Origin: Pythium myriotylum
Lineage: Eukaryota > Oomycota > Peronosporomycetes > Pythiales > Pythiaceae
Length of the DNA: 64,000 bases
Assembly: GCA_023091665.1 (NCBI GenBank)
Contig: JALJCQ010000012.1
Coordinates: 4,127,471 to 4,191,470 of the forward strand
Direction of reading: 5' to 3'
Shown here piece by piece: positions 1-64,000 of this stretch; positions within the stretch are counted from its first letter, which is position 1; the number at the start of each line of letters is the position of its first letter. Both the position numbers and the translations under genes were made by a program. The notes beneath the pieces are model-generated. The model was given only the letters and a program-made list of their open reading frames with translations, did not search any database and was not told where the DNA came from.

Positions 1-3000
1 TTCGCATCTACCTTGTCCGCCTTCGTCGCCACAAACACAAACTCAGCATTCGACTGACGAGCGATGATCAGTCGAATCCACTTCAAGATCTTCTTGTCCA
101 CGACCTCATCCATGAAATGATCCACTTGTGAGTCGTAGTCGGCGAGAAGCGTCGCTTGCTTGAATGCCACACCGTACGAATGCATATCAATACACACGAT
201 GTAGATCGTGCGTCTTGTGAAGAACATGGCGTGGACAGGTTGATACACGTCTTGGCCGGCAAAGTCCCAAATCGTGAACTCATAGCTCTTATCACCGCGT
301 TTGAACAGGTGTCGATAGTGGTCGATGGCGACCGTGCGGTTGTCAATATGCTCGAGCGACGGTTCCAAGGCTATTATCGACTTGGAGAAGCTTGTCTTTC
401 CCGAGTTGCTCGCGCCGATGATGCCGAGTTTCGATCGGAAAACTCTCAACTTCGACTTGAGGAGCTCTGTTATGTACGTTTGAGTGGCGACGACCCCACG
501 TTTGATCGTTCGAAGCGGGATTTCGGTCAGAATCGCCTGTTTCTTCCATTCACGCTCCCACAAATCAACACAAAGCTTCAACGCTGATACCTCCGGCAAC
601 GCCTCGTCAGAGCTGATCATCATCTCGCACTTTGCGTCCCACTTGGCACCGTACGTTACAAGCGCCTGCAAAACTCCCAACGTGCCGTCATCTATTCTTC
701 TGGTAAAGCCATATCGTCCCGTCCTAGCGATAACGACATGTAAAGGCGTTCGACCACTCTGTACAAACGACATGAATGAGACATAGTCTGGCATTCAGAG
801 ATTTGCGACTTGCTTGCCTCGTCAACTACCAGGAGGTTACAATATGCACCCAGCAGCTTCACGACCTCAACGTGGCCTTCAAATGATGCCCAATGCAACG
901 GTGTCCATCCATCCTAACCCCACACATTGACGTAAAAGAGACCATATCATATCAGTACGAGTCCCAAAACACTCCCGTCGACGTATGCTGCAGCCAGCGC
1001 ACGCGCGCAAGAACGACCGCCCACTCACGACACAGACACGTACCTTGGTTTGAGCGTCTTTGTTGCATTGCACCTCGAGCAGCAGCTTCACGACCTCAAC
1101 GTGGCCATACCTTGACGCGTAATGCAACGGTGTCCATCCATCCTAACCCCACACATTGACGTAAAAGAGACCATATCATATCAGTACGAGTCCCAAAACA
1201 CTCCCGTCGACGTATGCTGCAGCCAGCGCACGCGCGCAAGAACGACCGCCCACTCACGACACAGACACGTACCTTGGTTTGAGCGTCTTTGTTGCATTGC
1301 ACCTCGAGCAGCAGCTTCACGACCTCAACGTGGCCATACCTTGACGCGTAATGCAACGGTGTCCATCCATCCTAACCCCACACATTGACGTAAAAGAGAC
1401 CATATCATATCAGTACGAGTCCCAAAACACTCCCGTCGACGAATGCTGCAGCCAGCGCACGCGCGCAAGAACGACCGCCCACTCACGACACAGACACGTA
1501 CCTTGGTTTGAGCGTCTTTGTTGCATTGCGACTCCAGCAGCAGCTTCACGACCTTAACGTGGCCTTCAAATGATGCCCAATGCAACGGTGTCCATCCATC
1601 CTAACCCCACGAATCGACGTAAAAGAGACCATATCATATCAGTACGAGTCCCAAAACACTCCCGTCGACGTGTCCTCCACCCAGCGCACGCGCACAAGAA
1701 CGACCGCCCACTCACGACACAGACACGTACCTTGGTTTGAGCGTCTTTGTTGCATTGCGACTCCAGCAGCAGCTTCACGACCTCAACGTGGCCTTCACTT
1801 GTTGCCCAATGCAACGGTGTCCCTCCATTCTAACCCTACACATTGACGTAAAAGAGACCATATCATATCAGTACGAGTCCCAAAACACTCCCGTCGACGT
1901 GTCCTCCACCCAGCGCACGCGCGCAAGAACGACCGCCCACTCACGACTCAGACACGTACCTTGGTTTGAGCATCTTTGTTGCATTGCGACTCCAGCAGCA
2001 GCTTCACGACCTTAACGTGGCCTTCAAATGATGCCCAATGCAACGGTGTCCATCCATCCTAACCCCACGAATCGACGTAAAAGAGACCATATCATATCAG
2101 TACGAGTCCCAACACACTCCCGTCGACGTGTCCTCCACCCAGCGCACGCGCGCAAGAACGACCGCCCACTCACGACACAGACACGTACCTTGGTTTGAGC
2201 GTCTTTGTTGCATTGCGACTCCAGCAGCAGCTTCACGACCTTAACGTGGCCATACCTTGACGCGTAATGCAACGGTGTCCATCCATCCTAACCCCACACA
2301 TTGACGTAAAAGAGACCATATCATATCAGTACGAGTCCCAACACACTCCCGTCGACGTGTCCTCCACCCAGCGCACGCGCACAAGAACGACCGCCCACTC
2401 ACGACTCAGACACGTACCTTGGTTTGAGCGTCTTTGTTGCATTGCGACTCCAGCAGCAGCTTCACGACCTCAACGTGGCCTTCAAATGATGCCCAATGCA
2501 ACGGTGTCCATCCATCCTAACCCCACACATTGACGTAAAAGAGACCATATCATATCAGTACGAGTCCCAAAACACTCCCGTCGACGTGTCCTCCACCCAG
2601 CGCACGCGCACAAGAACGACCGCCCACTCACGACACAGACACGTACCTTGGTTTGAGCGTCTTTGTTGCATTGCGACTCCAGCAGCAGCTTCACGACCTC
2701 AACGTGGCCTTCACTTGTTGCCCAATGCAACGGTGTCCCTCCATTCTAACCCTACACATTGACGTAAAAGAGACCATATCATATCAGTACGAGTCCCAAA
2801 ACACTCCCGTCGACGTGTCCTCCACCCAGCGCACGCGCGCAAGAACGACCGCCCACTCACGACTCAGACACGTACCTTGGTTTGAGCATCTTTGTTGCAT
2901 TGCGACTCCAGCAGCAGCTTCACGACCTTAACGTGGCCTTCAAATGATGCCCAATGCAACGGTGTCCATCCATCCTAACCCCACGAATCGACGTAAAAGA

Positions 3001-3880
3001 GACCATATCATATCAGTACGAGTCCCAATCGACGTGTCCTCCACCCAGCGCACGCGCGCAAGAACGACCGCCCACTCACGACTCAGACACGTACCTTGGT
3101 TTGAGCGTCTTTGTTGCATTGCGACTCCAGCAGCAGCTTCACGACCTCAACGTGGCCTTCAAATGATGCCCAATGCAACGGTGTCCATCCATCCTAACCC
3201 CACACATTGACGTAAAAGAGACCATATCATATCAGTACGAGTCCCAAAACACTCCCGTCGACGTGTCCTCCACCCAGCGCACGCGCACAAGAACGACCGC
3301 CCACTCACGACACAGACACGTACCTTGGTTTGAGCGTCTTTGTTGCATTGCGACTCCAGCAGCAGCTTCGCGACCTCAACGTGGCCATACCTTGATGCGT
3401 AATGCAACGGTGTCCCTCCATTCTAACCCCACACATTGACGTAAAAGAGACCATATCATATCAGTACGAGTCCCAAAACACTCCCGTCGACGTATGCTGC
3501 AGCCAGCGCACGCGCGCAAGAACGACCGCCCACTCACGACTCAGACACGTACCTTGGTTTGAGCGTCTTTGTTGCATTGCGACTCCAGCAGCAGCTTCAC
3601 GACCTCAACGTGGCCTTCAAATGATGCCCAATGCAACGGTGTCCCTCCATCCTAACCCCACACATTGACGTAAAAGAGACCATATCATATCAGTACGAGT
3701 CCCAACACACTCCCGTCGACGTATGCTGCAGCCAGCGCACGCGCGCAAGAACGACCGCCCACTCACGACACAGACACGTACCTTGGTTTGAGCGTCTTTG
3801 TTGCATTGCGACTCCAGCAGCAGCTTCACGACCTCAACGTGGCCTTCAAATGATGCCCAATGCAGCGCTGTCCTTCCATC
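1..3880 (-). CDS. ROCO-type GTPase with exon-encoded ankyrin repeat array (partial, runs off left edge)
   Basis: Read on the minus strand, the gene enters an array of ankyrin exons at 3880 and runs to the left edge, so its C-terminus is missing. Fourteen exons (5' ends at 3880, 3651, 3422 and so on down to 913) lead to a large exon starting about 758 after an AG acceptor. That exon holds a last degenerate ankyrin segment (SGRTPLHVVIA), then a Roc GTPase domain: P-loop GASNSGKTS, DNRTVAIDHY, switch II WDFAGQDVYQPVH, and the NKxD-type motif TKAD at the window edge. Roc domains bind GTP and normally act with a COR dimerisation domain, as in LRRK-type proteins; COR and any kinase would lie outside. 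Ankyrin repeats suggest protein recognition. The N-terminal exon is uncertain; a candidate ATG is near 4726. The exon at 815-913 diverges at its 3' end, so that splice site is unsure. Confidence 0.85.
815..3880 (-). repeat. 229-bp tandem array: one 99-bp ankyrin exon plus one 130-bp intron per unit
   Basis: Units recur every 229 bp (one unit is 219 bp because of a 10-bp deletion near 3029). On the minus strand each holds a 99-nt exon, exactly 33 codons (DGWTPLHYASRYGHVEVVKL then LLEVQCNKDAQTK), flanked by TAG acceptor and AAG/GTACGTG donor. All introns are phase 0, so any number of units keeps the frame. Introns are as similar between units as exons, which points to recent unequal exchange or gene conversion. 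Exon differences cluster at residues 7-15 (HYASRYGHVE, HWASFEGHVE, HWATSEGHVE, with E/K). Example unit: exon 1044-1142, intron 914-1043. Confidence 0.93.
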
Positions 3881-4983
3881 CTAAACTCTCTCGCGTCAGT
3901 TCGCTTTCTCCCTCTCATCTCCCCCCTAAAATTGCATCCGCACTTTGTCTCTCGCGTCGACGTCTCCTCCTCTCTTGAGATACGTGCGCACAATTTTCGC
4001 GTTTCCTCTTTCGCTCGCGTTGAGAAACGCTTCTCTCGACTGTTTGTTTCCCATTTTCCTCTTGATGAAGTGACGAAGAGAAAGAGCTGAGAGAAACCGA
4101 ACTTATCGCACGATGAGATCCAAATCCGCACTTAACGCTGCTTCCAGCTCTGACTCGTGAACTGGATTTCTCTGCACATCATCTCATCTCGTGAGAGTCC
4201 GCAGAGAACAGCGATCTCTGTCAGTGACGGACTACGCCGAATCTGCAGTATCGTACACTGTATTGAATCCAGCAGATGCGTGGCTCGATGAGTTCATGGA
4301 CAAGGAGTCCAGTTTTTTCGAGATTTCTTGGGATCCCTTCACTTCACTCTTCCTTTTTTCTTTTCACATCTCGGCTCACTCTTCCTCACACCTCGGCGCC
4401 GCTCTGCTCCGCAGATAGCTATTACAGTATTCACGACGCTTCCTGATTGTTGTTGATGATGATGATAAAGTCTATTGAGTTCAACTAGCAACACTGTTGA
4501 TGCTCCCGATTGCACGAGAAAAGTGCGGTGACTAGTGGCGAGAACCTCGTCCAATCCACCTCAGAAACTCAGTCTCGAGTCGACCCATCAGCTGCGTGAT
4601 AAACAGGAAGAGAAAGTGAGCCAACTCATGATGGCTTGTCTCTGAACACGCTGTTGAAGTTGGACACGGAACAAGATATGGATACCCCTCCTCAAACGCT
4701 TGGTTTCTATCATTTGCATGCATCATCTTCCAAGTCCACCTGTGTGCCGACTCGAAGCGAAGTCTCGCTCTTCCTTCATTACTTGACTCTCTGCTTCAGA
4801 TGTGAAGTCCTCGCAGCTCGAGGCGAGTTCATGGGCGCCCACCGAGACATCTCGACCCGTTCCAGTTTGCAAACGCGGCTCCGGCAACCTTGTCAGCCTC
4901 GTCCTGGGAGACCTGGTGCACGGGAGAGAGGGTGCTACCTAATCATGACCCAGCACCACCGGATGTAGACTTCTAATCAATAG
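3881..4983. other. 5' region of the minus-strand ROCO gene; no firm gene
   Basis: Between the first ankyrin exon and the plus-strand fragment that follows. On the minus strand a 64-codon frame starting with ATGATG at 4726 and ending at 4532 (its core reads SHHELAHFLFLFITQLMGRL) could be an N-terminal exon. Another open stretch at 3890-4131 is rich in Arg/Glu and may be leader. I could not join either to the ankyrin array with a clear splice pair. A TGATGATGATGATAAAG stretch near 4456 resembles, in inverse orientation, a motif repeated in the insertion at 5915-8245. Confidence 0.4.
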
Positions 4984-5265
4984 AGCTCGATTGATTCTGG
5001 GATCTTGACGCCGGCCAAAGACTTCACGACCGCCGAACAAAGTGTCACTCTCTCGTCGGAAGGTGTCCTCGGAAGGTGTGTCTCGTCACTACGTCGTGTG
5101 GTGAAGGCCATTGCGCTAGAGGGCACCAAGCGTGTGATTGAGAGCGCTAATGGTACGTTTTGCACATGGTGCTCGTGAGGTATGTATTCGTAGATTTTCT
5201 TTCTCTGCATGGTGGTTGCAGAGTGGAAGCAGTTCATCAACCGTCTGAACTCAGATTGGCGATGA
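4984..5265 (+). CDS. 3' end of an unrecognised two-exon gene
   Basis: Two exons give a continuous 70-codon frame ending in TGA at 5263-5265: exon 4984-5152 (begins SSIDSGILTPAKDF, after a TAG acceptor) and exon 5222-5265 (WKQFINRLNSDWR). They are separated by a 69-bp intron with GTACGT donor and TTGCAG acceptor; the intron is phase 1 and splits a Glu codon. I do not recognise the protein. It may be the tail of a small gene, or an upstream exon remnant of the ROCO gene that starts 204 bp later. No start codon could be assigned, so the 5' part is missing or lies in 4600-4980. Confidence 0.35.
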
Positions 5266-5914
5266 ACACCACCAGACTTGTGCTAGCCGACAACATGAGC
5301 GAGCAGCCGTGCGAGAGTCAGCAAGTAACCAGTAACGAAACCGGTAGAGCACGTGATGGATTCGCTAAAATTGTGAGCAGGGTCAACTGGACTGACTGGT
5401 CTCCTCACATTAAAGCGCCCTGAGCAGACAGCTCCAAGATCCACCTCCCGACTTGAACAAGTCTCCAGATGGGTAACGCCCAGGCGGCACGGTCGTCGCC
5501 TCCGGACAACAACACGTCCGAACGGCGTCGCGTCCACTCGCAACCAACAGAGTCTGCGCAGTCATGTTCTATTAGTCGCGCGCGTCCTCGAGTCTGTAGG
5601 TCCAAGATCGCTGTGCTCGGTGCGAACAACTCGGGGAAAACCAGCTTCTGCAAGTCGATAGCAACCATGGGCCATGGTTACTGCGATGCGCAAGCGTCGG
5701 CACCATGGCCTATTGTGCCATCGCTCAAGCGTACAGACAATCGTTCGATCGCCATCGACCACTTCCGCCACATCTTTAGGCGGAACTACAACACCTACGA
5801 ACTCACGATGTGGGACTTCGCCGGCCAAGACGTGTATCAGCCTGTCCATGCCATGTTCTTCACAAGACGCGCGATTTACATCGTGTGCATTGATATGTAT
5901 TCGTACGGTGTGGC

Positions 5915-8245
5915 GGAAGAATCCTTTTCAGATCATTTCGAGATCAGATCCCAACCTAGATCTCAACCAAAGTCCCACTCTGATCGTACATAGATCCAAT
6001 CACCCAAACAGCTGGTCTCACTTTGATCTCGTTCTGGCGACCACAAAAACAGTCACGACTGCTCTTCATGCGGAATCACTGAAGGGTAGCGCACTTGATC
6101 GACTTCAATTCTTCTCCGCAGGTCAGAAGCGGCTGCGTCGTCATCTGATGGGCGTCGCTATTGGCGCACCCGACAACAACATTGAGTGCGGCGCGGCGCG
6201 ATTACTTCAGCGCCCGCGGATGGGCCACCGAGTGCCTTCGTCATTGTGCGCGCAAGTCTTGCGTCGGTCAAGGGTGCCGCTATGAACACCGACGACAGAT
6301 CCCACTTCCTCCTCGCCACTTCTCCATTCCTTCTCCGACTTTCAGCCACCCCCTCGCGCGTCTGGCACACGACATCGCCAACCTGCGCGATCTCAAGACA
6401 ATGTGATCGAAGTGCGAGTTGGCTAAGACTACGACGTCGGCTTCTAAGCCAAGTTGGCTCACGGTAAGGACAGAACGCACATAAGCTCATTAATTGCGCT
6501 CAATAGACTTCACTTAATCATCATTATTCCTCTCTGTGGGTGTGGGTTGGCTGGGGTGAAGAGCACCGCTGGTGTATTGGCCGCGTCAGCGATCAACCCT
6601 GCCTCCTATCCCTGTTGAGGTCGAGGTCGAGGTCGAGGTCTCGGCGCTCTGGCTGCTCTGTGACCGCTCAAGTTTACCTCTTCAAGACTGAAAAGGAGCC
6701 CCACATACATGCCGCACGGCAGGGTCGTCTACGTGCCCGTCACGCCCACCTACAGGCAAGGCCCAGCACGCAGAGGCTCAAGCGCAAGGTGGTCAACTCG
6801 GACCGCTGCTCCGGCTGGGGTGGCCAGCACCCCACCATGGTCGACGGCGTGGCCTACGACTAGAACCGGGGCGTCTTCAAATACGTCGATGCTGGCAGAC
6901 TCCAAGTGCAGCTCTTCCGGGAGAAGTGTGGCGACGTTGCGCGCCTAAGCCCAGCTGCTACCAGCGTCGCCGTCCATTGAGCGCATTAATCTCTCCGACT
7001 TACACCCCTGGCTAGTCAGCCAAGTTGACCCACGGTAAGGACCGGAGCTTGCACCAGAGCCCCAGCTATTAGGGTACATTTATTGCGCTCAATAGACTTC
7101 ACCTTCATCATCATCTATTGAGCGCATTGAATGTACCCTAATAGCTGGTACTCGGTGTTGTGCTCCTGCTTCGGTGCCTCTAGCGCGCTTGTGCAGGCTG
7201 CGCACGGCTTGGCCTATCTCCAGTGGCTCTCCAACGGCTGGTGCCTCATGGTCATCGGCACCAGCGGAGTCATTCTCCGGCAGCTCGGCGAGCATTGGCA
7301 CCACAGAACGAGTGGCTCCGGCTGCTCTACCACCAAGTGCGACGCCTTGCGACACGGTCAGCAACTACTAAGTGAGGTCTCACAACGCCATGGCCACGGC
7401 GTGGGCACCCATGCGACGGACTGAGCCCTCTAGAGCCAAGTCCGTCGCCCACCGACATGCCCTACGATGCAGACCTACCCAGCTCACCGCTTCCAATTTA
7501 CAGCCCAGGCTCTCCAGCCAGATTGACCCACGGTAAGTCCAGGATGCACAGAGCTCCAACTATTAGTACATTTATTGCGCTCAATAGACTTGAACTTCAT
7601 CATCATCTCCAGTGGCTCTCCGTTGAACGCCTCGCGTCGCCGGCCGCGCAAGGGCTCCTGCGTCTTCACCAACGTCGATCACGACACCTACGTCGATATT
7701 GACCGCTGGGGGACTACCCGTTGCTCAACGTCGCGCTCGAGCTCTCTCCCGACTTCACGGCGGGTACCGGTGCTGGGGCTGGGGCCACTTCGGGTGGTGG
7801 CATCGCCAACGCCCTCTTCGGACTCGTAAGCAATTAGAACTTCGTCGGGTAGTTCGCAGCCGCTGGAGCACCAGGACTACGCAGTGGTCACAACGGACAC
7901 CATCTCGCTTCGTGGCTTCTCGCCCAAGGTGGGCGCCGTCGCTAAGTACCGTATCACTTCAAGTGACCAAAAAAAAAAAACTGCCTGAATCCTTTGAATC
8001 CAATGGTGTCTTAGTCTCCACGAGACTAATCCTGACTTCAGTACAAGTGGCGAAGGAAACATGCTCGTTGTCATTCGGTAAGCATGCTCTCCTTTGTTTC
8101 CAGAGCAAAGACTTGCGATTTCTGTTGCCAATTACGTCTTATGATCTTGCCCTTGGATCATGCCACACTCTCTCTCAGATCCCGTTATGATCTTGTGATC
8201 GATAGGCGGGGTCTGATCCGGCTGTGATCTGTAAGGGACCTTATC
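5915..8245. mobile_element. 2.33-kb TIR insertion with 9-bp target duplication, MULE-like, carrying gene fragments
   Basis: The 9-mer CGGTGTGGC occurs at 5906-5914 and again at 8246-8254, exactly where the Roc-1 frame breaks and resumes. The ends are imperfect inverted repeats: left begins GGAAGAATCCTTTTCAGATC and the reverse of the right end begins GATAAGGTCCCTTACAGATC, with about 24 of 38 positions matching. A 9-bp duplication is typical of Mutator-like elements. No transposase is visible. The interior has reiterated, partly coding-looking GC-rich segments with intron-like GGTAAG donors (6456-6475, 7035, 7531) and two CTCCAG/TGGCTCTCC acceptor-like joins (7230, 7612). One short frame ends VSNY at 7371. 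This looks like a non-autonomous, gene-fragment-carrying (pack-type) element. The captured gene is not recognised. Confidence 0.7.
7084..7126. repeat. Perfect 12-bp inverted repeat inside the insertion
   Basis: TGCGCTCAATAG at 7084-7095 pairs with CTATTGAGCGCA at 7115-7126 around a 19-nt loop. The left arm with its AT-rich flank is repeated directly at about 6493-6510 and 7573-7590, and a partial inverse copy lies at 6975-6984. These mark reiterated segments within the TIR insertion. Confidence 0.7.
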
Positions 8246-11200
8246 CGGTGTGGCATTCGAGCAAGCAACACTTGTCGCCGATGACGACTTTCAAGTGGAT
8301 CAGTTTATGGATGAGGTCGTGGATAAGAGGATCTTAAAGTGGATTCGACTGGTCATTGCTCGTCAGCCAGATGCCGAGTTTGTATTCGTGGCGACGAAGG
8401 CGGACAAGGTGGATGCGAATTCGCGACTCGCCAAGGCTGCTCAGTCGGATCTCGAGAAGCGTCTCAAGCAGTACGTGTCTCAGACAAGCCAGGCGCTTCA
8501 ACATACACTCAATGAAGCACAAACGTCCGATGAAATCCATCGGAAGACAACAGAGACCCGTGGATTCTCTGCTCAACAACTCGAGAAACTGCATGCAACG
8601 ATCAAGCGTCTTCTCCAGCACGAATAGGTGAGAGTGAGTTGTGTTGACGCCGACTCGATCAAAGCTGCTCGGACGAAGATCGAAGAGGTTGTGGTGTCAA
8701 GCAACCGCAGCTTTTTGATGCCTGAGAGCTACGTTGCAGCTCTTGAGTTCGTTCGTAGTATCCGCAGCCAGTCATCATCCAGAGACGCTCTGTCGCGTGT
8801 GCAATCAACTTTTGTAAACGTCAATGCGTTTGTCAAGCGACTTCACGATAATCGCCCGGACATCGATGTTAACACATGTCGACAGATTCTCAGGACACTG
8901 CACGATCTCGGCGACGTGTTGTGGTATGAGGACCTTGGCATTGAGAGACTCCAGCACGAGGTGATCTTGGATCCGATGCTGCTCATCGACTTTATCCGTC
9001 CCATTGCGGACCACAAGTTTACGAGCGAAGTGATGACTCATGTCGCACTGAGTTCCGCGCCGTTATGGCTTCATCTGGACCGAGCATTCATGCTCACGGT
9101 GAAGCAGTTGTTGCGCGAGTTCAATCTCGTTCACGCAACGCGAGGAGAGATGCAGTGGGACTCGGATCTTCTCGTGCCGGCATTGTGGAGGTCTAATATC
9201 CCCTCGTCCTTGCGTTTCGGTGGCCAATTACTATCGTTTGAGTTCACGGAGACGGCCAAACGAGTTCGACCTACGTCGAAAAGAGCGGACTGTCTGGCAA
9301 CTACAGCCAACATGCAGTGGGAATACCATTTTCTGAGCCTACTACCCGAATCGGTCTTCGACCAAATCGTGATTGCAAGCTACAACCCATTTGACGATCG
9401 TCAAGTCGGACCGGATTGGATCTTGTATCACAAGAAAGGCGTGTTTGCGTGCCGCATCGTCATCTCGCGACATCATAACACGAAGGAACGGATCATTCGA
9501 CTCGAAGCTGTTACGGGAGTGTCACGCAAAGAGCAAGCGGAGTTGTGGGCGTTATTCGAGCGGCTCTGTGTGTCACTGGAGAAAGTGTTGCGTGGTTTCG
9601 GAGGACTCGTCGTCTCGCGCCATGTGCTGAACGACTCGGGTGGCTTGCTTCATACAGGGTGGACAGTTCTACATGAGGCGTGCTCGCGAGGCTTCGTATC
9701 CGTTGTGCGCGCTTTGCTGGAAGTTGAATGTAATGTGAATGCGCGCGATGAGGTGAGTTGTATCAATTACGATTTGGCTGCGTTAAGCATCTGAAACGTA
9801 TTGTATTGTGGCAGAATGGGATGACGCCCTTGCACTGCACACTATGCTATGTGAACAAGACGCTGCAGTTACGAAAAGCCTACAAAATCGTTCGCGATTT
9901 GATCTCTCTTGGGTCAGCTTGGGACGACAAGTGCGAAATTTTCTCCTCAGATATACAATCGGAATGTATCCGTGACTGCGTATTGCTGTGGATTGACGAG
10001 CGTACCGGAGGACTTCAAATGACCGACATTCAGCACGAAGTTTTGGACGCAGGACCCATCGCAACACGCGAATATATTGCAAGTCTAAGGAAGTCTGGAG
10101 CAGTTGTTCACCGTCGCAAGGTCTCGGTCGTGGGGGCTGGAAGTGCAGGCAAGACGAGTCTTATCAAGTCTCTGACGACTAGGAAGTCATCCCTTGAACA
10201 TCATGACAATCGCACCATTGGTATCGACCACTTCCGACTGGAATTCGACGAACTCATATCTGCAACGCGGGAGTTAAAACGTCATCAAGTAACGCTTTGG
10301 GACTTCGCAGGACAGAGCGCGTATCAAGTAGTCCACTCGCTCTTCTTCTCACCCCGTACGCTGTACTTGGTATGTCTCGACCTTGAGGCATACGTTGTTG
10401 CTTGGATGCAAGCAAGTCTATTTGCTTCAGACGCGAAGCACCTCCATCGCCGCATGTGTGAGCATATGGCTGACGCTGTACTTCAGTGGGTCCAATTGAT
10501 TTTCTGCCGCCAGCCAGACGCTCAATTTGCGTTCATCGCCACGAAGGAAGACGCGCTAGATGGGAATGGTGACTTCGCATCGGAGATCAAGAAAGACGTG
10601 AAACGTCGCCTTCGTCACGTTGATACATTCGTTGAGCGAATGCGCAGTGACCTATCGAGTGGATTCAAGTCATCTGCAGAACTGTACCCAATGAGAGACA
10701 ATGATCTGCGTTGGACCGACGCAGTATTCTTGGCGGATCAGAGAGCTGGATCTATGGATGTGGTGGATGATGATTTCTCAGTCGAGTTCGTGAGTTGCAC
10801 CGAGCTAGAAAGCGTTATCAGTGCTCGAAGTCGAATTCGGACAATTTTACTACGCAGTGACCGCAGCTTCCCAATGCCCGACGACTACACATCAGTTCTG
10901 AATCATGTTATTTCAATGCGTTCGGACGTGGTATTGCTTGACTCCAGTTTACGCGTTAACCGAATGATGGTGGATATATCCCAGTTGCTCGATTTGATAA
11001 GTTCGGCTACAGGTATTTCATCAGAAGCTTGCCGGAGAATATTACGCACGCTACACGAACTCGGCGAGGTGATGTGGTTGGACAACATCGACGTTGATCA
11101 GTTCAAAAATCTTGTTGTACTTGACCCGCCCCTCTTAATCGACTTCGTTCGCCAACTTGTGAACCACAAGCATAGTTGTGAGGTAGTGTCCCACGTGCAA

Positions 11201-11899
11201 CTACTTGCAAGTCCGTTTTGGAAGCATCTAGATGTTGACTTGCATATACTTGGCATGAAGAAGCTCATGCACGCATTTCAACTCGCGCATCCGACAAACG
11301 GCGAACTACGTTGGGACTCGGATCTGTTGGTGCCGTCGCTATGGAAATCCAAGCACAGTGCGTCGTGGCTCTTCGCATACCAGGACCTTCATCTGGACAA
11401 CACCGAGTCGCAAACAGTGCATGAAGCCGTTCGAGTCTGTTGGCAGTACCAGTTTGCGAGAGTGTTCCCGACCGCCCTGTACGACCACTTAGTGGTCGCG
11501 AGCTACTCACCGCATCTTGGCCGCCTTGTCGGGCCTGATTGGATTCTGTACAGAGACAGTGAGAGGTGGGCATGCCGTATAATGGTAGCTCGTGATAGCG
11601 TTGATAAGCGTATGCTGCGGCTGGAAGCTGTTCTTCATGAGACAACTAACGAAGATCAGGCAATTGAGCTGTCGGATTCGTTCAAGTTGCTTTGCGGTGG
11701 TCTTTTGCTCGTCTTGGTCAAGTATCCAGGGCTTCCCGTGGCTGCCAGTGCACGATACGACAAGAATCAGTACAAGAGTCTTCAGGACATGTTCGGGTTT
11801 CCACTGAGCAGGAGAGTGTCGAGGTGGATGCCACCACAGGATACGTGGGAGTGGTATGTGGCTTCGTACAAAGCGATGTGTCAGCAGTCTCAGCAATAA

Positions 11900-12681
11900 T
11901 ATCGATAGCGCATTATGTACGAGACTTTTTGGAGATGGGAGGTGGAAATCCCTGTGTGGGTTTGCTCGAGATTCCCTTTGCTGGGAGCAAGTCACTGTTG
12001 ATCGTGGATCACCAAACGAAACTTTTTTTTTTCTCTCGCTCTCGCGCGATTTGGCGACCGACTGCTCCATCGATCTAAAGCCGAACGATAGTAGCTGACG
12101 AAGGTGTGAGGGAGTTAACCGTCTGTGGACGCCGCTAAGGCCGTGCGGCATCAACAGGCTCTAACCACACGACGTCCTGTTGACATAGACTCGACTGATT
12201 GGTTCAACGGATGGCCGCCGGAACACTACGGATGATGCCAAAACGAGTGTATCCACGGGTTCGAGCTGAGGGAATCAAGGTTACTCGCGGTGAAAAGTCT
12301 TCCACAAAAGCAGAAAGCATGCAACTCTGGCCTATGTGGTTACGGGTTCTTTAATCGTAGCTTATTGATAGCAAATTTTGTGCAGAGGTTTGCTCTCTGG
12401 CTTGATCTCGTTGCGCATGTGCTCTAGAGTAGTATAAATCCTGACTATGATGCATGGGGAACGACACTGAAACTACAGTTGAGGAAGAACATAAGAAGGT
12501 CTCCGCTGAGATAGACTTCCTTCTCGAAGTGTCGGGGAAAGTATCTAAAAACGAAGCATAATACGAAGCATAAACGTCGAGTCCACGGCTAGAACAACAG
12601 AGCGTAATGAAGTGACCAGCACGATGAAAACTGCATAGACCTCACGGACACCGTCATTTACCATAAATCATTCAGACGCAC
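11900..12681. other. Intergenic, 3' ends of convergent genes
   Basis: Lies between the end of the plus-strand ROCO gene and the end of the first minus-strand membrane-protein gene. Long frames here are short shadows without coding character. I see no RNA gene or repeat. Confidence 0.6.
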
Positions 12682-13996
12682 CTACAACTCAACTTCCAAC
12701 AGAGTCTTGTTGTCCATGTCGGTGAGGGTTCGCTCGCGTTGCGGGAATGGCTGGAATACCTGCGGCATTGAGGTTGCCTTTTTTGGTTGAGGTCGTGCGG
12801 GTTGCTGATAGATGAGAGCGGGCTCGGATTGGGCGTTTCTGTCATCTCGGACGGCCGAACCTATCCAAATCCTCCCGTTATCTGCTTCACCCCGTTGGAG
12901 ATTCCGCTCGCTGTGACGCGAGTGGTTGGATGACGAGCTGTCTCTCGTCCCGACACTTCGAGCGGCTGCGACTTCTGTCGGGTTCCCAGGAAGGCTGTGG
13001 TGGGGGAACTTGGGCTCATTGGTCTCCGCGTGCCAGTAGCGTTCGTACTCGCGCGCCTCGTGCTCGTCCAGCATGAAGTCGTCGATGCGGTGCTTGGACT
13101 TGCAGTAGCAGATCACGATCGCCACAATAATCACCGCGAACACGAGCACACACGAGCAGACAATCAGCAGGATGCGCCACGTCGCGAGACCGGCCGTCGC
13201 GTGATTGGACTCCGCTGCATCGATTTAAACTGGTAAGAAACTTTGACGCGTTAGTGGCTTCAATTTCAGCTGACGCACCTGTTGCTCCGGTCAGCGACCC
13301 GTGAGAAGCTGAGGAGTCGCGATCACGCGAGCCGACTGCAGGCAGCGGGTGGGCATTTGCAGAACCATTGGCAGGAGATGGTGACAGCGTCGAGGTCGCC
13401 GGTGGAGACGGAGAAGTCGAGTTGGGCGATGGCGCTTGCGTTGTTGGAGGCGCCGTCGTCACAGACGCACTGGTGGGCGCTGGGGAACTCGTCGGCGGCG
13501 CAGTCGTTGGAGGAGCCGTGGTCGTAGGCGTCGCAGTGGTCGTCGACGGCGGTGGTGTGGTCGTCGCTTCCGTCGTTGGCGTCGGCGTCGACGTCGCGCT
13601 GTCGCAGTCCACTACGTCTCCACTCCATTAGCCACCGCTCATGCAAGCCCTCCAAGTTCGCTCTCTCCACTCACGACAATTGGTCATGCCGGCCGGACAC
13701 GAGCCGTCCGCGAGCTTCGCGAAGCCGATGACCTTGGTGCCCTGGGTCGTGTAGCACTCGCCGCAGCCGCAGTCGGGGCCCGCGCGTCGAGCGCCCGTGG
13801 AGCCTTCGCACTGGCACGACTGGTACCCGATGGACGCGCTGCCGATGCCCCAGAGCACAGTCGTCGAGCAGATCGCGGCACATGGCGCTGCCGCCGAGAG
13901 ATCTACGAAGTACCAAGTCAGGCTTCTCTGCTTCTAGTGGAAGGGGAGGAACGTACGGGGCATGGAGAGACTCGCGAGCAGCCAGAGCGCTCGCAT
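12682..13996 (-). CDS. Type I membrane protein: Cys-rich ectodomain, Ser/Thr/Pro stalk, TM, EVEL tail (paralogue A)
   Basis: Four exons join in frame to 377 aa: 13957-13996, 13675-13902, 13279-13611 and 12682-13214, with GT-AG introns of 54, 63 and 64 bp, all phase 1. The start is MRALWLLASLSMP, a signal peptide. The second exon encodes a compact Cys-rich domain (CAAICSTTVLW, then SCQCEGSTG, then CGCGECY, ending CPAGMTNC). The third exon is a mucin-like stalk of Thr/Pro/Ser (TTTPPPSTTT type), likely O-glycosylated. The fourth holds one TM helix (ILLIVCSCVLVFAVIIVAIV), basic anchor CYCKSK, and a cytosolic tail ending LLEVEL. I do not recognise the family. The layout suggests a cell-surface sensor or cell-wall-associated protein. 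A nearer in-frame acceptor for intron 3 would give an immediate stop, so GATGCAG was chosen. Its paralogue lies immediately upstream on the same strand. Confidence 0.82.
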
Positions 13997-14440
13997 GGTA
14001 TTCGTTCTCGTCTTTGGAGGGGCCTTACGGTCTCACTTACTGTCGGAGAAAAAGGGACCAAAGCACGGCAAGACAGGAGACTGGCGCGCGCGACAGGGCG
14101 CCCGCCACTGGCCTCTTTGGGCGACCTCTTGCAAACGTGACGCGAGTCGGTCGAAGGGCTCGGGCGGTCGAAGGATATCTTTGTTTTTCATCGAACTTTC
14201 TCATCTCCCCTGAGCTCGCTGGACACAGACAGTCGCAGGATGGAGGATGAGATGAGTTGAAACAGATGCGCTTGAGTGGTCTCGAGATGACGAGCACACG
14301 CCACGTTGGACACGATCTTCCGCGAGTCGTCTCTGTGTTTTTCCTGCTGTTCGTGAGGAGAAAGCGAAGCCATGGACAAGCATCCCCAAAACAAAAACCT
14401 CTATGGGAAGAGAAATAAATACGCAAGTTCGTACGCCACG
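13997..14440. other. Spacer between the two membrane-protein paralogues
   Basis: Upstream region of paralogue A and downstream region of paralogue B. No gene is evident; the promoter of paralogue A should lie here. The reverse-strand frames are shadows. Confidence 0.5.
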
Positions 14441-15902
14441 CTAGAGCTCGACCTCGGGCATCCGTCGATTCCACGAGTCGGGCTGTGGGCGTTCTCGAGG
14501 TAGCGGCTGGTAGACTGGGGGTAGATCGGCCGTGCTGCCGAGTGAGCGGCTCGGGCGATCTCGGAATTGCGGTGGCTGTTGTGGCTGCTGGTAGAGCCCC
14601 ACTTGGTCCGACGTGGCGCCCAGCGAGTGGCGGCTGCCAGCACGAGGCGCCAGGCCAGGAGCCGGCCGTTCGTCGATGCCGAGCGAGTGGCGACGGCCGG
14701 CTGAGCCTTGTCGCTCCATGTCGTTGTAGGTCGGTTCGTTTTGCTGGACATTCCGGCCGCTGTTCGGACGCGAGTTGGAGCCGCTGCTGTTGCGGCCATT
14801 GAGGTTGCGAGCTGCAGCGAGGTCCATGAAGTTGCGGTTGCCCTGGGCCTTGGGCTCGTCGCCGCCGGCCTGCCAGTAGCCTTCGTACTCCCGCGAGTCG
14901 TCCTGCTCCTCGAGGATCTCGTGCATTTTGTTTTTGGATTTGCAGTAGCACGAGAGGATCGTGACGATGATCACGGCGAAGACGAGCACGCACGAGCAGA
15001 TGATGAGCGCGATCTGCCACGTCTCGAGGCCGGAGCTGCCGGAGCTGCTGGAGGTTTCTAGCAAAATCCCCCCAAAAAATAATTGGCATTAATTTTTTCC
15101 AAGTTCGAAAATGGCTCGAGAACGACGAATCCGCGAGGCCACGTACTGGCACCAGTGGAGGAGGATCCCGAACTCGAGGATGAGGAAGAGGGCGTACCTG
15201 AAGTACCCGAGAGAGAGCCATGCGAGTCGGTCGACGTCGGAGTCGGAGTCGGAGTCGGAGCAACAGAACCACTGGCGTTAGACGAGGCCGTCGGCGTCGC
15301 CGTGGAGCTATTCACGGAGGACGCACCCGAGGTCGGTGAGCTGGTGCTGGGCGTCGAGCTGTTGGACGAGGACGACGATTTCGTCGAGGTCGGCGTGGGC
15401 GTCGTCGTGGAGCCCGAGCCTGAGGAGCTCGAGGAGCTATCACAATTCACTACCAACAACAACAACAAAATTATAATCAGGTTAGACGCCAATGTTGGCA
15501 TGTTGGCATGTTGGTTTGTTGGCGCCAACGTACAGCAGTCGGTCATGCCGGCCGGACACGTGCCGTTGATCTGCGCGTAGCCCTCGACGCGGCCGTTCTG
15601 CTTGATGTAGCAGACGCCGCAGCCACAGTTGGGGCCTGTGCGCGCGGCGCCGGTCGTGCCTTCGCACTGGCAGCTCTGGTAGTTGACGGCCTCGCTGCCG
15701 ACGCCCCATAGAACCTTGGTGGAACAGATCTCGGCGCATTGGGCGGCGTTGGCGTGGTCTAATCGCGGGAACGCCAACAGAACAAAAAAAAAAGATCAAG
15801 ACGAGGGGTCAGCCACCGAAACGCCAACGGATGCCAACGCGCCCACGCACCAACGTACGCGCCGAGCGCGAGCAGCAGCAGGAGCAGCCCGAGCGACTGC
15901 AT
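14441..15902 (-). CDS. Type I membrane protein: Cys-rich ectodomain, Ser/Thr stalk, TM, EVEL tail (paralogue B)
   Basis: Exons 15851-15902, 15534-15758, 15147-15449 and 14441-15057 join in frame to 398 aa; introns are 91, 83 and 88 bp, all phase 1 as in paralogue A. The start MQSLGLLLLLLALGAYV is a signal peptide. The Cys-rich exon matches A (CAEICSTKVLWGVGS, SCQCEGTTG, CGCGVCY, CPAGMTDC). The stalk is Ser/Thr-rich with PTPTPTPTST-type runs. The TM helix is ALIICSCVLVFAVIIVTIL followed by CYCKSKNK. The tail is longer than in A, rich in Arg/Pro/Gln/Ser (repeated RRHSLG / SRHSLG), and ends MPEVEL. Choosing GTGCGT at 15850 rather than the GTACGT 8 bp downstream in the gene keeps the frame. Shared exon order and phases show tandem duplication. 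Function unknown; surface receptor or wall-sensing role is inference. Confidence 0.83.
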
Positions 15903-17053
15903 CTGGGCTGGCAACGGGAGGCGGTGAGCGACTTTCCTTTTGACGCGGCCCGCGGGGCGCCCCGGTCAACTGACTGCGCCCGCAAGACGGGGCTCGCGGG
16001 CCGTCGGGGTCCATGCGACAGGGGAGCGGATGTACACTACTACACGCACCCGGAACGATCTCCTCGGCAAGCGGAGAACAAGATCGAATGGGGAGCCGTT
16101 CTCTATGGACTTTTGTTCCACCCTGGCGAGCAAAAAGGCGGCGGCGAATTTTTCGCGAGAGAGAGAGCACGGGCATCAGCACAGTTTCCCGTCATCAGAT
16201 TGGGTGCTTCGAGCGCGCCAGCTGCTGCGACCCGCGGACACCCACACCTGCGATACTTGATGACACAGACGATATCCGTCGCGTCCTCCAGGGGACGCGG
16301 CTTCAGAAACCTGCGACAACGTATAATAGGTGAGATAATGTCCAGATGCGAGCTTGTGGGTGCGAGCACCTGCGGCAAGGTTCGATCTCAAAACACGGTG
16401 AGGTGCCCGCCCGTCGTTCTGTAGCTTGTGTGGAGACTGGCCAGCGCCCGAGGACGTGCCTATGCAACCTCTCGATAGTTGGCGCCGCTTTGTTGGCGTC
16501 GGCGCGCGCCATGTCGCGCCAACCACGACGGGCTCGTCACGGGAAAAGCGAGTCGCCGATGCGTCAGCCGCCGCCGAGAGACCCACGCCAACGTTGGCGC
16601 GGGTTGTGTAGTGTCGCAGTCGTCGCCGTTGGACTTCAACGTGCTGCGACAGGACGCGTCTAAACTCGGGCGACCCGCCCGCTGATTTTTCCGCTGAGCC
16701 CAACGCCGCGCGCTGACTCGTGGCGCGCAGCTATCATTACTTGCGTCGCCGCAGTCGCCATTTGCCTGTCGCACCGTCGAGTCGTCCATGACGCGCCCGA
16801 ACGGATGATAATGGCGGCGAATATCCAATGATATTAATACTCGGTATTACCGTAGCGAAAAACTAACCACTCGCGTTGGCGTCTAAAAAAAAACACAACT
16901 CGCGGCGAAACCTCATGCGGTTAGTCTGGCCGTTGGCGGCCTAACGGCCCCGTCCATTTATACGCGACCACGCATCGGTCGCCGTTGGAATCATCGAATC
17001 GCTCAGACCGCCTCTCGCCGTCGCCCTCTTCCTCCTGCTGCTCCTGCTCGCCC
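15903..17053. other. Divergent promoter region
   Basis: About 1.1 kb between the minus-strand paralogue B and the plus-strand helicase gene, so it should hold both promoters. Short frames on both strands lack coding character. The motif TTGGCG/CGCCAA recurs, including GTTGGCGCCAACG-like palindromes. A TCCATTTATAC near 16955 resembles an oomycete initiator (YCAYTYY) about 100 nt before the chosen ATG. Confidence 0.45.
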
Positions 17054-20000
17054 ATGGCCGCCCAGGTCTCGACGCTCTGCCGCTTCGCCGACCAGTGCAC
17101 GCGCCGCGACTGCGTCTTCGCGCACCCGAGCGGCGCGCTCTGCCCGTCGTACCCCCAACGCTGCACCAACTTTAGCCAATGCCGCTGCCGCCACCCGGCC
17201 GTCCGATCGCCAACCACGACCACGCCAACGTTGGCGCCAACGCCACCGCGCCAACTCTGCGCTCGGGGCGACGCCTGTCTCGCTCTCGACTGCAAGCTCT
17301 TCCACGTCGGCGGCGTGCTCTGCCGCCACTACAAGCTCTGCACGCCTCGCGACGGCCGCCGCTGCCTCTTCCGCCATCCCTCCGCTCCCCTGCCCATCGC
17401 TCCCAGTCCCCAACACACCAAGCACGACGCCAAGCGAGCCCCCAAGCAGCCCACTCGCTCCCCTCTCCATCCCAAGCCCAAGCCCACGTTCCACGGTCTC
17501 GTCAACAACGCCATCCAGCTCCACGACAACGCGATCCGCAGTGAGCTCGAGACGCTGCTCGGCGTCGCAGCTGCCGCGTCGCAGCGAGCCGTCGGAGGGG
17601 TCAACGCGGCCGACGCGATGACCCAGCGAGCCATGCAGGCCAAGCTCCAGGAGCTCCGCGACCAGCGTGCAGTCTTCGTCGAGGTCTCCAAGAGGCTCCA
17701 GCGAGCCGACGGCGACGAGACCGCCAAGCTCCACGCGCTCAAGCGAGAGATCTACCGCTTCAAGGCGCGGCTGCCGGCGCTGGCCAAGCGGCTCGAGATC
17801 GAGCAGCACCTCGCAAACCCACACACGAGGTTCACGGTGATCCAGGGCCAGACGGGCTCGGGCAAGAGCACGCAGATCCCGCAGTACGCCGCGGACTTGC
17901 CGTGCTTCGCCGGCAAGCGTGTGATCTGCACGCAGCCGAGAAAGCTCGCGGCCACGACGCTCGCTGCACGCGTCGCGTTCGAGTACAGCGGCGGATGGGA
18001 CAAAGCCCCAGTCGGAGGCGACGTCGGCTTCCGCGTCGGCGGGTACTGGAAGGCGTCGCACCGCACGCGGATCGAGTACGTGACCGAGGCCGTGCTGCTG
18101 GAGATGATCGCGCGCGCGCGTCGCGAGCCGAGCGAAAACCCGTTCGAGAACGTCGGGTGCGTGGTCGTCGACGAGGCCCACGAGCGCAGCGTCACGTGCG
18201 ATCTGATCATGGGCTCGCTCAAGGAGGAGCACGCCAAGTGGCGCCACGTCAAAGTGGCCATCACGTCCGCGACCATCGACCTCGACCTCTTCTCCGGGTT
18301 TTTCAACAAGGCACCGGTAGTGGAGATCCCAGGCCGCATGTTTCCCGTCGAAGTCGAGTACATCAGCGCCGGTGGCCAGGAGAGCGGCGTCGTGGACGCT
18401 GCCAAGGTCGCGACCGTGGTCTCGCAGTGCGCGCTGATGATCCAGGAGGCGTTCCCGGATCCGTCCGATGGCGACATCTTGTGCTTTTTGCCGGGCCAGG
18501 ACGACGTGTTGCGTGCGAAAGACCTCTTCGAAGCCAACATCGCGAGGCGGATCAGGTCGTCGTCGCCGGCCGATCGAGCGTTCTTGGAACGCGCCAAGGC
18601 GCACGCGTTGTACGGCAAGCAAGATCCAGAGGAGCAGGCCCAGGTGTTCAAGAAGCAGACGGATCGCAAAGTCATCTTCGCCACAGACGTCGCCGAGACC
18701 TCGGTGACCATCGACGGCGTCGTGTTTGTGGTCGATTCGGGGCTGCGCAAGGCCATGGTGTACGATCCGCTGCGCAACATGTCGTCGCTCAAAGTGCACA
18801 CGATCTCGCGCAGCTCGGCACTTCAACGCTGCGGACGAGCCGGACGCACGCGACCTGGACGCTGCTTCCGACTCTACTCCAAGCAAGAGTTTGACGAGAT
18901 GGAGATTGGCAACACCGCCGAGATCTTCCAGCAGCCGCTCACGCTCGCGCTGCTCACGCTGTACAACGTCGGCATTGATCCGATGGCGTTCCATTGGCTC
19001 GAGACGCCGAATGCCGACGCCATCGCGAAAGCCAAGGCGGAGCTGTTGTATCTTGGGGCTGTGGACGACCATAGGAATGTAACGGCACTCGGTCGGCTTG
19101 TTGCCGAGGTGCAAGTGGATCCGAAGCACGTGCGGTTGATCGACCGTGCCGCTCAAATGGGCGTCGCACAAGTCGGTGTCGACCTCGTCGCCGTTCTCTC
19201 GGTCGCCAATATCGCCTACCACCGCGGGAACAAGAACGACAAAGCGAGCAAACTGGAGGCGGACAAGAAGCGTGAGCAGCTCCTGATCCCTGAGCACGGC
19301 GACGTGGTTTCGTTGTTCCGAACGTATCGTGCGTGGAAAGTGGCATTGGAGGGGCCCAGCGAAGGCCTAGATGTGGATGAGCCCCCGTCGCCGCCCAAGC
19401 CTGAGCTTGACGATGCAGCCGGTGATGATGATGAGGAAGAAGACGGTGGATTGATGGCTATGGTCGCGAACAATCTCATGAAGCTCAAGCTTAGCGCGCA
19501 AGCGGCAGCAGCCAACGCCCTGCAGAACCTTGCCAACAACCGCGACGATAATGATGACGATGAGGACACCAAGTCCAAGAGTGCAGCTATGTCGCGTGCA
19601 GACGCTGACGAAGACGACACGATGAGTGTGTTTTCCATGGGCAGCGACTTCTCCGCTGCGTCGGATGGCTCAAGTGCTACCAGCAAGAAGCCCAAGCGCC
19701 AGAAAAACGAGAAACGAGCGCGTGCGTGGTGCGTCAAGAACGGCGTCAACGCCAAGGCCATGGGTATTGCCTACGCCACCGCGAAGGAGCTGATGAAGAC
19801 GCTGTCTCGAGCCAAATCGTGGACCCACGGGGCTGTGGATGACTCTTCATCCACTGGAGATCGAGTCAGTGATGGCCAACTCCGTCGTTTGGTGGCCTCA
19901 GGCTTTTTCCTCAATACGGCGGTCAACAAACCGATCCCAGCAAACGCCCCGCGGCGCGACGGCCCGCAATATTTCGCTCTCTACTCGGAAGTACTTGGAG

Positions 20001-23000
20001 CGATGTTCAAAGGCACTGCGATCCATGCCATCGACAAGAGTGGAGCGGCTCTTCCGGAGTGGATTATCTTTGACAGCATCCTTCGGCTCAACGCAACGCC
20101 GTTCCTGCTACTCGCAACACCGATAGACGAGGCGTGGATCAGCGAGGAATCGCCTGCATTCTATGATCTTTGCATGAAGAATCGATCCAAGTTGCCGGTC
20201 GCGACCATTAGCTACGCGAACCTGTCGTACGCGCTGCTCCGAAGCATGTTTGGTAAGTCCTTCCAGCTCATCAACAAGTGGGAAGCGCGGCTCAAGAGCA
20301 CGCTTTGCGTCGACCGCGAGACCAACACGCTGACAGTGTTCTGCGCTCCGATGCACAAGGACGAGATTCACGCGAGTCTCGAAAAGCAAATTGATGAACA
20401 ACGCAAGCGGCTTGAGAAGGAGGCTAGTGAGGAGGTCTACATGGGCACTACACGTGCTGTCATCGGGAATGGCTTCAGCATTCAGCAACTGCTCTTCGAC
20501 AAGGAGTTTATTGCGATCACTGTGCGAAACTTAGCCAACACGACGGATCGTGAACTGGAGAAGCGGTTCAAGGCGTGGGTGCGTGCGGCCGGATGCTCAC
20601 CCGATGTGGTCAGGTCGGTAGATATTTTACGGAACGGCACGAACGAAAACGCGTCGGTGTCGGCGACGATCAAGTTCACCAATAAAGAAGCCGCTAGTCG
20701 AGTGTACGAGGCAGTTCGTGGCGACTCGAGTGGCGGCGCTCCAGGCGAGGCAGTCACCGTCACTCCATTCCGCAAGTTGGCCGATAAATCCAAAGATGCA
20801 GCGAGTGTGACCGAGTTCGCTGGCCGCATCAAGCTCACGTGGGCCGACGGCATCGCAACGGGCGACGCCAAGATCTTCTTCCGCACCGCCCACGACGCGA
20901 ATACATTCGTACGCAACGCTCGGACGATCTTGCAGTTGCCGGCTGCGCAGGCGTATGCTGTAGGTCAGATGGCTGAGGAAGTCAACTCACAGAATGCTGC
21001 CAACTTACCTGTGATCGGACGCGCGACGGCGCGTTCCCCACCCAAGGGTAAGGTGCCCGGCAAACCCAATGCTGGCGGTGGAGCTCCAGCACCAATGGCG
21101 CCTACAAAGCGAGAGCCAACTGGCGAAGGTGCCGCGTTCCGCATCGTGTTCGACACTGACAAGGTCGATGCCATGACGTTGGAGCAGCAGTCCCGGCTTC
21201 GTTTCGGTGTGAGCATCAAGGGAAGTCTCGCCCCATCGGTCGACGAGTACGAACTCACCGAGCTGGTTCGGCGGACGATTCCTGGTGTCGGGTATGCGAA
21301 GATCGCGCGCAAGCCTGTGACGGCGACTGTCGCCTCGAACGAGATGGAACTTCAAGTTCGTTTCCGCCGCATGCTGCCGCTGCTGACGTGTTTGGACGAG
21401 TCGTCTGTCCACACGGACTTTGTAGATCAAGGTACTCGTCGTGCAGGAGTTGTTGTCTTCTGTCGGGACTTGCCTCGTCTCAACGAGACATTCGAGATGG
21501 CCCGTGATAGTCCTCTCTGGGAAGAGCTCGAGAAACCTCACGGGCAGCCTATTCGCATGGAGCTCGAGCACTCGTACACGACGACACTCCACTCGGATCT
21601 GTTTCGATGCTTCCGCGACCAAATCGCACAGATCATCACGTATGCTCGCGCGAAAGGAGTCTTTTACCAGGAGTCGCAGCCAACGTCGCTCGGTGCCGCC
21701 GCGTCGGCTTCCAAGAACATGGTCACGCTCAAGTTCCTCGGTGAACTCAAGGTGCTGCAGCGCATCAAGGCAAAGCTGGACGCGTGTCTCGAGGTCGAGC
21801 AAGTCGTGAGTCCCGACATCCACTTACTCTTCTCGATCATCGCTCGCCGCAAGGTCTCGGCTCACATGGATCGCCACATCGACGAGGAGAACGCCCCACG
21901 GAGATACTTTATTCGCTGGATCACCAAGAAGAACGAGTTTTGCGTGTACGGCGACGTCGCAAGTCGAGCACAAGCCATCGCGTGGCTGCAGCAGATGATC
22001 GCGGAGCTCAAGTCGCTCGATCTCGTGGACCACGTCGTGCGCATTTTCCAGCGCAAAGACCCGAAGACTGGTGCCAAGGTGTCGAGCGTCAACACGAAGC
22101 AGTGGCTCGCGATGGCGCCGACGGCCAAGGCGCTCTACTCGTACTTTGTCCAGTCGAATCAGTGCGTGTACGTCGCAGGATCGCAGAGCCAGGTGGATGC
22201 GTTCAAGCAGGCGCTGCAGGCGGAAGGAATGCTGTATGTGCCTCGCAAGTGGGGCGCCAAGACCGGCGAGTCGGCCAAGCCCGACTGCGGTATCTGCTAC
22301 TGCCCCGCCGAAGAGCCCACGATCACTCTACCGATTTGCAACCACGTGTACGACTTTGATTGCATCCAGCCGATGATTCAACCGGCGACGTGCACGTTCC
22401 CGTTGACATGTCCGGCGCCGGGCTGTGGGCAACCGCTCCGTGTCGATGACGCGAGCCGCATCCTCAACGACGCCGACGCGTTCAGCTCGCTCGTGGAGAC
22501 GGCCGTACTGAGCTACGTCGCGAGCCACAAGACCGAGGCCTTGCTTTGCCCCAAGCCTGGCTGCAACCAGGTTCTCAGCACGGCGAACGTGACCGGATCC
22601 CCAGCGACCGACGGCGGCCGGACGATCTACTGCGACGAATGCAGCGCCCACTACTGTCTTGATTGTACCGATGCCATGGGCAAGCCGGTCTTGCGCCACG
22701 CCAAGTTCACGTGCGAGAAGTTCCGCTCGCGCCAGGTCTCCCCCGAGATCATGCAGCACCTGCGCGCGATCCAGGAGCAGATCCTGAACGTCTCGTGCCC
22801 GCATTGCCACGCCGTCTTCCTCGACTTCACGGGCTGCACGAGCGTGCAGTGCGGCAACGCGACGTGCGGGCACCACTTTTGCGCCAACTGCTTGGTCTAC
22901 AGCTCGACGTCGTCGAGTGAAACGCACTACCACGTCGCACGGTGCGCGAGCAACCCGAACCCAGCGAGCAGCAGCGGCATCAAGGGCTACTTCACGACGG

Positions 23001-23644
23001 ACGAGCAGCTCGCGGCCACGCATCGCGCGTTGCGAACACAGAAACTGACGGCGTACTTCACGGACAAGCTGAAGAGCGACGCCATGCGTTGTGCAGTGTA
23101 CCGCCGGCTTCGCAAGGACCTCGAGGATCTCGGTGTCGAGTTGTCGATACGACTGCAGGCTGCGCACGCTGCCGAGGACGCGAGGTACCAGTTCGGCGGC
23201 GAGGAAGACGAGTACGAGTCGCCTGCGGACGTCGCGCTGCGTCGCCACGTCAAACACGTGCGCGAAGAGCTGTTGAATCTCAGGTGTCGCAATAAAGACT
23301 GCCGGCTCGTGTTCGTGGACTTCGACTTCGATACGTGCGCAGCGCTGACGTGCGCGAACCCGAGCTGCGGCAGCGGCATCTGCGCCTACTGCCTCGAGCC
23401 CTGCGGCAAGGACGCCCACGAGCACGTGAGCAAGTGCGACAAGAACCCGAACCGGCCGTACTACTTCACGACCGAGGAGACCTTCCGAGCTGTGCACAAG
23501 GAGCGACGCGAAGGAGAAGTGGCGACGTACTTGGCCAATGTCGTGGCGACGAAAGACGGTGCCGAGATGGTGAGACGCGTCAAGGCGGCGTTGGTGGACG
23601 ACTTCCAGAGTCTTGGGCTCGACATCGCAGCTGTCGGAGTGTAG
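17054..23644 (+). CDS. CCCH zinc finger - DEAH-box RNA helicase - RBR (RING/IBR/RING) protein
   Basis: Single exon, 2,196 aa from the ATG at 17054 (MAAQVSTLCRF); the frame is open 69 nt further up but without ATG. Residues about 8-125 have four CCCH-like fingers (LCRFADQCTRRDCVFAH, CARGDACLALDCKLFH). The DEAH helicase follows: motif I GQTGSGKST near 264, motif II DEAH near 372, SAT near 415, motif V ATDVAETSVTIDG, motif VI QRCGRAGRTRPGR near 592, then an HA2-like region and a long acidic insert (about 775-885). The C-terminus has RING1 near 1745 (CGICYCPAEEPT), IBR, RING2 near 1914 (CPHCHAVFLDFTGC) and a second RING2-like module near 2077 (CRNKDCRLVFVDFD). DEAH helicases unwind RNA with ATP; RBR ligases transfer ubiquitin through a Cys in RING2, here probably the Cys after FTG. 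The combination resembles plant DEAH11/12-type proteins. Target unknown. Confidence 0.92.
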   Translation: MAAQVSTLCRFADQCTRRDCVFAHPSGALCPSYPQRCTNFSQCRCRHPAVRSPTTTTPTLAPTPPRQLCARGDACLALDCKLFHVGGVLCRHYKLCTPRDGRRCLFRHPSAPLPIAPSPQHTKHDAKRAPKQPTRSPLHPKPKPTFHGLVNNAIQLHDNAIRSELETLLGVAAAASQRAVGGVNAADAMTQRAMQAKLQELRDQRAVFVEVSKRLQRADGDETAKLHALKREIYRFKARLPALAKRLEIEQHLANPHTRFTVIQGQTGSGKSTQIPQYAADLPCFAGKRVICTQPRKLAATTLAARVAFEYSGGWDKAPVGGDVGFRVGGYWKASHRTRIEYVTEAVLLEMIARARREPSENPFENVGCVVVDEAHERSVTCDLIMGSLKEEHAKWRHVKVAITSATIDLDLFSGFFNKAPVVEIPGRMFPVEVEYISAGGQESGVVDAAKVATVVSQCALMIQEAFPDPSDGDILCFLPGQDDVLRAKDLFEANIARRIRSSSPADRAFLERAKAHALYGKQDPEEQAQVFKKQTDRKVIFATDVAETSVTIDGVVFVVDSGLRKAMVYDPLRNMSSLKVHTISRSSALQRCGRAGRTRPGRCFRLYSKQEFDEMEIGNTAEIFQQPLTLALLTLYNVGIDPMAFHWLETPNADAIAKAKAELLYLGAVDDHRNVTALGRLVAEVQVDPKHVRLIDRAAQMGVAQVGVDLVAVLSVANIAYHRGNKNDKASKLEADKKREQLLIPEHGDVVSLFRTYRAWKVALEGPSEGLDVDEPPSPPKPELDDAAGDDDEEEDGGLMAMVANNLMKLKLSAQAAAANALQNLANNRDDNDDDEDTKSKSAAMSRADADEDDTMSVFSMGSDFSAASDGSSATSKKPKRQKNEKRARAWCVKNGVNAKAMGIAYATAKELMKTLSRAKSWTHGAVDDSSSTGDRVSDGQLRRLVASGFFLNTAVNKPIPANAPRRDGPQYFALYSEVLGAMFKGTAIHAIDKSGAALPEWIIFDSILRLNATPFLLLATPIDEAWISEESPAFYDLCMKNRSKLPVATISYANLSYALLRSMFGKSFQLINKWEARLKSTLCVDRETNTLTVFCAPMHKDEIHASLEKQIDEQRKRLEKEASEEVYMGTTRAVIGNGFSIQQLLFDKEFIAITVRNLANTTDRELEKRFKAWVRAAGCSPDVVRSVDILRNGTNENASVSATIKFTNKEAASRVYEAVRGDSSGGAPGEAVTVTPFRKLADKSKDAASVTEFAGRIKLTWADGIATGDAKIFFRTAHDANTFVRNARTILQLPAAQAYAVGQMAEEVNSQNAANLPVIGRATARSPPKGKVPGKPNAGGGAPAPMAPTKREPTGEGAAFRIVFDTDKVDAMTLEQQSRLRFGVSIKGSLAPSVDEYELTELVRRTIPGVGYAKIARKPVTATVASNEMELQVRFRRMLPLLTCLDESSVHTDFVDQGTRRAGVVVFCRDLPRLNETFEMARDSPLWEELEKPHGQPIRMELEHSYTTTLHSDLFRCFRDQIAQIITYARAKGVFYQESQPTSLGAAASASKNMVTLKFLGELKVLQRIKAKLDACLEVEQVVSPDIHLLFSIIARRKVSAHMDRHIDEENAPRRYFIRWITKKNEFCVYGDVASRAQAIAWLQQMIAELKSLDLVDHVVRIFQRKDPKTGAKVSSVNTKQWLAMAPTAKALYSYFVQSNQCVYVAGSQSQVDAFKQALQAEGMLYVPRKWGAKTGESAKPDCGICYCPAEEPTITLPICNHVYDFDCIQPMIQPATCTFPLTCPAPGCGQPLRVDDASRILNDADAFSSLVETAVLSYVASHKTEALLCPKPGCNQVLSTANVTGSPATDGGRTIYCDECSAHYCLDCTDAMGKPVLRHAKFTCEKFRSRQVSPEIMQHLRAIQEQILNVSCPHCHAVFLDFTGCTSVQCGNATCGHHFCANCLVYSSTSSSETHYHVARCASNPNPASSSGIKGYFTTDEQLAATHRALRTQKLTAYFTDKLKSDAMRCAVYRRLRKDLEDLGVELSIRLQAAHAAEDARYQFGGEEDEYESPADVALRRHVKHVREELLNLRCRNKDCRLVFVDFDFDTCAALTCANPSCGSGICAYCLEPCGKDAHEHVSKCDKNPNRPYYFTTEETFRAVHKERREGEVATYLANVVATKDGAEMVRRVKAALVDDFQSLGLDIAAVGV

Positions 23645-24285
23645 AGAGAGAGAGAGAGAAATAGAAAGAGAGAATGGAGGTAGACAGGGCGTGCGTTCAG
23701 CAAACTAATCGCGTCACCGCCATGCTGTTCGAGTGGGAAGGATGTACGGACGTCGTCGTCATTCAAGTCACGTCACTCGTCCATCTGCTTCAATCTGGTC
23801 GGGCCCACTGGGTTCGTGGCTGGATGGCCCGGCTGAGATCCTAGAGACTCCAAGGAACTGGATAACGGAGACCCATGGAGGTCACTCGGAGGAGCGATGC
23901 AACGGATTACGGACGACAGAGGGCTACGTCGAGGGCTCCATCAGGAGACGCGGAAGCGAATCAGCACTGCGGGCGATTTGACACTTGAGTCATTCAACAA
24001 ATCCGTGGGATGCCAGGACCTGATTCACGGTCTCGAATGAGATATTCTATTTTGACGGGTATTAGTTGTCACGTTTTATATTAACTATCTTTGACAACCA
24101 TGTATAAGTTGAACTACCATTTACTGGATAACATGATTACTCAGGGTATCGCCGACATGCGTCACCGCCGGGGTAGAAAACAGATCGAACCCGGGCTCTC
24201 CCGGGGCTCTCCCCCGCCTTTCCCACGCCGAGTCCAGCGTGGTCACTCGCGGTCTCAGTTGCCAATCTTTCCGCTCGCTCGCGCC
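23645..24285. other. Intergenic with GA microsatellite
   Basis: A short (GA)n tract directly follows the helicase stop (23646-23660). The rest holds the promoter of the first FYVE-like gene. The open frame upstream of 24286 lacks similarity to the paralogues and I treat it as leader. Confidence 0.5.
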
Positions 24286-26088
24286 ATGAAATTCCCTCTC
24301 AAGGAACGGCCTTTTGACCTCGTGCGGCTCTCGCCCGAGCGCTACGCCGACCTCGAGCGCCTCGCCCAGGACGTCGTCGATGCCAATCTGCGCGAGTTCC
24401 ACGACTTTGTGCACCTCCACAACCGCGTGCTGCCCACGAACCAGTACAAGGCCATCAAGAAGCGCGACAAAGTCACGGTGTACAAGCAGCTCACGCACCG
24501 CAGCGAGCGGGTCTTTGGGCCTCTAGGACGTCGCATGCGCAGCGATGCGCCGCTGATATTGCCCAAGCTTGTGGTCACGGGCACCGTGAGAGGTCGCATG
24601 GAGGATATGCTGCTGGGCACGGCGGTGCGAGACCCGGCGTCGGTGGTCGTCAAGACATCGTACGTGGACGACGAGATCGTGGACTGCTCGGTGTTGCACG
24701 AGCTGCAAGGTGCGAGTGAGGAAGATCCGTTTCGGTTCTTGGCGCTCAAGTGGATCGTCAAGTCCAAGGTGCAGGGCGTCAACTCGGTGATCGTGCCTCG
24801 CGACATGATCGTGATGCAGTCGTCGGGGCTGCTGGCTGAAGAAGGGATCGGCTACCATCTGCTGCATTCCGTAGACGCTGAAGTGCCTGAATGTCCTCCG
24901 CTTGACTCAAAGTTCTCGATCTTGCGGTCGCGGACGTCGACCATGTTCATCTTCCGGCAGCTCACAGCCGATATTATTGAGATTTACACGGCCAACTACG
25001 TCGAGCCGAACGGGTCGGCGCCCGAGGCAGTGGCAATCGCCAGTGCAGCCAAGTCGCTCAGTTCGTCGTGGAAGTCGCTCGAGTGTGCCTACAACATGAA
25101 GCTCAGCTGGATTCTCAAGAACAAAGAAGCCTACATGGGCTCAGATAGCCACGCCGAGCACCTCAACACGGGCAGTGTCTGTGAGCTGTGCACTAAGAAG
25201 GCTACGCTGACAGGACGGTTGGATGACTGCAGTCTCTGTGACGCGCGCGTGTGTTCTCGGTGTCGCGACACAAAGTCATTGGCGAAGGCGAACCGTCGAC
25301 TGGAGTTGAAAGTGGAGAAGCACGAGTTCTGTAAGACGTGTCTGTTTCGCGCGGTGAACGAAGACTCGGCTCGTATCGCGGCTGAGATGAACGTGGGCGT
25401 TCCGATCACGCCGTGGCGTAAGCTTAAGGATGCTAGTACGCGCAAGTTCTCCTACGCTAGCAGCCACAGCAGCGGCCACGGCAGCAGCCGAGGCAGACGT
25501 GGCCAAACCCACCGCGACACGATGTCGACGGCGACGTCCTCTTCTGGCCACTTCACGGAGCGAGAACGCGACCTCGATTCTCTTGGATACTCGAAAATAT
25601 TCTCCAAGGACTCGCAGCGGACGGCGAGTATTGCGACGAGCGCGTACACAGACTTGGACTTCGACAACGCCACGGATGACGGCATGTCAGTAGACGAAAA
25701 CGAGGAGGCGTGGGAACGGCAGCAGTACCAGGCATATCTGGCTCAGCAAAAGGAGCTGCGGAAGCGCAAACTACAGGAAGAGTATCTCAAGCAACTTCAG
25801 GAAATCGAGGGTAGTGATGGAGGCAATCAGATTGCTCCTTACACCAAGACTCCGCACAACTCTTCACGAGGACGCTCGCCAATGTCGGCGAAGAAAGGGC
25901 CGCCGACGAAAGAGGAGGTCGAGAAGCTCAAGAACGTTGATTTCTCGCAAGATCACTTTAAGAACCTGTACGCGCAAATGAAATCGCTTCAGATCGCTGC
26001 CGAGAAGACTTTTGAGCTTACGCGAGATAACGAGCGCAAGTTGAGTCAAGGTAGCCAGCGCAAGTGGACGGAAGGCAAGCTAGTGTAG
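24286..26088 (+). CDS. START-like / FYVE-like zinc finger protein, paralogue 1
   Basis: 600 aa from MKFPLKERPFDLV. The frame is open 195 nt further upstream, but all three paralogues begin at this Met, so I start here. The N-terminal part (to about 280) resembles the START-like lipid-binding region common in oomycete FYVE proteins; this is inferred from arrangement, not from a motif. A zinc finger follows at about 300-360: CELCTKKATL, then CSLCDARVCSRC and CKTC, eight Cys with FYVE spacing. The basic RRHHCR phosphoinositide motif of true FYVE domains is not present; the site reads RVCSRCRD, so PI3P binding is uncertain. The C-terminus is Ser-rich and then coiled coil (EEYLKQLQEIEG). It probably acts on endosomal or other membranes. 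Two paralogues follow. Confidence 0.85.
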   Translation: MKFPLKERPFDLVRLSPERYADLERLAQDVVDANLREFHDFVHLHNRVLPTNQYKAIKKRDKVTVYKQLTHRSERVFGPLGRRMRSDAPLILPKLVVTGTVRGRMEDMLLGTAVRDPASVVVKTSYVDDEIVDCSVLHELQGASEEDPFRFLALKWIVKSKVQGVNSVIVPRDMIVMQSSGLLAEEGIGYHLLHSVDAEVPECPPLDSKFSILRSRTSTMFIFRQLTADIIEIYTANYVEPNGSAPEAVAIASAAKSLSSSWKSLECAYNMKLSWILKNKEAYMGSDSHAEHLNTGSVCELCTKKATLTGRLDDCSLCDARVCSRCRDTKSLAKANRRLELKVEKHEFCKTCLFRAVNEDSARIAAEMNVGVPITPWRKLKDASTRKFSYASSHSSGHGSSRGRRGQTHRDTMSTATSSSGHFTERERDLDSLGYSKIFSKDSQRTASIATSAYTDLDFDNATDDGMSVDENEEAWERQQYQAYLAQQKELRKRKLQEEYLKQLQEIEGSDGGNQIAPYTKTPHNSSRGRSPMSAKKGPPTKEEVEKLKNVDFSQDHFKNLYAQMKSLQIAAEKTFELTRDNERKLSQGSQRKWTEGKLV

Positions 26089-27224
26089 TCTTCATAGATC
26101 GTGATTTGATTCGTAAAGTGAAAAAGTGAGCCAAGTATTATGAACTACGAACTGCAGAGCCCTTGAAGCCGTCTTAATCCAGATACTAGAAGTAGAAATG
26201 GGTCCAAATACCTTCAGCGATCCGAACGCACCGCGAATGTGGACAGAAGACCACACATACAGTAGGATTGTGTGGTTGAGATCATCACAAGCAAGAGCCA
26301 TGTGAAGACTGGTTTGGCACCGGGCGCATCTTCAAGCAACCATTCATGATCAAAGTGCTGGTGATGACCACTTCCGGCTGTCAGACTCAACCGAGTGTGC
26401 AATGCACAACGGCTGTGCTCAGATACCTGTTTTCGAGCGCCACAGCTCAGAGTCGGATTGTGATAAGTCCAAGTCCAATCACTTGAATCAAGCTTTCTCA
26501 AAGCTGGGAAGAGCCACGTGATCACGTGTGTGCGCCATGTTGACTTCACAAACATTGATTGTCCAGGATTTCAGGGCAAAGTATCTTTGTTTCTTCAAAC
26601 ACTCAGATACAGCAGTTGCGAGAAGAAATGCGTTTGATAGTGTCCCAGTATTATGCCATCGCGACTTCCTTGTGTGGAGATCTCGTTGGGCTTTTAGGAT
26701 TGCTTCTTCACGACGTGAATTGGGACCAGAGCATTCGTTTCAATCTTGCAGTGAAGTCTTTACACAGTTCAATCATTGATGTTGGCGATGTTGAGCCTAA
26801 AGAACTGCAACAGCAACCGAAAACCATAACTGATTCGCTGACGCTTTTGATAAGATTTGTTTCATTAGGTTATTCAATTTCACACACATAAAATAACGTA
26901 ATCTTTGAATATGAAAAATCAAATCAAAATGATAACAATATTGCACAGAGTTCGATTTCCAGTTCTTTGAAGATCAAACCAGATCACTCCGTCGAATGCC
27001 CGCCCACCTACGGCTGTCCATCCCCTTGTTCATCCGCTCCACAGTCCCAGCTGTCCTCCTGACTCTAGACATGAGACCTTTGCGTGACTATGACTAACCC
27101 TCTCTCAATGAGAGAAGGTTCCATAGAGAGGTCCAAGTGTTGCGAAGGTCCAGGGTTGAGAAGAGTCTCAGCCCTGCCACGGACCCCTTTCCAGTTCTCA
27201 TTCCACTCTCTCATCCATTGATCG
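26089..27224. other. Intergenic with a candidate orphan exon
   Basis: Between paralogues 1 and 2. On the plus strand an open frame to 26891 (SQYYAIATSLCGDLVGLLGL, ending GYSISHT) follows a TGTCCAG acceptor-like site at 26569. It could be the last exon of a lost or small gene; I see no partner exon. The rest shows no gene. Confidence 0.3.
27198..27204 (+). promoter_or_regulatory. Possible oomycete initiator (TCATTCC)
   Basis: TCATTCC in the context TTCTCATTCCACTC lies 21 nt before the ATG at 27225. It fits the YCAYTYY core of the oomycete initiator, which usually sits close to the start codon. A seven-base match is weak on its own. Confidence 0.3.
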
Positions 27225-28979
27225 ATGAAGTTCCCTCTCAAGGAACGGCCTTTTGACCTCGTGGGACTCTCGCCCGAGCGCTACGCCGACCTCGAGCGCC
27301 TCGCCCAGGACGTCGTCGATGCCAATCTGCGCGAGTTCCACGACTTTGTGCATCTCCACAACCGCGTGCTGCCCACGAACCAGTACAAGGCCATCAAGAA
27401 GCGCGACAAAGTCACGGTGTACAAGCAGCTCACGCACCGCAGCGAGCGGGTCTTTGGGCCGCTCGGAAGGGTCAAGCGTGGAGATGGCCCGCTGATCCTG
27501 CCCAAGCTTGTAGTTGTCGGCACAGTGCGAGGTCGCATGGAGGACATGCTGCTGGGCACAGCGGTGCGAGACCCAGCGTCGGTGGTCGTCAAGACATCGT
27601 ATGTGGACGATGAGATCGTGGACTGCTCGGTGTTGCACGAGCTGCAAGGTGCAAGCGAAGACGATCCGTTTCGGTTCCTCGCTCTGAAATGGATTGTGAA
27701 AGCTAAAAGTCCAGCCATGAACTCGTTAATCGCACCGCGCGACATGATCGTGATGCAGTCGTCTGGGCTGATCGCAGACAAGGGAATCGGCTATCACTTG
27801 CTGCATTCAGTAGATGCTGAAGTCCCGGAGTGCCCACCGCTAGACTCGAAGCTATCGATTCTTCGATCTCGGTTGTCCAACATGTTTATTTTCCGCCAGC
27901 TCACCGCTGATGTTATCGAGATCTACACAACAAACTATGTTGAGCCGAGTGGCACAGCTCCCGAAGCTGTGGGCCTCGCCACGACGGCGAAATCGCTGTG
28001 CTTGGCGTGGAAGTCGCTCGAGTGTGCCTACAACATGAAGCTCAGCTGGATTCTCAAGAACAAAGAAGCCTACATGGGCTCAGATAGCCACGCCGAGCAC
28101 CTCAACACGGGCAGTGTCTGTGAGCTGTGCACTAAGAAGGCTACGCTGACAGGACGGTTGGATGACTGCAGTCTCTGTGACGCGCGCGTGTGTTCTCGGT
28201 GTCGCGACACAAAGTCATTGGCGAAGGCGAACCGTCGACTGGAGTTGAAAGTGGAGAAGCACGAGTTCTGTAAGACGTGTCTGTTTCGCGCGGTGAACGA
28301 AGACTCGGCTCGTATCGCGGCTGAGATGAACGTGGGCGTTCCGATCACGCCGTGGCGTAAGCTTAAGGATGCTAGTTCCAGGGACATCTCGTTTTCAAGC
28401 TACAGTAGTGGTCGGAACAGCAGTAGTAGCAGAGGTAAGCGCGATCAAGACCGACGAAACACGATCTCGACAACGTCTTCTTCGGGTCAATTTGCAGAAG
28501 GCGACCTTGACTCTCTTGGATACTCAAAGTTTATCGTGATGGATCAACCGAGACACGGAAGCATCGCGACGAGCGCTTACACGGACTTGGATATGGATGA
28601 CGACGTCTTATCAGTGGGAGATGATGACGACTTGTGGGAACGACAGCAATACCAGGTTCACGTGACCCATCAAAAGGAGATACAGAAACTCAAGTTACAG
28701 CGTGAGTACTTGAAGCAACTTCAAGAGATCGAAGCAGGCGACCGAGCAAACCAAGTCACGCCCTATACCAAGACCCCGTCGTCTTCGTCTCCTGGTTTAA
28801 TAAAAGGAAGTGTGTCGATTAAAGCCGAAGTCGAGATGTTAAAGAACGGGGATTTGATGGACAACCAGTTCGACAGTCTGTTCACACAAATGAAAAACCT
28901 GCAAATTACTGCGGAAAAGACATACGAACTCACGCAGGACAATGAGCGCATGCTAAGCCAGCGAGGACGGCCCAACTGA
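27225..28979 (+). CDS. START-like / FYVE-like zinc finger protein, paralogue 2
   Basis: 584 aa, single exon, same start (MKFPLKERPFDLVGLS) and same order as paralogue 1: N-terminal lipid-binding-like region, eight-Cys FYVE-like finger (CELCTKKATL, CSLCDARVCSRC, CKTC), Ser-rich linker, C-terminal coiled coil (REYLKQLQEIEA). About 370 bp around the finger (28008-28377) is identical in DNA to 25068-25437 of paralogue 1, while regions on both sides differ at many sites. The finger again lacks the RRHHCR signature. Same strand as paralogue 1, 1.1 kb downstream. Confidence 0.86.
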   Translation: MKFPLKERPFDLVGLSPERYADLERLAQDVVDANLREFHDFVHLHNRVLPTNQYKAIKKRDKVTVYKQLTHRSERVFGPLGRVKRGDGPLILPKLVVVGTVRGRMEDMLLGTAVRDPASVVVKTSYVDDEIVDCSVLHELQGASEDDPFRFLALKWIVKAKSPAMNSLIAPRDMIVMQSSGLIADKGIGYHLLHSVDAEVPECPPLDSKLSILRSRLSNMFIFRQLTADVIEIYTTNYVEPSGTAPEAVGLATTAKSLCLAWKSLECAYNMKLSWILKNKEAYMGSDSHAEHLNTGSVCELCTKKATLTGRLDDCSLCDARVCSRCRDTKSLAKANRRLELKVEKHEFCKTCLFRAVNEDSARIAAEMNVGVPITPWRKLKDASSRDISFSSYSSGRNSSSSRGKRDQDRRNTISTTSSSGQFAEGDLDSLGYSKFIVMDQPRHGSIATSAYTDLDMDDDVLSVGDDDDLWERQQYQVHVTHQKEIQKLKLQREYLKQLQEIEAGDRANQVTPYTKTPSSSSPGLIKGSVSIKAEVEMLKNGDLMDNQFDSLFTQMKNLQITAEKTYELTQDNERMLSQRGRPN

Positions 28980-29168
28980 GCAGCACGTTGCACTTTCCTC
29001 GTGCGATTATGTCCCAATAAATGGTGATGGCGGTGTGTGCGATTCGCCTGCTGAGGTTCTTTTCTCGTGAAACTGTGCTGTACCTATGTAGTCAGAACAA
29101 CTCCCACAGGATTGCTAGTATGCACACAGCTTGAAGAAGTGCACGCTGGAAGAAATCAAAACACTTTA

Positions 29169-30743
29169 TTAATACAACGTGTGAAGTTCTCGACTCAATT
29201 TCCGCTCGTTTTCTCGTGCGACTTCATACGTCTTGTCAGCTGCGAGCTGCAGAGTCTTCATCTGAGCGTACAGGGTGCGGAAGTGCTCTTGTTGGTTCAA
29301 GTGCTCACGATATTGCTGTTTCTCCCGTTCTTCGTCCTCGTCCATCACAAGGTCGTCAGTACTTAGCTTTCTATTGCTGTCGTGGTCGTGGAACTCGCTC
29401 CCATCAAAATCCAAGTCGGTGTACGCGCTACTGGCGGTGCTTACTGTTCGGTTGGGCCTCGTGTCAATGAGTTTTGAATAAGCGAGAGAGTTGGTGCCTC
29501 TATCGCTGCCCCTCGAGGACATTGAACGTACAGAATCTTTGCGTTCGAGCGAACGTGTACTCATGACTCGCTCATGCGAGAACCTTCGAGTTGACGATTC
29601 CTTCAGCGAGTCCCACGGCATGATCGCAGCGCCGCAATTCATCTCGGCAGCGATCCTCGTTGCGTCTTCGTGAACAGCACGGTAGAGACACGTCTTGCAG
29701 ATCTCAACTTTCTCAACTTTGACTTCAAGTCGCCGATTCGCCTTTGCTAGGGACTTTGTGTCGCGGCACCGAGAGCACACTCGCGCTTCACACACACTGC
29801 AGTCATCGAGGCGTCCAGTCAGCGTCGCCTTCTTCGTGCAGAGCTCGCAAACGTTACTAGCACCCAATCGATCCAGAGAGGATTTCTTCCCCAAGTAGGC
29901 GTCCTTATTCTTGAGGATCCAGCTGAGTTTCATGTTGTAGGCACATTCGAGTGACTTCCACGACGAACTGAGCGACTTGGCCGCACTCGCAATGGCCACG
30001 CTCTCGGGCACTGATCCATTTGGCTCGACGTAGTTGGCCGTGTAGATCTCGATGAGATCATTCGCAAGCTGGCGGAAGATGAACATGGTCGACGTCCGTG
30101 ACCGCGAAATGGAGAATTTGTTATCCAGCGGGGGGCACTCGGGGACAGCCGAATCGACCGAATGCAGCAGGTGGTAGCCGATCCCCTCGTCCGGGATCAG
30201 TCCGGACGACTGGATCACGATCATATCGCGCGGCACGATCACCGAGTTTATTCCTGAACTCTTCGCTTTCACGATCCACTTGAGCGCCAAGAACCGATAC
30301 GGATCTTCCTCACTCGCACCTTGCAGCTCGTGCAACACCGAGCAGTCCACAATCTCGTCGTCCACGTACGATGTCTTGACGACGACCGAAGCGGGGTCTC
30401 GCACCGCCGTGCCGAGCAGCATATCCTCCATGCGGCCACGGATCGTGCCTGTGACCACGAGCTTGGGCAAAATCAGCGGCCCATCACCGCACACGCACCG
30501 CCCGAGCGGCCCGAACACCCGCTGCGTTCGATGGGTGAGCTCCTTGTAGACCGTGATTTTGTCGTGCTTCTTGATGGGCTTGAACTGCGCCGGCGACAGC
30601 ACGCGGTTGTGGAGATGCACAAAGTTGTGGAACTCGCGCAGATTGGCGTCGACGACGTCCTGCGCGAGGCGCGCGAGGCTGGCGTAGCGCTCGGGCGAGA
30701 GTTGCACGCTGTCGAAGGGCCGCTCGCTGAGGGGGAACTTCAT
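29169..30743 (-). CDS. START-like / FYVE-like zinc finger protein, paralogue 3
   Basis: 524 aa on the opposite strand, convergent with paralogue 2 (189 bp between stops). It starts MKFPLSERPFDSVQLS and keeps the eight-Cys finger (CELCTKKATL, CSVCEARVCSRC, CKTC). It is the most diverged of the three in the C-terminal third, where the coiled coil is shortened. There is no sign of disruption. Confidence 0.85.
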   Translation of the reverse strand: MKFPLSERPFDSVQLSPERYASLARLAQDVVDANLREFHNFVHLHNRVLSPAQFKPIKKHDKITVYKELTHRTQRVFGPLGRCVCGDGPLILPKLVVTGTIRGRMEDMLLGTAVRDPASVVVKTSYVDDEIVDCSVLHELQGASEEDPYRFLALKWIVKAKSSGINSVIVPRDMIVIQSSGLIPDEGIGYHLLHSVDSAVPECPPLDNKFSISRSRTSTMFIFRQLANDLIEIYTANYVEPNGSVPESVAIASAAKSLSSSWKSLECAYNMKLSWILKNKDAYLGKKSSLDRLGASNVCELCTKKATLTGRLDDCSVCEARVCSRCRDTKSLAKANRRLEVKVEKVEICKTCLYRAVHEDATRIAAEMNCGAAIMPWDSLKESSTRRFSHERVMSTRSLERKDSVRSMSSRGSDRGTNSLAYSKLIDTRPNRTVSTASSAYTDLDFDGSEFHDHDSNRKLSTDDLVMDEDEEREKQQYREHLNQQEHFRTLYAQMKTLQLAADKTYEVARENERKLSRELHTLY

Positions 30744-32011
30744 GGCCGGCGGCGTGGGCGGTGGCGGAGGCCAAAGTCAAGAGTGGCGTCGCCGCGAACG
30801 CCACTGGCGTGCGCTGTCTTCGAGAGTGGACAGCCCAGTGGATGATGCAGATGTCGAGCGCGGTAGTCAGACCGTCAGCCCGGAGAGTTGGAATCCACCT
30901 GTTCCATGTTCTGTTGAGTCTGCCAGAGGCCAGATCGAAACGGTTGCCACGGTCGCCACGACGAGCGTCGCTCCAAAGTGGAACACGGGGCAGCACTGGC
31001 GACCATGGCCACCGACCGTTTGACAGCGCGAGCGATCGACACGAGACGACGGCGAGAGCATCGGTGATCGCAGGAGAGAGCCAGAGGCGATTGGCGGGTC
31101 GAAGGGCCACTGGGAGAGGCCTCGCGTCGCGGAGTCTCGCTCGGGAGGACGTCGGCGGGGAGCGTGGGCGAGGAGATAGTGTCGTCGTGGGGAGGTGACC
31201 TCGTGAAGAGAGCAGCTACGAGTTAAATAGTGTTTTGCACATGAAAATAGGGAGATTTAAACCAGTTTTGATGTGTACTACGTTATGTAAGGAAAGTTTA
31301 GCCTGAACCAGGGCACCTCGGTGCTGTTCCTTCGAAGAGAGCGATGTCGCAGAGAGGTGGAAGACGAGACCACCGGAACGGCTTCCACCTCTCGGGTCGA
31401 TTCCATTCACTTTGTGAGCCCCTTTCTGCGAATGTCGAACATGTTCAACTTGTTCAGTAAAACGAATGGGGAAATTGCTAATTGATACCCTAACGTAAAA
31501 ATCAGTGTTGGAGTGCTTTTTGGAGGCGTAGTCGTGATCTCCATAACTTCACGAGTATCGAGGAAGACCGACAATTCGTTTGTGGGGTGTTCAGGATGAG
31601 CCAGGCTATTCAAGAATGGTGGGTTCGTCCCACAAAATATCACCATTAAGAGTTCAAAACGTGCAATGTCAAACCACGCCGATATCAGTTTAAGAGCGGC
31701 ACTTCACAAAGGATTGAGCCACAGTCTCTGTTCAGCCAATCATTCGATAGTAGGGTTTGGTTTAGGTGTTTCCATAAAAAATTAATTTATTTCTAAATCG
31801 CATGTATTATTGAAGGCTTGACTGCGCCCCTGGAACTCACGGTACTCTCCTCCTCGAATTCACGGTACTGGGCGAAAATGGAACGTTCAGCCCATCTCCA
31901 CAGAAAATTAGAACACGGTATTGGAACTCGAAGACACGATTTTCCGTCACAAGAGCCGATGTGGTCGAGTCACACTGATACAACTTTTAATGTCACAACT
32001 CCCAAAACGCC
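30744..32011. other. Promoter of paralogue 3, then non-coding
   Basis: The first 400 bp upstream of 30743 is GC-rich and should hold the promoter of paralogue 3. The rest is lower in GC with scattered short frames. I see no gene, repeat or RNA. Confidence 0.5.
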
Positions 32012-32716
32012 TTAGTTGCAGAAAAAAACGTAATGTGCATACTGGCGACCGAAATCATCGGTCCGAATTAAACTACAGCAGAGAACGACGCCCCTTCTTC
32101 CATCCGATTGATCACGATACATGTACCAAAATGATGCTGCATTGTGGATGACGTCTAGAGCTATCTGGAGCTGGTCTGCCCGGCAGATCGTGTGAACAGG
32201 CGTGGCCTCCGTCCCACCCCACTGTGAGGCATCATGAGTGACCACCCGGTGGTGCATGTAGCGATCGCCATCCGGGCTCATCAGGAAGTGGTCAATCGGG
32301 CGAGAGTGGAAGTTCACCGCGAACAGCATTTTCGTGGTCACCTTGGTGGCGCGGTAGCAGACGGAGCATGGTGCAGACTCGAACCTGTGCATCAGAATTA
32401 TGAAATATAGCAGCCTCCACGTCCGTACCTATCTGACGGGGGCCCACACGGGCATTGGTGTGGACAAGCACACCATTATCCGTCGGAAGAAACCGGTCGT
32501 TACCGGAGGGGTGGGCACCGCGCGGCGATCTGTCGCGAGCGTGAGCGTCGTGCCCGGTCGCGCGAGTGGGAACGCGGAAGCCGCGTAGGCGACCGAGAGC
32601 GCCTGGCGCCATGACTTGGCTGCGGTGGCGGTGAACGAGAACGTGAGCACCGAGGACGCGAGCTCGATCGGGAGCCTTGATCGCGGGTGCTTCCCCCCCC
32701 CCCTCCCCCCCCCCCC

Positions 32717-32749
<33 letters not shown>

Positions 32750-33858
32750 GCGACCAAGGCTCCCGGCGTTCACGCGCGCTGGCGATGGTGCTCTGAGCGC
32801 GGATCTACGCGGCCATGGGCAGCAAGATAAGTCAACAGGGAGCGCGGGCGATCAAGGTCGTCGTCGACGAAATCGGCGTCCTGCGCCACGGGCGTGCGCG
32901 GTGAGTCACAAGGCTGTCGAGGCACCGCTGGAGGCTTCGGAAGTGGGCGCTGCGCCTAAGCAGCAGCCACTGTGGCTGTTAACTGCGCGATTTGAGCGGC
33001 GAGTGCTTGCTGAGCAGCACGCTGTTCTTGGAGGGCGAGAAGATGCTCCTGGAGCATAGCGAGAATGACTCGTTCCGTGTTCGTTTGCGCCGCCAAGGCC
33101 AGAACCGGGGTAGCACGAGATGACGCGCCTGGCGCGGTTGGTCATGCTGGGGCCGGTGGCAATACAGTCCACTCCGTTTTGGCGCGGCTCAGCAGCTGTT
33201 CGTCGAGTGGCGCCGGAACGCGTTCGTCGTCGTCGTCCTGGACGGTAGGCAGGGCGCAGGGCTGCTGGGCGAATGCCATCGGGGTAGTCGTACTGACACG
33301 GCCGTTAAGTAGGACCACAGAGATGGGTTCCGCGCCCAAGTCGATACCTGTTTGCGTCAGACGCCAATAGGGTACCCAGTAAACCTTGTCGAGGACGACG
33401 CGTTGATCGGGTGAGAGCGTCGTCGTGTCCTGGTCGGCGAAGGTAGTGAGGAGGCATGCCTGCCAGGCAGGCCCACGTCGGCCGTCGTCGTCACGGGAAA
33501 ACGGATAATCATCGTCTGGCTGGAGATGCTTGCGCCCTGGGCTGAGATGTACGTATACTGGCCACAGCCACTAACCATCAAACTCTTTGGGAGCCTCAAA
33601 CCGGACCAGCCGCCGCTCAGAGCGGCGTGCAGGGACGTTGAACGCGGCGGGTTCCGACCGCGATGATCGGGGTAGTACGCAACAACGCGAGACATTTTCC
33701 TTCCTGGCGGCGTTGGCCGCTTCGTCTTGGTCTTCCAGGAGCTCTGAGCTCGACGCCGCGGAAAAAAGTGAGTGCCTGGCCTCTCTCTTCTCCACGGTTC
33801 GGGAACATTTTTGACACAGTGTCCCATGCTTTGATAGAATCAGTGGAATAGCCCCCAC
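32012..33858 (-). pseudogene. Decayed coding region of unrecognised repeat-type gene
   Basis: On the minus strand, coding-like text persists across several broken frames: 33571-33858 (ends FEAPKEFDG), a stretch around 33170-33470 (RVVLDKVYWVPYW, then LLSRAKTEW), 32906-33172, and 32012-32392 (SPDGDRYMHHRVVTH). Stops and frameshifts separate them, and a poly-C/CA tract interrupts the region. I do not recognise the product. Reading order and the adjacent overlapping ORFs at 33984-34992 suggest one old element-encoded or lineage-specific gene. No transposase or polymerase motif is visible. Confidence 0.4.
32693..32748. repeat. Poly(C) tract followed by (CA)n
   Basis: Eleven C, one T, then 29 C, then about seven CA units. 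Low complexity; on the minus strand a long G run that could form quadruplexes. Length in the assembly may be unreliable. Confidence 0.95.
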
Positions 33859-33983
33859 TTTTGAAAAATGTCTTGTATCATGGGATCAGATCACAATCGA
33901 TCACTCTTTTTTTATTGGACAAAGTACAACGTCCACTAGTTTTGTGTTTTTCCGATGTGCGTTTGGTGAAATTGCAGATCTAG

Positions 33984-34688
33984 TTATATAGAGTGCTGCA
34001 CGACAGCTCCTCGAAACTTGGCTGGGAACGATAACTTTACAATCTCTGAAGCAGCACCTGGGAGAAACACCGAGTCAGCAGTAGCTGTGTCAATTGCGGA
34101 GATTTGAAGATGAGCGATGTTGTGCTGCTCGTGAGGACTGCCTCGACTTGCTCCGCGAGCACGAGCGGAACCACCCCGAGTGGTTCCAATAGCAGCATCT
34201 GCCGCGCGGTGAGAAGAGTCTCGAGAAGGTTGACCTTGAGCAGTCCCCACAGGGTGGGTCAGAAGCTCAGCTTCAATGTCAGCAGTGACTCTGTTGTCGA
34301 CGTACAACTACGGAGTTTTTTCCACCTCCCCGACGTACGTCGGGCTGCGCATCCGCGCCACGTCGACACACTTGGTGAGCTCGACCCACCTCCAGAACGG
34401 AGTGTTGAACTCGTCCGGCAAACGGCCGGGCTCGACGATAATCGGCACGCCGAAGATCGGCCCACGCTGGTGGTAGCGCCACTGGTTGAATGTCGCTCGC
34501 GACATGTGTCGCTCGGCGAGGGCTTCGCCAATCGTACGGGGAGCACCCAGGCCGAAGTCGTAGGTGCTCACCCTGTCGGCGACGCGGACTGGTGAGTCCT
34601 GGCGAGTCGCAGGCGCTGAGCGTCGTCGATCTGGGCTGTCGAACGCGCCATCGCGGATGTCACGGTGCGTGACCTTTGGCTGAGCCAT
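33984..34688 (-). pseudogene. Unrecognised ORF with one in-frame TAG
   Basis: The frame starts ATG at 34688 (MAQPKVTHRDIRDG) and would run 234 codons to 33984 except for a single TAG at 34308-34310 after GEVEKTP; it resumes LYVDNRVTADIEAE in the same frame. The first half contains a possible DNA-binding or bromo-like segment (ERHMSRATFNQWRYHQRG), which I cannot assign. It overlaps the preceding ORF by 29 nt, a layout common in transposable elements. Either a nonsense mutation or readthrough; the decayed surroundings favour mutation. Confidence 0.45.
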
Positions 34689-34992
34689 CAGCAGGTGCTG
34701 CTCTCGCAGGTGCGCCTCGCGCGCTAGCGCCCTTCGTCTTGAGCTTGTGGCGTCGGGTCGCGCGGTTTCTCTTCGTCGTGGGTCGGTGGGCGGTCTTCCG
34801 CTCGCGATACTCGCGGGGCGTCATCGTCTTCGCGTCGGCACGCCCGCGAACTTCGCCTTCCTCGACGTCTTCGAGCGCGCTGTCGCGCGGGCGTGGCGGT
34901 GACTCCGCGGCAGGCGGTGAGTTCATCGGCTGGTGTTCGTCGTCGTTGGGGCCGGGGTCGGCAGCAGCCGCTGCGGCTCTTGGTGTGGACAT
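34660..34992 (-). CDS. Small basic low-complexity ORF overlapping the next ORF
   Basis: 110 aa from ATG at 34992 (MSTPRAAAAAADPG), open further upstream to 35184 without ATG. Pro/Ala/Asp-rich first half and a Lys/Arg-rich second half (KTAHRPTTKRNRATRRHKLK). The stop overlaps the start of the 33984-34688 ORF by 29 nt. Possibly a nucleic-acid-binding first ORF of a mobile element; not recognised. Confidence 0.4.
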   Translation of the reverse strand: MSTPRAAAAAADPGPNDDEHQPMNSPPAAESPPRPRDSALEDVEEGEVRGRADAKTMTPREYRERKTAHRPTTKRNRATRRHKLKTKGASARGAPARAAPADGSAKGHAP

Positions 34993-35184
34993 GCGTCCCT
35001 TGTCGCAGCTTGTGTTGTGCTGCTCGCGGCGCTCCGCGCTACCGTGCCGACTGCGGACGGCCTTCGGAAATCTCCGTGCGCGGGCGGCGTGCTCTCGTCT
35101 TGACGCTTCTCTCGGTTTTTCCTTCTTCTCCCTCTCTCGCTTGCTCCTTCTCTGGCTCTCTCTTCGTACCGTGACTTTCCCCAC

Positions 35185-36113
35185 TATACCCCCGGTCTCC
35201 TATTTTGGGTGGGTGGTGGTGTAGCGGGGTACACAGATTATACTTGCAGTTACATAGGTAGTGTGGTTACATAATTACGGTGGTCCACTTAGGGGAAAGT
35301 TACCCTAGTATAAGATATTTTGAATAAAAATTTGTTAAGAACGGAAAAACCATTAAATATATACCAAATAAGCCTAGACAAAATAAAAAAATTAACAACA
35401 AAATGATTCAAAATATTCATATATAACCAATTACAACTTATTTGAGACGGGTTGACTTAGCCGGGACCGAGGGTGGACTTAGGCGAGGCCGAGGTTGACT
35501 TAAGAGGGGCGAGTTGACTTGAGCAGTAGATGGTAGAAGACCGAATGAGCTATATTTCCTGGGATGAAAATGGTGGGTGTAGGGAGCTAGCGCTGCAGGG
35601 TTCTGTGTCCTACATGGCCTGGATTTATTCACCCATCAATCGTGGTGGCAGCCATCATTTGTGGCGGCGTCCATCATTGCCCGGCGCTCACAATCCCTGG
35701 TGACGCACCGGGAACTGATTCAGGAATCACATGTAAACATAGAGTAAACATGGAGGAACTGTCTCATTATTAAAATACTTGAAGTATATAAAAACCAGCT
35801 AGGTGAATGAGAGAACTATATTGAAGGAACTCGGCAAAATGACTCTGTAACTTCGGGATAAAGAGTACCTGCTCTTAAAAAAGTAGGTGCCTAAGTGGCG
35901 ACTCAGGTTTATCCGATTTCAGTAGGTAATATCCCCGGTTTATTTACCAGGGATATAGGACTCTAGGGTTAATCCTCAGAGAGGATTAATATACGGCAGT
36001 TCGCCTTTTGCGAAGTCTTTGGCGCTCGTCGACAGGGGTCGACTCGGAGCGGCTGTTCTCACTTCCTCCGAGCGAAGTGCTGTGTAGTGGTCGCGTGGAC
36101 CGCTACAGAAGTG
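35185..36113. other. AT-rich spacer with GTTGACTTAG repeats and a hairpin-rich block
   Basis: 35440-35525 has four spaced copies of a GTTGACTTAG-like motif. From about 35925 to 36110 five compact hairpins follow each other: ATATCCC/GGGATAT (35928-35956), TTAATCCT/AGGATTAA (35970-35991), TTCGC/GCGAA (36000-36016), GTCGA/TCGAC (36029-36044) and a TAGTGGTC/GGACCGCTA stem (36085-36106). The block ends at the ATG of a small basic ORF. It could be a structured leader or LTR of a decayed retroelement; nothing proves it. Confidence 0.4.
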
Positions 36114-36248
36114 ATGGCGGCTAAAGAATCACAGGAGCGTCGACAGAAGCAACGACAACGCCGTGGAAGCTCATACACGATGGTTAAGCGTGCTCAAACG
36201 CTCGTCAGGGATCGACGTCCGTTGAGGTTTCACCTTTACGTGACGTGA
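36114..36248 (+). CDS. 44-aa basic ORF after a hairpin-rich leader
   Basis: MAAKESQERRQKQRQRRGSS starts at 36114 and ends at TGA 36246-36248. Strongly basic, helical. It could be the start of a truncated gag-like protein. Low confidence because of its length. Confidence 0.3.
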   Translation: MAAKESQERRQKQRQRRGSSYTMVKRAQTLVRDRRPLRFHLYVT

Positions 36249-36772
36249 TCTTTCAATTATTCGCCAAACGACTTTTCATCAGAAATTCATGGCTATTAAA
36301 TGCGTGAAGCTGATCAATTCGTCACTTACGGAAGAAAGATACCAATCTCACGTCTTCCTTTGCGTCTGCTATGGGCATCTCAGCCCACCTCCATGACGGC
36401 ATTGACGCGGTGATGCCTCGTGGAGTGACTCTTCTGGATATCATGTTGTTTGTTGATCATCCTGTACGGGCAAAATCTTCTGCCTCCAAAGTACCACAGC
36501 TCCCACATTTGTTTTACAGTCACACGTGCATGAAATTTCCACTGTGCGGGAACAACGTGTGAAGCTGGTCGTCTCTTTAATCCCACGACCTCCACTCCTG
36601 TCAAGGAGACATAACTTGCTCTTTTTTGGCTGGGATTACATGAGCTGATAACGCTACTCATCTGATCTCCGTAGTAAGATCAGCTCTTTCTAGACCGCTT
36701 GCTGAGACAGAAACTGCACCTTCTATCACAAATTGCGCAACGTATCACAAACTAAACGTGTCGATGACACAC

Positions 36773-39159
36773 TTGCCAACCGGGAGATGATATCAGCACC
36801 CCCTTGAGTGGATAGATGCACCCCCTGTACCATGTTCCGGAGTACCATGTACCACGTCCTACATTAGGGAAGACTTATTTTAGTAAGTTTGGTCTGGGCA
36901 GATCGTGTTTAGAAACCGCTCAAGCTATGCGGTCAAAATTAGACTCTGCTTCAGTAACGACTTGAGCTATAGATGGTCTTTGCTACGCCTAAATGCATAG
37001 CTCCTATCAGTTTGAAAACATTAAAGAAACCATGAATACGAGTGTTACGGATGACGATGTTGGCTCGCAGCAAACATGGGAGATCGAGTGTCACCCCGCC
37101 ACCTCTTTTGATTCTCCTCAATCTGCTCAAGCAGCAATCAATGGTTTTGCTCGATCGAAAGGATATGCGGCAGTAGTAAAACGCTCTGAGGCTGACGCCT
37201 GTGGCGAGAAGAATTTGGTTATCTTTGCGTGTGACCGCCACGGCACAAGGCGACCCAGCACACCAAGACCTGGAAGTACACGGCGCCCAAACGCTGCGTC
37301 GAGGCGCTGCGGCTGCCTCATGAAGCTGCGTCTCGTTAGAAGGACAACGACAGACGACGCGAAAACGTGGGTGCTCGAACATGGAAGGTTTTCAACAACA
37401 CACAACCATGCACCCTATCTACACCCCTCATCACATCCCATTCTGCGGCGTGCTGACAGGACTGATGCGGTACGTCAGGTGATTCGTACCGGTGCAGAGT
37501 GTGGTGTACGGGCAGCTCAGACACTGGCCAACATATTGGTTGACAATCCAGACTCAACTGTCCGTCCTCGCGATATTTACAACGAACGCCAGCGTTCTGA
37601 ACACGTGGACCTAGGTGGTCAAACGCGCGTCGAGGAATTGCTTCAAATGCTGAGCAGTGAAGGATTTTTCGTAAATTCTAAAGTCGACCCAGATAATCGG
37701 CTTTCTCATCTCTTCTACGCTCTGAAGGACGCAATACTTGTTTTCAAGGAGAATCCGGATTTTGTTCTGATGGATTGTACTTACAAGACAAACGCCTCCC
37801 AGTTACCCCTGCTAAACATCATTGGAGTCACAGGAATGAACAGCACGATCCACCTTGCGCAGGCCATTCTACGAAACGAAAAAGAGCAAGACTACAGGTG
37901 GGCGCTGAATGCCCTTCGTGAGTTCTGTGACACTTTCATCGCTCTCACTCGTGCGACAACTGAGACTGAGTATGAGAAGCTCCTTCGACAGCTCCATAGC
38001 ATGTCGAGTGAGGAAGCGACTTACATTGATGATGTGTGGCTTGACGTCTGGAAGACGAAGATCGTCAGACACTGGACCGACGCCGTCGTGCACTTTGGTT
38101 TGCAAACAACGTCGCGCGTAGAAGGGTACCACGCGTCGTTGAAGCGCTGGCTGTGTGCATCAACTGGTGATCTTCTTACTGTGTTCAAGAGAATGCGACA
38201 TTGGTGGAGACAGTCCCTCGCTCAGTACAAAGGAGCGGTGTTTGACTCTGAGATGAAGATTCTTGGATCTCTGCGAGGGAAACTCTTCGCTCGCGTCATC
38301 AAGGTCGTGCACAATTATGCACTGAAACGTTGTCTCGAACAACCCAACAGTATCCGTTCGTCAGATTGCAGTGGGGCCTACGCTCGAACGATTGGTATGC
38401 CTTGCTACCACCAACTGCGGCGACTACAGCGTGAGAACCGTTCGCTTGAGCCAAGTGACTTCCACCCCCATTGGTGGATTGTGAGGGCTCAGGCTCCTCT
38501 TGCTCTCCCACCTAGAGTCTTGGAGCCTGAAACGATAGCAGAAAGGCGAGCTACGATACGTGGAGAAAAGGGAAGCAGCGTAAACGAGGTTCGGGGCCAA
38601 GAGGGACACGCCGTGATCCGTCAGGATTTGAGTCTAGCCCTAATGGACAGACGAACACAATTATTGTGGGTGATTCGCCGGCTCTACCGACCCTTAGCTC
38701 CAGCCTTTCCCGTACAGCTACGCCTCCTGCGCGACTAGCCCCACTGCGTTTCCATCCATATCAGTAAGATCGACAGCTTCAATCTAAAATATATTCGAAT
38801 ACGACACGTAGATCATAACACATAATAATACAGCACACCATTACTTTACATTCGTGCAACATTACCCGGTTAAGCCCTGGCCCATTTTGGCCCCAAGATC
38901 GTACGGGGTATAGCCACCACAGCCCCGACCTCCCACCACAAGCCGAAATCCCCACGTATTATGTCTTTGGTTGCCCCGTACGGTGTTTTGTAGAAAATAC
39001 ACGGTAGGTAGAGATTTAGTTGCGCGAATGTACAGATAGTGCTTTCGACTCTTATAAGTACTCGTTTTGTGTCACGAGGAATCAACCTTAACCCTTTTGT
39101 ACCACTTCAAGGGTGCATCTATCCACTCAAGGGGGTGCTGATATCATCTCCCTTGGCAA
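36773..39159 (+). mobile_element. Mutator-like (MULE) transposon with terminal inverted repeats
   Basis: About 45 bp at 36773-36820 (core GATGATATCAGCACCCCCTT, then GAGTGGATAGATGCACCC) is repeated inverted at 39112-39159. The only differences seen are a 2-bp gap near the outer end (TTGCCAACCGGGAG versus TTGCCAAGGGAG) and divergence at the inner ends. The unit is 2,387 bp and encloses a MULE-type transposase reading frame. I could not find a matching 9-bp target duplication in the flanks, so the ends are approximate or the element is old. Confidence 0.75.
36993..38738 (+). pseudogene. MULE transposase with an internal deletion in the catalytic core
   Basis: 581-aa frame. The N-terminal part has a zinc-ribbon-like DNA-binding region of FLYWCH/FAR1 type (CDRHGTRRPSTPRP, then SRRCGCLMKLRL, ending HNHAP). 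The MULE core begins FVLMDCTYKTNASQLPLLN, with the first catalytic Asp in DCTYKTN. In the family this is followed by a TDRxxAL second Asp and a C..WH segment. Here DYRWALNALREF passes directly to CDTFIALTRAT, so that block is missing without loss of frame. A SWIM-like finger remains near the end (CSGAYARTIGMPCYHQL). The protein is probably inactive but could still bind DNA. Confidence 0.75.
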
Positions 39160-39391
39160 CCATTTCGGAGACAGTCTCGGTCATTTGGTATTTGAGGTCC
39201 TTCAACTGTTCAAGCACATCGTCAACCTCCGTTCCGATCACGTTCACCTTCGCGGCAATTGCTAGCTGTAGCGGAATCTCAGTTGCTTTCATAGGTGAAG
39301 TGCCCTTCGCAATAACTACTGCACCTCTTAGTCTGTGAAGCAAGAAATTGTTTGCAAACACTCGGCCAAAATGTTGGGTGATCAGAGCCAA
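39119..39391 (-). CDS. Hypothetical ORF ending inside the MULE terminal repeat
   Basis: 90 codons on the minus strand with protein-like composition (ATEIPLQLAIAAKVNVIG, EVDDVLEQLKDLKYQM). The last 14 codons and the stop come from the right TIR (KGDDISTPLSG). It may be a fragment of a gene into which the element inserted, or a by-product of the TIR. Not recognised. Confidence 0.3.
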   Translation of the reverse strand: MALITQHFGRVFANNFLLHRLRGAVVIAKGTSPMKATEIPLQLAIAAKVNVIGTEVDDVLEQLKDLKYQMTETVSEMVAKGDDISTPLSG

Positions 39392-39555
39392 AGATTTCCC
39401 CGTAGAAACGATTCACGACACACGACGAATGCTACAGGAATGGAAATGCCGCGGTCCGTGAGCCGACCTAACCTCTGACCCATGCGCAAGAAGACTAACA
39501 CTGGTGTCTGGCCACTTGCATTTGACATCACGCTACAAGTCTTGTAGCGTGATTC

Positions 39556-39611
39556 TACCGCGGTGCTATACACCCATCTTGTAGTACAAATGGGTGTACA
39601 GCACCGCGGTA
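39556..39611. repeat. 21-bp inverted repeat, strong hairpin
   Basis: TACCGCGGTGCTATACACCC plus A at 39556-39576 pairs with 39591-39611 at 20 of 21 positions around a 14-nt loop. It lies immediately before the Ulp1-like fragment. Confidence 0.85.
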
Positions 39612-39886
39612 TCCGCCGGTCGGTCGCTGTCTCGTGTTCGCCTCAGCAAGAAAATGGATATGACTGTGGAGTTTATGTGATGTATTACTTGAGGAAGATC
39701 GCTCCCTCCGTTTGGAATTCGTCGCCGGCATCACTGAACGCTTCTATACGTGAGCGGTGTTGCGGTCTCAAGATTCGCGATTGTGCAACATTTCGAAATT
39801 CTACACGTAAAGAGCTGGAGCCGAGTTTGAGTCGTGTCGAGGATCAAGATCAAGACAAGACAAGACTGCTAGACGCCGAAACGTAG
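39563..39886 (+). pseudogene. C-terminal fragment of a Ulp1/C48-like cysteine protease
   Basis: The frame contains QQENGYDCGVYVMYYLRKI: the oxyanion-hole Gln and nucleophile Cys of Ulp1/SENP (C48) proteases in the correct spacing, followed by helix. The upstream His and Asp of the triad are absent; the preceding sequence is hairpin-derived. Ulp1-like domains are often found in MULE-type and other large transposons, and a MULE lies 400 bp upstream, so this may be its debris. Confidence 0.6.
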
Positions 39887-39934
39887 CAACGCGGTTCACA
39901 ATATATTTTTTCTCCATTTATACTTCCTCTGTCC

Positions 39935-40211
39935 TGAGACGGTTATGTCCCCAAGAGCCACAAGTGGGGCCCGTGACGCCGCAGCGTCGGCAGCCGCTGC
40001 TGCCAGCCCACTCTGATTGGCTGGGAGGTTGAAGGTGCACCTTCAACCTCCATCACCCAAAAACCCACTGGTCCCTGTCGCCACGTTTGCGACATCGGAT
40101 TGATAGAAGGACTGCTCTGATTGGTTAGAATCGATCAGAGCGGATCCTGATTGGCCAAATCAATTCGAGGTTTTTAGGTTAAACTAGTGGTTGGCCAAGG
40201 GCCGTTGGGCA
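39935..40211 (+). repeat. 5' LTR of Copia-1
   Basis: 277 bp, TG...CA ends; one mismatch to the 3' LTR in my comparison. Contains short inverted repeats (GGTTGAAGGTGCACCTTCAA) and repeated CTGATTGG boxes (CCAAT on the other strand). Confidence 0.92.
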
Positions 40212-40411
40212 GTTGGGTCTCCGCGATTGGTGAAGTGCCGTTTCACTGCGACCTTCAGCGCAAGATCGTGGGCAAGACGATCACCTCCATTCTCGAGTCC
40301 AAGGTCGTGAACGAGAAGCGCGCACGACAGGAAGCCGAAGAAGAAGAGCGCCAGCGCAAGAAGCAGAAGCACTGCGACGACGAGTGGTGTTCGTGTAACA
40401 TCTTTAACTAA
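40212..40411 (+). other. Coding-like insert in the Copia-1 leader
   Basis: Directly after the 5' LTR a frame open from within the LTR continues FHCDLQRKIVGKTITSIL, then a Glu/Arg-rich helix (KRARQEAEEEERQRKKQK), and ends CNIFN at 40411. It has host-like GC-rich codons and stands where a primer binding site should lie. It could be a captured host gene piece. Not recognised. Confidence 0.35.
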
Positions 40412-40558
40412 GTACATTTAGTTCTTCTTCTAGTACGCTCGTTATCGAACTTAGTCCCCGCGCAGTTCGTACCTAGTACTCTGGCACTTTGCTCAAAGTG
40501 TACTTAGGGAGTCGTACCTAGCAGAGAAGTACTTAGTGCTGTCTCGTCCGTACCTACC
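40412..40558 (+). repeat. GTACnTAG-type motif cluster before gag
   Basis: At least six copies of GTAC(C/T)TAG-like octamers (GTACATTTAG, GTACCTAG, GTACTTAG and others) lie in 147 bp upstream of the gag ATG at 40559. Similar GTACTTA/ACTTAAG motifs occur near 50400-50480 next to Copia-2. Confidence 0.55.
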
Positions 40559-43500
40559 ATGTCGAACTTAGAAAAGTTGAAGTTCCCAGCGCTGGACATC
40601 GGTGGCAAGAACTACATCGTGTGGTCACTCGAGTGCTACAACAACATATGCGCCGAAGGCCTTAGCGACACGATTGATGAAAACTTCGTCATACCAAGCG
40701 GCACTACGACGAGGGAAGTTGCCACTCGCAAAGACGCTGCCCGCGCAGTGTGCCTGATCCTCCGGCACCTGCACAAAGACTTAAAGTTCAATTACCTTGA
40801 GGAACGCAACCCCGCTGTAATTTTGACAAGTCTGCGTCTTCGCTTCGACACCGATCGAAAGCAAGCAATGTTGCCACTCCTGAACGATGAATGGAACAAA
40901 CTCTGTTTCTACAACTTCAAGACAGTCACCGAGTACACGACAAAGTTGTACAGCATCGCGAGTGAGCTCTCGTGGTGTGGTAAGAAGTTGACGGAGTTGG
41001 ACAAGATCGACAAGACTCTCACGACGTTCAGTCCGGCGGAACGCATACTGGCTACACAGTATCGCCGCATGAACCATACGACCTTCGACAAGCTGGTGGC
41101 TACCCTATTGCTCGATGAGAAGCACGGCTTGTTGCTTCAGCGCAACCATGATGAGCGACGCGTCCCGGATGCGCCTGAGAAGCCGTTGAAGGCTGAAGTC
41201 AACTATGGGGAAGTTCCACGTCAACAGGACAAGCCTCATCAGCGCCGTCATGGCAAGAAGCAGTGGAAGGGCAATGGAAAGGGACGGAAGTTCTCATCAG
41301 GGAACAGGAAGCCTGGGGCACACAAGGCATTCTACAACTCGGATTCGAACAACGCATGCAGGAAGTGTGGTCTGAGAGGTCACTGGGCTGCGAAGTGTCC
41401 CACACCTGCGTTCCACGTCAAGCTTTACCAAGAGTCACTGCGAAACGCTAAGTCGTCTCAGACGATGAAGGGGAAGAGCAGAGGACCATCGTCTTCGAAG
41501 AATAAGGCCACGTTCATGACGAACTTGTCCGATGACAGTGACGAAGCTGAAGCGAACTGCGTTGAGTGCTACAGTAGTAATGAGAGCGAATATGACTCCT
41601 GTCTCATTGACTCAGGAACGACCAACGCTATCCTAAGGGATCGGAAGTTCTTTACGTCACTCGAGGCATCAGAAACACCCGCCAAAGTCAAGACAATTGG
41701 CGGTGCTGCGTCGATCGCTAAGGGTGCTGGACAAGCACAAGTCCAGTTGCCTAATGGAACTACGATCAACATCACCAAGGCAATCTTCGCACCATCCGCT
41801 TCTCGGAACTTGATCGGCTTTGCCGACATCCGAAAGAATGGATTGCGCGTCAACACAGCTACTCTCCCCGATGGCAGGGAGTGCTTGCGTTTGACTAATG
41901 CGAAAGGTCAGATCGTGGAGGAATGTGAGGAAAATGGCAACGGACTCTATGTCACTTTCATCACTCCATCGCCAGAATGTGCGGCTAGTGTCATCCACGA
42001 CACGATTGGCACATCTGCTCCTCGTTCAACCGAGACGAGCGTGTACGAGCAGTGGCACGATCGGTCAGGTCATCCAGGCAGGGACATGATGAAGCGAATG
42101 TCGAAGGCAGTTGTTGGCATGCCACTGAAGCAGAGCGACTTTGCCAACAACTGTGCATACCGTGTGCAATGGGAAAGCTTCAGAACCGCCCGAAGGTCAA
42201 GCTCCACGGCGAGAAGATCAAACCACGCGGTGTCCTCGACACTCTGGTGAGCGATGTGTGCGGCCCGATATCTCCACCATCAGGTCCCTTCAACTACTTC
42301 ATGGTTGTGAAAGACACATCGGCTCGGTTCTCGAAGGTTCAACTGCTAACTTCTCGAAACGAAGTGATGCCAAAGCTGCTAGCCAGCATCATTCACTTCA
42401 AGACGCAGTTCCCGGAGCACACAATCAAGAATGTTCCTGTCGACAACGCATCCGAGTACGTCTCGAAGTCATTTCAGGAGTTCTGCACGTCTAGCGGAAT
42501 AAACCTGGAGACTTCCGTACCATACGCTCACAACACGAATGCGGAGAACTTTGTGAATCAGATCCAGATGATCGCTCGGCCTTTGCTACTGCGATCGAAC
42601 CTGCCGCTATCTGCTTGGGGTCATGCAGTTCTTCATGCGGCAGCTCTCATCCAGTACAGGCCTGCTTCTGATGTTGGCCCTTCGCCATATGAACTTGTTC
42701 ATGGGTTTCCACCATCTGTAAAGCATCTGAGGATCTTTGGTTGTGCGGTATACGTCCCCATACCTCCACACCAACGAAGCAAGCTCGGACCCAGGCGCCA
42801 GCTTGGGGTATACGTAGGTTTCCAATCACCATCGATTATCCGTTACCTAAGTCCTCAAACAGGAGACCTATTTACGGCACACATCACCATGTGTGAATTC
42901 GATGAACAGACCTTCCCGAAACTTGGTGACGACGATGACGTCTCTAGATCGGCTTTCACATTCGAACAGCCGTCGACGAAGGAGATTCACAAGGACCCAT
43001 ACAACGGTCAAGGTGAGAAGGACGTACGACGCATCCTTCATCTGCACAGCATTGTACAGAATGCACCTGACGTATTCACTCCAACGGAACGGATGACACG
43101 GTCAACCCTCAATGAAGCATCCAACTATCCTGCCGCGATAGCAGTTGACCCCGTTCCTGCCTCGTCCACAACGACAACTCAACCGAAGAAGCGTGGACGA
43201 CCAAAAGGAGCAAAGGATAGAAATCGGAGGAAGAGGCGCACGAACGAAGAACTCGCTGGAGGCTCCATCGAACCAGAGGTTGTTGATGTTGAGCATGATG
43301 TCGATACCATTAGCGACGTTCTTGCTGACACGAACGTCAGCTCGTTCCTGGCCGCAATCGATGAAGATGCAGAGCCCCAGACAGTCTCGGACTGTAGGGC
43401 ATCACCCGATTTGCCTAAATGGAAGGGGGCCATCAAATCGGAGCTGCAGTCACTTGTCGATCGTGAAGTATTTGGAAACGTGCAAGAGTGCCCCCCACAG

Positions 43501-44989
43501 CACCGACCTATTGGATGTCGGTGGGTGTTTGCGCGTAAGCGCGATCAACAGGGTCGTGCGCTTCAAGGCGCGACTTGTGGCACAAGGTTTCACGCAACGT
43601 TTCGGTATCGACTATTCCGACACGTACTCGCCGGTCATGACCATGACAACCCTTCGTTGGTTACTTGCGTTCGGTGCAGCGAACAACATGCAAGTCAGGC
43701 AGGCAGACATAGAAACTGCGTACCTATATGGTCTAATCGATGTTGAACTATATATGCGAGTCCCTGAGGGGTTACGTGTCGAGGGGGAGAAGTCAATGAA
43801 CCTCCCGTGTGTGCAATTGCACAAGTCGCTTTATGGGTTGAAGCAAGCCGGCCGGCGTTGGTACTTGCGTTTTTCGCAGTACTTGATTAAATGTGGTTTT
43901 CAGACCCATGAATGCTCCCCATGCTTGTTCGTCAAGCGAAGCGGTGCCGAGATCGCCATCATTGGGATCTACGTCGACGACATCATCATTGTCGGAACGG
44001 ACGCGGCAATCGAAGCTGCAATGGCAGCATTGAAGTCCGAGTTCAAGGTGAAAGACCTTGGAACTATATCGTTCTGTCTAGGTCTCCAGGTATCTCAGAT
44101 CCCGACGGGGATTGTGTTGCATCAGGCAACCAACATCAGCAAAGTGCTGACACGCTTCAACATGAGGGATGTCACAAGGACTGCCGAGACCCCCATGGTT
44201 GTGCGGAACCTGAGACCAGAGAGCGATGTCTTTGGACCAAGACGTGGCAGTGAAAGGGTGCTCGACGAGAAGTATCCCTACAAGGAAGCCATCGGAGCTC
44301 TCCTTTACTTGGCAAACTGCTCACGCCCAGATATAGCTTTCGCTGTTAGTGTACTTGCACGGTACACATCGGAACCGACCAGAAGACATTGGTCTGGCGT
44401 AAAGCAAGTGTTGAGATATCTGGCACGGACTCGTAAGTACGGCTTACTGTACCGCAAGGGTACGAGCGTACACGTCAGTGATCTAGTCAAAGACGACATC
44501 TGCGGATACGCAGATGCAGGCTACCTCTCCGACCCACACAAGGCACGCTCGCAGACTGGCTACGTGTTCATGACTTCGCACGCTGCGATTTCGTGGAAGT
44601 CGACGAAGCAGACGCTAACTGCCACGTCAACCAACCAGTCAGAGCTTATCGCTCTTTATGAAGCGAGTCGTGAGTGCATCTGGTTGCGCCGATTCCTCAA
44701 GTTCGTTCGTGGCGCCCTTGGAGTCAAGACGAAGCTAGGACCTATCAGGATCTTCGAGGACAACGCGGCATGCGTTGCGCAAGTACAACAAGGCTACATC
44801 AAGAGTGATCGCACCAAACACATCGACCCAAAGTTCTTTTTCATGCATGACCTAAATGGAAAACAACTCGAGATCACTCAAGTCGCTTCGGAGAAGAACC
44901 TAGCTGACCTCTTCACCAAGTCCTTGGGGAGTAACAAGCACTGTGACTTGACGCGTGGGATCGGAATGATCGAGCTTCGTCTCGAGTAG
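40559..44989 (+). pseudogene. Copia-1 gag-pol, broken by two frameshifts
   Basis: Gag starts MSNLEKLKFPALDIGGKNY and has a CCHC knuckle (CRKCGLRGHWAAKC). Protease active site is CLIDSGTTNAI. The integrase zinc site begins EQWHDRSGHPG in the first frame, but its CIPCAMGK part is in the next frame, so a one-base shift lies near 42130-42160. The integrase core and RT start are in the second frame; at about 43550 another shift moves RT (ARLVAQGFTQRFGIDYSDTY, catalytic YVDDIIIVG) and RNase H (ISWKSTKQTLTATSTNQSEL) to the third frame, ending at 44989. Near-identical LTRs suggest recent insertion, so these shifts are recent or assembly errors. Confidence 0.9.
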
Positions 44990-45105
44990 CCGGAGAAGTA
45001 GGTAGGCTGGTTTTTACCCTCACCGAGTGTGTACGCACCGGGGAGTTTTTCCCGGCAGATAGATAAAGTTGTAACCTTGGCTATGGGCGACGCGCTGAGG
45101 GGGAG

Positions 45106-45382
45106 TGAGACGGTTATGTCCCCAAGAGCCACAAGTGGGGCCCGTGACGCCGCAGCGTCGGCAGCCGCTGCTGCCAGCCCACTCTGATTGGCTGGGAGGT
45201 TGAAGGTGCACCTTCAACCTCCATCACCCAAAAACCCACTGGTCCCTGTCGCCACGTTTGCGACATCGGATTGATAGAAGGACTGCTCTGATTGGTTAGA
45301 ATCGATCAGAGCGGATCCTGATTGGCCAAATCAATTCGAGGTTTTTAGGTTAAACTAGTGGTTGGCCAAGGGCCGTTGGACA
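45106..45382 (+). repeat. 3' LTR of Copia-1
   Basis: 277 bp, begins directly after the polypurine tract CTGAGGGGGAG; ends in CA. Nearly identical to the 5' LTR. Confidence 0.92.
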
Positions 45383-46017
45383 GTTGGGGACAGGGCGTGC
45401 AGCGCTTCCCAGAGACCAAGGAAACAACAAAAATACATTCTCATTTCGGCAATTTGCCACCTACCCGACACTACAGCTACCTCATGTCCAGAAATATAGG
45501 GCCACTTTTGTGATTTTTCAACTCTTTTAAGGGCCAGAGGCTCAATTGGAGAGCGCTGATTGGTGAAATCTGAAGCATTATTTGTGGTGATTGGCGGGGT
45601 TTTGAAGCGCATGAATTCGAGCACTGGGCGCGAAGATATGAGCGATTAAGTGGGAGTGCGCACGAGGGTTCATTCTAGAGATGGCGTCAAGCCATCCAAA
45701 GCGCTCAACAAGCGCAAGAACATGATGCCAGACGAGCGCAAGCGGCCGCAAGTCGCGCCTGAGCGACGAGTTCCTCCAGACGCTCTCCACAACCATCGCA
45801 CTTATCTCCCTCCACGAGTGCGCGAAAATCGTACTTTATAGAATCATCTCAGTATTGACAAGTCTTAGTTGCACGTGGACGACCAAGTTAGGTTCGTTTC
45901 ACAAATATACAGACGACTGCAACCGAACATAAACAAAAGTGGCCCCATATTTCTGGACGGTTTTAGGAGGCAAAATGGCCTAATATTTCTGGACAGAGGA
46001 AGTAGTAAAATAAGTCC

Positions 46018-46243
46018 CTGTATGAAATGCACGCATACCCCCTCAACGTCGGTCCCAGTAGTTGGCTCAGGATCGAAGGCACCGACCACGCTTATCGTCA
46101 TCACTCTAGTCTCCCTGCTACTGGCACTTGCTGCAGTCGCATTTGCGTATATCCGAATTCAAAAGAAGCGTGAGAGAGTCTTTGCCACGCCGAAGCATAC
46201 TGCCACGACCTTCGTGAAATATATCTTAAACACACCCAGTTGA
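46018..46243 (+). CDS. Membrane-protein exon fragment with one TM helix
   Basis: Just right of the old TIR element, a frame reads Cys/Thr/Ser text, then a clear TM helix (LIVITLVSLLLALAAVAFAY) with a basic stop-transfer (IRIQKKRERV), ending LNTPS at 46243. It looks like the C-terminal exon of a surface protein whose upstream part was lost to or lies left of the insertions. The frame is open back to 45869 through TIR sequence. Not recognised. Confidence 0.4.
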
Positions 46244-47680
46244 TTGCCGCAGGTGCAAAACAAGCCCCGAATCAGCGAATTCTTTACCGCGGCAGACAGA
46301 AAGTGTTCGGCTCTTTTGCTTCGAGGACGTGGAAATAGAATCTCATCGGGATCGAGCTGGAAGCCGACGATCTGCGGCCTACACGCTGGACGGCTCGGCT
46401 CACCGGGTGTGACGCTGGCAGAAATATTTCGTTCTGCTTGATTTCCTACTATGTAGATATCCAGGTGAACATTAAATCCTACAAAGAATGACGACATACT
46501 CAAAAATCACCTGAAAGGCTTGCTCATCAAGTTGTTCCTCACCCCCTACACGAAAAACGAACCTTTACAGACCATAAATGCTCGATTAAGAAGAAGAAGA
46601 AAAATGAAAAGAGGACCGAGGTGGAGAAAAAAACATGATACCGCGTCTGCCCGCGAAGGGCATGGTCTCGATGTGGCTCACGACATACACTGCAGTTCTT
46701 TAGTAGTCGAATTCTCGTGCCCCCGGATTCACGGCCTCACCTCCTTCGCTGACCGCTGAGCGTTGCGACGCTCAATACCGTGGCCTTGAGGTGCGGCGGC
46801 GCACGGCTCCACTCTTCCTTCCACCCTCCGCGCTGCGAACGGGACGCACCGGCGGTGAGACGTGCGGCCGTTGGCGTGGCTCTCGCTTGAAAAATCTCGC
46901 TGCCGTGCTGCCAGCCGAGAAAACCGCGTCCTTTATCATGCATATAAATGCAAGATGTCGCTTGGATTGATGTGGACCACAATGGATCGGAGCTCAATGT
47001 GACATGAGACGACTCCAGGGGGTGGATCGCTCTGGATGATGACCTGTGTTGGGCTTGGACTCCATATGAACATGTACAGACCGTGATAGCGTCTCCACAT
47101 GAAGAAAGATGGACGCGAGACCACGTGGGTGTCGCGAACTCGCTCTCTACTCCGACCAGAACGCGACGTTGCGCAGCCAGTTGGTGCTGACGAGTGTAGA
47201 TCAGCAGCACGCAAAAACCCCAACCCAAGCCCAAGCCTGACCCTGCGACCCTGAGCCTGAGGCCGCAACACCAACCACTCCTCTCTCCCGCTCACGTCTC
47301 AGCTAAGACATTCTCTAATACAGTGGAGGCTCTAGTCTCTTTCTTCTATGCTCTCGCTCTTTCTGGGAGCGCCACTCAAACCCCGTGAGTCTGTTAATAC
47401 CAGTACGACCTCGTTTAACAGTTCTCCAGCCCTGATCACCAAGTCGCAAATAGCTGACGTAATGGCAAGATCTGACGTGGTCGTGACCCAGTTCGGCATC
47501 GGGTCGGCGCCTACTCCTTGCAGGTATTTGTCCAGGTGAGTGGACGTTCTCCACCGCGACCATCAGCGCCGTCGACGAGTCTTTCGTCGGCACATTGGTC
47601 TCGAGAGCGAGACTTGTGGGCGTCGATTTCCGGGTGGATCCAGCACGACAGCAAGACAGGATCTTTTACTTTTATCCAAC
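46244..47680. other. No confident gene
   Basis: Scattered frames on both strands without motifs. Some GC-rich stretches (46740-47290) have weak coding appearance on the minus strand but no start, motif or splice pattern I can support. Confidence 0.4.
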
Positions 47681-47730
47681 TTTATTGATCTTTTATTGAT
47701 ATTTTATTGATCTTTTATTGATCTTTTATT
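47681..47730. repeat. TTTTATTGATC tandem repeat
   Basis: Four to five imperfect copies of an 11-12 bp AT-rich unit. Confidence 0.8.
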
Positions 47731-47752
47731 AGGTTGTTGTGAAGTTGCAGCT

Positions 47753-48156
47753 GTGATTCAAGATTCTATTGGCTGCAACCATAGCTCTTTGAGCTACGAA
47801 CAGCTCGGAGAAGCTCGGAGCCGGTCGGATGTTCGAACTTTTGCGGTTGTGCTTCCCAAGCGCTACAACCTGCCTATTGAAAGTCAGATCAAGGCCGAGA
47901 TATCTAAATTGTTCGCTGCGAAGAAGCGAAAACGGGTCGACTTAGACCATCATGGTCATGAGCAACCAACAAGAAGGGTGCCTACGAAGCAGTGAGTTTC
48001 TTGAGGAGATTGTTTAAGAACTATGATCTCACTCCAAAGTATGCTGTTGCTGAACTTCGTAAACAAACGCAAGAGTTGGCAGCAGTCTTTAGTGATAAGA
48101 CTTTGATATGGAAGGCGCAGAAGCTTCGCAGGGAGGCTAAAGCACAAGGCACCTAA
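47753..48156 (+). pseudogene. Unrecognised protein remnant in two frames
   Basis: The first frame (47753-47995) contains FAVVLPKRYNLPIESQIK then KRKRVDLDHH. From about 47965 the coding-like text shifts frame and continues FLRRLFKNYDLTPKYAVAEL to TAA at 48154-48156 (end EAKAQGT). Helical and basic; one frameshift or an unseen intron separates the parts. Family not recognised. Confidence 0.4.
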
Positions 48157-49560
48157 ACGCGTATGCTAGAATTATTCGTATTGCTGTCTGGCACAAAAAT
48201 TGATTGCGTTGAAGGATGTGTAGTGCATTATCGAGGAGGGACGAAGCGCCAGTCAAAGACACTTGACCATGTTGGCCCGCTTATCTGACCTCGATTAGAG
48301 AGCAACTTGATCCAGTAGCGAAATGGGATCGTTGTCAGCGATGTTGGCAAGTGTAGAATCCGGCATCCGGCTCCCTTTCTCACGCACGGCTTGACTGCGA
48401 TAATTTTAGTTATCTTGGTGAATTATAACGCCCCAAGGGCATCTTGAGGTGTTGCGATGGTGAGTCGGAACGCTCGCACGGAGAACGAGTGTTGGGTGGT
48501 GAAAGTCGGGCATTGTCTACGATCGGCATTGCTGACGAGTGTCGACCCATCTCCATCGTTATGACGCCCTTCAGGGTCGCCAAAATTAGCGCGAACACAA
48601 TCAAGTTGACAACATTTCACGTGGCTGTTGCGGAAAGCGCGTACAATAATCATCTACTTCACCAAATACGACGCACGAATTTCATCAATAGAACACAACT
48701 ATCGCACATACTCGATCTGACGCCTTGAGGAATGGGCGAGAAAGCAGCTATCACATCCGCCAATGGTACGACCACCAACACAGATTATGCGTAGGCGTCT
48801 GGCATCGGTCACCCAACACACCAGCCCTCCATGGCGCCGCCGTCTGCTTGTACGATGACTTGGCTCACGCTGAGCATGGGGCAGCGCCATATTGGCCAAT
48901 GGTACGACCACCAACACAGAGTATGCGCAGGCGTCTGGCATCGGTCACCCAACACCGCAGTCCTTCGTGGCGCCGCACCTCAGTCGCAGGTCGATTTGTA
49001 CACGCCCATCTCTGACAGGTTCTCTTCCTCGGCACGCTGAGAATCTGGAAATCCCCTTTCCTCCCCACAACCCACCCACACCCAACCACATCAACGCCAT
49101 GAGGTACATTAGTGTCACAAATATCACCAATCAGTGTTCTCGCTGTCCACTGGGATGGAACAGCATGAAGGCACAATAATCCACTTTTATATCAAGTTTG
49201 GGAAATCCAATCTGTTTTTTTCGAGGCACTGCGCGAAACCAAGCCATCGGATTTGATCGTTCATCGAGACGAGTATTCCTGCTGTTCAGTGACGTAAAAA
49301 ATTTCGTATTTTGTGGTAGAGGGGGTCGGCACAAATCACAGCACAGCGACTTCTTGTGACCGCTGACCCCTCACCAACAGGCCTTCAGATTCTTGGAGCT
49401 GGGTGGTAACCACTGCCGTTACACCCCACGTGAAGTCGCTGTTGTTGTTAGGCCGTCAGTTTCGGGAGTGGCCGTGTGCGACTCGTGCCTGAAACGGCCG
49501 AGCGCACGCCAGGTGGCCACTCCTCCACATCCTTCGGCGAACCTGTGGCTGGGAGCCACC
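48157..49560. other. No confident gene; contains a direct duplication
   Basis: Mixed sequence. A plus-strand frame at 48892-49179 and a minus-strand frame over the same area are both open, but neither has motifs. The duplication at 48763-48957 is given separately. Confidence 0.4.
48763..48957. repeat. Direct duplication of about 60 bp, 131 bp apart
   Basis: CCAATGGTACGACCACCAAC and the following 40 bp occur at 48763 and again at 48896, differing at two visible sites (GATTATGCGTAG versus GAGTATGCGCAG). Confidence 0.75.
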
Positions 49561-50610
49561 CTGTAGGATAAGGATCTGGCTAATTTTTAATTTTAACCAA
49601 TAGTAGGTTTCCTATATTACCTCTAAATAGTGCCACCTGTAACACTCCCACTAAAAGTAGCCAGATCACTGAACTCACAGCTGAAATGTCTGATTTCTGT
49701 TCAGACTTTCACCTTCATTCACATATTCTGATCTGCCAGATCTTTCCATAGACGAAAGATCTGGCGTCCTTTCAGAAGAAAACCGACCTTTCACGGTTCC
49801 TTCTAGATTTGGTTCTGACCTTTCGAACTTTTGTTCTAGATTTCTTGGAAACTTTCAGGAAATTAGAAAGATCCAATGGCATATCCTGATTTATTCCTGA
49901 TTTCAATCAGTAAATTTCATTTTATCGAAAGATTCTGTGACCTTTCAGGAATTTTGAGGATTCCAAGTGAAATATAGAAAAACTGACTCCTTTCTTGATC
50001 GGGCCTCTGTCCCAATCTCTCATTCTCCAACTTGCCTACTCCGCCGACTTCGGCGAAAACTTCGGGGGTCGTCCCAAGCGCCGACACATTCCTCTGGCAC
50101 AACCGCGGGGCACATGATCCCGAGATGGGCTTCGGCCCTAGGTGGCGTAGTGGGTTTAGTCCCTCCCCCGCGGAGCGCCCAACTGAGTGACACTGTGTCG
50201 GATTGACCATCGGATTCTTCCATGGTGGGGCACCTAACCTATAAGTCATCCCGGACTACGCTTGTTGGAGAATCACTTAACTCATTATTATTATAATTCG
50301 TAACAACTTGTGGTCCACATTAATTTTCCCTTTAACTTAAAGTAGTGTCCTTTCATTTTAGGTTCGGTTCCTTTCATTTTAGGTTCGGTTCCTCGGTTAT
50401 TGAGTACGCCCTTTAAGTGCGTCGTTTAAGTGCGCCCATTAAGTTTGGCCTTTGAAGTACGCTTCGTAAGTACGAATTGGAAGCATGAATGATGGCGACT
50501 TGCGAACCAGCATTAAATACGCGTATAGAGACTTCTCTCTAAAGTACGGAGTAACATTGTTGCCCCTCTTTCGCCAAAGTCTGTTAGCAGAGACGATAAG
50601 TGCCCACACT
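49561..50610. other. Downstream (3') flank of Copia-2, LTR not confirmed
   Basis: On the minus strand this follows the RNase H stop. Two LTR-like starts are possible: TGTTACTCC at 50554 after AAAGAGGGG, and TGTTACAGG at 49646 after AGTGGGAG. Because the 5' LTR is lost, no pair can be compared. The interior has many GAAAGATC/CTTTCAGG motifs and ACTTAA repeats. Confidence 0.4.
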
Positions 50611-53600
50611 TCAGTTACTCCCAAGGCATCTTACTCCCATTAGTTCCCTTAAATTTTCGAACTGATTTTGTGGTAACGCTTTTGTCAGTGCGTCTGCCAC
50701 CATGTCTTTTGTATCACAGTACCTAACCTCAATGCGTCCCTTCTCATATATCTCTCTCGAGTACATACTCCGAGTCTCGATATGTTTGGTCGAGGAGTGA
50801 TTGGCAGGATCTTTGACAATACTGATTGCAGCAGTATTATCACACCAGCATAAAATAGGCGCATTTTGCCTAAACCCTAGTTCCTCAAGTAGTTGCCACA
50901 TCCACTCACTCTCTTTTATGCCCTCACTTATGGCAATTAACTCAGACTGGGCAGTATGGAGGCTTACAGTGTTCTGTCTCGCGCTTTTCCATGACACACA
51001 TGCATCAGCGAGGATGGTTATGTAACCAGTAACTGACCGCCTTTCCTCATTAGCGTTCGCGAAGCTCGCATCTGTGTATAACTCGTATGTAACCTCCCTA
51101 TTGGTTCCATCATAGACGAGTCCATACGTCGATGTTCCTTTCAAGTACTTCAGTACTCGCTGTGCTGCCCGCCAATGGGACCTATTGTAGCACGACAGAA
51201 ACTTACTGAGCTCCCTTACTGCATTTGCGATATCTGGGCGTGTACCCCTAACAAGGTACATTAGCGAACCCACAAGACCTCTGTAATCAAACGGCTGAGC
51301 CCAATCTGATCTTTTGACATTTTCTCCTCTTTTACCAATTACACACTCTTTGCCTGTGGGGTCGGCTCAGTATTACAGTCTTCCATATTGAATTTCTTCA
51401 AAAGTTCCTGTACATACTGATGTTGGGAAAGACTCAATAATTTCCTCTGCCGATCCCGCTTTATTTCCATCTTTAAAAGATAATGGACCTCTCCTAAATC
51501 TTTCATTTTGAACCTTGATGAGAGTCGGGCCTTTACTTCCTGAATCAGAACCAGACTGGTCCCGGCGATTGTGAGATCATCCACGTACACGCAGATGATT
51601 ACGTGATGAGTGACTCCATTTACCTCCCACTTTTTACGGTACAAACAGTACTCCTTTTTGCACCGGAAAAACCCAATATTGGTTAGGAACTCATTCAACA
51701 CTCCATACCAAATCCGGGGTGCCTGTCTCAACCCATACAGACTTTTCCGCAGCAAGCGTACACGGTCCGTAATGCCGTCACTAAAGCCACGTGGTTGGCG
51801 CATGAAAATTTCAGTGTCCAGTTTCCCATTTAGAAATGCAGTGGACACATCCATTTGGTGGATGTGGAAGTCCTGGATTGTCGAGACAGCCAACAGTAAT
51901 CGTAGACTCTCATATCGAGCTACGGGAGAAAAGATTTCCTGATAATCCACTCCATACTGTTGGGTGTTCCCCTGGACAACCAGTCGAGCCTTGAAACGCT
52001 CAACTGCCCCATCTGCCTTATACTTTACATCGAACACCCAGTGACATCCAAGCGCTTTTCTACCCGGGGGTAGGGTGACCAGTTCCCATGTCTGATTTGC
52101 TCTGAGTGCCTGATACTCTTCAGCTACAGCTGCCTCCCACTGCTTGGTATATGTGCCTGACAGAGCCTCTTTTATGTACCTAGGGATTGGGATACCTGGT
52201 CTATTGGTCATCACGCTGTTTACGAACCGGATAAACCTCTGATACTGAGGGTTCGGTTTCCTAATCCGCTGGGAACGTGGTCGTAGCCGGGGTATCTCAC
52301 CCACCGACTCATCTCCCACTGCCCCCGTAGAGTCATCTTCTCCCACATTCTGAGCACTTTCAGTGTCTCCCATATTTTGAGCACTTTCTGTGTCTCCCAC
52401 TTCTTCGTTGGACTCTTCACCCGTCTTATGCCTCTTTTGGGTAGGGACATATGTCTCCTCCTCTGAGAGCTGTCTTTTGTAACTACCCAGACATGAGATC
52501 TCCTCGATTTCCTCAATACTTAGAGCAGGAGAATCTGAGGGAAAAGACTTTTCTATGAGCTTATCTGTGTCAGGTTGTCCAAATTTGACATCTCTAGCAA
52601 CCAGAATCTTCTTATTCTTGACATCATATAACCTATATCCTTTCTGATCATCTGAGAGACCCAATAACCTACATTCTAGACCGCGATTTCCCAGTTTTGG
52701 ATATGATCTTTTAGATTTTGGGATATGTGCGTAGCATATTATTCCCCATGGCTGCAGCATACTACCATCTGGTTTCATCTGATACAGTGCCTCAAATGGG
52801 CTCTTATTACCCAGACGGGCGGTAGTTAGCCGGTTTTCAACCGCTACAGCATAAAGAAGTGCCTCAGGCCACCACCTTGCTCCCATCTGAGCACCGAGTA
52901 ATTCACTCCTAACCTCTCTGAAGAGGGTTTGGTGTGCACGTTCTGCGCTCCCATTCTCTTCAGGTGACTCAACATTTGACCTTTGAAAGAGCATTCCCCT
53001 CTCTTTACAGATAGTTTCCAGAACTCTATTGGCAAATTCTGAACCTCCATCAGTCCTGATTCTCCGAACTTTGTATGGGAACTGGGCTTCCAGTTGCACC
53101 AATAAGTCCCGGATCCTATCCCTGACTTCTGTCATGCTTTTCAGCACAAAGTACCATTTGAAGCTGGTTGTATCATCAACCACACCTAGTGCATACCGGT
53201 ATCCTGATGAGAGATACAGGCCTTGTACCCTGATCTTTCCGGTTGTATCCATGTGTAAAGTGTGAAGTGGCTCCGTTGGTCGACTTCCGGTCATGCCCTT
53301 ATATGACATGCGCCTGGAGTTCGCCAGCTCGCATGTTCGACAGAACAGAGGAATGTCCTTTAACTCTTGATAAGGGAGTTGCGGGACATTTTCCATTGTC
53401 TGGCCACATAGTACTTGTAGTAGCCGCTCTTTTCCGGCATGGCTTAGTCTCAGATGCCATTCCTCGAGGAGGCGTATCTTATCCTGCCTTGTCACATGTG
53501 TCCTCAGGTCAGACCTTACCACCTGAATCTTCAGATTCTGGCGCAACCTTTCAGACGGTAGGTAATAAACTTGTCCTATGGCCACTGCAGCGAACAGTAA

Positions 53601-54554
53601 CTCATTTGTTCGGTTCAGAAAGAAGAGGAATTCACCACAGCTTGACTGGAGAAACCGATAGCCATGCTTAGCTAGATGGTAGGCACTAATGAGATTATTC
53701 CCACACTGTGGGTCATAATAGACATCAGACAAGTGCATGTAATGGAAATTTCCTTTTGTATTGTAGACACACAACCTAGCTACCCCTTTCATCCCGCTAG
53801 TTGATGTCCCTCCATTACCCTAGACAAATTTCTCTGTCTCTGCTCTCTCTAGTTCCGCGAACCAGCTCCTGTCACCACTTATGGCTCGACCTGCTCCTGT
53901 ATCCACAATCCATAGTGACCGTGTCAGTTTCAACGTCCTCAGCTTAGTCAAGTACGTAGCGTATCTTCTTCTTACCGTCATCTCGACGTCGTCGACGTTT
54001 CCTCCCACAGTTTCATGCTGGACTGAGCCAACGTAGTAACTGATCTCCGAGTTAACAGGTGGGCTTCCATCCTCAAACAGGATCCCGTCACATGCCGGAG
54101 AGGTCACCTGTGACGTGGCCGACTCTTGACTTGTACCCATCGGAACCGGTAGGGAAGCTTCCGGAACCGTTCCATTGGCCCCTTGTGCGTTGGCCACCGA
54201 TGCCACCAACCCAGCAAACTTGTTGTTCACCACGTTCAGGCCTGTCGGCCTTTTCTTCTTCATCTTCGCCTTGTATTCGCCCGGTTCCGTATTCTTCTTG
54301 GTACGGAAGAGCCCTTTGGCCCGATCTGCCGCACGATCCGGACAGTCCTTCTTCATGTGTCCCTCCAGGAAGCAATAGAAACATCCTCCGTCCACATCAG
54401 TGTCAGGAGCCTTACGTTTCTTCTGCACCTGCGGTTTCATCATGTTGACTGGGACAGTGTGCCGACGAGCATCAATGTCTTGTCGAGACCTGTCACCGAA
54501 AAGCGCGACTAGAGCAGCTTCAACCGCTTTAATGTTGTAGCTGTCCGCTTTCGG
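50611..54554 (-). pseudogene. Ty1/Copia retrotransposon 2 gag-pol, 5'-truncated and mutated
   Basis: Read on the minus strand. Gag remains only from about 54554 (NIKAVEAALVALFGDRS); the usual N-terminal gag domain and 5' LTR are gone. The CCHC knuckle is CFYCFLEGHMKKDC. The protease site WIVDTGAGRAISGD precedes an in-frame TAG at 53820-53822. Integrase (HLRLSHAGKERL, CRTCELA, then DD35E core), RT (ARLVVQGNTQQYGVDYQEIF, catalytic YVDDLTIAG) follow to a TAA at 51339. RNase H (SWKSARQNTVSLHTAQSELI) is in another frame, 50611-51273 and upstream, after a one-base shift near 51350. The truncation point lies next to telomeric repeats. Confidence 0.9.
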
Positions 54555-54608
54555 CTAGGGTTCAGACGAGTTTTCGATTAGCCTCATTTCTGGGACAGTG
54601 CGCGTCCC
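54555..54608. other. Junction between broken Copia-2 and the telomeric array
   Basis: Gag homology ends at CGGCTAGGGTTCAG, which contains a telomere-like TAGGGTT; 50 bp of unassigned sequence with an inverted TGGGAC/GTCCCA follows, then TTTAGGG repeats begin. Confidence 0.6.
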
Positions 54609-54633
54609 AGAGGGTTTAGGGTTTAGGGTTTAG
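54609..54633 (+). repeat. Interstitial telomeric repeats (block 1)
   Basis: About three TTTAGGG units, joined to the 3' terminus of PLE copy 0 (TTTAG/AGAGGCTTG). Confidence 0.9.
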
Positions 54634-54780
54634 AGAGGCTTGAAGTGACTTGCAAAGACTTGGTCAGGGAAACTACGACCCAAAGAGTTGCTCTATTACA
54701 GATGCAGGGGCTCTTTCGACTTGATGTCTTCGTCGGTGGGCGTCTTCGTGCTGAGTGGAAAATTGAAAACGGAGGAAGAC
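54634..54780 (-). mobile_element. Penelope-like element copy 0 (147-bp 3' stub)
   Basis: Only the last 147 bp of the element (in its own orientation), from AGAGGCTTGAAG to GGAGGAAGAC, then telomeric repeats. One visible difference from other copies (GAAAACGGAGG versus GAAAACTGAGG). Extreme 5' truncation. Confidence 0.9.
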
Positions 54781-54819
54781 CTAGGGTTTAGGGTTTAGGG
54801 TTTAGGGTTTAGGGTTTAG
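54781..54819 (+). repeat. Interstitial telomeric repeats (block 2)
   Basis: Five TTTAGGG units plus partial units, between copies 0 and 1. Confidence 0.95.
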
Positions 54820-55120
54820 AGAGGCTTGAAGTGACTTGCAAAGACTTGGTCAGGGAAACTACGACCCAAAGAGTTGCTCTATTACAGATGCAGGGGCTCT
54901 TTCGACTTGATGTCTTCGTCGGTGGGCGTCTTCGTGCTGAGTGGAAAATTGAAAACTGAGGAAGACCGCCGACCTCGCCCCCGGGTGCCTACGCTAAAGT
55001 CCTACGCTAGAGTCCTACGCTTCTGGGTTCTAGGGCTGGACAGGAACTTGAGTGTTCTGGGTCTGCGTGTCTGTGCTGCTGGGGTCTTGAGACACGTGAG
55101 AATATTCGACGTCCTGGGTT

Positions 55121-55182
55121 GAACATTCTCGAACATTCTCGGGAATATTCTCGAATGTTCGGTCGAACGTTCTCGAACCTTC
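55121..55182. promoter_or_regulatory. Heat-shock-element array in PLE 3' region (copy 1)
   Basis: Six GAAnnTTC units in three blocks: GAAcaTTCtcGAAcaTTC, GAAtaTTCtcGAAtgTTC, GAAcgTTCtcGAAccTTC, separated by 4 nt. Each block is four contiguous alternating nGAAn half-sites, an ideal heat shock factor site. Confidence 0.7.
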
Positions 55183-55220
55183 GACAAACTTTTCGACTGG
55201 GTTGGCCGAAATTTTCGTCT

Positions 55221-55260
55221 GGGTTTAGGGTTTAGGGTAGGGTTTGGGGTTGAGGGTCGG
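55221..55260 (+). repeat. Telomere-like block inside the PLE 3' UTR (copy 1)
   Basis: GGGTTTAGGGTTTAGGGTAG then diverged GGGTTTGGGGTTGAGGG. Present at the same place in copies 2 and 3, so part of the element. Confidence 0.85.
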
Positions 55261-55501
55261 GGATGGGTTGTAGACAGATAGTGCACGATCCGGGCGGCCA
55301 TTCTTGAATTTGCTCGCAATATGCCAAGCGTTCGCTGTTACCCTTTCGAGGGGGATCATCCCAAGCCAGCCGCTCCGTGAGCCTTCACTGCACGACCCCA
55401 TACTCTGTGGCATGGTTCCAAATGAGTGGGTAGCAGCAAGGCTAAACACGTTCTCGCGCGCTGGAAGGGCACGGTCATCCGTGTCCGGGGTGGTCCAGGC
55501 T

Positions 55502-57256
55502 TTAATGCATGGCATCTCCCGAGCTGTTCTTGAAGTGGTCGTCGTAGATGTTGGCCCTGAACTCTGATGGACAGAGTATGTCTCGGAGGTTCCGTGGACG
55601 GCGGTAGCACACAGTGATCTTGATGTTGTGGGCTGCGAACTCGTCTTCAATACGGTGGGCTTGATAGATAGCTCGTAGTTGTTTCCGAGTTGGGCCGTTC
55701 GGGTCATAAGGCACAGACAAGAAGACTTGCTTGGGCTTGCCGAGTTCCGTGGTTGGCCGCGTCGTCTGTTGTGCTTCTTCTTGTAGCTTGGCGATTCTTT
55801 CGATGGCGTCGCGGAAATGGTCTCTAAGCTGGTTAGAGTTGTATCCGCGAGCTGCCAGGCGCTGGAAGAAGGCTCTGACTTGAGACAGGAAATCTTCCTT
55901 CCTGGTGTTCTGGCGGTAATACTTCTGGACAATGCCGATGATGAGGCCTTTCAGAACGCCTGGAGGGTGTGCGCTTTGAGCCGCGATGTAGAGATAGAGA
56001 TTGAGCTCTTTCTCATGAGTTCGAGTCTCGTATCTCGTGTCGGATCGGCGGATTTTGAGGTCAAGAAACGGTGCTTCACGACCGCGTTCCATGTACGTCC
56101 AGCGAAGTCCTGGAATCGTGTTGAGGCGGATCTTGAAGAGTTCGAAAGCACGGGGATCTTTTCCGTCTTGCCAAATCAAAAACACGTCGTCGATGTAGCG
56201 CTTGTAGAGCACGATGTAGTTGCTGAACTCTCGAAGGATGCTTCGCTCGTGATACGCTACGTAGAGTGATGCGTACGTGGGGGCACATGGTGTTCCCATG
56301 GCGGTGCCCTTGATTTGCTTCCACACGCAGTCTCCGAACATGAACAAGTTCTCGTTCATGATGTAGTCGAGACCTTGGACGATCACATTCTCGAAGCGAT
56401 GCTTCTCTTCTTGGAGCATGGCTTTGATTGTTGCGATGCCGATGTTGGTGGGGATGTTGGTGTAGAGCGAGACGGCGTCAAATGTGAACAAACGATGCTT
56501 GGGGCTGGGCTGAATCTGTCGAAGTTCAGTCAGCAGCGTGTCGGAGTCTCGAAGGTACGATGGCTGTCGCTGGAGCATGTCTTGCAACTGGAAATCGATC
56601 CACTTCGAGAGACCGGCTGTCGGTGTTCCGCAGCTGGCAATGATAGGGCGAATGGCGAGATCCTCCTTGTGGAGCTTTATCAGGCCATAGAAGCGTCCTA
56701 ACTTGCACGAACTTGGATTACACTTGATGACAGCAACTTGTCGTTGGATGACTGGATCTTCACGGTACTGGTAGTTGAGTAGCATGTAGATCAGGTTCAC
56801 TTTGGCTGCGATCCGTTGGATCTGGGTCTCTGGTCCGTTGGGAAGACGATACAATGGCGTGTATGTCTCCTCGTCACTCAGGTGATCAAGACACATGGAA
56901 GTGTACTGTGATCGAAGCATGAGCGTCGGGCCGAGGTTCTTGTCTGCCTGCACGACCATCAAGTTCGGATCATTTCGTAGCAATCGTAGCAAGTTGCGTT
57001 GGTTGCTGTCGAGGTTGAACTTGTGTCGGAAGGGATACTGTGCAATGAGTTCGGTCGCGTGTGACTTGATCGACTCCAGTAAATCTTCTTGATGGCGTGG
57101 CAGGTGGTTTGGCTGGAAAGCAAGGTTTGGAACGTAGATCTTCGAGTTGTAGTCGCGGTCGCTGGAGTCAGCAAACTGGACTGCAATTCGAAGAGACCGG
57201 ACGAGTTTGGGGAAGATGGTAACTGGCGAGAGGGAAGAGCGTTGCGGCGGAGGTGT
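55502..57256 (-). pseudogene. PLE reverse transcriptase, N-terminally truncated (copy 1)
   Basis: The frame is open from the telomeric junction to the stop at 55502 and, as far as I compared, identical to the C-terminal part of the RT in copies 2 and 3. RT motifs present: FTFDAVSLYTNIP, GTAMGTPCAPTYASLYVAYH, YIDDVFLIW. No start is left; the N-terminal region and ORF1 are missing. Confidence 0.9.
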
Positions 57257-57281
57257 TTAGGGTTTAGGGTTTAGGGTTTAG
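57255..57281 (+). repeat. Interstitial telomeric repeats (block 3)
   Basis: About 3.5 TTTAGGG units between copy 1's broken 5' end and copy 2's 3' end. Confidence 0.95.
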
Positions 57282-57582
57282 AGAGGCTTGAAGTGACTTG
57301 CAAAGACTTGGTCAGGGAAACTACGACCCAAAGAGTTGCTCTATTACAGATGCAGGGGCTCTTTCGACTTGATGTCTTCGTCGGTGGGCGTCTTCGTGCT
57401 GAGTGGAAAATTGAAAACTGAGGAAGACCGCCGACCTCGCCCCCGGGTGCCTACGCTAAAGTCCTACGCTAGAGTCCTACGCTTCTGGGTTCTAGGGCTG
57501 GACAGGAACTTGAGTGTTCTGGGTCTGCGTGTCTGTGCTGCTGGGGTCTTGAGACACGTGAGAATATTCGACGTCCTGGGTT

Positions 57583-57644
57583 GAACATTCTCGAACATTC
57601 TCGGGAATATTCTCGAATGTTCGGTCGAACGTTCTCGAACCTTC
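57583..57644. promoter_or_regulatory. Heat-shock-element array (copy 2)
   Basis: Same twelve half-sites as in copy 1. It lies about 330-390 nt upstream (in element orientation) of the 5' end of copy 1. Confidence 0.7.
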
Positions 57645-57683
57645 GACAAACTTTTCGACTGGGTTGGCCGAAATTTTCGTCTG

Positions 57684-57722
57684 GGTTTAGGGTTTAGGGT
57701 AGGGTTTGGGGTTGAGGGTCGG
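57684..57722 (+). repeat. Telomere-like block inside the PLE 3' UTR (copy 2)
   Basis: Same sequence and place as in copy 1, between the HSE array and the RT stop. Confidence 0.85.
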
Positions 57723-57963
57723 GGATGGGTTGTAGACAGATAGTGCACGATCCGGGCGGCCATTCTTGAATTTGCTCGCAATATGCCAAGCGTTCGCTGT
57801 TACCCTTTCGAGGGGGATCATCCCAAGCCAGCCGCTCCGTGAGCCTTCACTGCACGACCCCATACTCTGTGGCATGGTTCCAAATGAGTGGGTAGCAGCA
57901 AGGCTAAACACGTTCTCGCGCGCTGGAAGGGCACGGTCATCCGTGTCCGGGGTGGTCCAGGCT

Positions 57964-59856
57964 TTAATGCATGGCATCTCCCGAGCTGTTCTTGAAGTGG
58001 TCGTCGTAGATGTTGGCCCTGAACTCTGATGGACAGAGTATGTCTCGGAGGTTCCGTGGACGGCGGTAGCACACAGTGATCTTGATGTTGTGGGCTGCGA
58101 ACTCGTCTTCAATACGGTGGGCTTGATAGATAGCTCGTAGTTGTTTCCGAGTTGGGCCGTTCGGGTCATAAGGCACAGACAAGAAGACTTGCTTGGGCTT
58201 GCCGAGTTCCGTGGTTGGCCGCGTCGTCTGTTGTGCTTCTTCTTGTAGCTTGGCGATTCTTTCGATGGCGTCGCGGAAATGGTCTCTAAGCTGGTTAGAG
58301 TTGTATCCGCGAGCTGCCAGGCGCTGGAAGAAGGCTCTGACTTGAGACAGGAAATCTTCCTTCCTGGTGTTCTGGCGGTAATACTTCTGGACAATGCCGA
58401 TGATGAGGCCTTTCAGAACGCCTGGAGGGTGTGCGCTTTGAGCCGCGATGTAGAGATAGAGATTGAGCTCTTTCTCATGAGTTCGAGTCTCGTATCTCGT
58501 GTCGGATCGGCGGATTTTGAGGTCAAGAAACGGTGCTTCACGACCGCGTTCCATGTACGTCCAGCGAAGTCCTGGAATCGTGTTGAGGCGGATCTTGAAG
58601 AGTTCGAAAGCACGGGGATCTTTTCCGTCTTGCCAAATCAAAAACACGTCGTCGATGTAGCGCTTGTAGAGCACGATGTAGTTGCTGAACTCTCGAAGGA
58701 TGCTTCGCTCGTGATACGCTACGTAGAGTGATGCGTACGTGGGGGCACATGGTGTTCCCATGGCGGTGCCCTTGATTTGCTTCCACACGCAGTCTCCGAA
58801 CATGAACAAGTTCTCGTTCATGATGTAGTCGAGACCTTGGACGATCACATTCTCGAAGCGATGCTTCTCTTCTTGGAGCATGGCTTTGATTGTTGCGATG
58901 CCGATGTTGGTGGGGATGTTGGTGTAGAGCGAGACGGCGTCAAATGTGAACAAACGATGCTTGGGGCTGGGCTGAATCTGTCGAAGTTCAGTCAGCAGCG
59001 TGTCGGAGTCTCGAAGGTACGATGGCTGTCGCTGGAGCATGTCTTGCAACTGGAAATCGATCCACTTCGAGAGACCGGCTGTCGGTGTTCCGCAGCTGGC
59101 AATGATAGGGCGAATGGCGAGATCCTCCTTGTGGAGCTTTATCAGGCCATAGAAGCGTCCTAACTTGCACGAACTTGGATTACACTTGATGACAGCAACT
59201 TGTCGTTGGATGACTGGATCTTCACGGTACTGGTAGTTGAGTAGCATGTAGATCAGGTTCACTTTGGCTGCGATCCGTTGGATCTGGGTCTCTGGTCCGT
59301 TGGGAAGACGATACAATGGCGTGTATGTCTCCTCGTCACTCAGGTGATCAAGACACATGGAAGTGTACTGTGATCGAAGCATGAGCGTCGGGCCGAGGTT
59401 CTTGTCTGCCTGCACGACCATCAAGTTCGGATCATTTCGTAGCAATCGTAGCAAGTTGCGTTGGTTGCTGTCGAGGTTGAACTTGTGTCGGAAGGGATAC
59501 TGTGCAATGAGTTCGGTCGCGTGTGACTTGATCGACTCCAGTAAATCTTCTTGATGGCGTGGCAGGTGGTTTGGCTGGAAAGCAAGGTTTGGAACGTAGA
59601 TCTTCGAGTTGTAGTCGCGGTCGCTGGAGTCAGCAAACTGGACTGCAATTCGAAGAGACCGGACGAGTTTGGGGAAGATGGTAACTGGCGAGAGGGAAGA
59701 GCGTTGCGGCGGAGGTGTCGGGCAGAACTTGAGGTTCAGACCCAGGAGTCTCTTCAGACCTGGTGGAATCTTGGTGCCACGTGGTGTGAGATTGTGGAAC
59801 GCGAGATTGCGAGGCAATGCGTCCACATCACAAGCCCTACGACAGCCGAAGATCAA
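57964..59856 (-). CDS. PLE reverse transcriptase, endonuclease-deficient (copy 2)
   Basis: Copies element RNA into DNA. The frame gives 630 aa if counted from a TTG at 59856, but no ATG is available and the frame is open back to 60159, overlapping ORF1 by 271 nt in the -1 phase. Expression by -1 frameshifting from ORF1 is therefore likely (site at 60078-60084), giving about 944 aa. Visible motifs: LGRFYGLIKLHKEDLAIRPI, motif A FTFDAVSLYTNIP (near residue 305), GTAMGTPCAPTYASLYVAYH, catalytic YIDDVFLIW (near 400), and PLE-type C-terminal RRPRNLRDIL. The GIY-YIG endonuclease is absent, as in telomere-associated PLEs known from rotifers, fungi and other eukaryotes. The overlap-frame peptide is very basic (AKRKQKEKEQRRRQ), suited to RNA binding. 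Confidence 0.93.
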   Translation of the reverse strand: MIFGCRRACDVDALPRNLAFHNLTPRGTKIPPGLKRLLGLNLKFCPTPPPQRSSLSPVTIFPKLVRSLRIAVQFADSSDRDYNSKIYVPNLAFQPNHLPRHQEDLLESIKSHATELIAQYPFRHKFNLDSNQRNLLRLLRNDPNLMVVQADKNLGPTLMLRSQYTSMCLDHLSDEETYTPLYRLPNGPETQIQRIAAKVNLIYMLLNYQYREDPVIQRQVAVIKCNPSSCKLGRFYGLIKLHKEDLAIRPIIASCGTPTAGLSKWIDFQLQDMLQRQPSYLRDSDTLLTELRQIQPSPKHRLFTFDAVSLYTNIPTNIGIATIKAMLQEEKHRFENVIVQGLDYIMNENLFMFGDCVWKQIKGTAMGTPCAPTYASLYVAYHERSILREFSNYIVLYKRYIDDVFLIWQDGKDPRAFELFKIRLNTIPGLRWTYMERGREAPFLDLKIRRSDTRYETRTHEKELNLYLYIAAQSAHPPGVLKGLIIGIVQKYYRQNTRKEDFLSQVRAFFQRLAARGYNSNQLRDHFRDAIERIAKLQEEAQQTTRPTTELGKPKQVFLSVPYDPNGPTRKQLRAIYQAHRIEDEFAAHNIKITVCYRRPRNLRDILCPSEFRANIYDDHFKNSSGDAMH

Positions 59857-59888
59857 ACTGGCGTTGAAGAGATCCGAGCGGTCGCGTC

Positions 59889-60797
59889 TTATGATCGCGC
59901 GGTTTTGGCGCCGCGCGGCGGTTTGTCGGCGGCGTTGCTCCTTTTCCTTTTGCTTGCGCTTCGCGTGTTGCCGTTTCTTCCGCTGTTTGAGGCGGAAGTT
60001 CCCTTTGCGGCGTCGGCCTTTGGTGCAGGGTGCTTCTTGTTCTTGCTGACGGTCGCACCCTTCGCGCCAGCTCTGGCGTTTTTTCGTTCCTGTTGCTTTG
60101 GAACCTTCCGGTCGATACGGAGCTGTCGTAGTTCGTTCTTGATCGATTGTAGCTTGCGATCAATCAACACGTTCACGAGATCCTGGTTTGGAGTTTCCAC
60201 CTCCATGTCGGCAGCCGCGGCTTGCTTGGCTTGCTTGTCGACGAGTCGGATGCTCGCATCAGCTTGGCTGTATCGTTCCGCAAGCTCAAACTGGGTCAGG
60301 CGAGCTTCGAACTCGTCCTTGGCATGGTGGTAGATGTCGACATATGCGTTCTCGTCTCGATCTTCTTCTTCCATGGCATCCCAGTTGATAGTGTCATACT
60401 TGCCGTTCGGGTCGGCTTTGCATGCGAGCTTGCAGTACTCAAGTGCTCGATCTTGGAAATCGTCTCGGAGCTTCTGAACTTGGAGCTCAAGTTGTTCGAG
60501 TTCGGCTTTCTGTACGCTGAGGATGAGATCGAAGGCTTGGTGCTGAAACTGTAGCTTCAGAGCATCGAATTGATTCATCAGCGTGAGCACTCGAGTTGGA
60601 AGGGCCGTCTGGAGTTCGTTGGAGACAACAAGCTTGGCCTGTACTCGCAGGGATCTGGGTACTTCTTGGCGTTCGCGTTGTTGTTGCATCTTGCGGAGGC
60701 TCTCTTGCTTCGCGCTGAGCTTCCGGTGCAGCTTCTTATAGCGCTCCAGATACTCCAGGGTGGTCTTCATCAGTGGGCGCGGCAGACTACGATCCAT
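59889..60797 (-). CDS. PLE ORF1: coiled-coil protein with basic tail (copy 2)
   Basis: 302 aa from ATG at 60797 (MDRSLPRPLMKTTLEYLERY) to TAA at 59889. Heptad-rich helices at about 10-130 (QKAELEQLELQVQKLRDDF) and 160-230; the last 70 residues are Lys/Arg/Ala-rich (GAKGATVSKNKKHPAPKAD). It resembles structural nucleic-acid-binding ORF1 proteins of retroelements: multimerisation through coils, RNA binding through the tail. No zinc knuckle. The stop lies 32 nt before the TTG of the RT frame; ribosomes that shift at codons 238-240 bypass it. Only this copy is complete. Confidence 0.85.
   Translation of the reverse strand: MDRSLPRPLMKTTLEYLERYKKLHRKLSAKQESLRKMQQQRERQEVPRSLRVQAKLVVSNELQTALPTRVLTLMNQFDALKLQFQHQAFDLILSVQKAELEQLELQVQKLRDDFQDRALEYCKLACKADPNGKYDTINWDAMEEEDRDENAYVDIYHHAKDEFEARLTQFELAERYSQADASIRLVDKQAKQAAAADMEVETPNQDLVNVLIDRKLQSIKNELRQLRIDRKVPKQQERKNARAGAKGATVSKNKKHPAPKADAAKGTSASNSGRNGNTRSASKRKRSNAADKPPRGAKTARS
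60078..60084 (-). promoter_or_regulatory. -1 ribosomal frameshift site A AAA AAC (copy 2)
   Basis: On the minus strand ORF1 reads CGA AAA AAC GCC; the heptamer is in the X XXY YYZ register required for -1 slippage. After slipping, the next codon is CGC in the RT frame, which stays open to 57964. The heptamer is followed directly by the palindrome GCCAGAGCUGGC, and by a GCGC/GUGC stem about 10 nt on, as possible stimulators. Confidence 0.72.
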
Positions 60798-60847
60798 GGC
60801 GATGATGGAGAGTCTTTCCTTAATTGCTTCGTCACGCGGGGCTTGGT

Positions 60848-60858
60848 CTAGGGTTTAG
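60848..60858 (+). repeat. Interstitial telomeric repeat (block 4, short)
   Basis: CTAGGGTTTAG, about 1.5 units, between copy 2's 5' end and copy 3's 3' end. Confidence 0.85.
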
Positions 60859-61159
60859 AGAGGCTTGAAGTGACTTGCAAAGACTTGGTCAGGGAAACTA
60901 CGACCCAAAGAGTTGCTCTATTACAGATGCAGGGGCTCTTTCGACTTGATGTCTTCGTCGGTGGGCGTCTTCGTGCTGAGTGGAAAATTGAAAACTGAGG
61001 AAGACCGCCGACCTCGCCCCCGGGTGCCTACGCTAAAGTCCTACGCTAGAGTCCTACGCTTCTGGGTTCTAGGGCTGGACAGGAACTTGAGTGTTCTGGG
61101 TCTGCGTGTCTGTGCTGCTGGGGTCTTGAGACACGTGAGAATATTCGACGTCCTGGGTT

Positions 61160-61221
61160 GAACATTCTCGAACATTCTCGGGAATATTCTCGAATGTTCG
61201 GTCGAACGTTCTCGAACCTTC
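61160..61221. promoter_or_regulatory. Heat-shock-element array (copy 3), placed upstream of copy 2 ORF1
   Basis: Same array; in the minus-strand direction it lies about 310-370 nt before the 5' end of copy 2 and about 360-420 nt before its ORF1 ATG, a promoter-like distance. Confidence 0.7.
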
Positions 61222-61259
61222 GACAAACTTTTCGACTGGGTTGGCCGAAATTTTCGTCT

Positions 61260-61299
61260 GGGTTTAGGGTTTAGGGTAGGGTTTGGGGTTGAGGGTCGG
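61260..61299 (+). repeat. Telomere-like block inside the PLE 3' UTR (copy 3)
   Basis: Same sequence and place as in copies 1 and 2. Confidence 0.85.
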
Positions 61300-61540
61300 G
61301 GATGGGTTGTAGACAGATAGTGCACGATCCGGGCGGCCATTCTTGAATTTGCTCGCAATATGCCAAGCGTTCGCTGTTACCCTTTCGAGGGGGATCATCC
61401 CAAGCCAGCCGCTCCGTGAGCCTTCACTGCACGACCCCATACTCTGTGGCATGGTTCCAAATGAGTGGGTAGCAGCAAGGCTAAACACGTTCTCGCGCGC
61501 TGGAAGGGCACGGTCATCCGTGTCCGGGGTGGTCCAGGCT

Positions 61541-63433
61541 TTAATGCATGGCATCTCCCGAGCTGTTCTTGAAGTGGTCGTCGTAGATGTTGGCCCTGAA
61601 CTCTGATGGACAGAGTATGTCTCGGAGGTTCCGTGGACGGCGGTAGCACACAGTGATCTTGATGTTGTGGGCTGCGAACTCGTCTTCAATACGGTGGGCT
61701 TGATAGATAGCTCGTAGTTGTTTCCGAGTTGGGCCGTTCGGGTCATAAGGCACAGACAAGAAGACTTGCTTGGGCTTGCCGAGTTCCGTGGTTGGCCGCG
61801 TCGTCTGTTGTGCTTCTTCTTGTAGCTTGGCGATTCTTTCGATGGCGTCGCGGAAATGGTCTCTAAGCTGGTTAGAGTTGTATCCGCGAGCTGCCAGGCG
61901 CTGGAAGAAGGCTCTGACTTGAGACAGGAAATCTTCCTTCCTGGTGTTCTGGCGGTAATACTTCTGGACAATGCCGATGATGAGGCCTTTCAGAACGCCT
62001 GGAGGGTGTGCGCTTTGAGCCGCGATGTAGAGATAGAGATTGAGCTCTTTCTCATGAGTTCGAGTCTCGTATCTCGTGTCGGATCGGCGGATTTTGAGGT
62101 CAAGAAACGGTGCTTCACGACCGCGTTCCATGTACGTCCAGCGAAGTCCTGGAATCGTGTTGAGGCGGATCTTGAAGAGTTCGAAAGCACGGGGATCTTT
62201 TCCGTCTTGCCAAATCAAAAACACGTCGTCGATGTAGCGCTTGTAGAGCACGATGTAGTTGCTGAACTCTCGAAGGATGCTTCGCTCGTGATACGCTACG
62301 TAGAGTGATGCGTACGTGGGGGCACATGGTGTTCCCATGGCGGTGCCCTTGATTTGCTTCCACACGCAGTCTCCGAACATGAACAAGTTCTCGTTCATGA
62401 TGTAGTCGAGACCTTGGACGATCACATTCTCGAAGCGATGCTTCTCTTCTTGGAGCATGGCTTTGATTGTTGCGATGCCGATGTTGGTGGGGATGTTGGT
62501 GTAGAGCGAGACGGCGTCAAATGTGAACAAACGATGCTTGGGGCTGGGCTGAATCTGTCGAAGTTCAGTCAGCAGCGTGTCGGAGTCTCGAAGGTACGAT
62601 GGCTGTCGCTGGAGCATGTCTTGCAACTGGAAATCGATCCACTTCGAGAGACCGGCTGTCGGTGTTCCGCAGCTGGCAATGATAGGGCGAATGGCGAGAT
62701 CCTCCTTGTGGAGCTTTATCAGGCCATAGAAGCGTCCTAACTTGCACGAACTTGGATTACACTTGATGACAGCAACTTGTCGTTGGATGACTGGATCTTC
62801 ACGGTACTGGTAGTTGAGTAGCATGTAGATCAGGTTCACTTTGGCTGCGATCCGTTGGATCTGGGTCTCTGGTCCGTTGGGAAGACGATACAATGGCGTG
62901 TATGTCTCCTCGTCACTCAGGTGATCAAGACACATGGAAGTGTACTGTGATCGAAGCATGAGCGTCGGGCCGAGGTTCTTGTCTGCCTGCACGACCATCA
63001 AGTTCGGATCATTTCGTAGCAATCGTAGCAAGTTGCGTTGGTTGCTGTCGAGGTTGAACTTGTGTCGGAAGGGATACTGTGCAATGAGTTCGGTCGCGTG
63101 TGACTTGATCGACTCCAGTAAATCTTCTTGATGGCGTGGCAGGTGGTTTGGCTGGAAAGCAAGGTTTGGAACGTAGATCTTCGAGTTGTAGTCGCGGTCG
63201 CTGGAGTCAGCAAACTGGACTGCAATTCGAAGAGACCGGACGAGTTTGGGGAAGATGGTAACTGGCGAGAGGGAAGAGCGTTGCGGCGGAGGTGTCGGGC
63301 AGAACTTGAGGTTCAGACCCAGGAGTCTCTTCAGACCTGGTGGAATCTTGGTGCCACGTGGTGTGAGATTGTGGAACGCGAGATTGCGAGGCAATGCGTC
63401 CACATCACAAGCCCTACGACAGCCGAAGATCAA
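61541..63433 (-). CDS. PLE reverse transcriptase (copy 3)
   Basis: 630-aa frame, as translated identical to copy 2; frame open upstream to the truncation. Complete RT motifs including YIDDVFLIW. Because ORF1's start is missing, normal frameshift expression is not possible from this copy. Confidence 0.9.
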   Translation of the reverse strand: MIFGCRRACDVDALPRNLAFHNLTPRGTKIPPGLKRLLGLNLKFCPTPPPQRSSLSPVTIFPKLVRSLRIAVQFADSSDRDYNSKIYVPNLAFQPNHLPRHQEDLLESIKSHATELIAQYPFRHKFNLDSNQRNLLRLLRNDPNLMVVQADKNLGPTLMLRSQYTSMCLDHLSDEETYTPLYRLPNGPETQIQRIAAKVNLIYMLLNYQYREDPVIQRQVAVIKCNPSSCKLGRFYGLIKLHKEDLAIRPIIASCGTPTAGLSKWIDFQLQDMLQRQPSYLRDSDTLLTELRQIQPSPKHRLFTFDAVSLYTNIPTNIGIATIKAMLQEEKHRFENVIVQGLDYIMNENLFMFGDCVWKQIKGTAMGTPCAPTYASLYVAYHERSILREFSNYIVLYKRYIDDVFLIWQDGKDPRAFELFKIRLNTIPGLRWTYMERGREAPFLDLKIRRSDTRYETRTHEKELNLYLYIAAQSAHPPGVLKGLIIGIVQKYYRQNTRKEDFLSQVRAFFQRLAARGYNSNQLRDHFRDAIERIAKLQEEAQQTTRPTTELGKPKQVFLSVPYDPNGPTRKQLRAIYQAHRIEDEFAAHNIKITVCYRRPRNLRDILCPSEFRANIYDDHFKNSSGDAMH

Positions 63434-63465
63434 ACTGGCGTTGAAGAGATCCGAGCGGTCGCGTC

Positions 63466-63717
63466 TTATGATCGCGCGGTTTTGGCGCCGCGCGGCGGTT
63501 TGTCGGCGGCGTTGCTCCTTTTCCTTTTGCTTGCGCTTCGCGTGTTGCCGTTTCTTCCGCTGTTTGAGGCGGAAGTTCCCTTTGCGGCGTCGGCCTTTGG
63601 TGCAGGGTGCTTCTTGTTCTTGCTGACGGTCGCACCCTTCGCGCCAGCTCTGGCGTTTTTTCGTTCCTGTTGCTTTGGAACCTTCCGGTCGATACGGAGC
63701 TGTCGTAGTTCGTTCTT
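63466..63717 (-). pseudogene. PLE ORF1, C-terminal remnant (copy 3)
   Basis: Only the basic C-terminal part of ORF1 remains (from about QLRIDRKVPKQQ to the stop at 63466), including the slippery heptamer at 63655-63661. The rest was lost at the telomere junction. Confidence 0.9.
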
Positions 63718-64000
63718 GGGTTTAGGGTTTAGGGTTTAGGGTTTAGGGTTTAGGGTTTAGGGTTTAGGGTTTAGGGTTTAGGGTTTAGGGTTTAGGGTTT
63801 AGGGTTTAGGGTTTAGGGTTTAGGGTTTAGGGTTTAGGGTTTAGGGTTTAGGGTTTAGGGTTTAGGGTTTAGGGTTTAGGGTTTAGGGTTTAGGGTTTAG
63901 GGTTTAGGGTTTAGGGTTTAGGGTTTAGGGTTTAGGGTTTAGGGTTTAGGGTTTAGGGTTTAGGGTTTAGGGTTTAGGGTTTAGGGTTTAGGGTTTAGGA
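63718..64000 (+). repeat. Terminal telomere, (TTTAGGG)n
   Basis: About 40 perfect TTTAGGG units to the window edge. The G-rich strand runs 5' to 3' outward, the correct polarity for a chromosome end. Confidence 0.97.

What the first reader, a model, noticed from the sequence alone, without database searches (positions are those of the whole stretch)
54609..64000. Telomere extended by repeated end-attachment of an endonuclease-less Penelope-like element
Four copies lie head to tail, all on the minus strand, each joined at its 3' terminus to TTTAG at the same base (AGAGGCTTG), and each ending at a different 5' point (in the 3' UTR stub, RT, leader, ORF1) directly followed by new TTTAGGG. Fixed 3' ends, variable 5' ends and telomeric repeats at every junction are what results if the RT uses the telomere's 3' overhang as primer and telomerase caps the product. 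The RNA 3' end (CTCTAAA) could pair with the G-rich overhang. EN-deficient PLEs at telomeres are known in rotifers, fungi and other groups; a tandem array interleaved with telomeric repeats resembles Drosophila HeT-A in logic.
Basis: partly seen in the sequence, partly recalled or inferred. Interest (0 to 1): 0.9.

Follow-up and report, generated by a model that had tools for sequence, protein, structure and literature searches.

The report
Telomere-attaching retroelement in a water mould
In a Pythium-like water mould, copies of a retroelement with no recognisable endonuclease are stacked among telomere repeats at contig ends, facing one way and joined to the repeat at the same base in 236 of 237 cases, most likely because the element's enzyme copies its RNA straight onto the chromosome tip and telomerase then caps the product; the mechanism is known from rotifers, but this case records it unusually clearly.

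Summary
Four minus-strand copies lie at 54634-63718, all starting at TTTAG|AGAGGCTTG; three are cut at different 5' points and run into TTTAGGG, the third is full length. In the same 58.7-Mb genome the 3'-end 20-mer occurs 237 times, 236 with TTTAG in front. All 76 telomere-joined ends and 89 of 90 RT-motif sites lie within 47 kb of a contig end, pointing outward, at 25 contig ends. The RT is telomerase-like in predicted fold and has no GIY-YIG match. The last cDNA base sets the register of the TTTAGGG that follows, as expected if telomerase (TERT domain present) caps it. Very short stubs are in excess, as expected from RT drop-off. Full-length units in 3,577-bp arrays with one 10-nt linker (157 of 157), a compound unit and a 133-bp minisatellite point to recombination as well. 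End-attachment by endonuclease-less Penelope-like elements is established (PMC3846280, PMC6431247); this is a new oomycete member with exceptionally clean junctions.

The parts
54612..54633 (+). telomeric tract (3 repeats, ends TTTAG) at the boundary between subtelomere and array
   Evidence: read directly; matched pattern
54634..54781 (-). copy 1: 148-nt 3' stub, 5'-truncated in the 3' UTR
   Evidence: one substitution against the other copies
54782..54819 (+). 38-nt telomeric spacer
54820..57256 (-). copy 2: 2,437 nt, 5'-truncated inside the RT frame
57257..57281 (+). 25-nt telomeric spacer
57282..60848 (-). copy 3: full-length element, 3,567 nt
   Evidence: unit plus linker repeats at 3,577-bp spacing at other contig ends
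57683..57704 (+). telomere-like repeats inside the element's 3' UTR (also in copies 2 and 4)
57964..60159 (-). ORF2 open frame (731 codons plus stop): RT, no GIY-YIG match; first ATG only at codon 247
59889..60797 (-). ORF1, 302 aa, predicted long helices and basic tail (low-confidence model); overlaps the ORF2 open frame
   Evidence: relative P0121 70% identical over the whole length
60078..60084 (-). AAAAAAC heptamer in ORF1 frame inside the ORF1/ORF2 overlap; candidate -1 frameshift site (predicted; the heptamer alone is not significant)
60849..60858 (+). 10-nt linker TAGGGTTTAG between full-length copy 3 and copy 4
   Evidence: 157 of 157 exact full-length 5' ends genome-wide, by equal counts
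60859..63718 (-). copy 4: 2,860 nt, 5'-truncated in ORF1
63719..64000 (+). terminal TTTAGGG tract, about 280 nt, at the contig end
   Evidence: (window ends at contig end 4191470)

Best explanation
This is a two-ORF Penelope-like retroelement with no recognisable endonuclease whose listed copies lie at contig ends among TTTAGGG repeats of a Pythium-like oomycete, and its RT likely copies the RNA onto the telomere's own 3' overhang, after which telomerase likely caps the unfinished cDNA. Shown: one outward orientation, one 3' junction register (GGGTTTAG|AGAGGC), scattered 5' ends, a 3'-biased excess of short stubs, and telomeric restarts whose register depends on the last cDNA base. Inferred: the RNA 3' end (...GCCUCU followed by CUAAACCC) pairs with the G-rich overhang and so sets the register; the RT often falls off early (hot spot at 48-50 nt); telomerase restarts at a default TAGGG when nothing pairs. 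A second, recombinational process (break-induced or unequal exchange, or rolling circle) is inferred to have multiplied full-length units into 3,577-bp arrays with a constant 10-nt telomeric linker. The RT is predicted to be made as an ORF1-RT fusion by -1 frameshifting.
Against: No RNA, enzyme or overhang data exist here; the RNA 3' end and pairing are inferred. The 3' register could also arise if telomerase always leaves ...TTTAG-3' and the RT simply uses that end. Truncation by end erosion, rather than RT drop-off, cannot be excluded for long copies; breakpoints after linker-joined copies look uniform (10 copies). Of 39 truncations, 5 have an imperfect first repeat and 1 is an internal chimera. 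One of 237 3' ends lacks TTTAG (on C4). One contig start with a telomere, C14, has no copy. Two of 7 telomere-spaced pairs show no difference, and the linker-joined C11 pair differs at 4 sites, so the haplotype contrast is not clean. By sequence profile the RT hit group II-intron-like RTs in the PDB, not TERT; the telomerase likeness rests on the fold, and the lowest telomerase row ties with a spliceosomal chain. Five of seven relatives fetched show no run of two or more telomere units. The slippery heptamer is expected by chance in so A-rich a region (P 0.48).
Confidence: 0.86

Rival explanations
1. The arrays arose mainly by recombination: one old telomere-embedded copy was spread and trimmed by break-induced replication, erosion and telomerase healing, with little or no recent retrotransposition.
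For: Same linker in 157 of 157 exact full-length 5' ends, compound 6,280-bp repeat on C13 and 133-bp minisatellite on C30, near-identical copies inside arrays, an internal-telomere chimera at C3.
Against: 36 distinct breakpoints with a strong excess of stubs under 60 nt, short stubs only after telomere tracts (13 of 29 against 0 of 10, P 0.008), and different SNP haplotypes in 5 of 7 telomere-spaced pairs. Erosion of an array predicts uniform breakpoints.
Confidence: 0.2
2. The constant 3' junction reflects telomerase alone: its template always leaves ...GGGTTTAG-3', and the RT extends that end without base pairing between RNA tail and overhang.
For: The linker TAGGGTTTAG equals one full copy of a putative CUAAACCCUA template, and cDNA ending in C restarts at TAGGG, so TTTAG may be the template's natural stop.
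Against: Needs a near-perfectly uniform overhang end (236 of 237); pairing gives the same register for free, and reverse-complement telomeric tails are described for rotifer Terminons (PMC6431247, passages read).
Confidence: 0.35
3. A telomere-targeted non-LTR (LINE-type) element like SART/TRAS, MoTeR or HeT-A.
For: Same genomic logic: telomeric arrays, 5' truncation, telomerase healing (PMC7367193 and PMC10088271, passages read).
Against: Highest fold matches are telomerases; DKNLGP and the catalytic DD are invariant with 44 relatives (that these are PLE-type motifs is recalled); no other nuclease domain was matched in ORF2 by Pfam at E up to 1.
Confidence: 0.03
4. Assembly artefact.
For: Some contig ends look poor (homopolymer at C6 start); tandem copies are near-identical.
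Against: The same junctions recur at 25 contig ends, and those read show different breakpoints, spacers and SNPs.
Confidence: 0.02

Closest known systems
Endonuclease-deficient telomeric Penelope-like elements: Athena/Terminons of bdelloid rotifers
   Different: Oomycete host with TTTAGGG; compact 3.6-kb unit (4-6 kb typical, up to 40 kb in Terminons); no hammerhead ribozyme found, whereas Terminons carry one next to the 3' telomeric repeats; ORF1 and RT overlap in the -1 frame; full-length ends only in linker-joined tandems.
Fungal and protist EN-deficient PLEs (Coprina and others)
   Same: Same class and niche according to PMC3846280 (passages read); Coprina is named from recall of Gladyshev and Arkhipova 2007, which is not held.
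MoTeR telomeric retrotransposons of Magnaporthe
   Same: Arrays separated by interstitial telomere tracts, truncation plus healing, and identical spacers explained by D-loop amplification (PMC7367193, passages read).
   Different: LINE class (PMC10088271, passages read), not a PLE; different repeats.
Drosophila HeT-A/TART
   Same: Retroelement added to the chromosome end; one orientation and variable 5' truncation are recalled.
   Different: Non-LTR class in a telomerase exception (PMC5537684, start of abstract in the listing); here a TERT domain and terminal TTTAGGG tracts are present.

Membership tests
Penelope-like elements (PLE) | RT closest to telomerase RT | tested here: met
Penelope-like elements (PLE) | Tandem or partial-tandem arrangement (pseudo-LTR) | tested here: met
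   3,577-bp periods at several contig ends; tandems also in relatives L043 and L047, possibly L045
Penelope-like elements (PLE) | Hammerhead ribozyme near the tandem junction (common, not universal) | tested here: not met
   No hammerhead family at E up to 5 in 54500-64000; CUGANGA cores only inside ORFs. A divergent ribozyme is not excluded.
EN-deficient telomeric PLE | No GIY-YIG endonuclease in the RT ORF | tested here: met
   No PF01541 at E up to 1 in the 731-codon frame; relative L047 has it at 2.4e-6 in the same scan
EN-deficient telomeric PLE | Confined to chromosome ends in one orientation | tested here: met
   76 of 76 telomere-joined 3' ends, 89 of 90 RT-motif sites; mutated internal copies could escape exact patterns
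EN-deficient telomeric PLE | 3' end joined to G-rich telomeric repeat, 5' truncation followed by telomeric repeats | tested here: met
   61 of 61 3' junctions read; 39 truncations
EN-deficient telomeric PLE | Priming on the chromosome 3' overhang | not testable with these tools
   Needs biochemistry; only junction sequence is available
Athena or Coprina clade | Monophyly with named members | not tested
   Reference sequences not available; founding papers not held
HeT-A-like non-LTR telomere element | Non-LTR RT and host without telomerase | tested here: not met
   TERT RNA-binding domain found; highest fold matches telomerase

The most novel reading that the evidence does not exclude
The element carries its own telomerase-like template. 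Unit-length RNAs end in CUAAACCCUA, a sequence a TTTAGGG telomerase could use as template. This tail aligns the RNA on the overhang, and when the RT runs off a full-length RNA and jumps to the tail of the next one it writes exactly one template's worth of telomere, TAGGGTTTAG, so that a single enzyme stitches RNA copies and telomeric linkers into the chromosome end. This would explain why 157 of 157 exact full-length 5' ends bear this 10-nt linker and none a longer telomere tract, and why the C11 pair joined by it has two different SNP haplotypes.
Probability: 0.2. Interest if true: 0.8.

Novelty: new member of a known kind. Interest (0 to 1): 0.5.

Why it matters
The genome is a natural assay of how an endonuclease-less, telomerase-related RT uses the chromosome tip: 39 readable truncations at 36 positions, with start, stop and healing points. 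The healing register would read out the start of the oomycete telomerase template. Because telomerase and this RT act on the same ends, the system bears on how telomerase could have come from such elements, and it might be tested in a culturable oomycete. Subtelomeric amplification by the same arrays also bears on how fast chromosome ends change in this group.

Tried and rejected
Rejected: LINE-type element (fold); assembly artefact (recurrence with different breakpoints); random end-joining of telomere fragments at the 5' ends (register depends on the last base, permutation 0 of 5,000). A hammerhead ribozyme at the junction was sought and not found. The AAAAAAC heptamer as sole proof of frameshifting was rejected, because codon shuffles give one about as often as not (P 0.48) and the downstream fold is unremarkable (z -0.75). 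Better, but still indirect, support is that ORF2 is in the -1 frame of ORF1 in 7 of 7 PLE loci examined (the window and L043-L048; L049 not examined). In 4 of 7 (window, L043, L045, L047) no ATG precedes the conserved core; L046 and L048 do have one; L044's core was not located; L048 has no such heptamer. L047 has an endonuclease, so the arrangement is not special to EN-less elements; of the seven relatives only L043 and L047 were scanned for domains. Purifying selection from SNPs among copies is weak: 10 synonymous, 12 nonsynonymous, 1 stop. PDB sequence search with the single protein found nothing at E up to 1; the profile found group II-intron-like and other RTs plus unrelated proteins, no TERT. 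The ORF1 model is of low confidence (mean pLDDT 63) and was not searched. A viral-contig scan gave no relative. In one search the last-base letters printed for unphased rows were wrong (a script slip); redid the table. Papers: PMC3846280, PMC6431247, PMC7367193, PMC10088271, PMC11139960, PMC7658794, PMC7046594 and PMC4700185 were seen as passages only; PMC11167929 as abstract and part 1 of its main text; PMC5537684 as a listing. Gladyshev and Arkhipova 2007, Arkhipova 2017 and Craig 2021 are not held and are recalled. Whether an oomycete telomeric PLE is in print was looked for only in the searches, in one open-licence library, and only titles and abstract starts of the listed papers were seen; subscription papers, including the 2007 one, may describe one.
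Full report
WHAT WAS CHECKED. The window is the right end of contig C12 (4127471-4191470) of a 58.7-Mb, 55-contig genome. Four copies of one element, all on the minus strand, occupy 54634-54781, 54820-57256, 57282-60848 and 60859-63718, and the contig ends in about 280 nt of TTTAGGG. All four 3' ends are TTTAG|AGAGGCTTGAAG. Copies 1, 2 and 4 are 5'-truncated at different points and run into TTTAGGG. Copy 3 is full length and is followed by only TAGGGTTTAG before copy 4.

HOST. A helicase-like gene in the window is 79% identical to [Pythium] brassicae and 72% to Pythium insidiosum (residues 240-740), so the host is an oomycete of Pythium in the wide sense and probably neither of these species. 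TTTAGGG is the repeat used to find oomycete telomeres (PMC11139960, passages read). One match to the TERT RNA-binding domain, over its curated cut-off (47.6 bits), lies on C12.

PLACEMENT. The 3'-end 20-mer occurs 237 times; 236 have TTTAG in front. 76 are joined to at least GGGTTTAGGGTTTAG; all 76 were listed and lie within 46.3 kb of a contig end, in one orientation relative to it. A degenerate RT motif (TAYATHGAYGAYGTNTT) occurs 90 times, all listed; 89 are terminal and outward, and one, with different codons, lies 2.38 Mb inside C30 and was not followed up. Together 25 contig ends carry the element. Old internal copies that no longer match these exact patterns would be missed. Of 13 contig ends with a telomere tract that I read, 12 carry it; C14 start does not.

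JUNCTIONS. I annotated 61 copies in 22 stretches, the window included (L001, L002 and L009 were left out because they overlap others, and the C30 minisatellite L031 was left out). All 61 have GGGTTTAG before the 3' end. Twelve are full length, and all 12 are followed by TAGGGTTTAG; 10 run off the stretch; 39 show a 5' truncation at 36 distinct positions. Eight of 39 are shorter than 60 nt (0.66 expected if uniform) and 18 of 39 shorter than 300 nt (3.3 expected). Positions 48-50 recur at five different contig ends, a likely RT stop. In 33 of 39 the following telomere is cleanly phased; 5 have an irregular first repeat and 1 is an internal chimera. The register follows the last cDNA base: C then TAGGG 6 of 6; T then AGGG 8 of 12; A then GGG 4 of 6; G then GG or G plus TTTAG 8 of 9. 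Microhomology averages 1.33 nt against 0.72 in simulated random junctions (P 0.001), and permuting phases never reached it in 5,000 trials. This is the pattern expected if telomerase aligns each cDNA end on its template and, when it cannot, starts at a default TAGGG. That step is inferred.

TWO PROCESSES. Short stubs (under 160 nt) occur in 13 of 29 truncations that sit on a telomere tract but in 0 of 10 that sit on a linker-joined full-length copy (P 0.008; the cut-off was chosen after seeing the data). Telomere-spaced neighbours differ at 19 sites in 13.6 kb (5 of 7 pairs of at least 700 bp differ), linker-spaced neighbours at 6 in 21.3 kb (3 of 9 pairs differ). The first class looks like attachments drawn from a genome-wide RNA pool with frequent early RT drop-off; the second like local amplification of arrays whose ends erode evenly. 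Array amplification is clearest on C13, where spacings of 2,703 and 3,577 bp alternate three times, and on C30, where 48 of 48 units read are an identical 133-bp fusion of the 3' 49 nt and 5' 74 nt plus the linker. In Magnaporthe, identical interstitial telomere spacers were likewise taken as the mark of D-loop amplification rather than sequential transposition (PMC7367193, passages read).

THE TEN-BASE LINKER. The exact 16-mer of the full-length 5' end occurs 157 times, and 5' end plus linker plus new 3' end also occurs 157 times (32 plus 125 in both). About 94 of these would be the C30 minisatellite (inferred from its spacing; 100 of 157 places were listed). So no exact full-length end is followed by a longer telomere tract. 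Either one ancestral dimer spread by recombination, or the linker is templated each time. The C11 pair, whose two copies differ at four sites, shows that at least one linker does not come from simple recent duplication. The linker is exactly one copy of a putative CUAAACCCUA template, which is the basis of the novel case.

RELATIVES. Seven PLE-bearing contigs from bacterial records, probably eukaryotic sequence, were fetched. L043 and L047 contain long head-to-tail tandems, and L045 has matching contig ends. Telomere-like runs of two or more units were seen in two of seven: L047, which has an endonuclease, starts in CCCTAA repeats on its 5' side, and L044 has CCCTAAA repeats after the RT; the other five show none. 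In the window and six of the seven (L043-L048), ORF2 lies in the -1 frame of ORF1 (7 of 7 examined), which makes -1 frameshifting a plausible family trait; the heptamer in our element is not significant by itself.

COMPARISON AND NOVELTY. [quoted passage not shown] PMC6431247 (passages) adds that rotifer Terminons bear reverse-complement telomeric repeats next to a hammerhead motif and form tandem or interspersed arrays. The mechanism is therefore known, and this is a new member in an oomycete. What is uncommon, in my judgement, is the clarity: fixed start, readable stops, a telomerase-restart rule, and a strict linker. In one open library no title or abstract start in the listings names an oomycete telomeric PLE; the founding paper is not held.

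Noticed in passing
window 57964-59856 against P0001; window 16985-23644 against P0125/P0126: The RT is 91% identical, over 57% of its length, to a Pythium insidiosum fragment (on a 1,472-bp contig) while a helicase-like host gene is only 72% identical to that species. This could mean horizontal transfer, strong constraint or contamination.
   Followed up: partly
C30 start (L031): A 133-bp minisatellite made of the element's 3' 49 nt, 5' 74 nt and the 10-nt linker; 48 of 48 units read are identical.
   Followed up: partly
C13, 22.4-43.6 kb; C17, 3447591-3448661: Compound repeats: spacings of 2,703 and 3,577 bp alternating three times on C13 (only part read), and four intervals of 259 bp between telomere-joined 3' ends on C17 (not read).
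   Followed up: partly
L013 (C3 start), distal copies: Copies that look recombined through the telomere-like repeats inside the 3' UTR, giving an enlarged internal telomere tract.
   Followed up: no
L043-L049: PLE contigs in records named as bacteria (Binatia, Poribacteria, Deltaproteobacteria and others), probably eukaryotic contamination; two hold long tandem PLE units.
   Followed up: partly
L024 (C14 start): A telomere set directly on unrelated subtelomeric sequence, with no 3' end of the element in the first 10 kb.
   Followed up: no
G000:C30:2381648-2381664: A single internal match to the RT catalytic codon pattern with different codons; chance or a distant RT.
   Followed up: no
window 851-3884: A 229-bp tandem repeat of 13 copies, 94% matches.
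   Followed up: no
window 24091-30743: Three related genes of one family (shared MKFPL..ERPFD start, cysteine-rich stretch; judged by eye) in a cluster.
   Followed up: no
window 40559-44989 and 51339-53792: Two copia-like polyprotein regions (judged by eye from the ORF translations), the first split over several frames.
   Followed up: no
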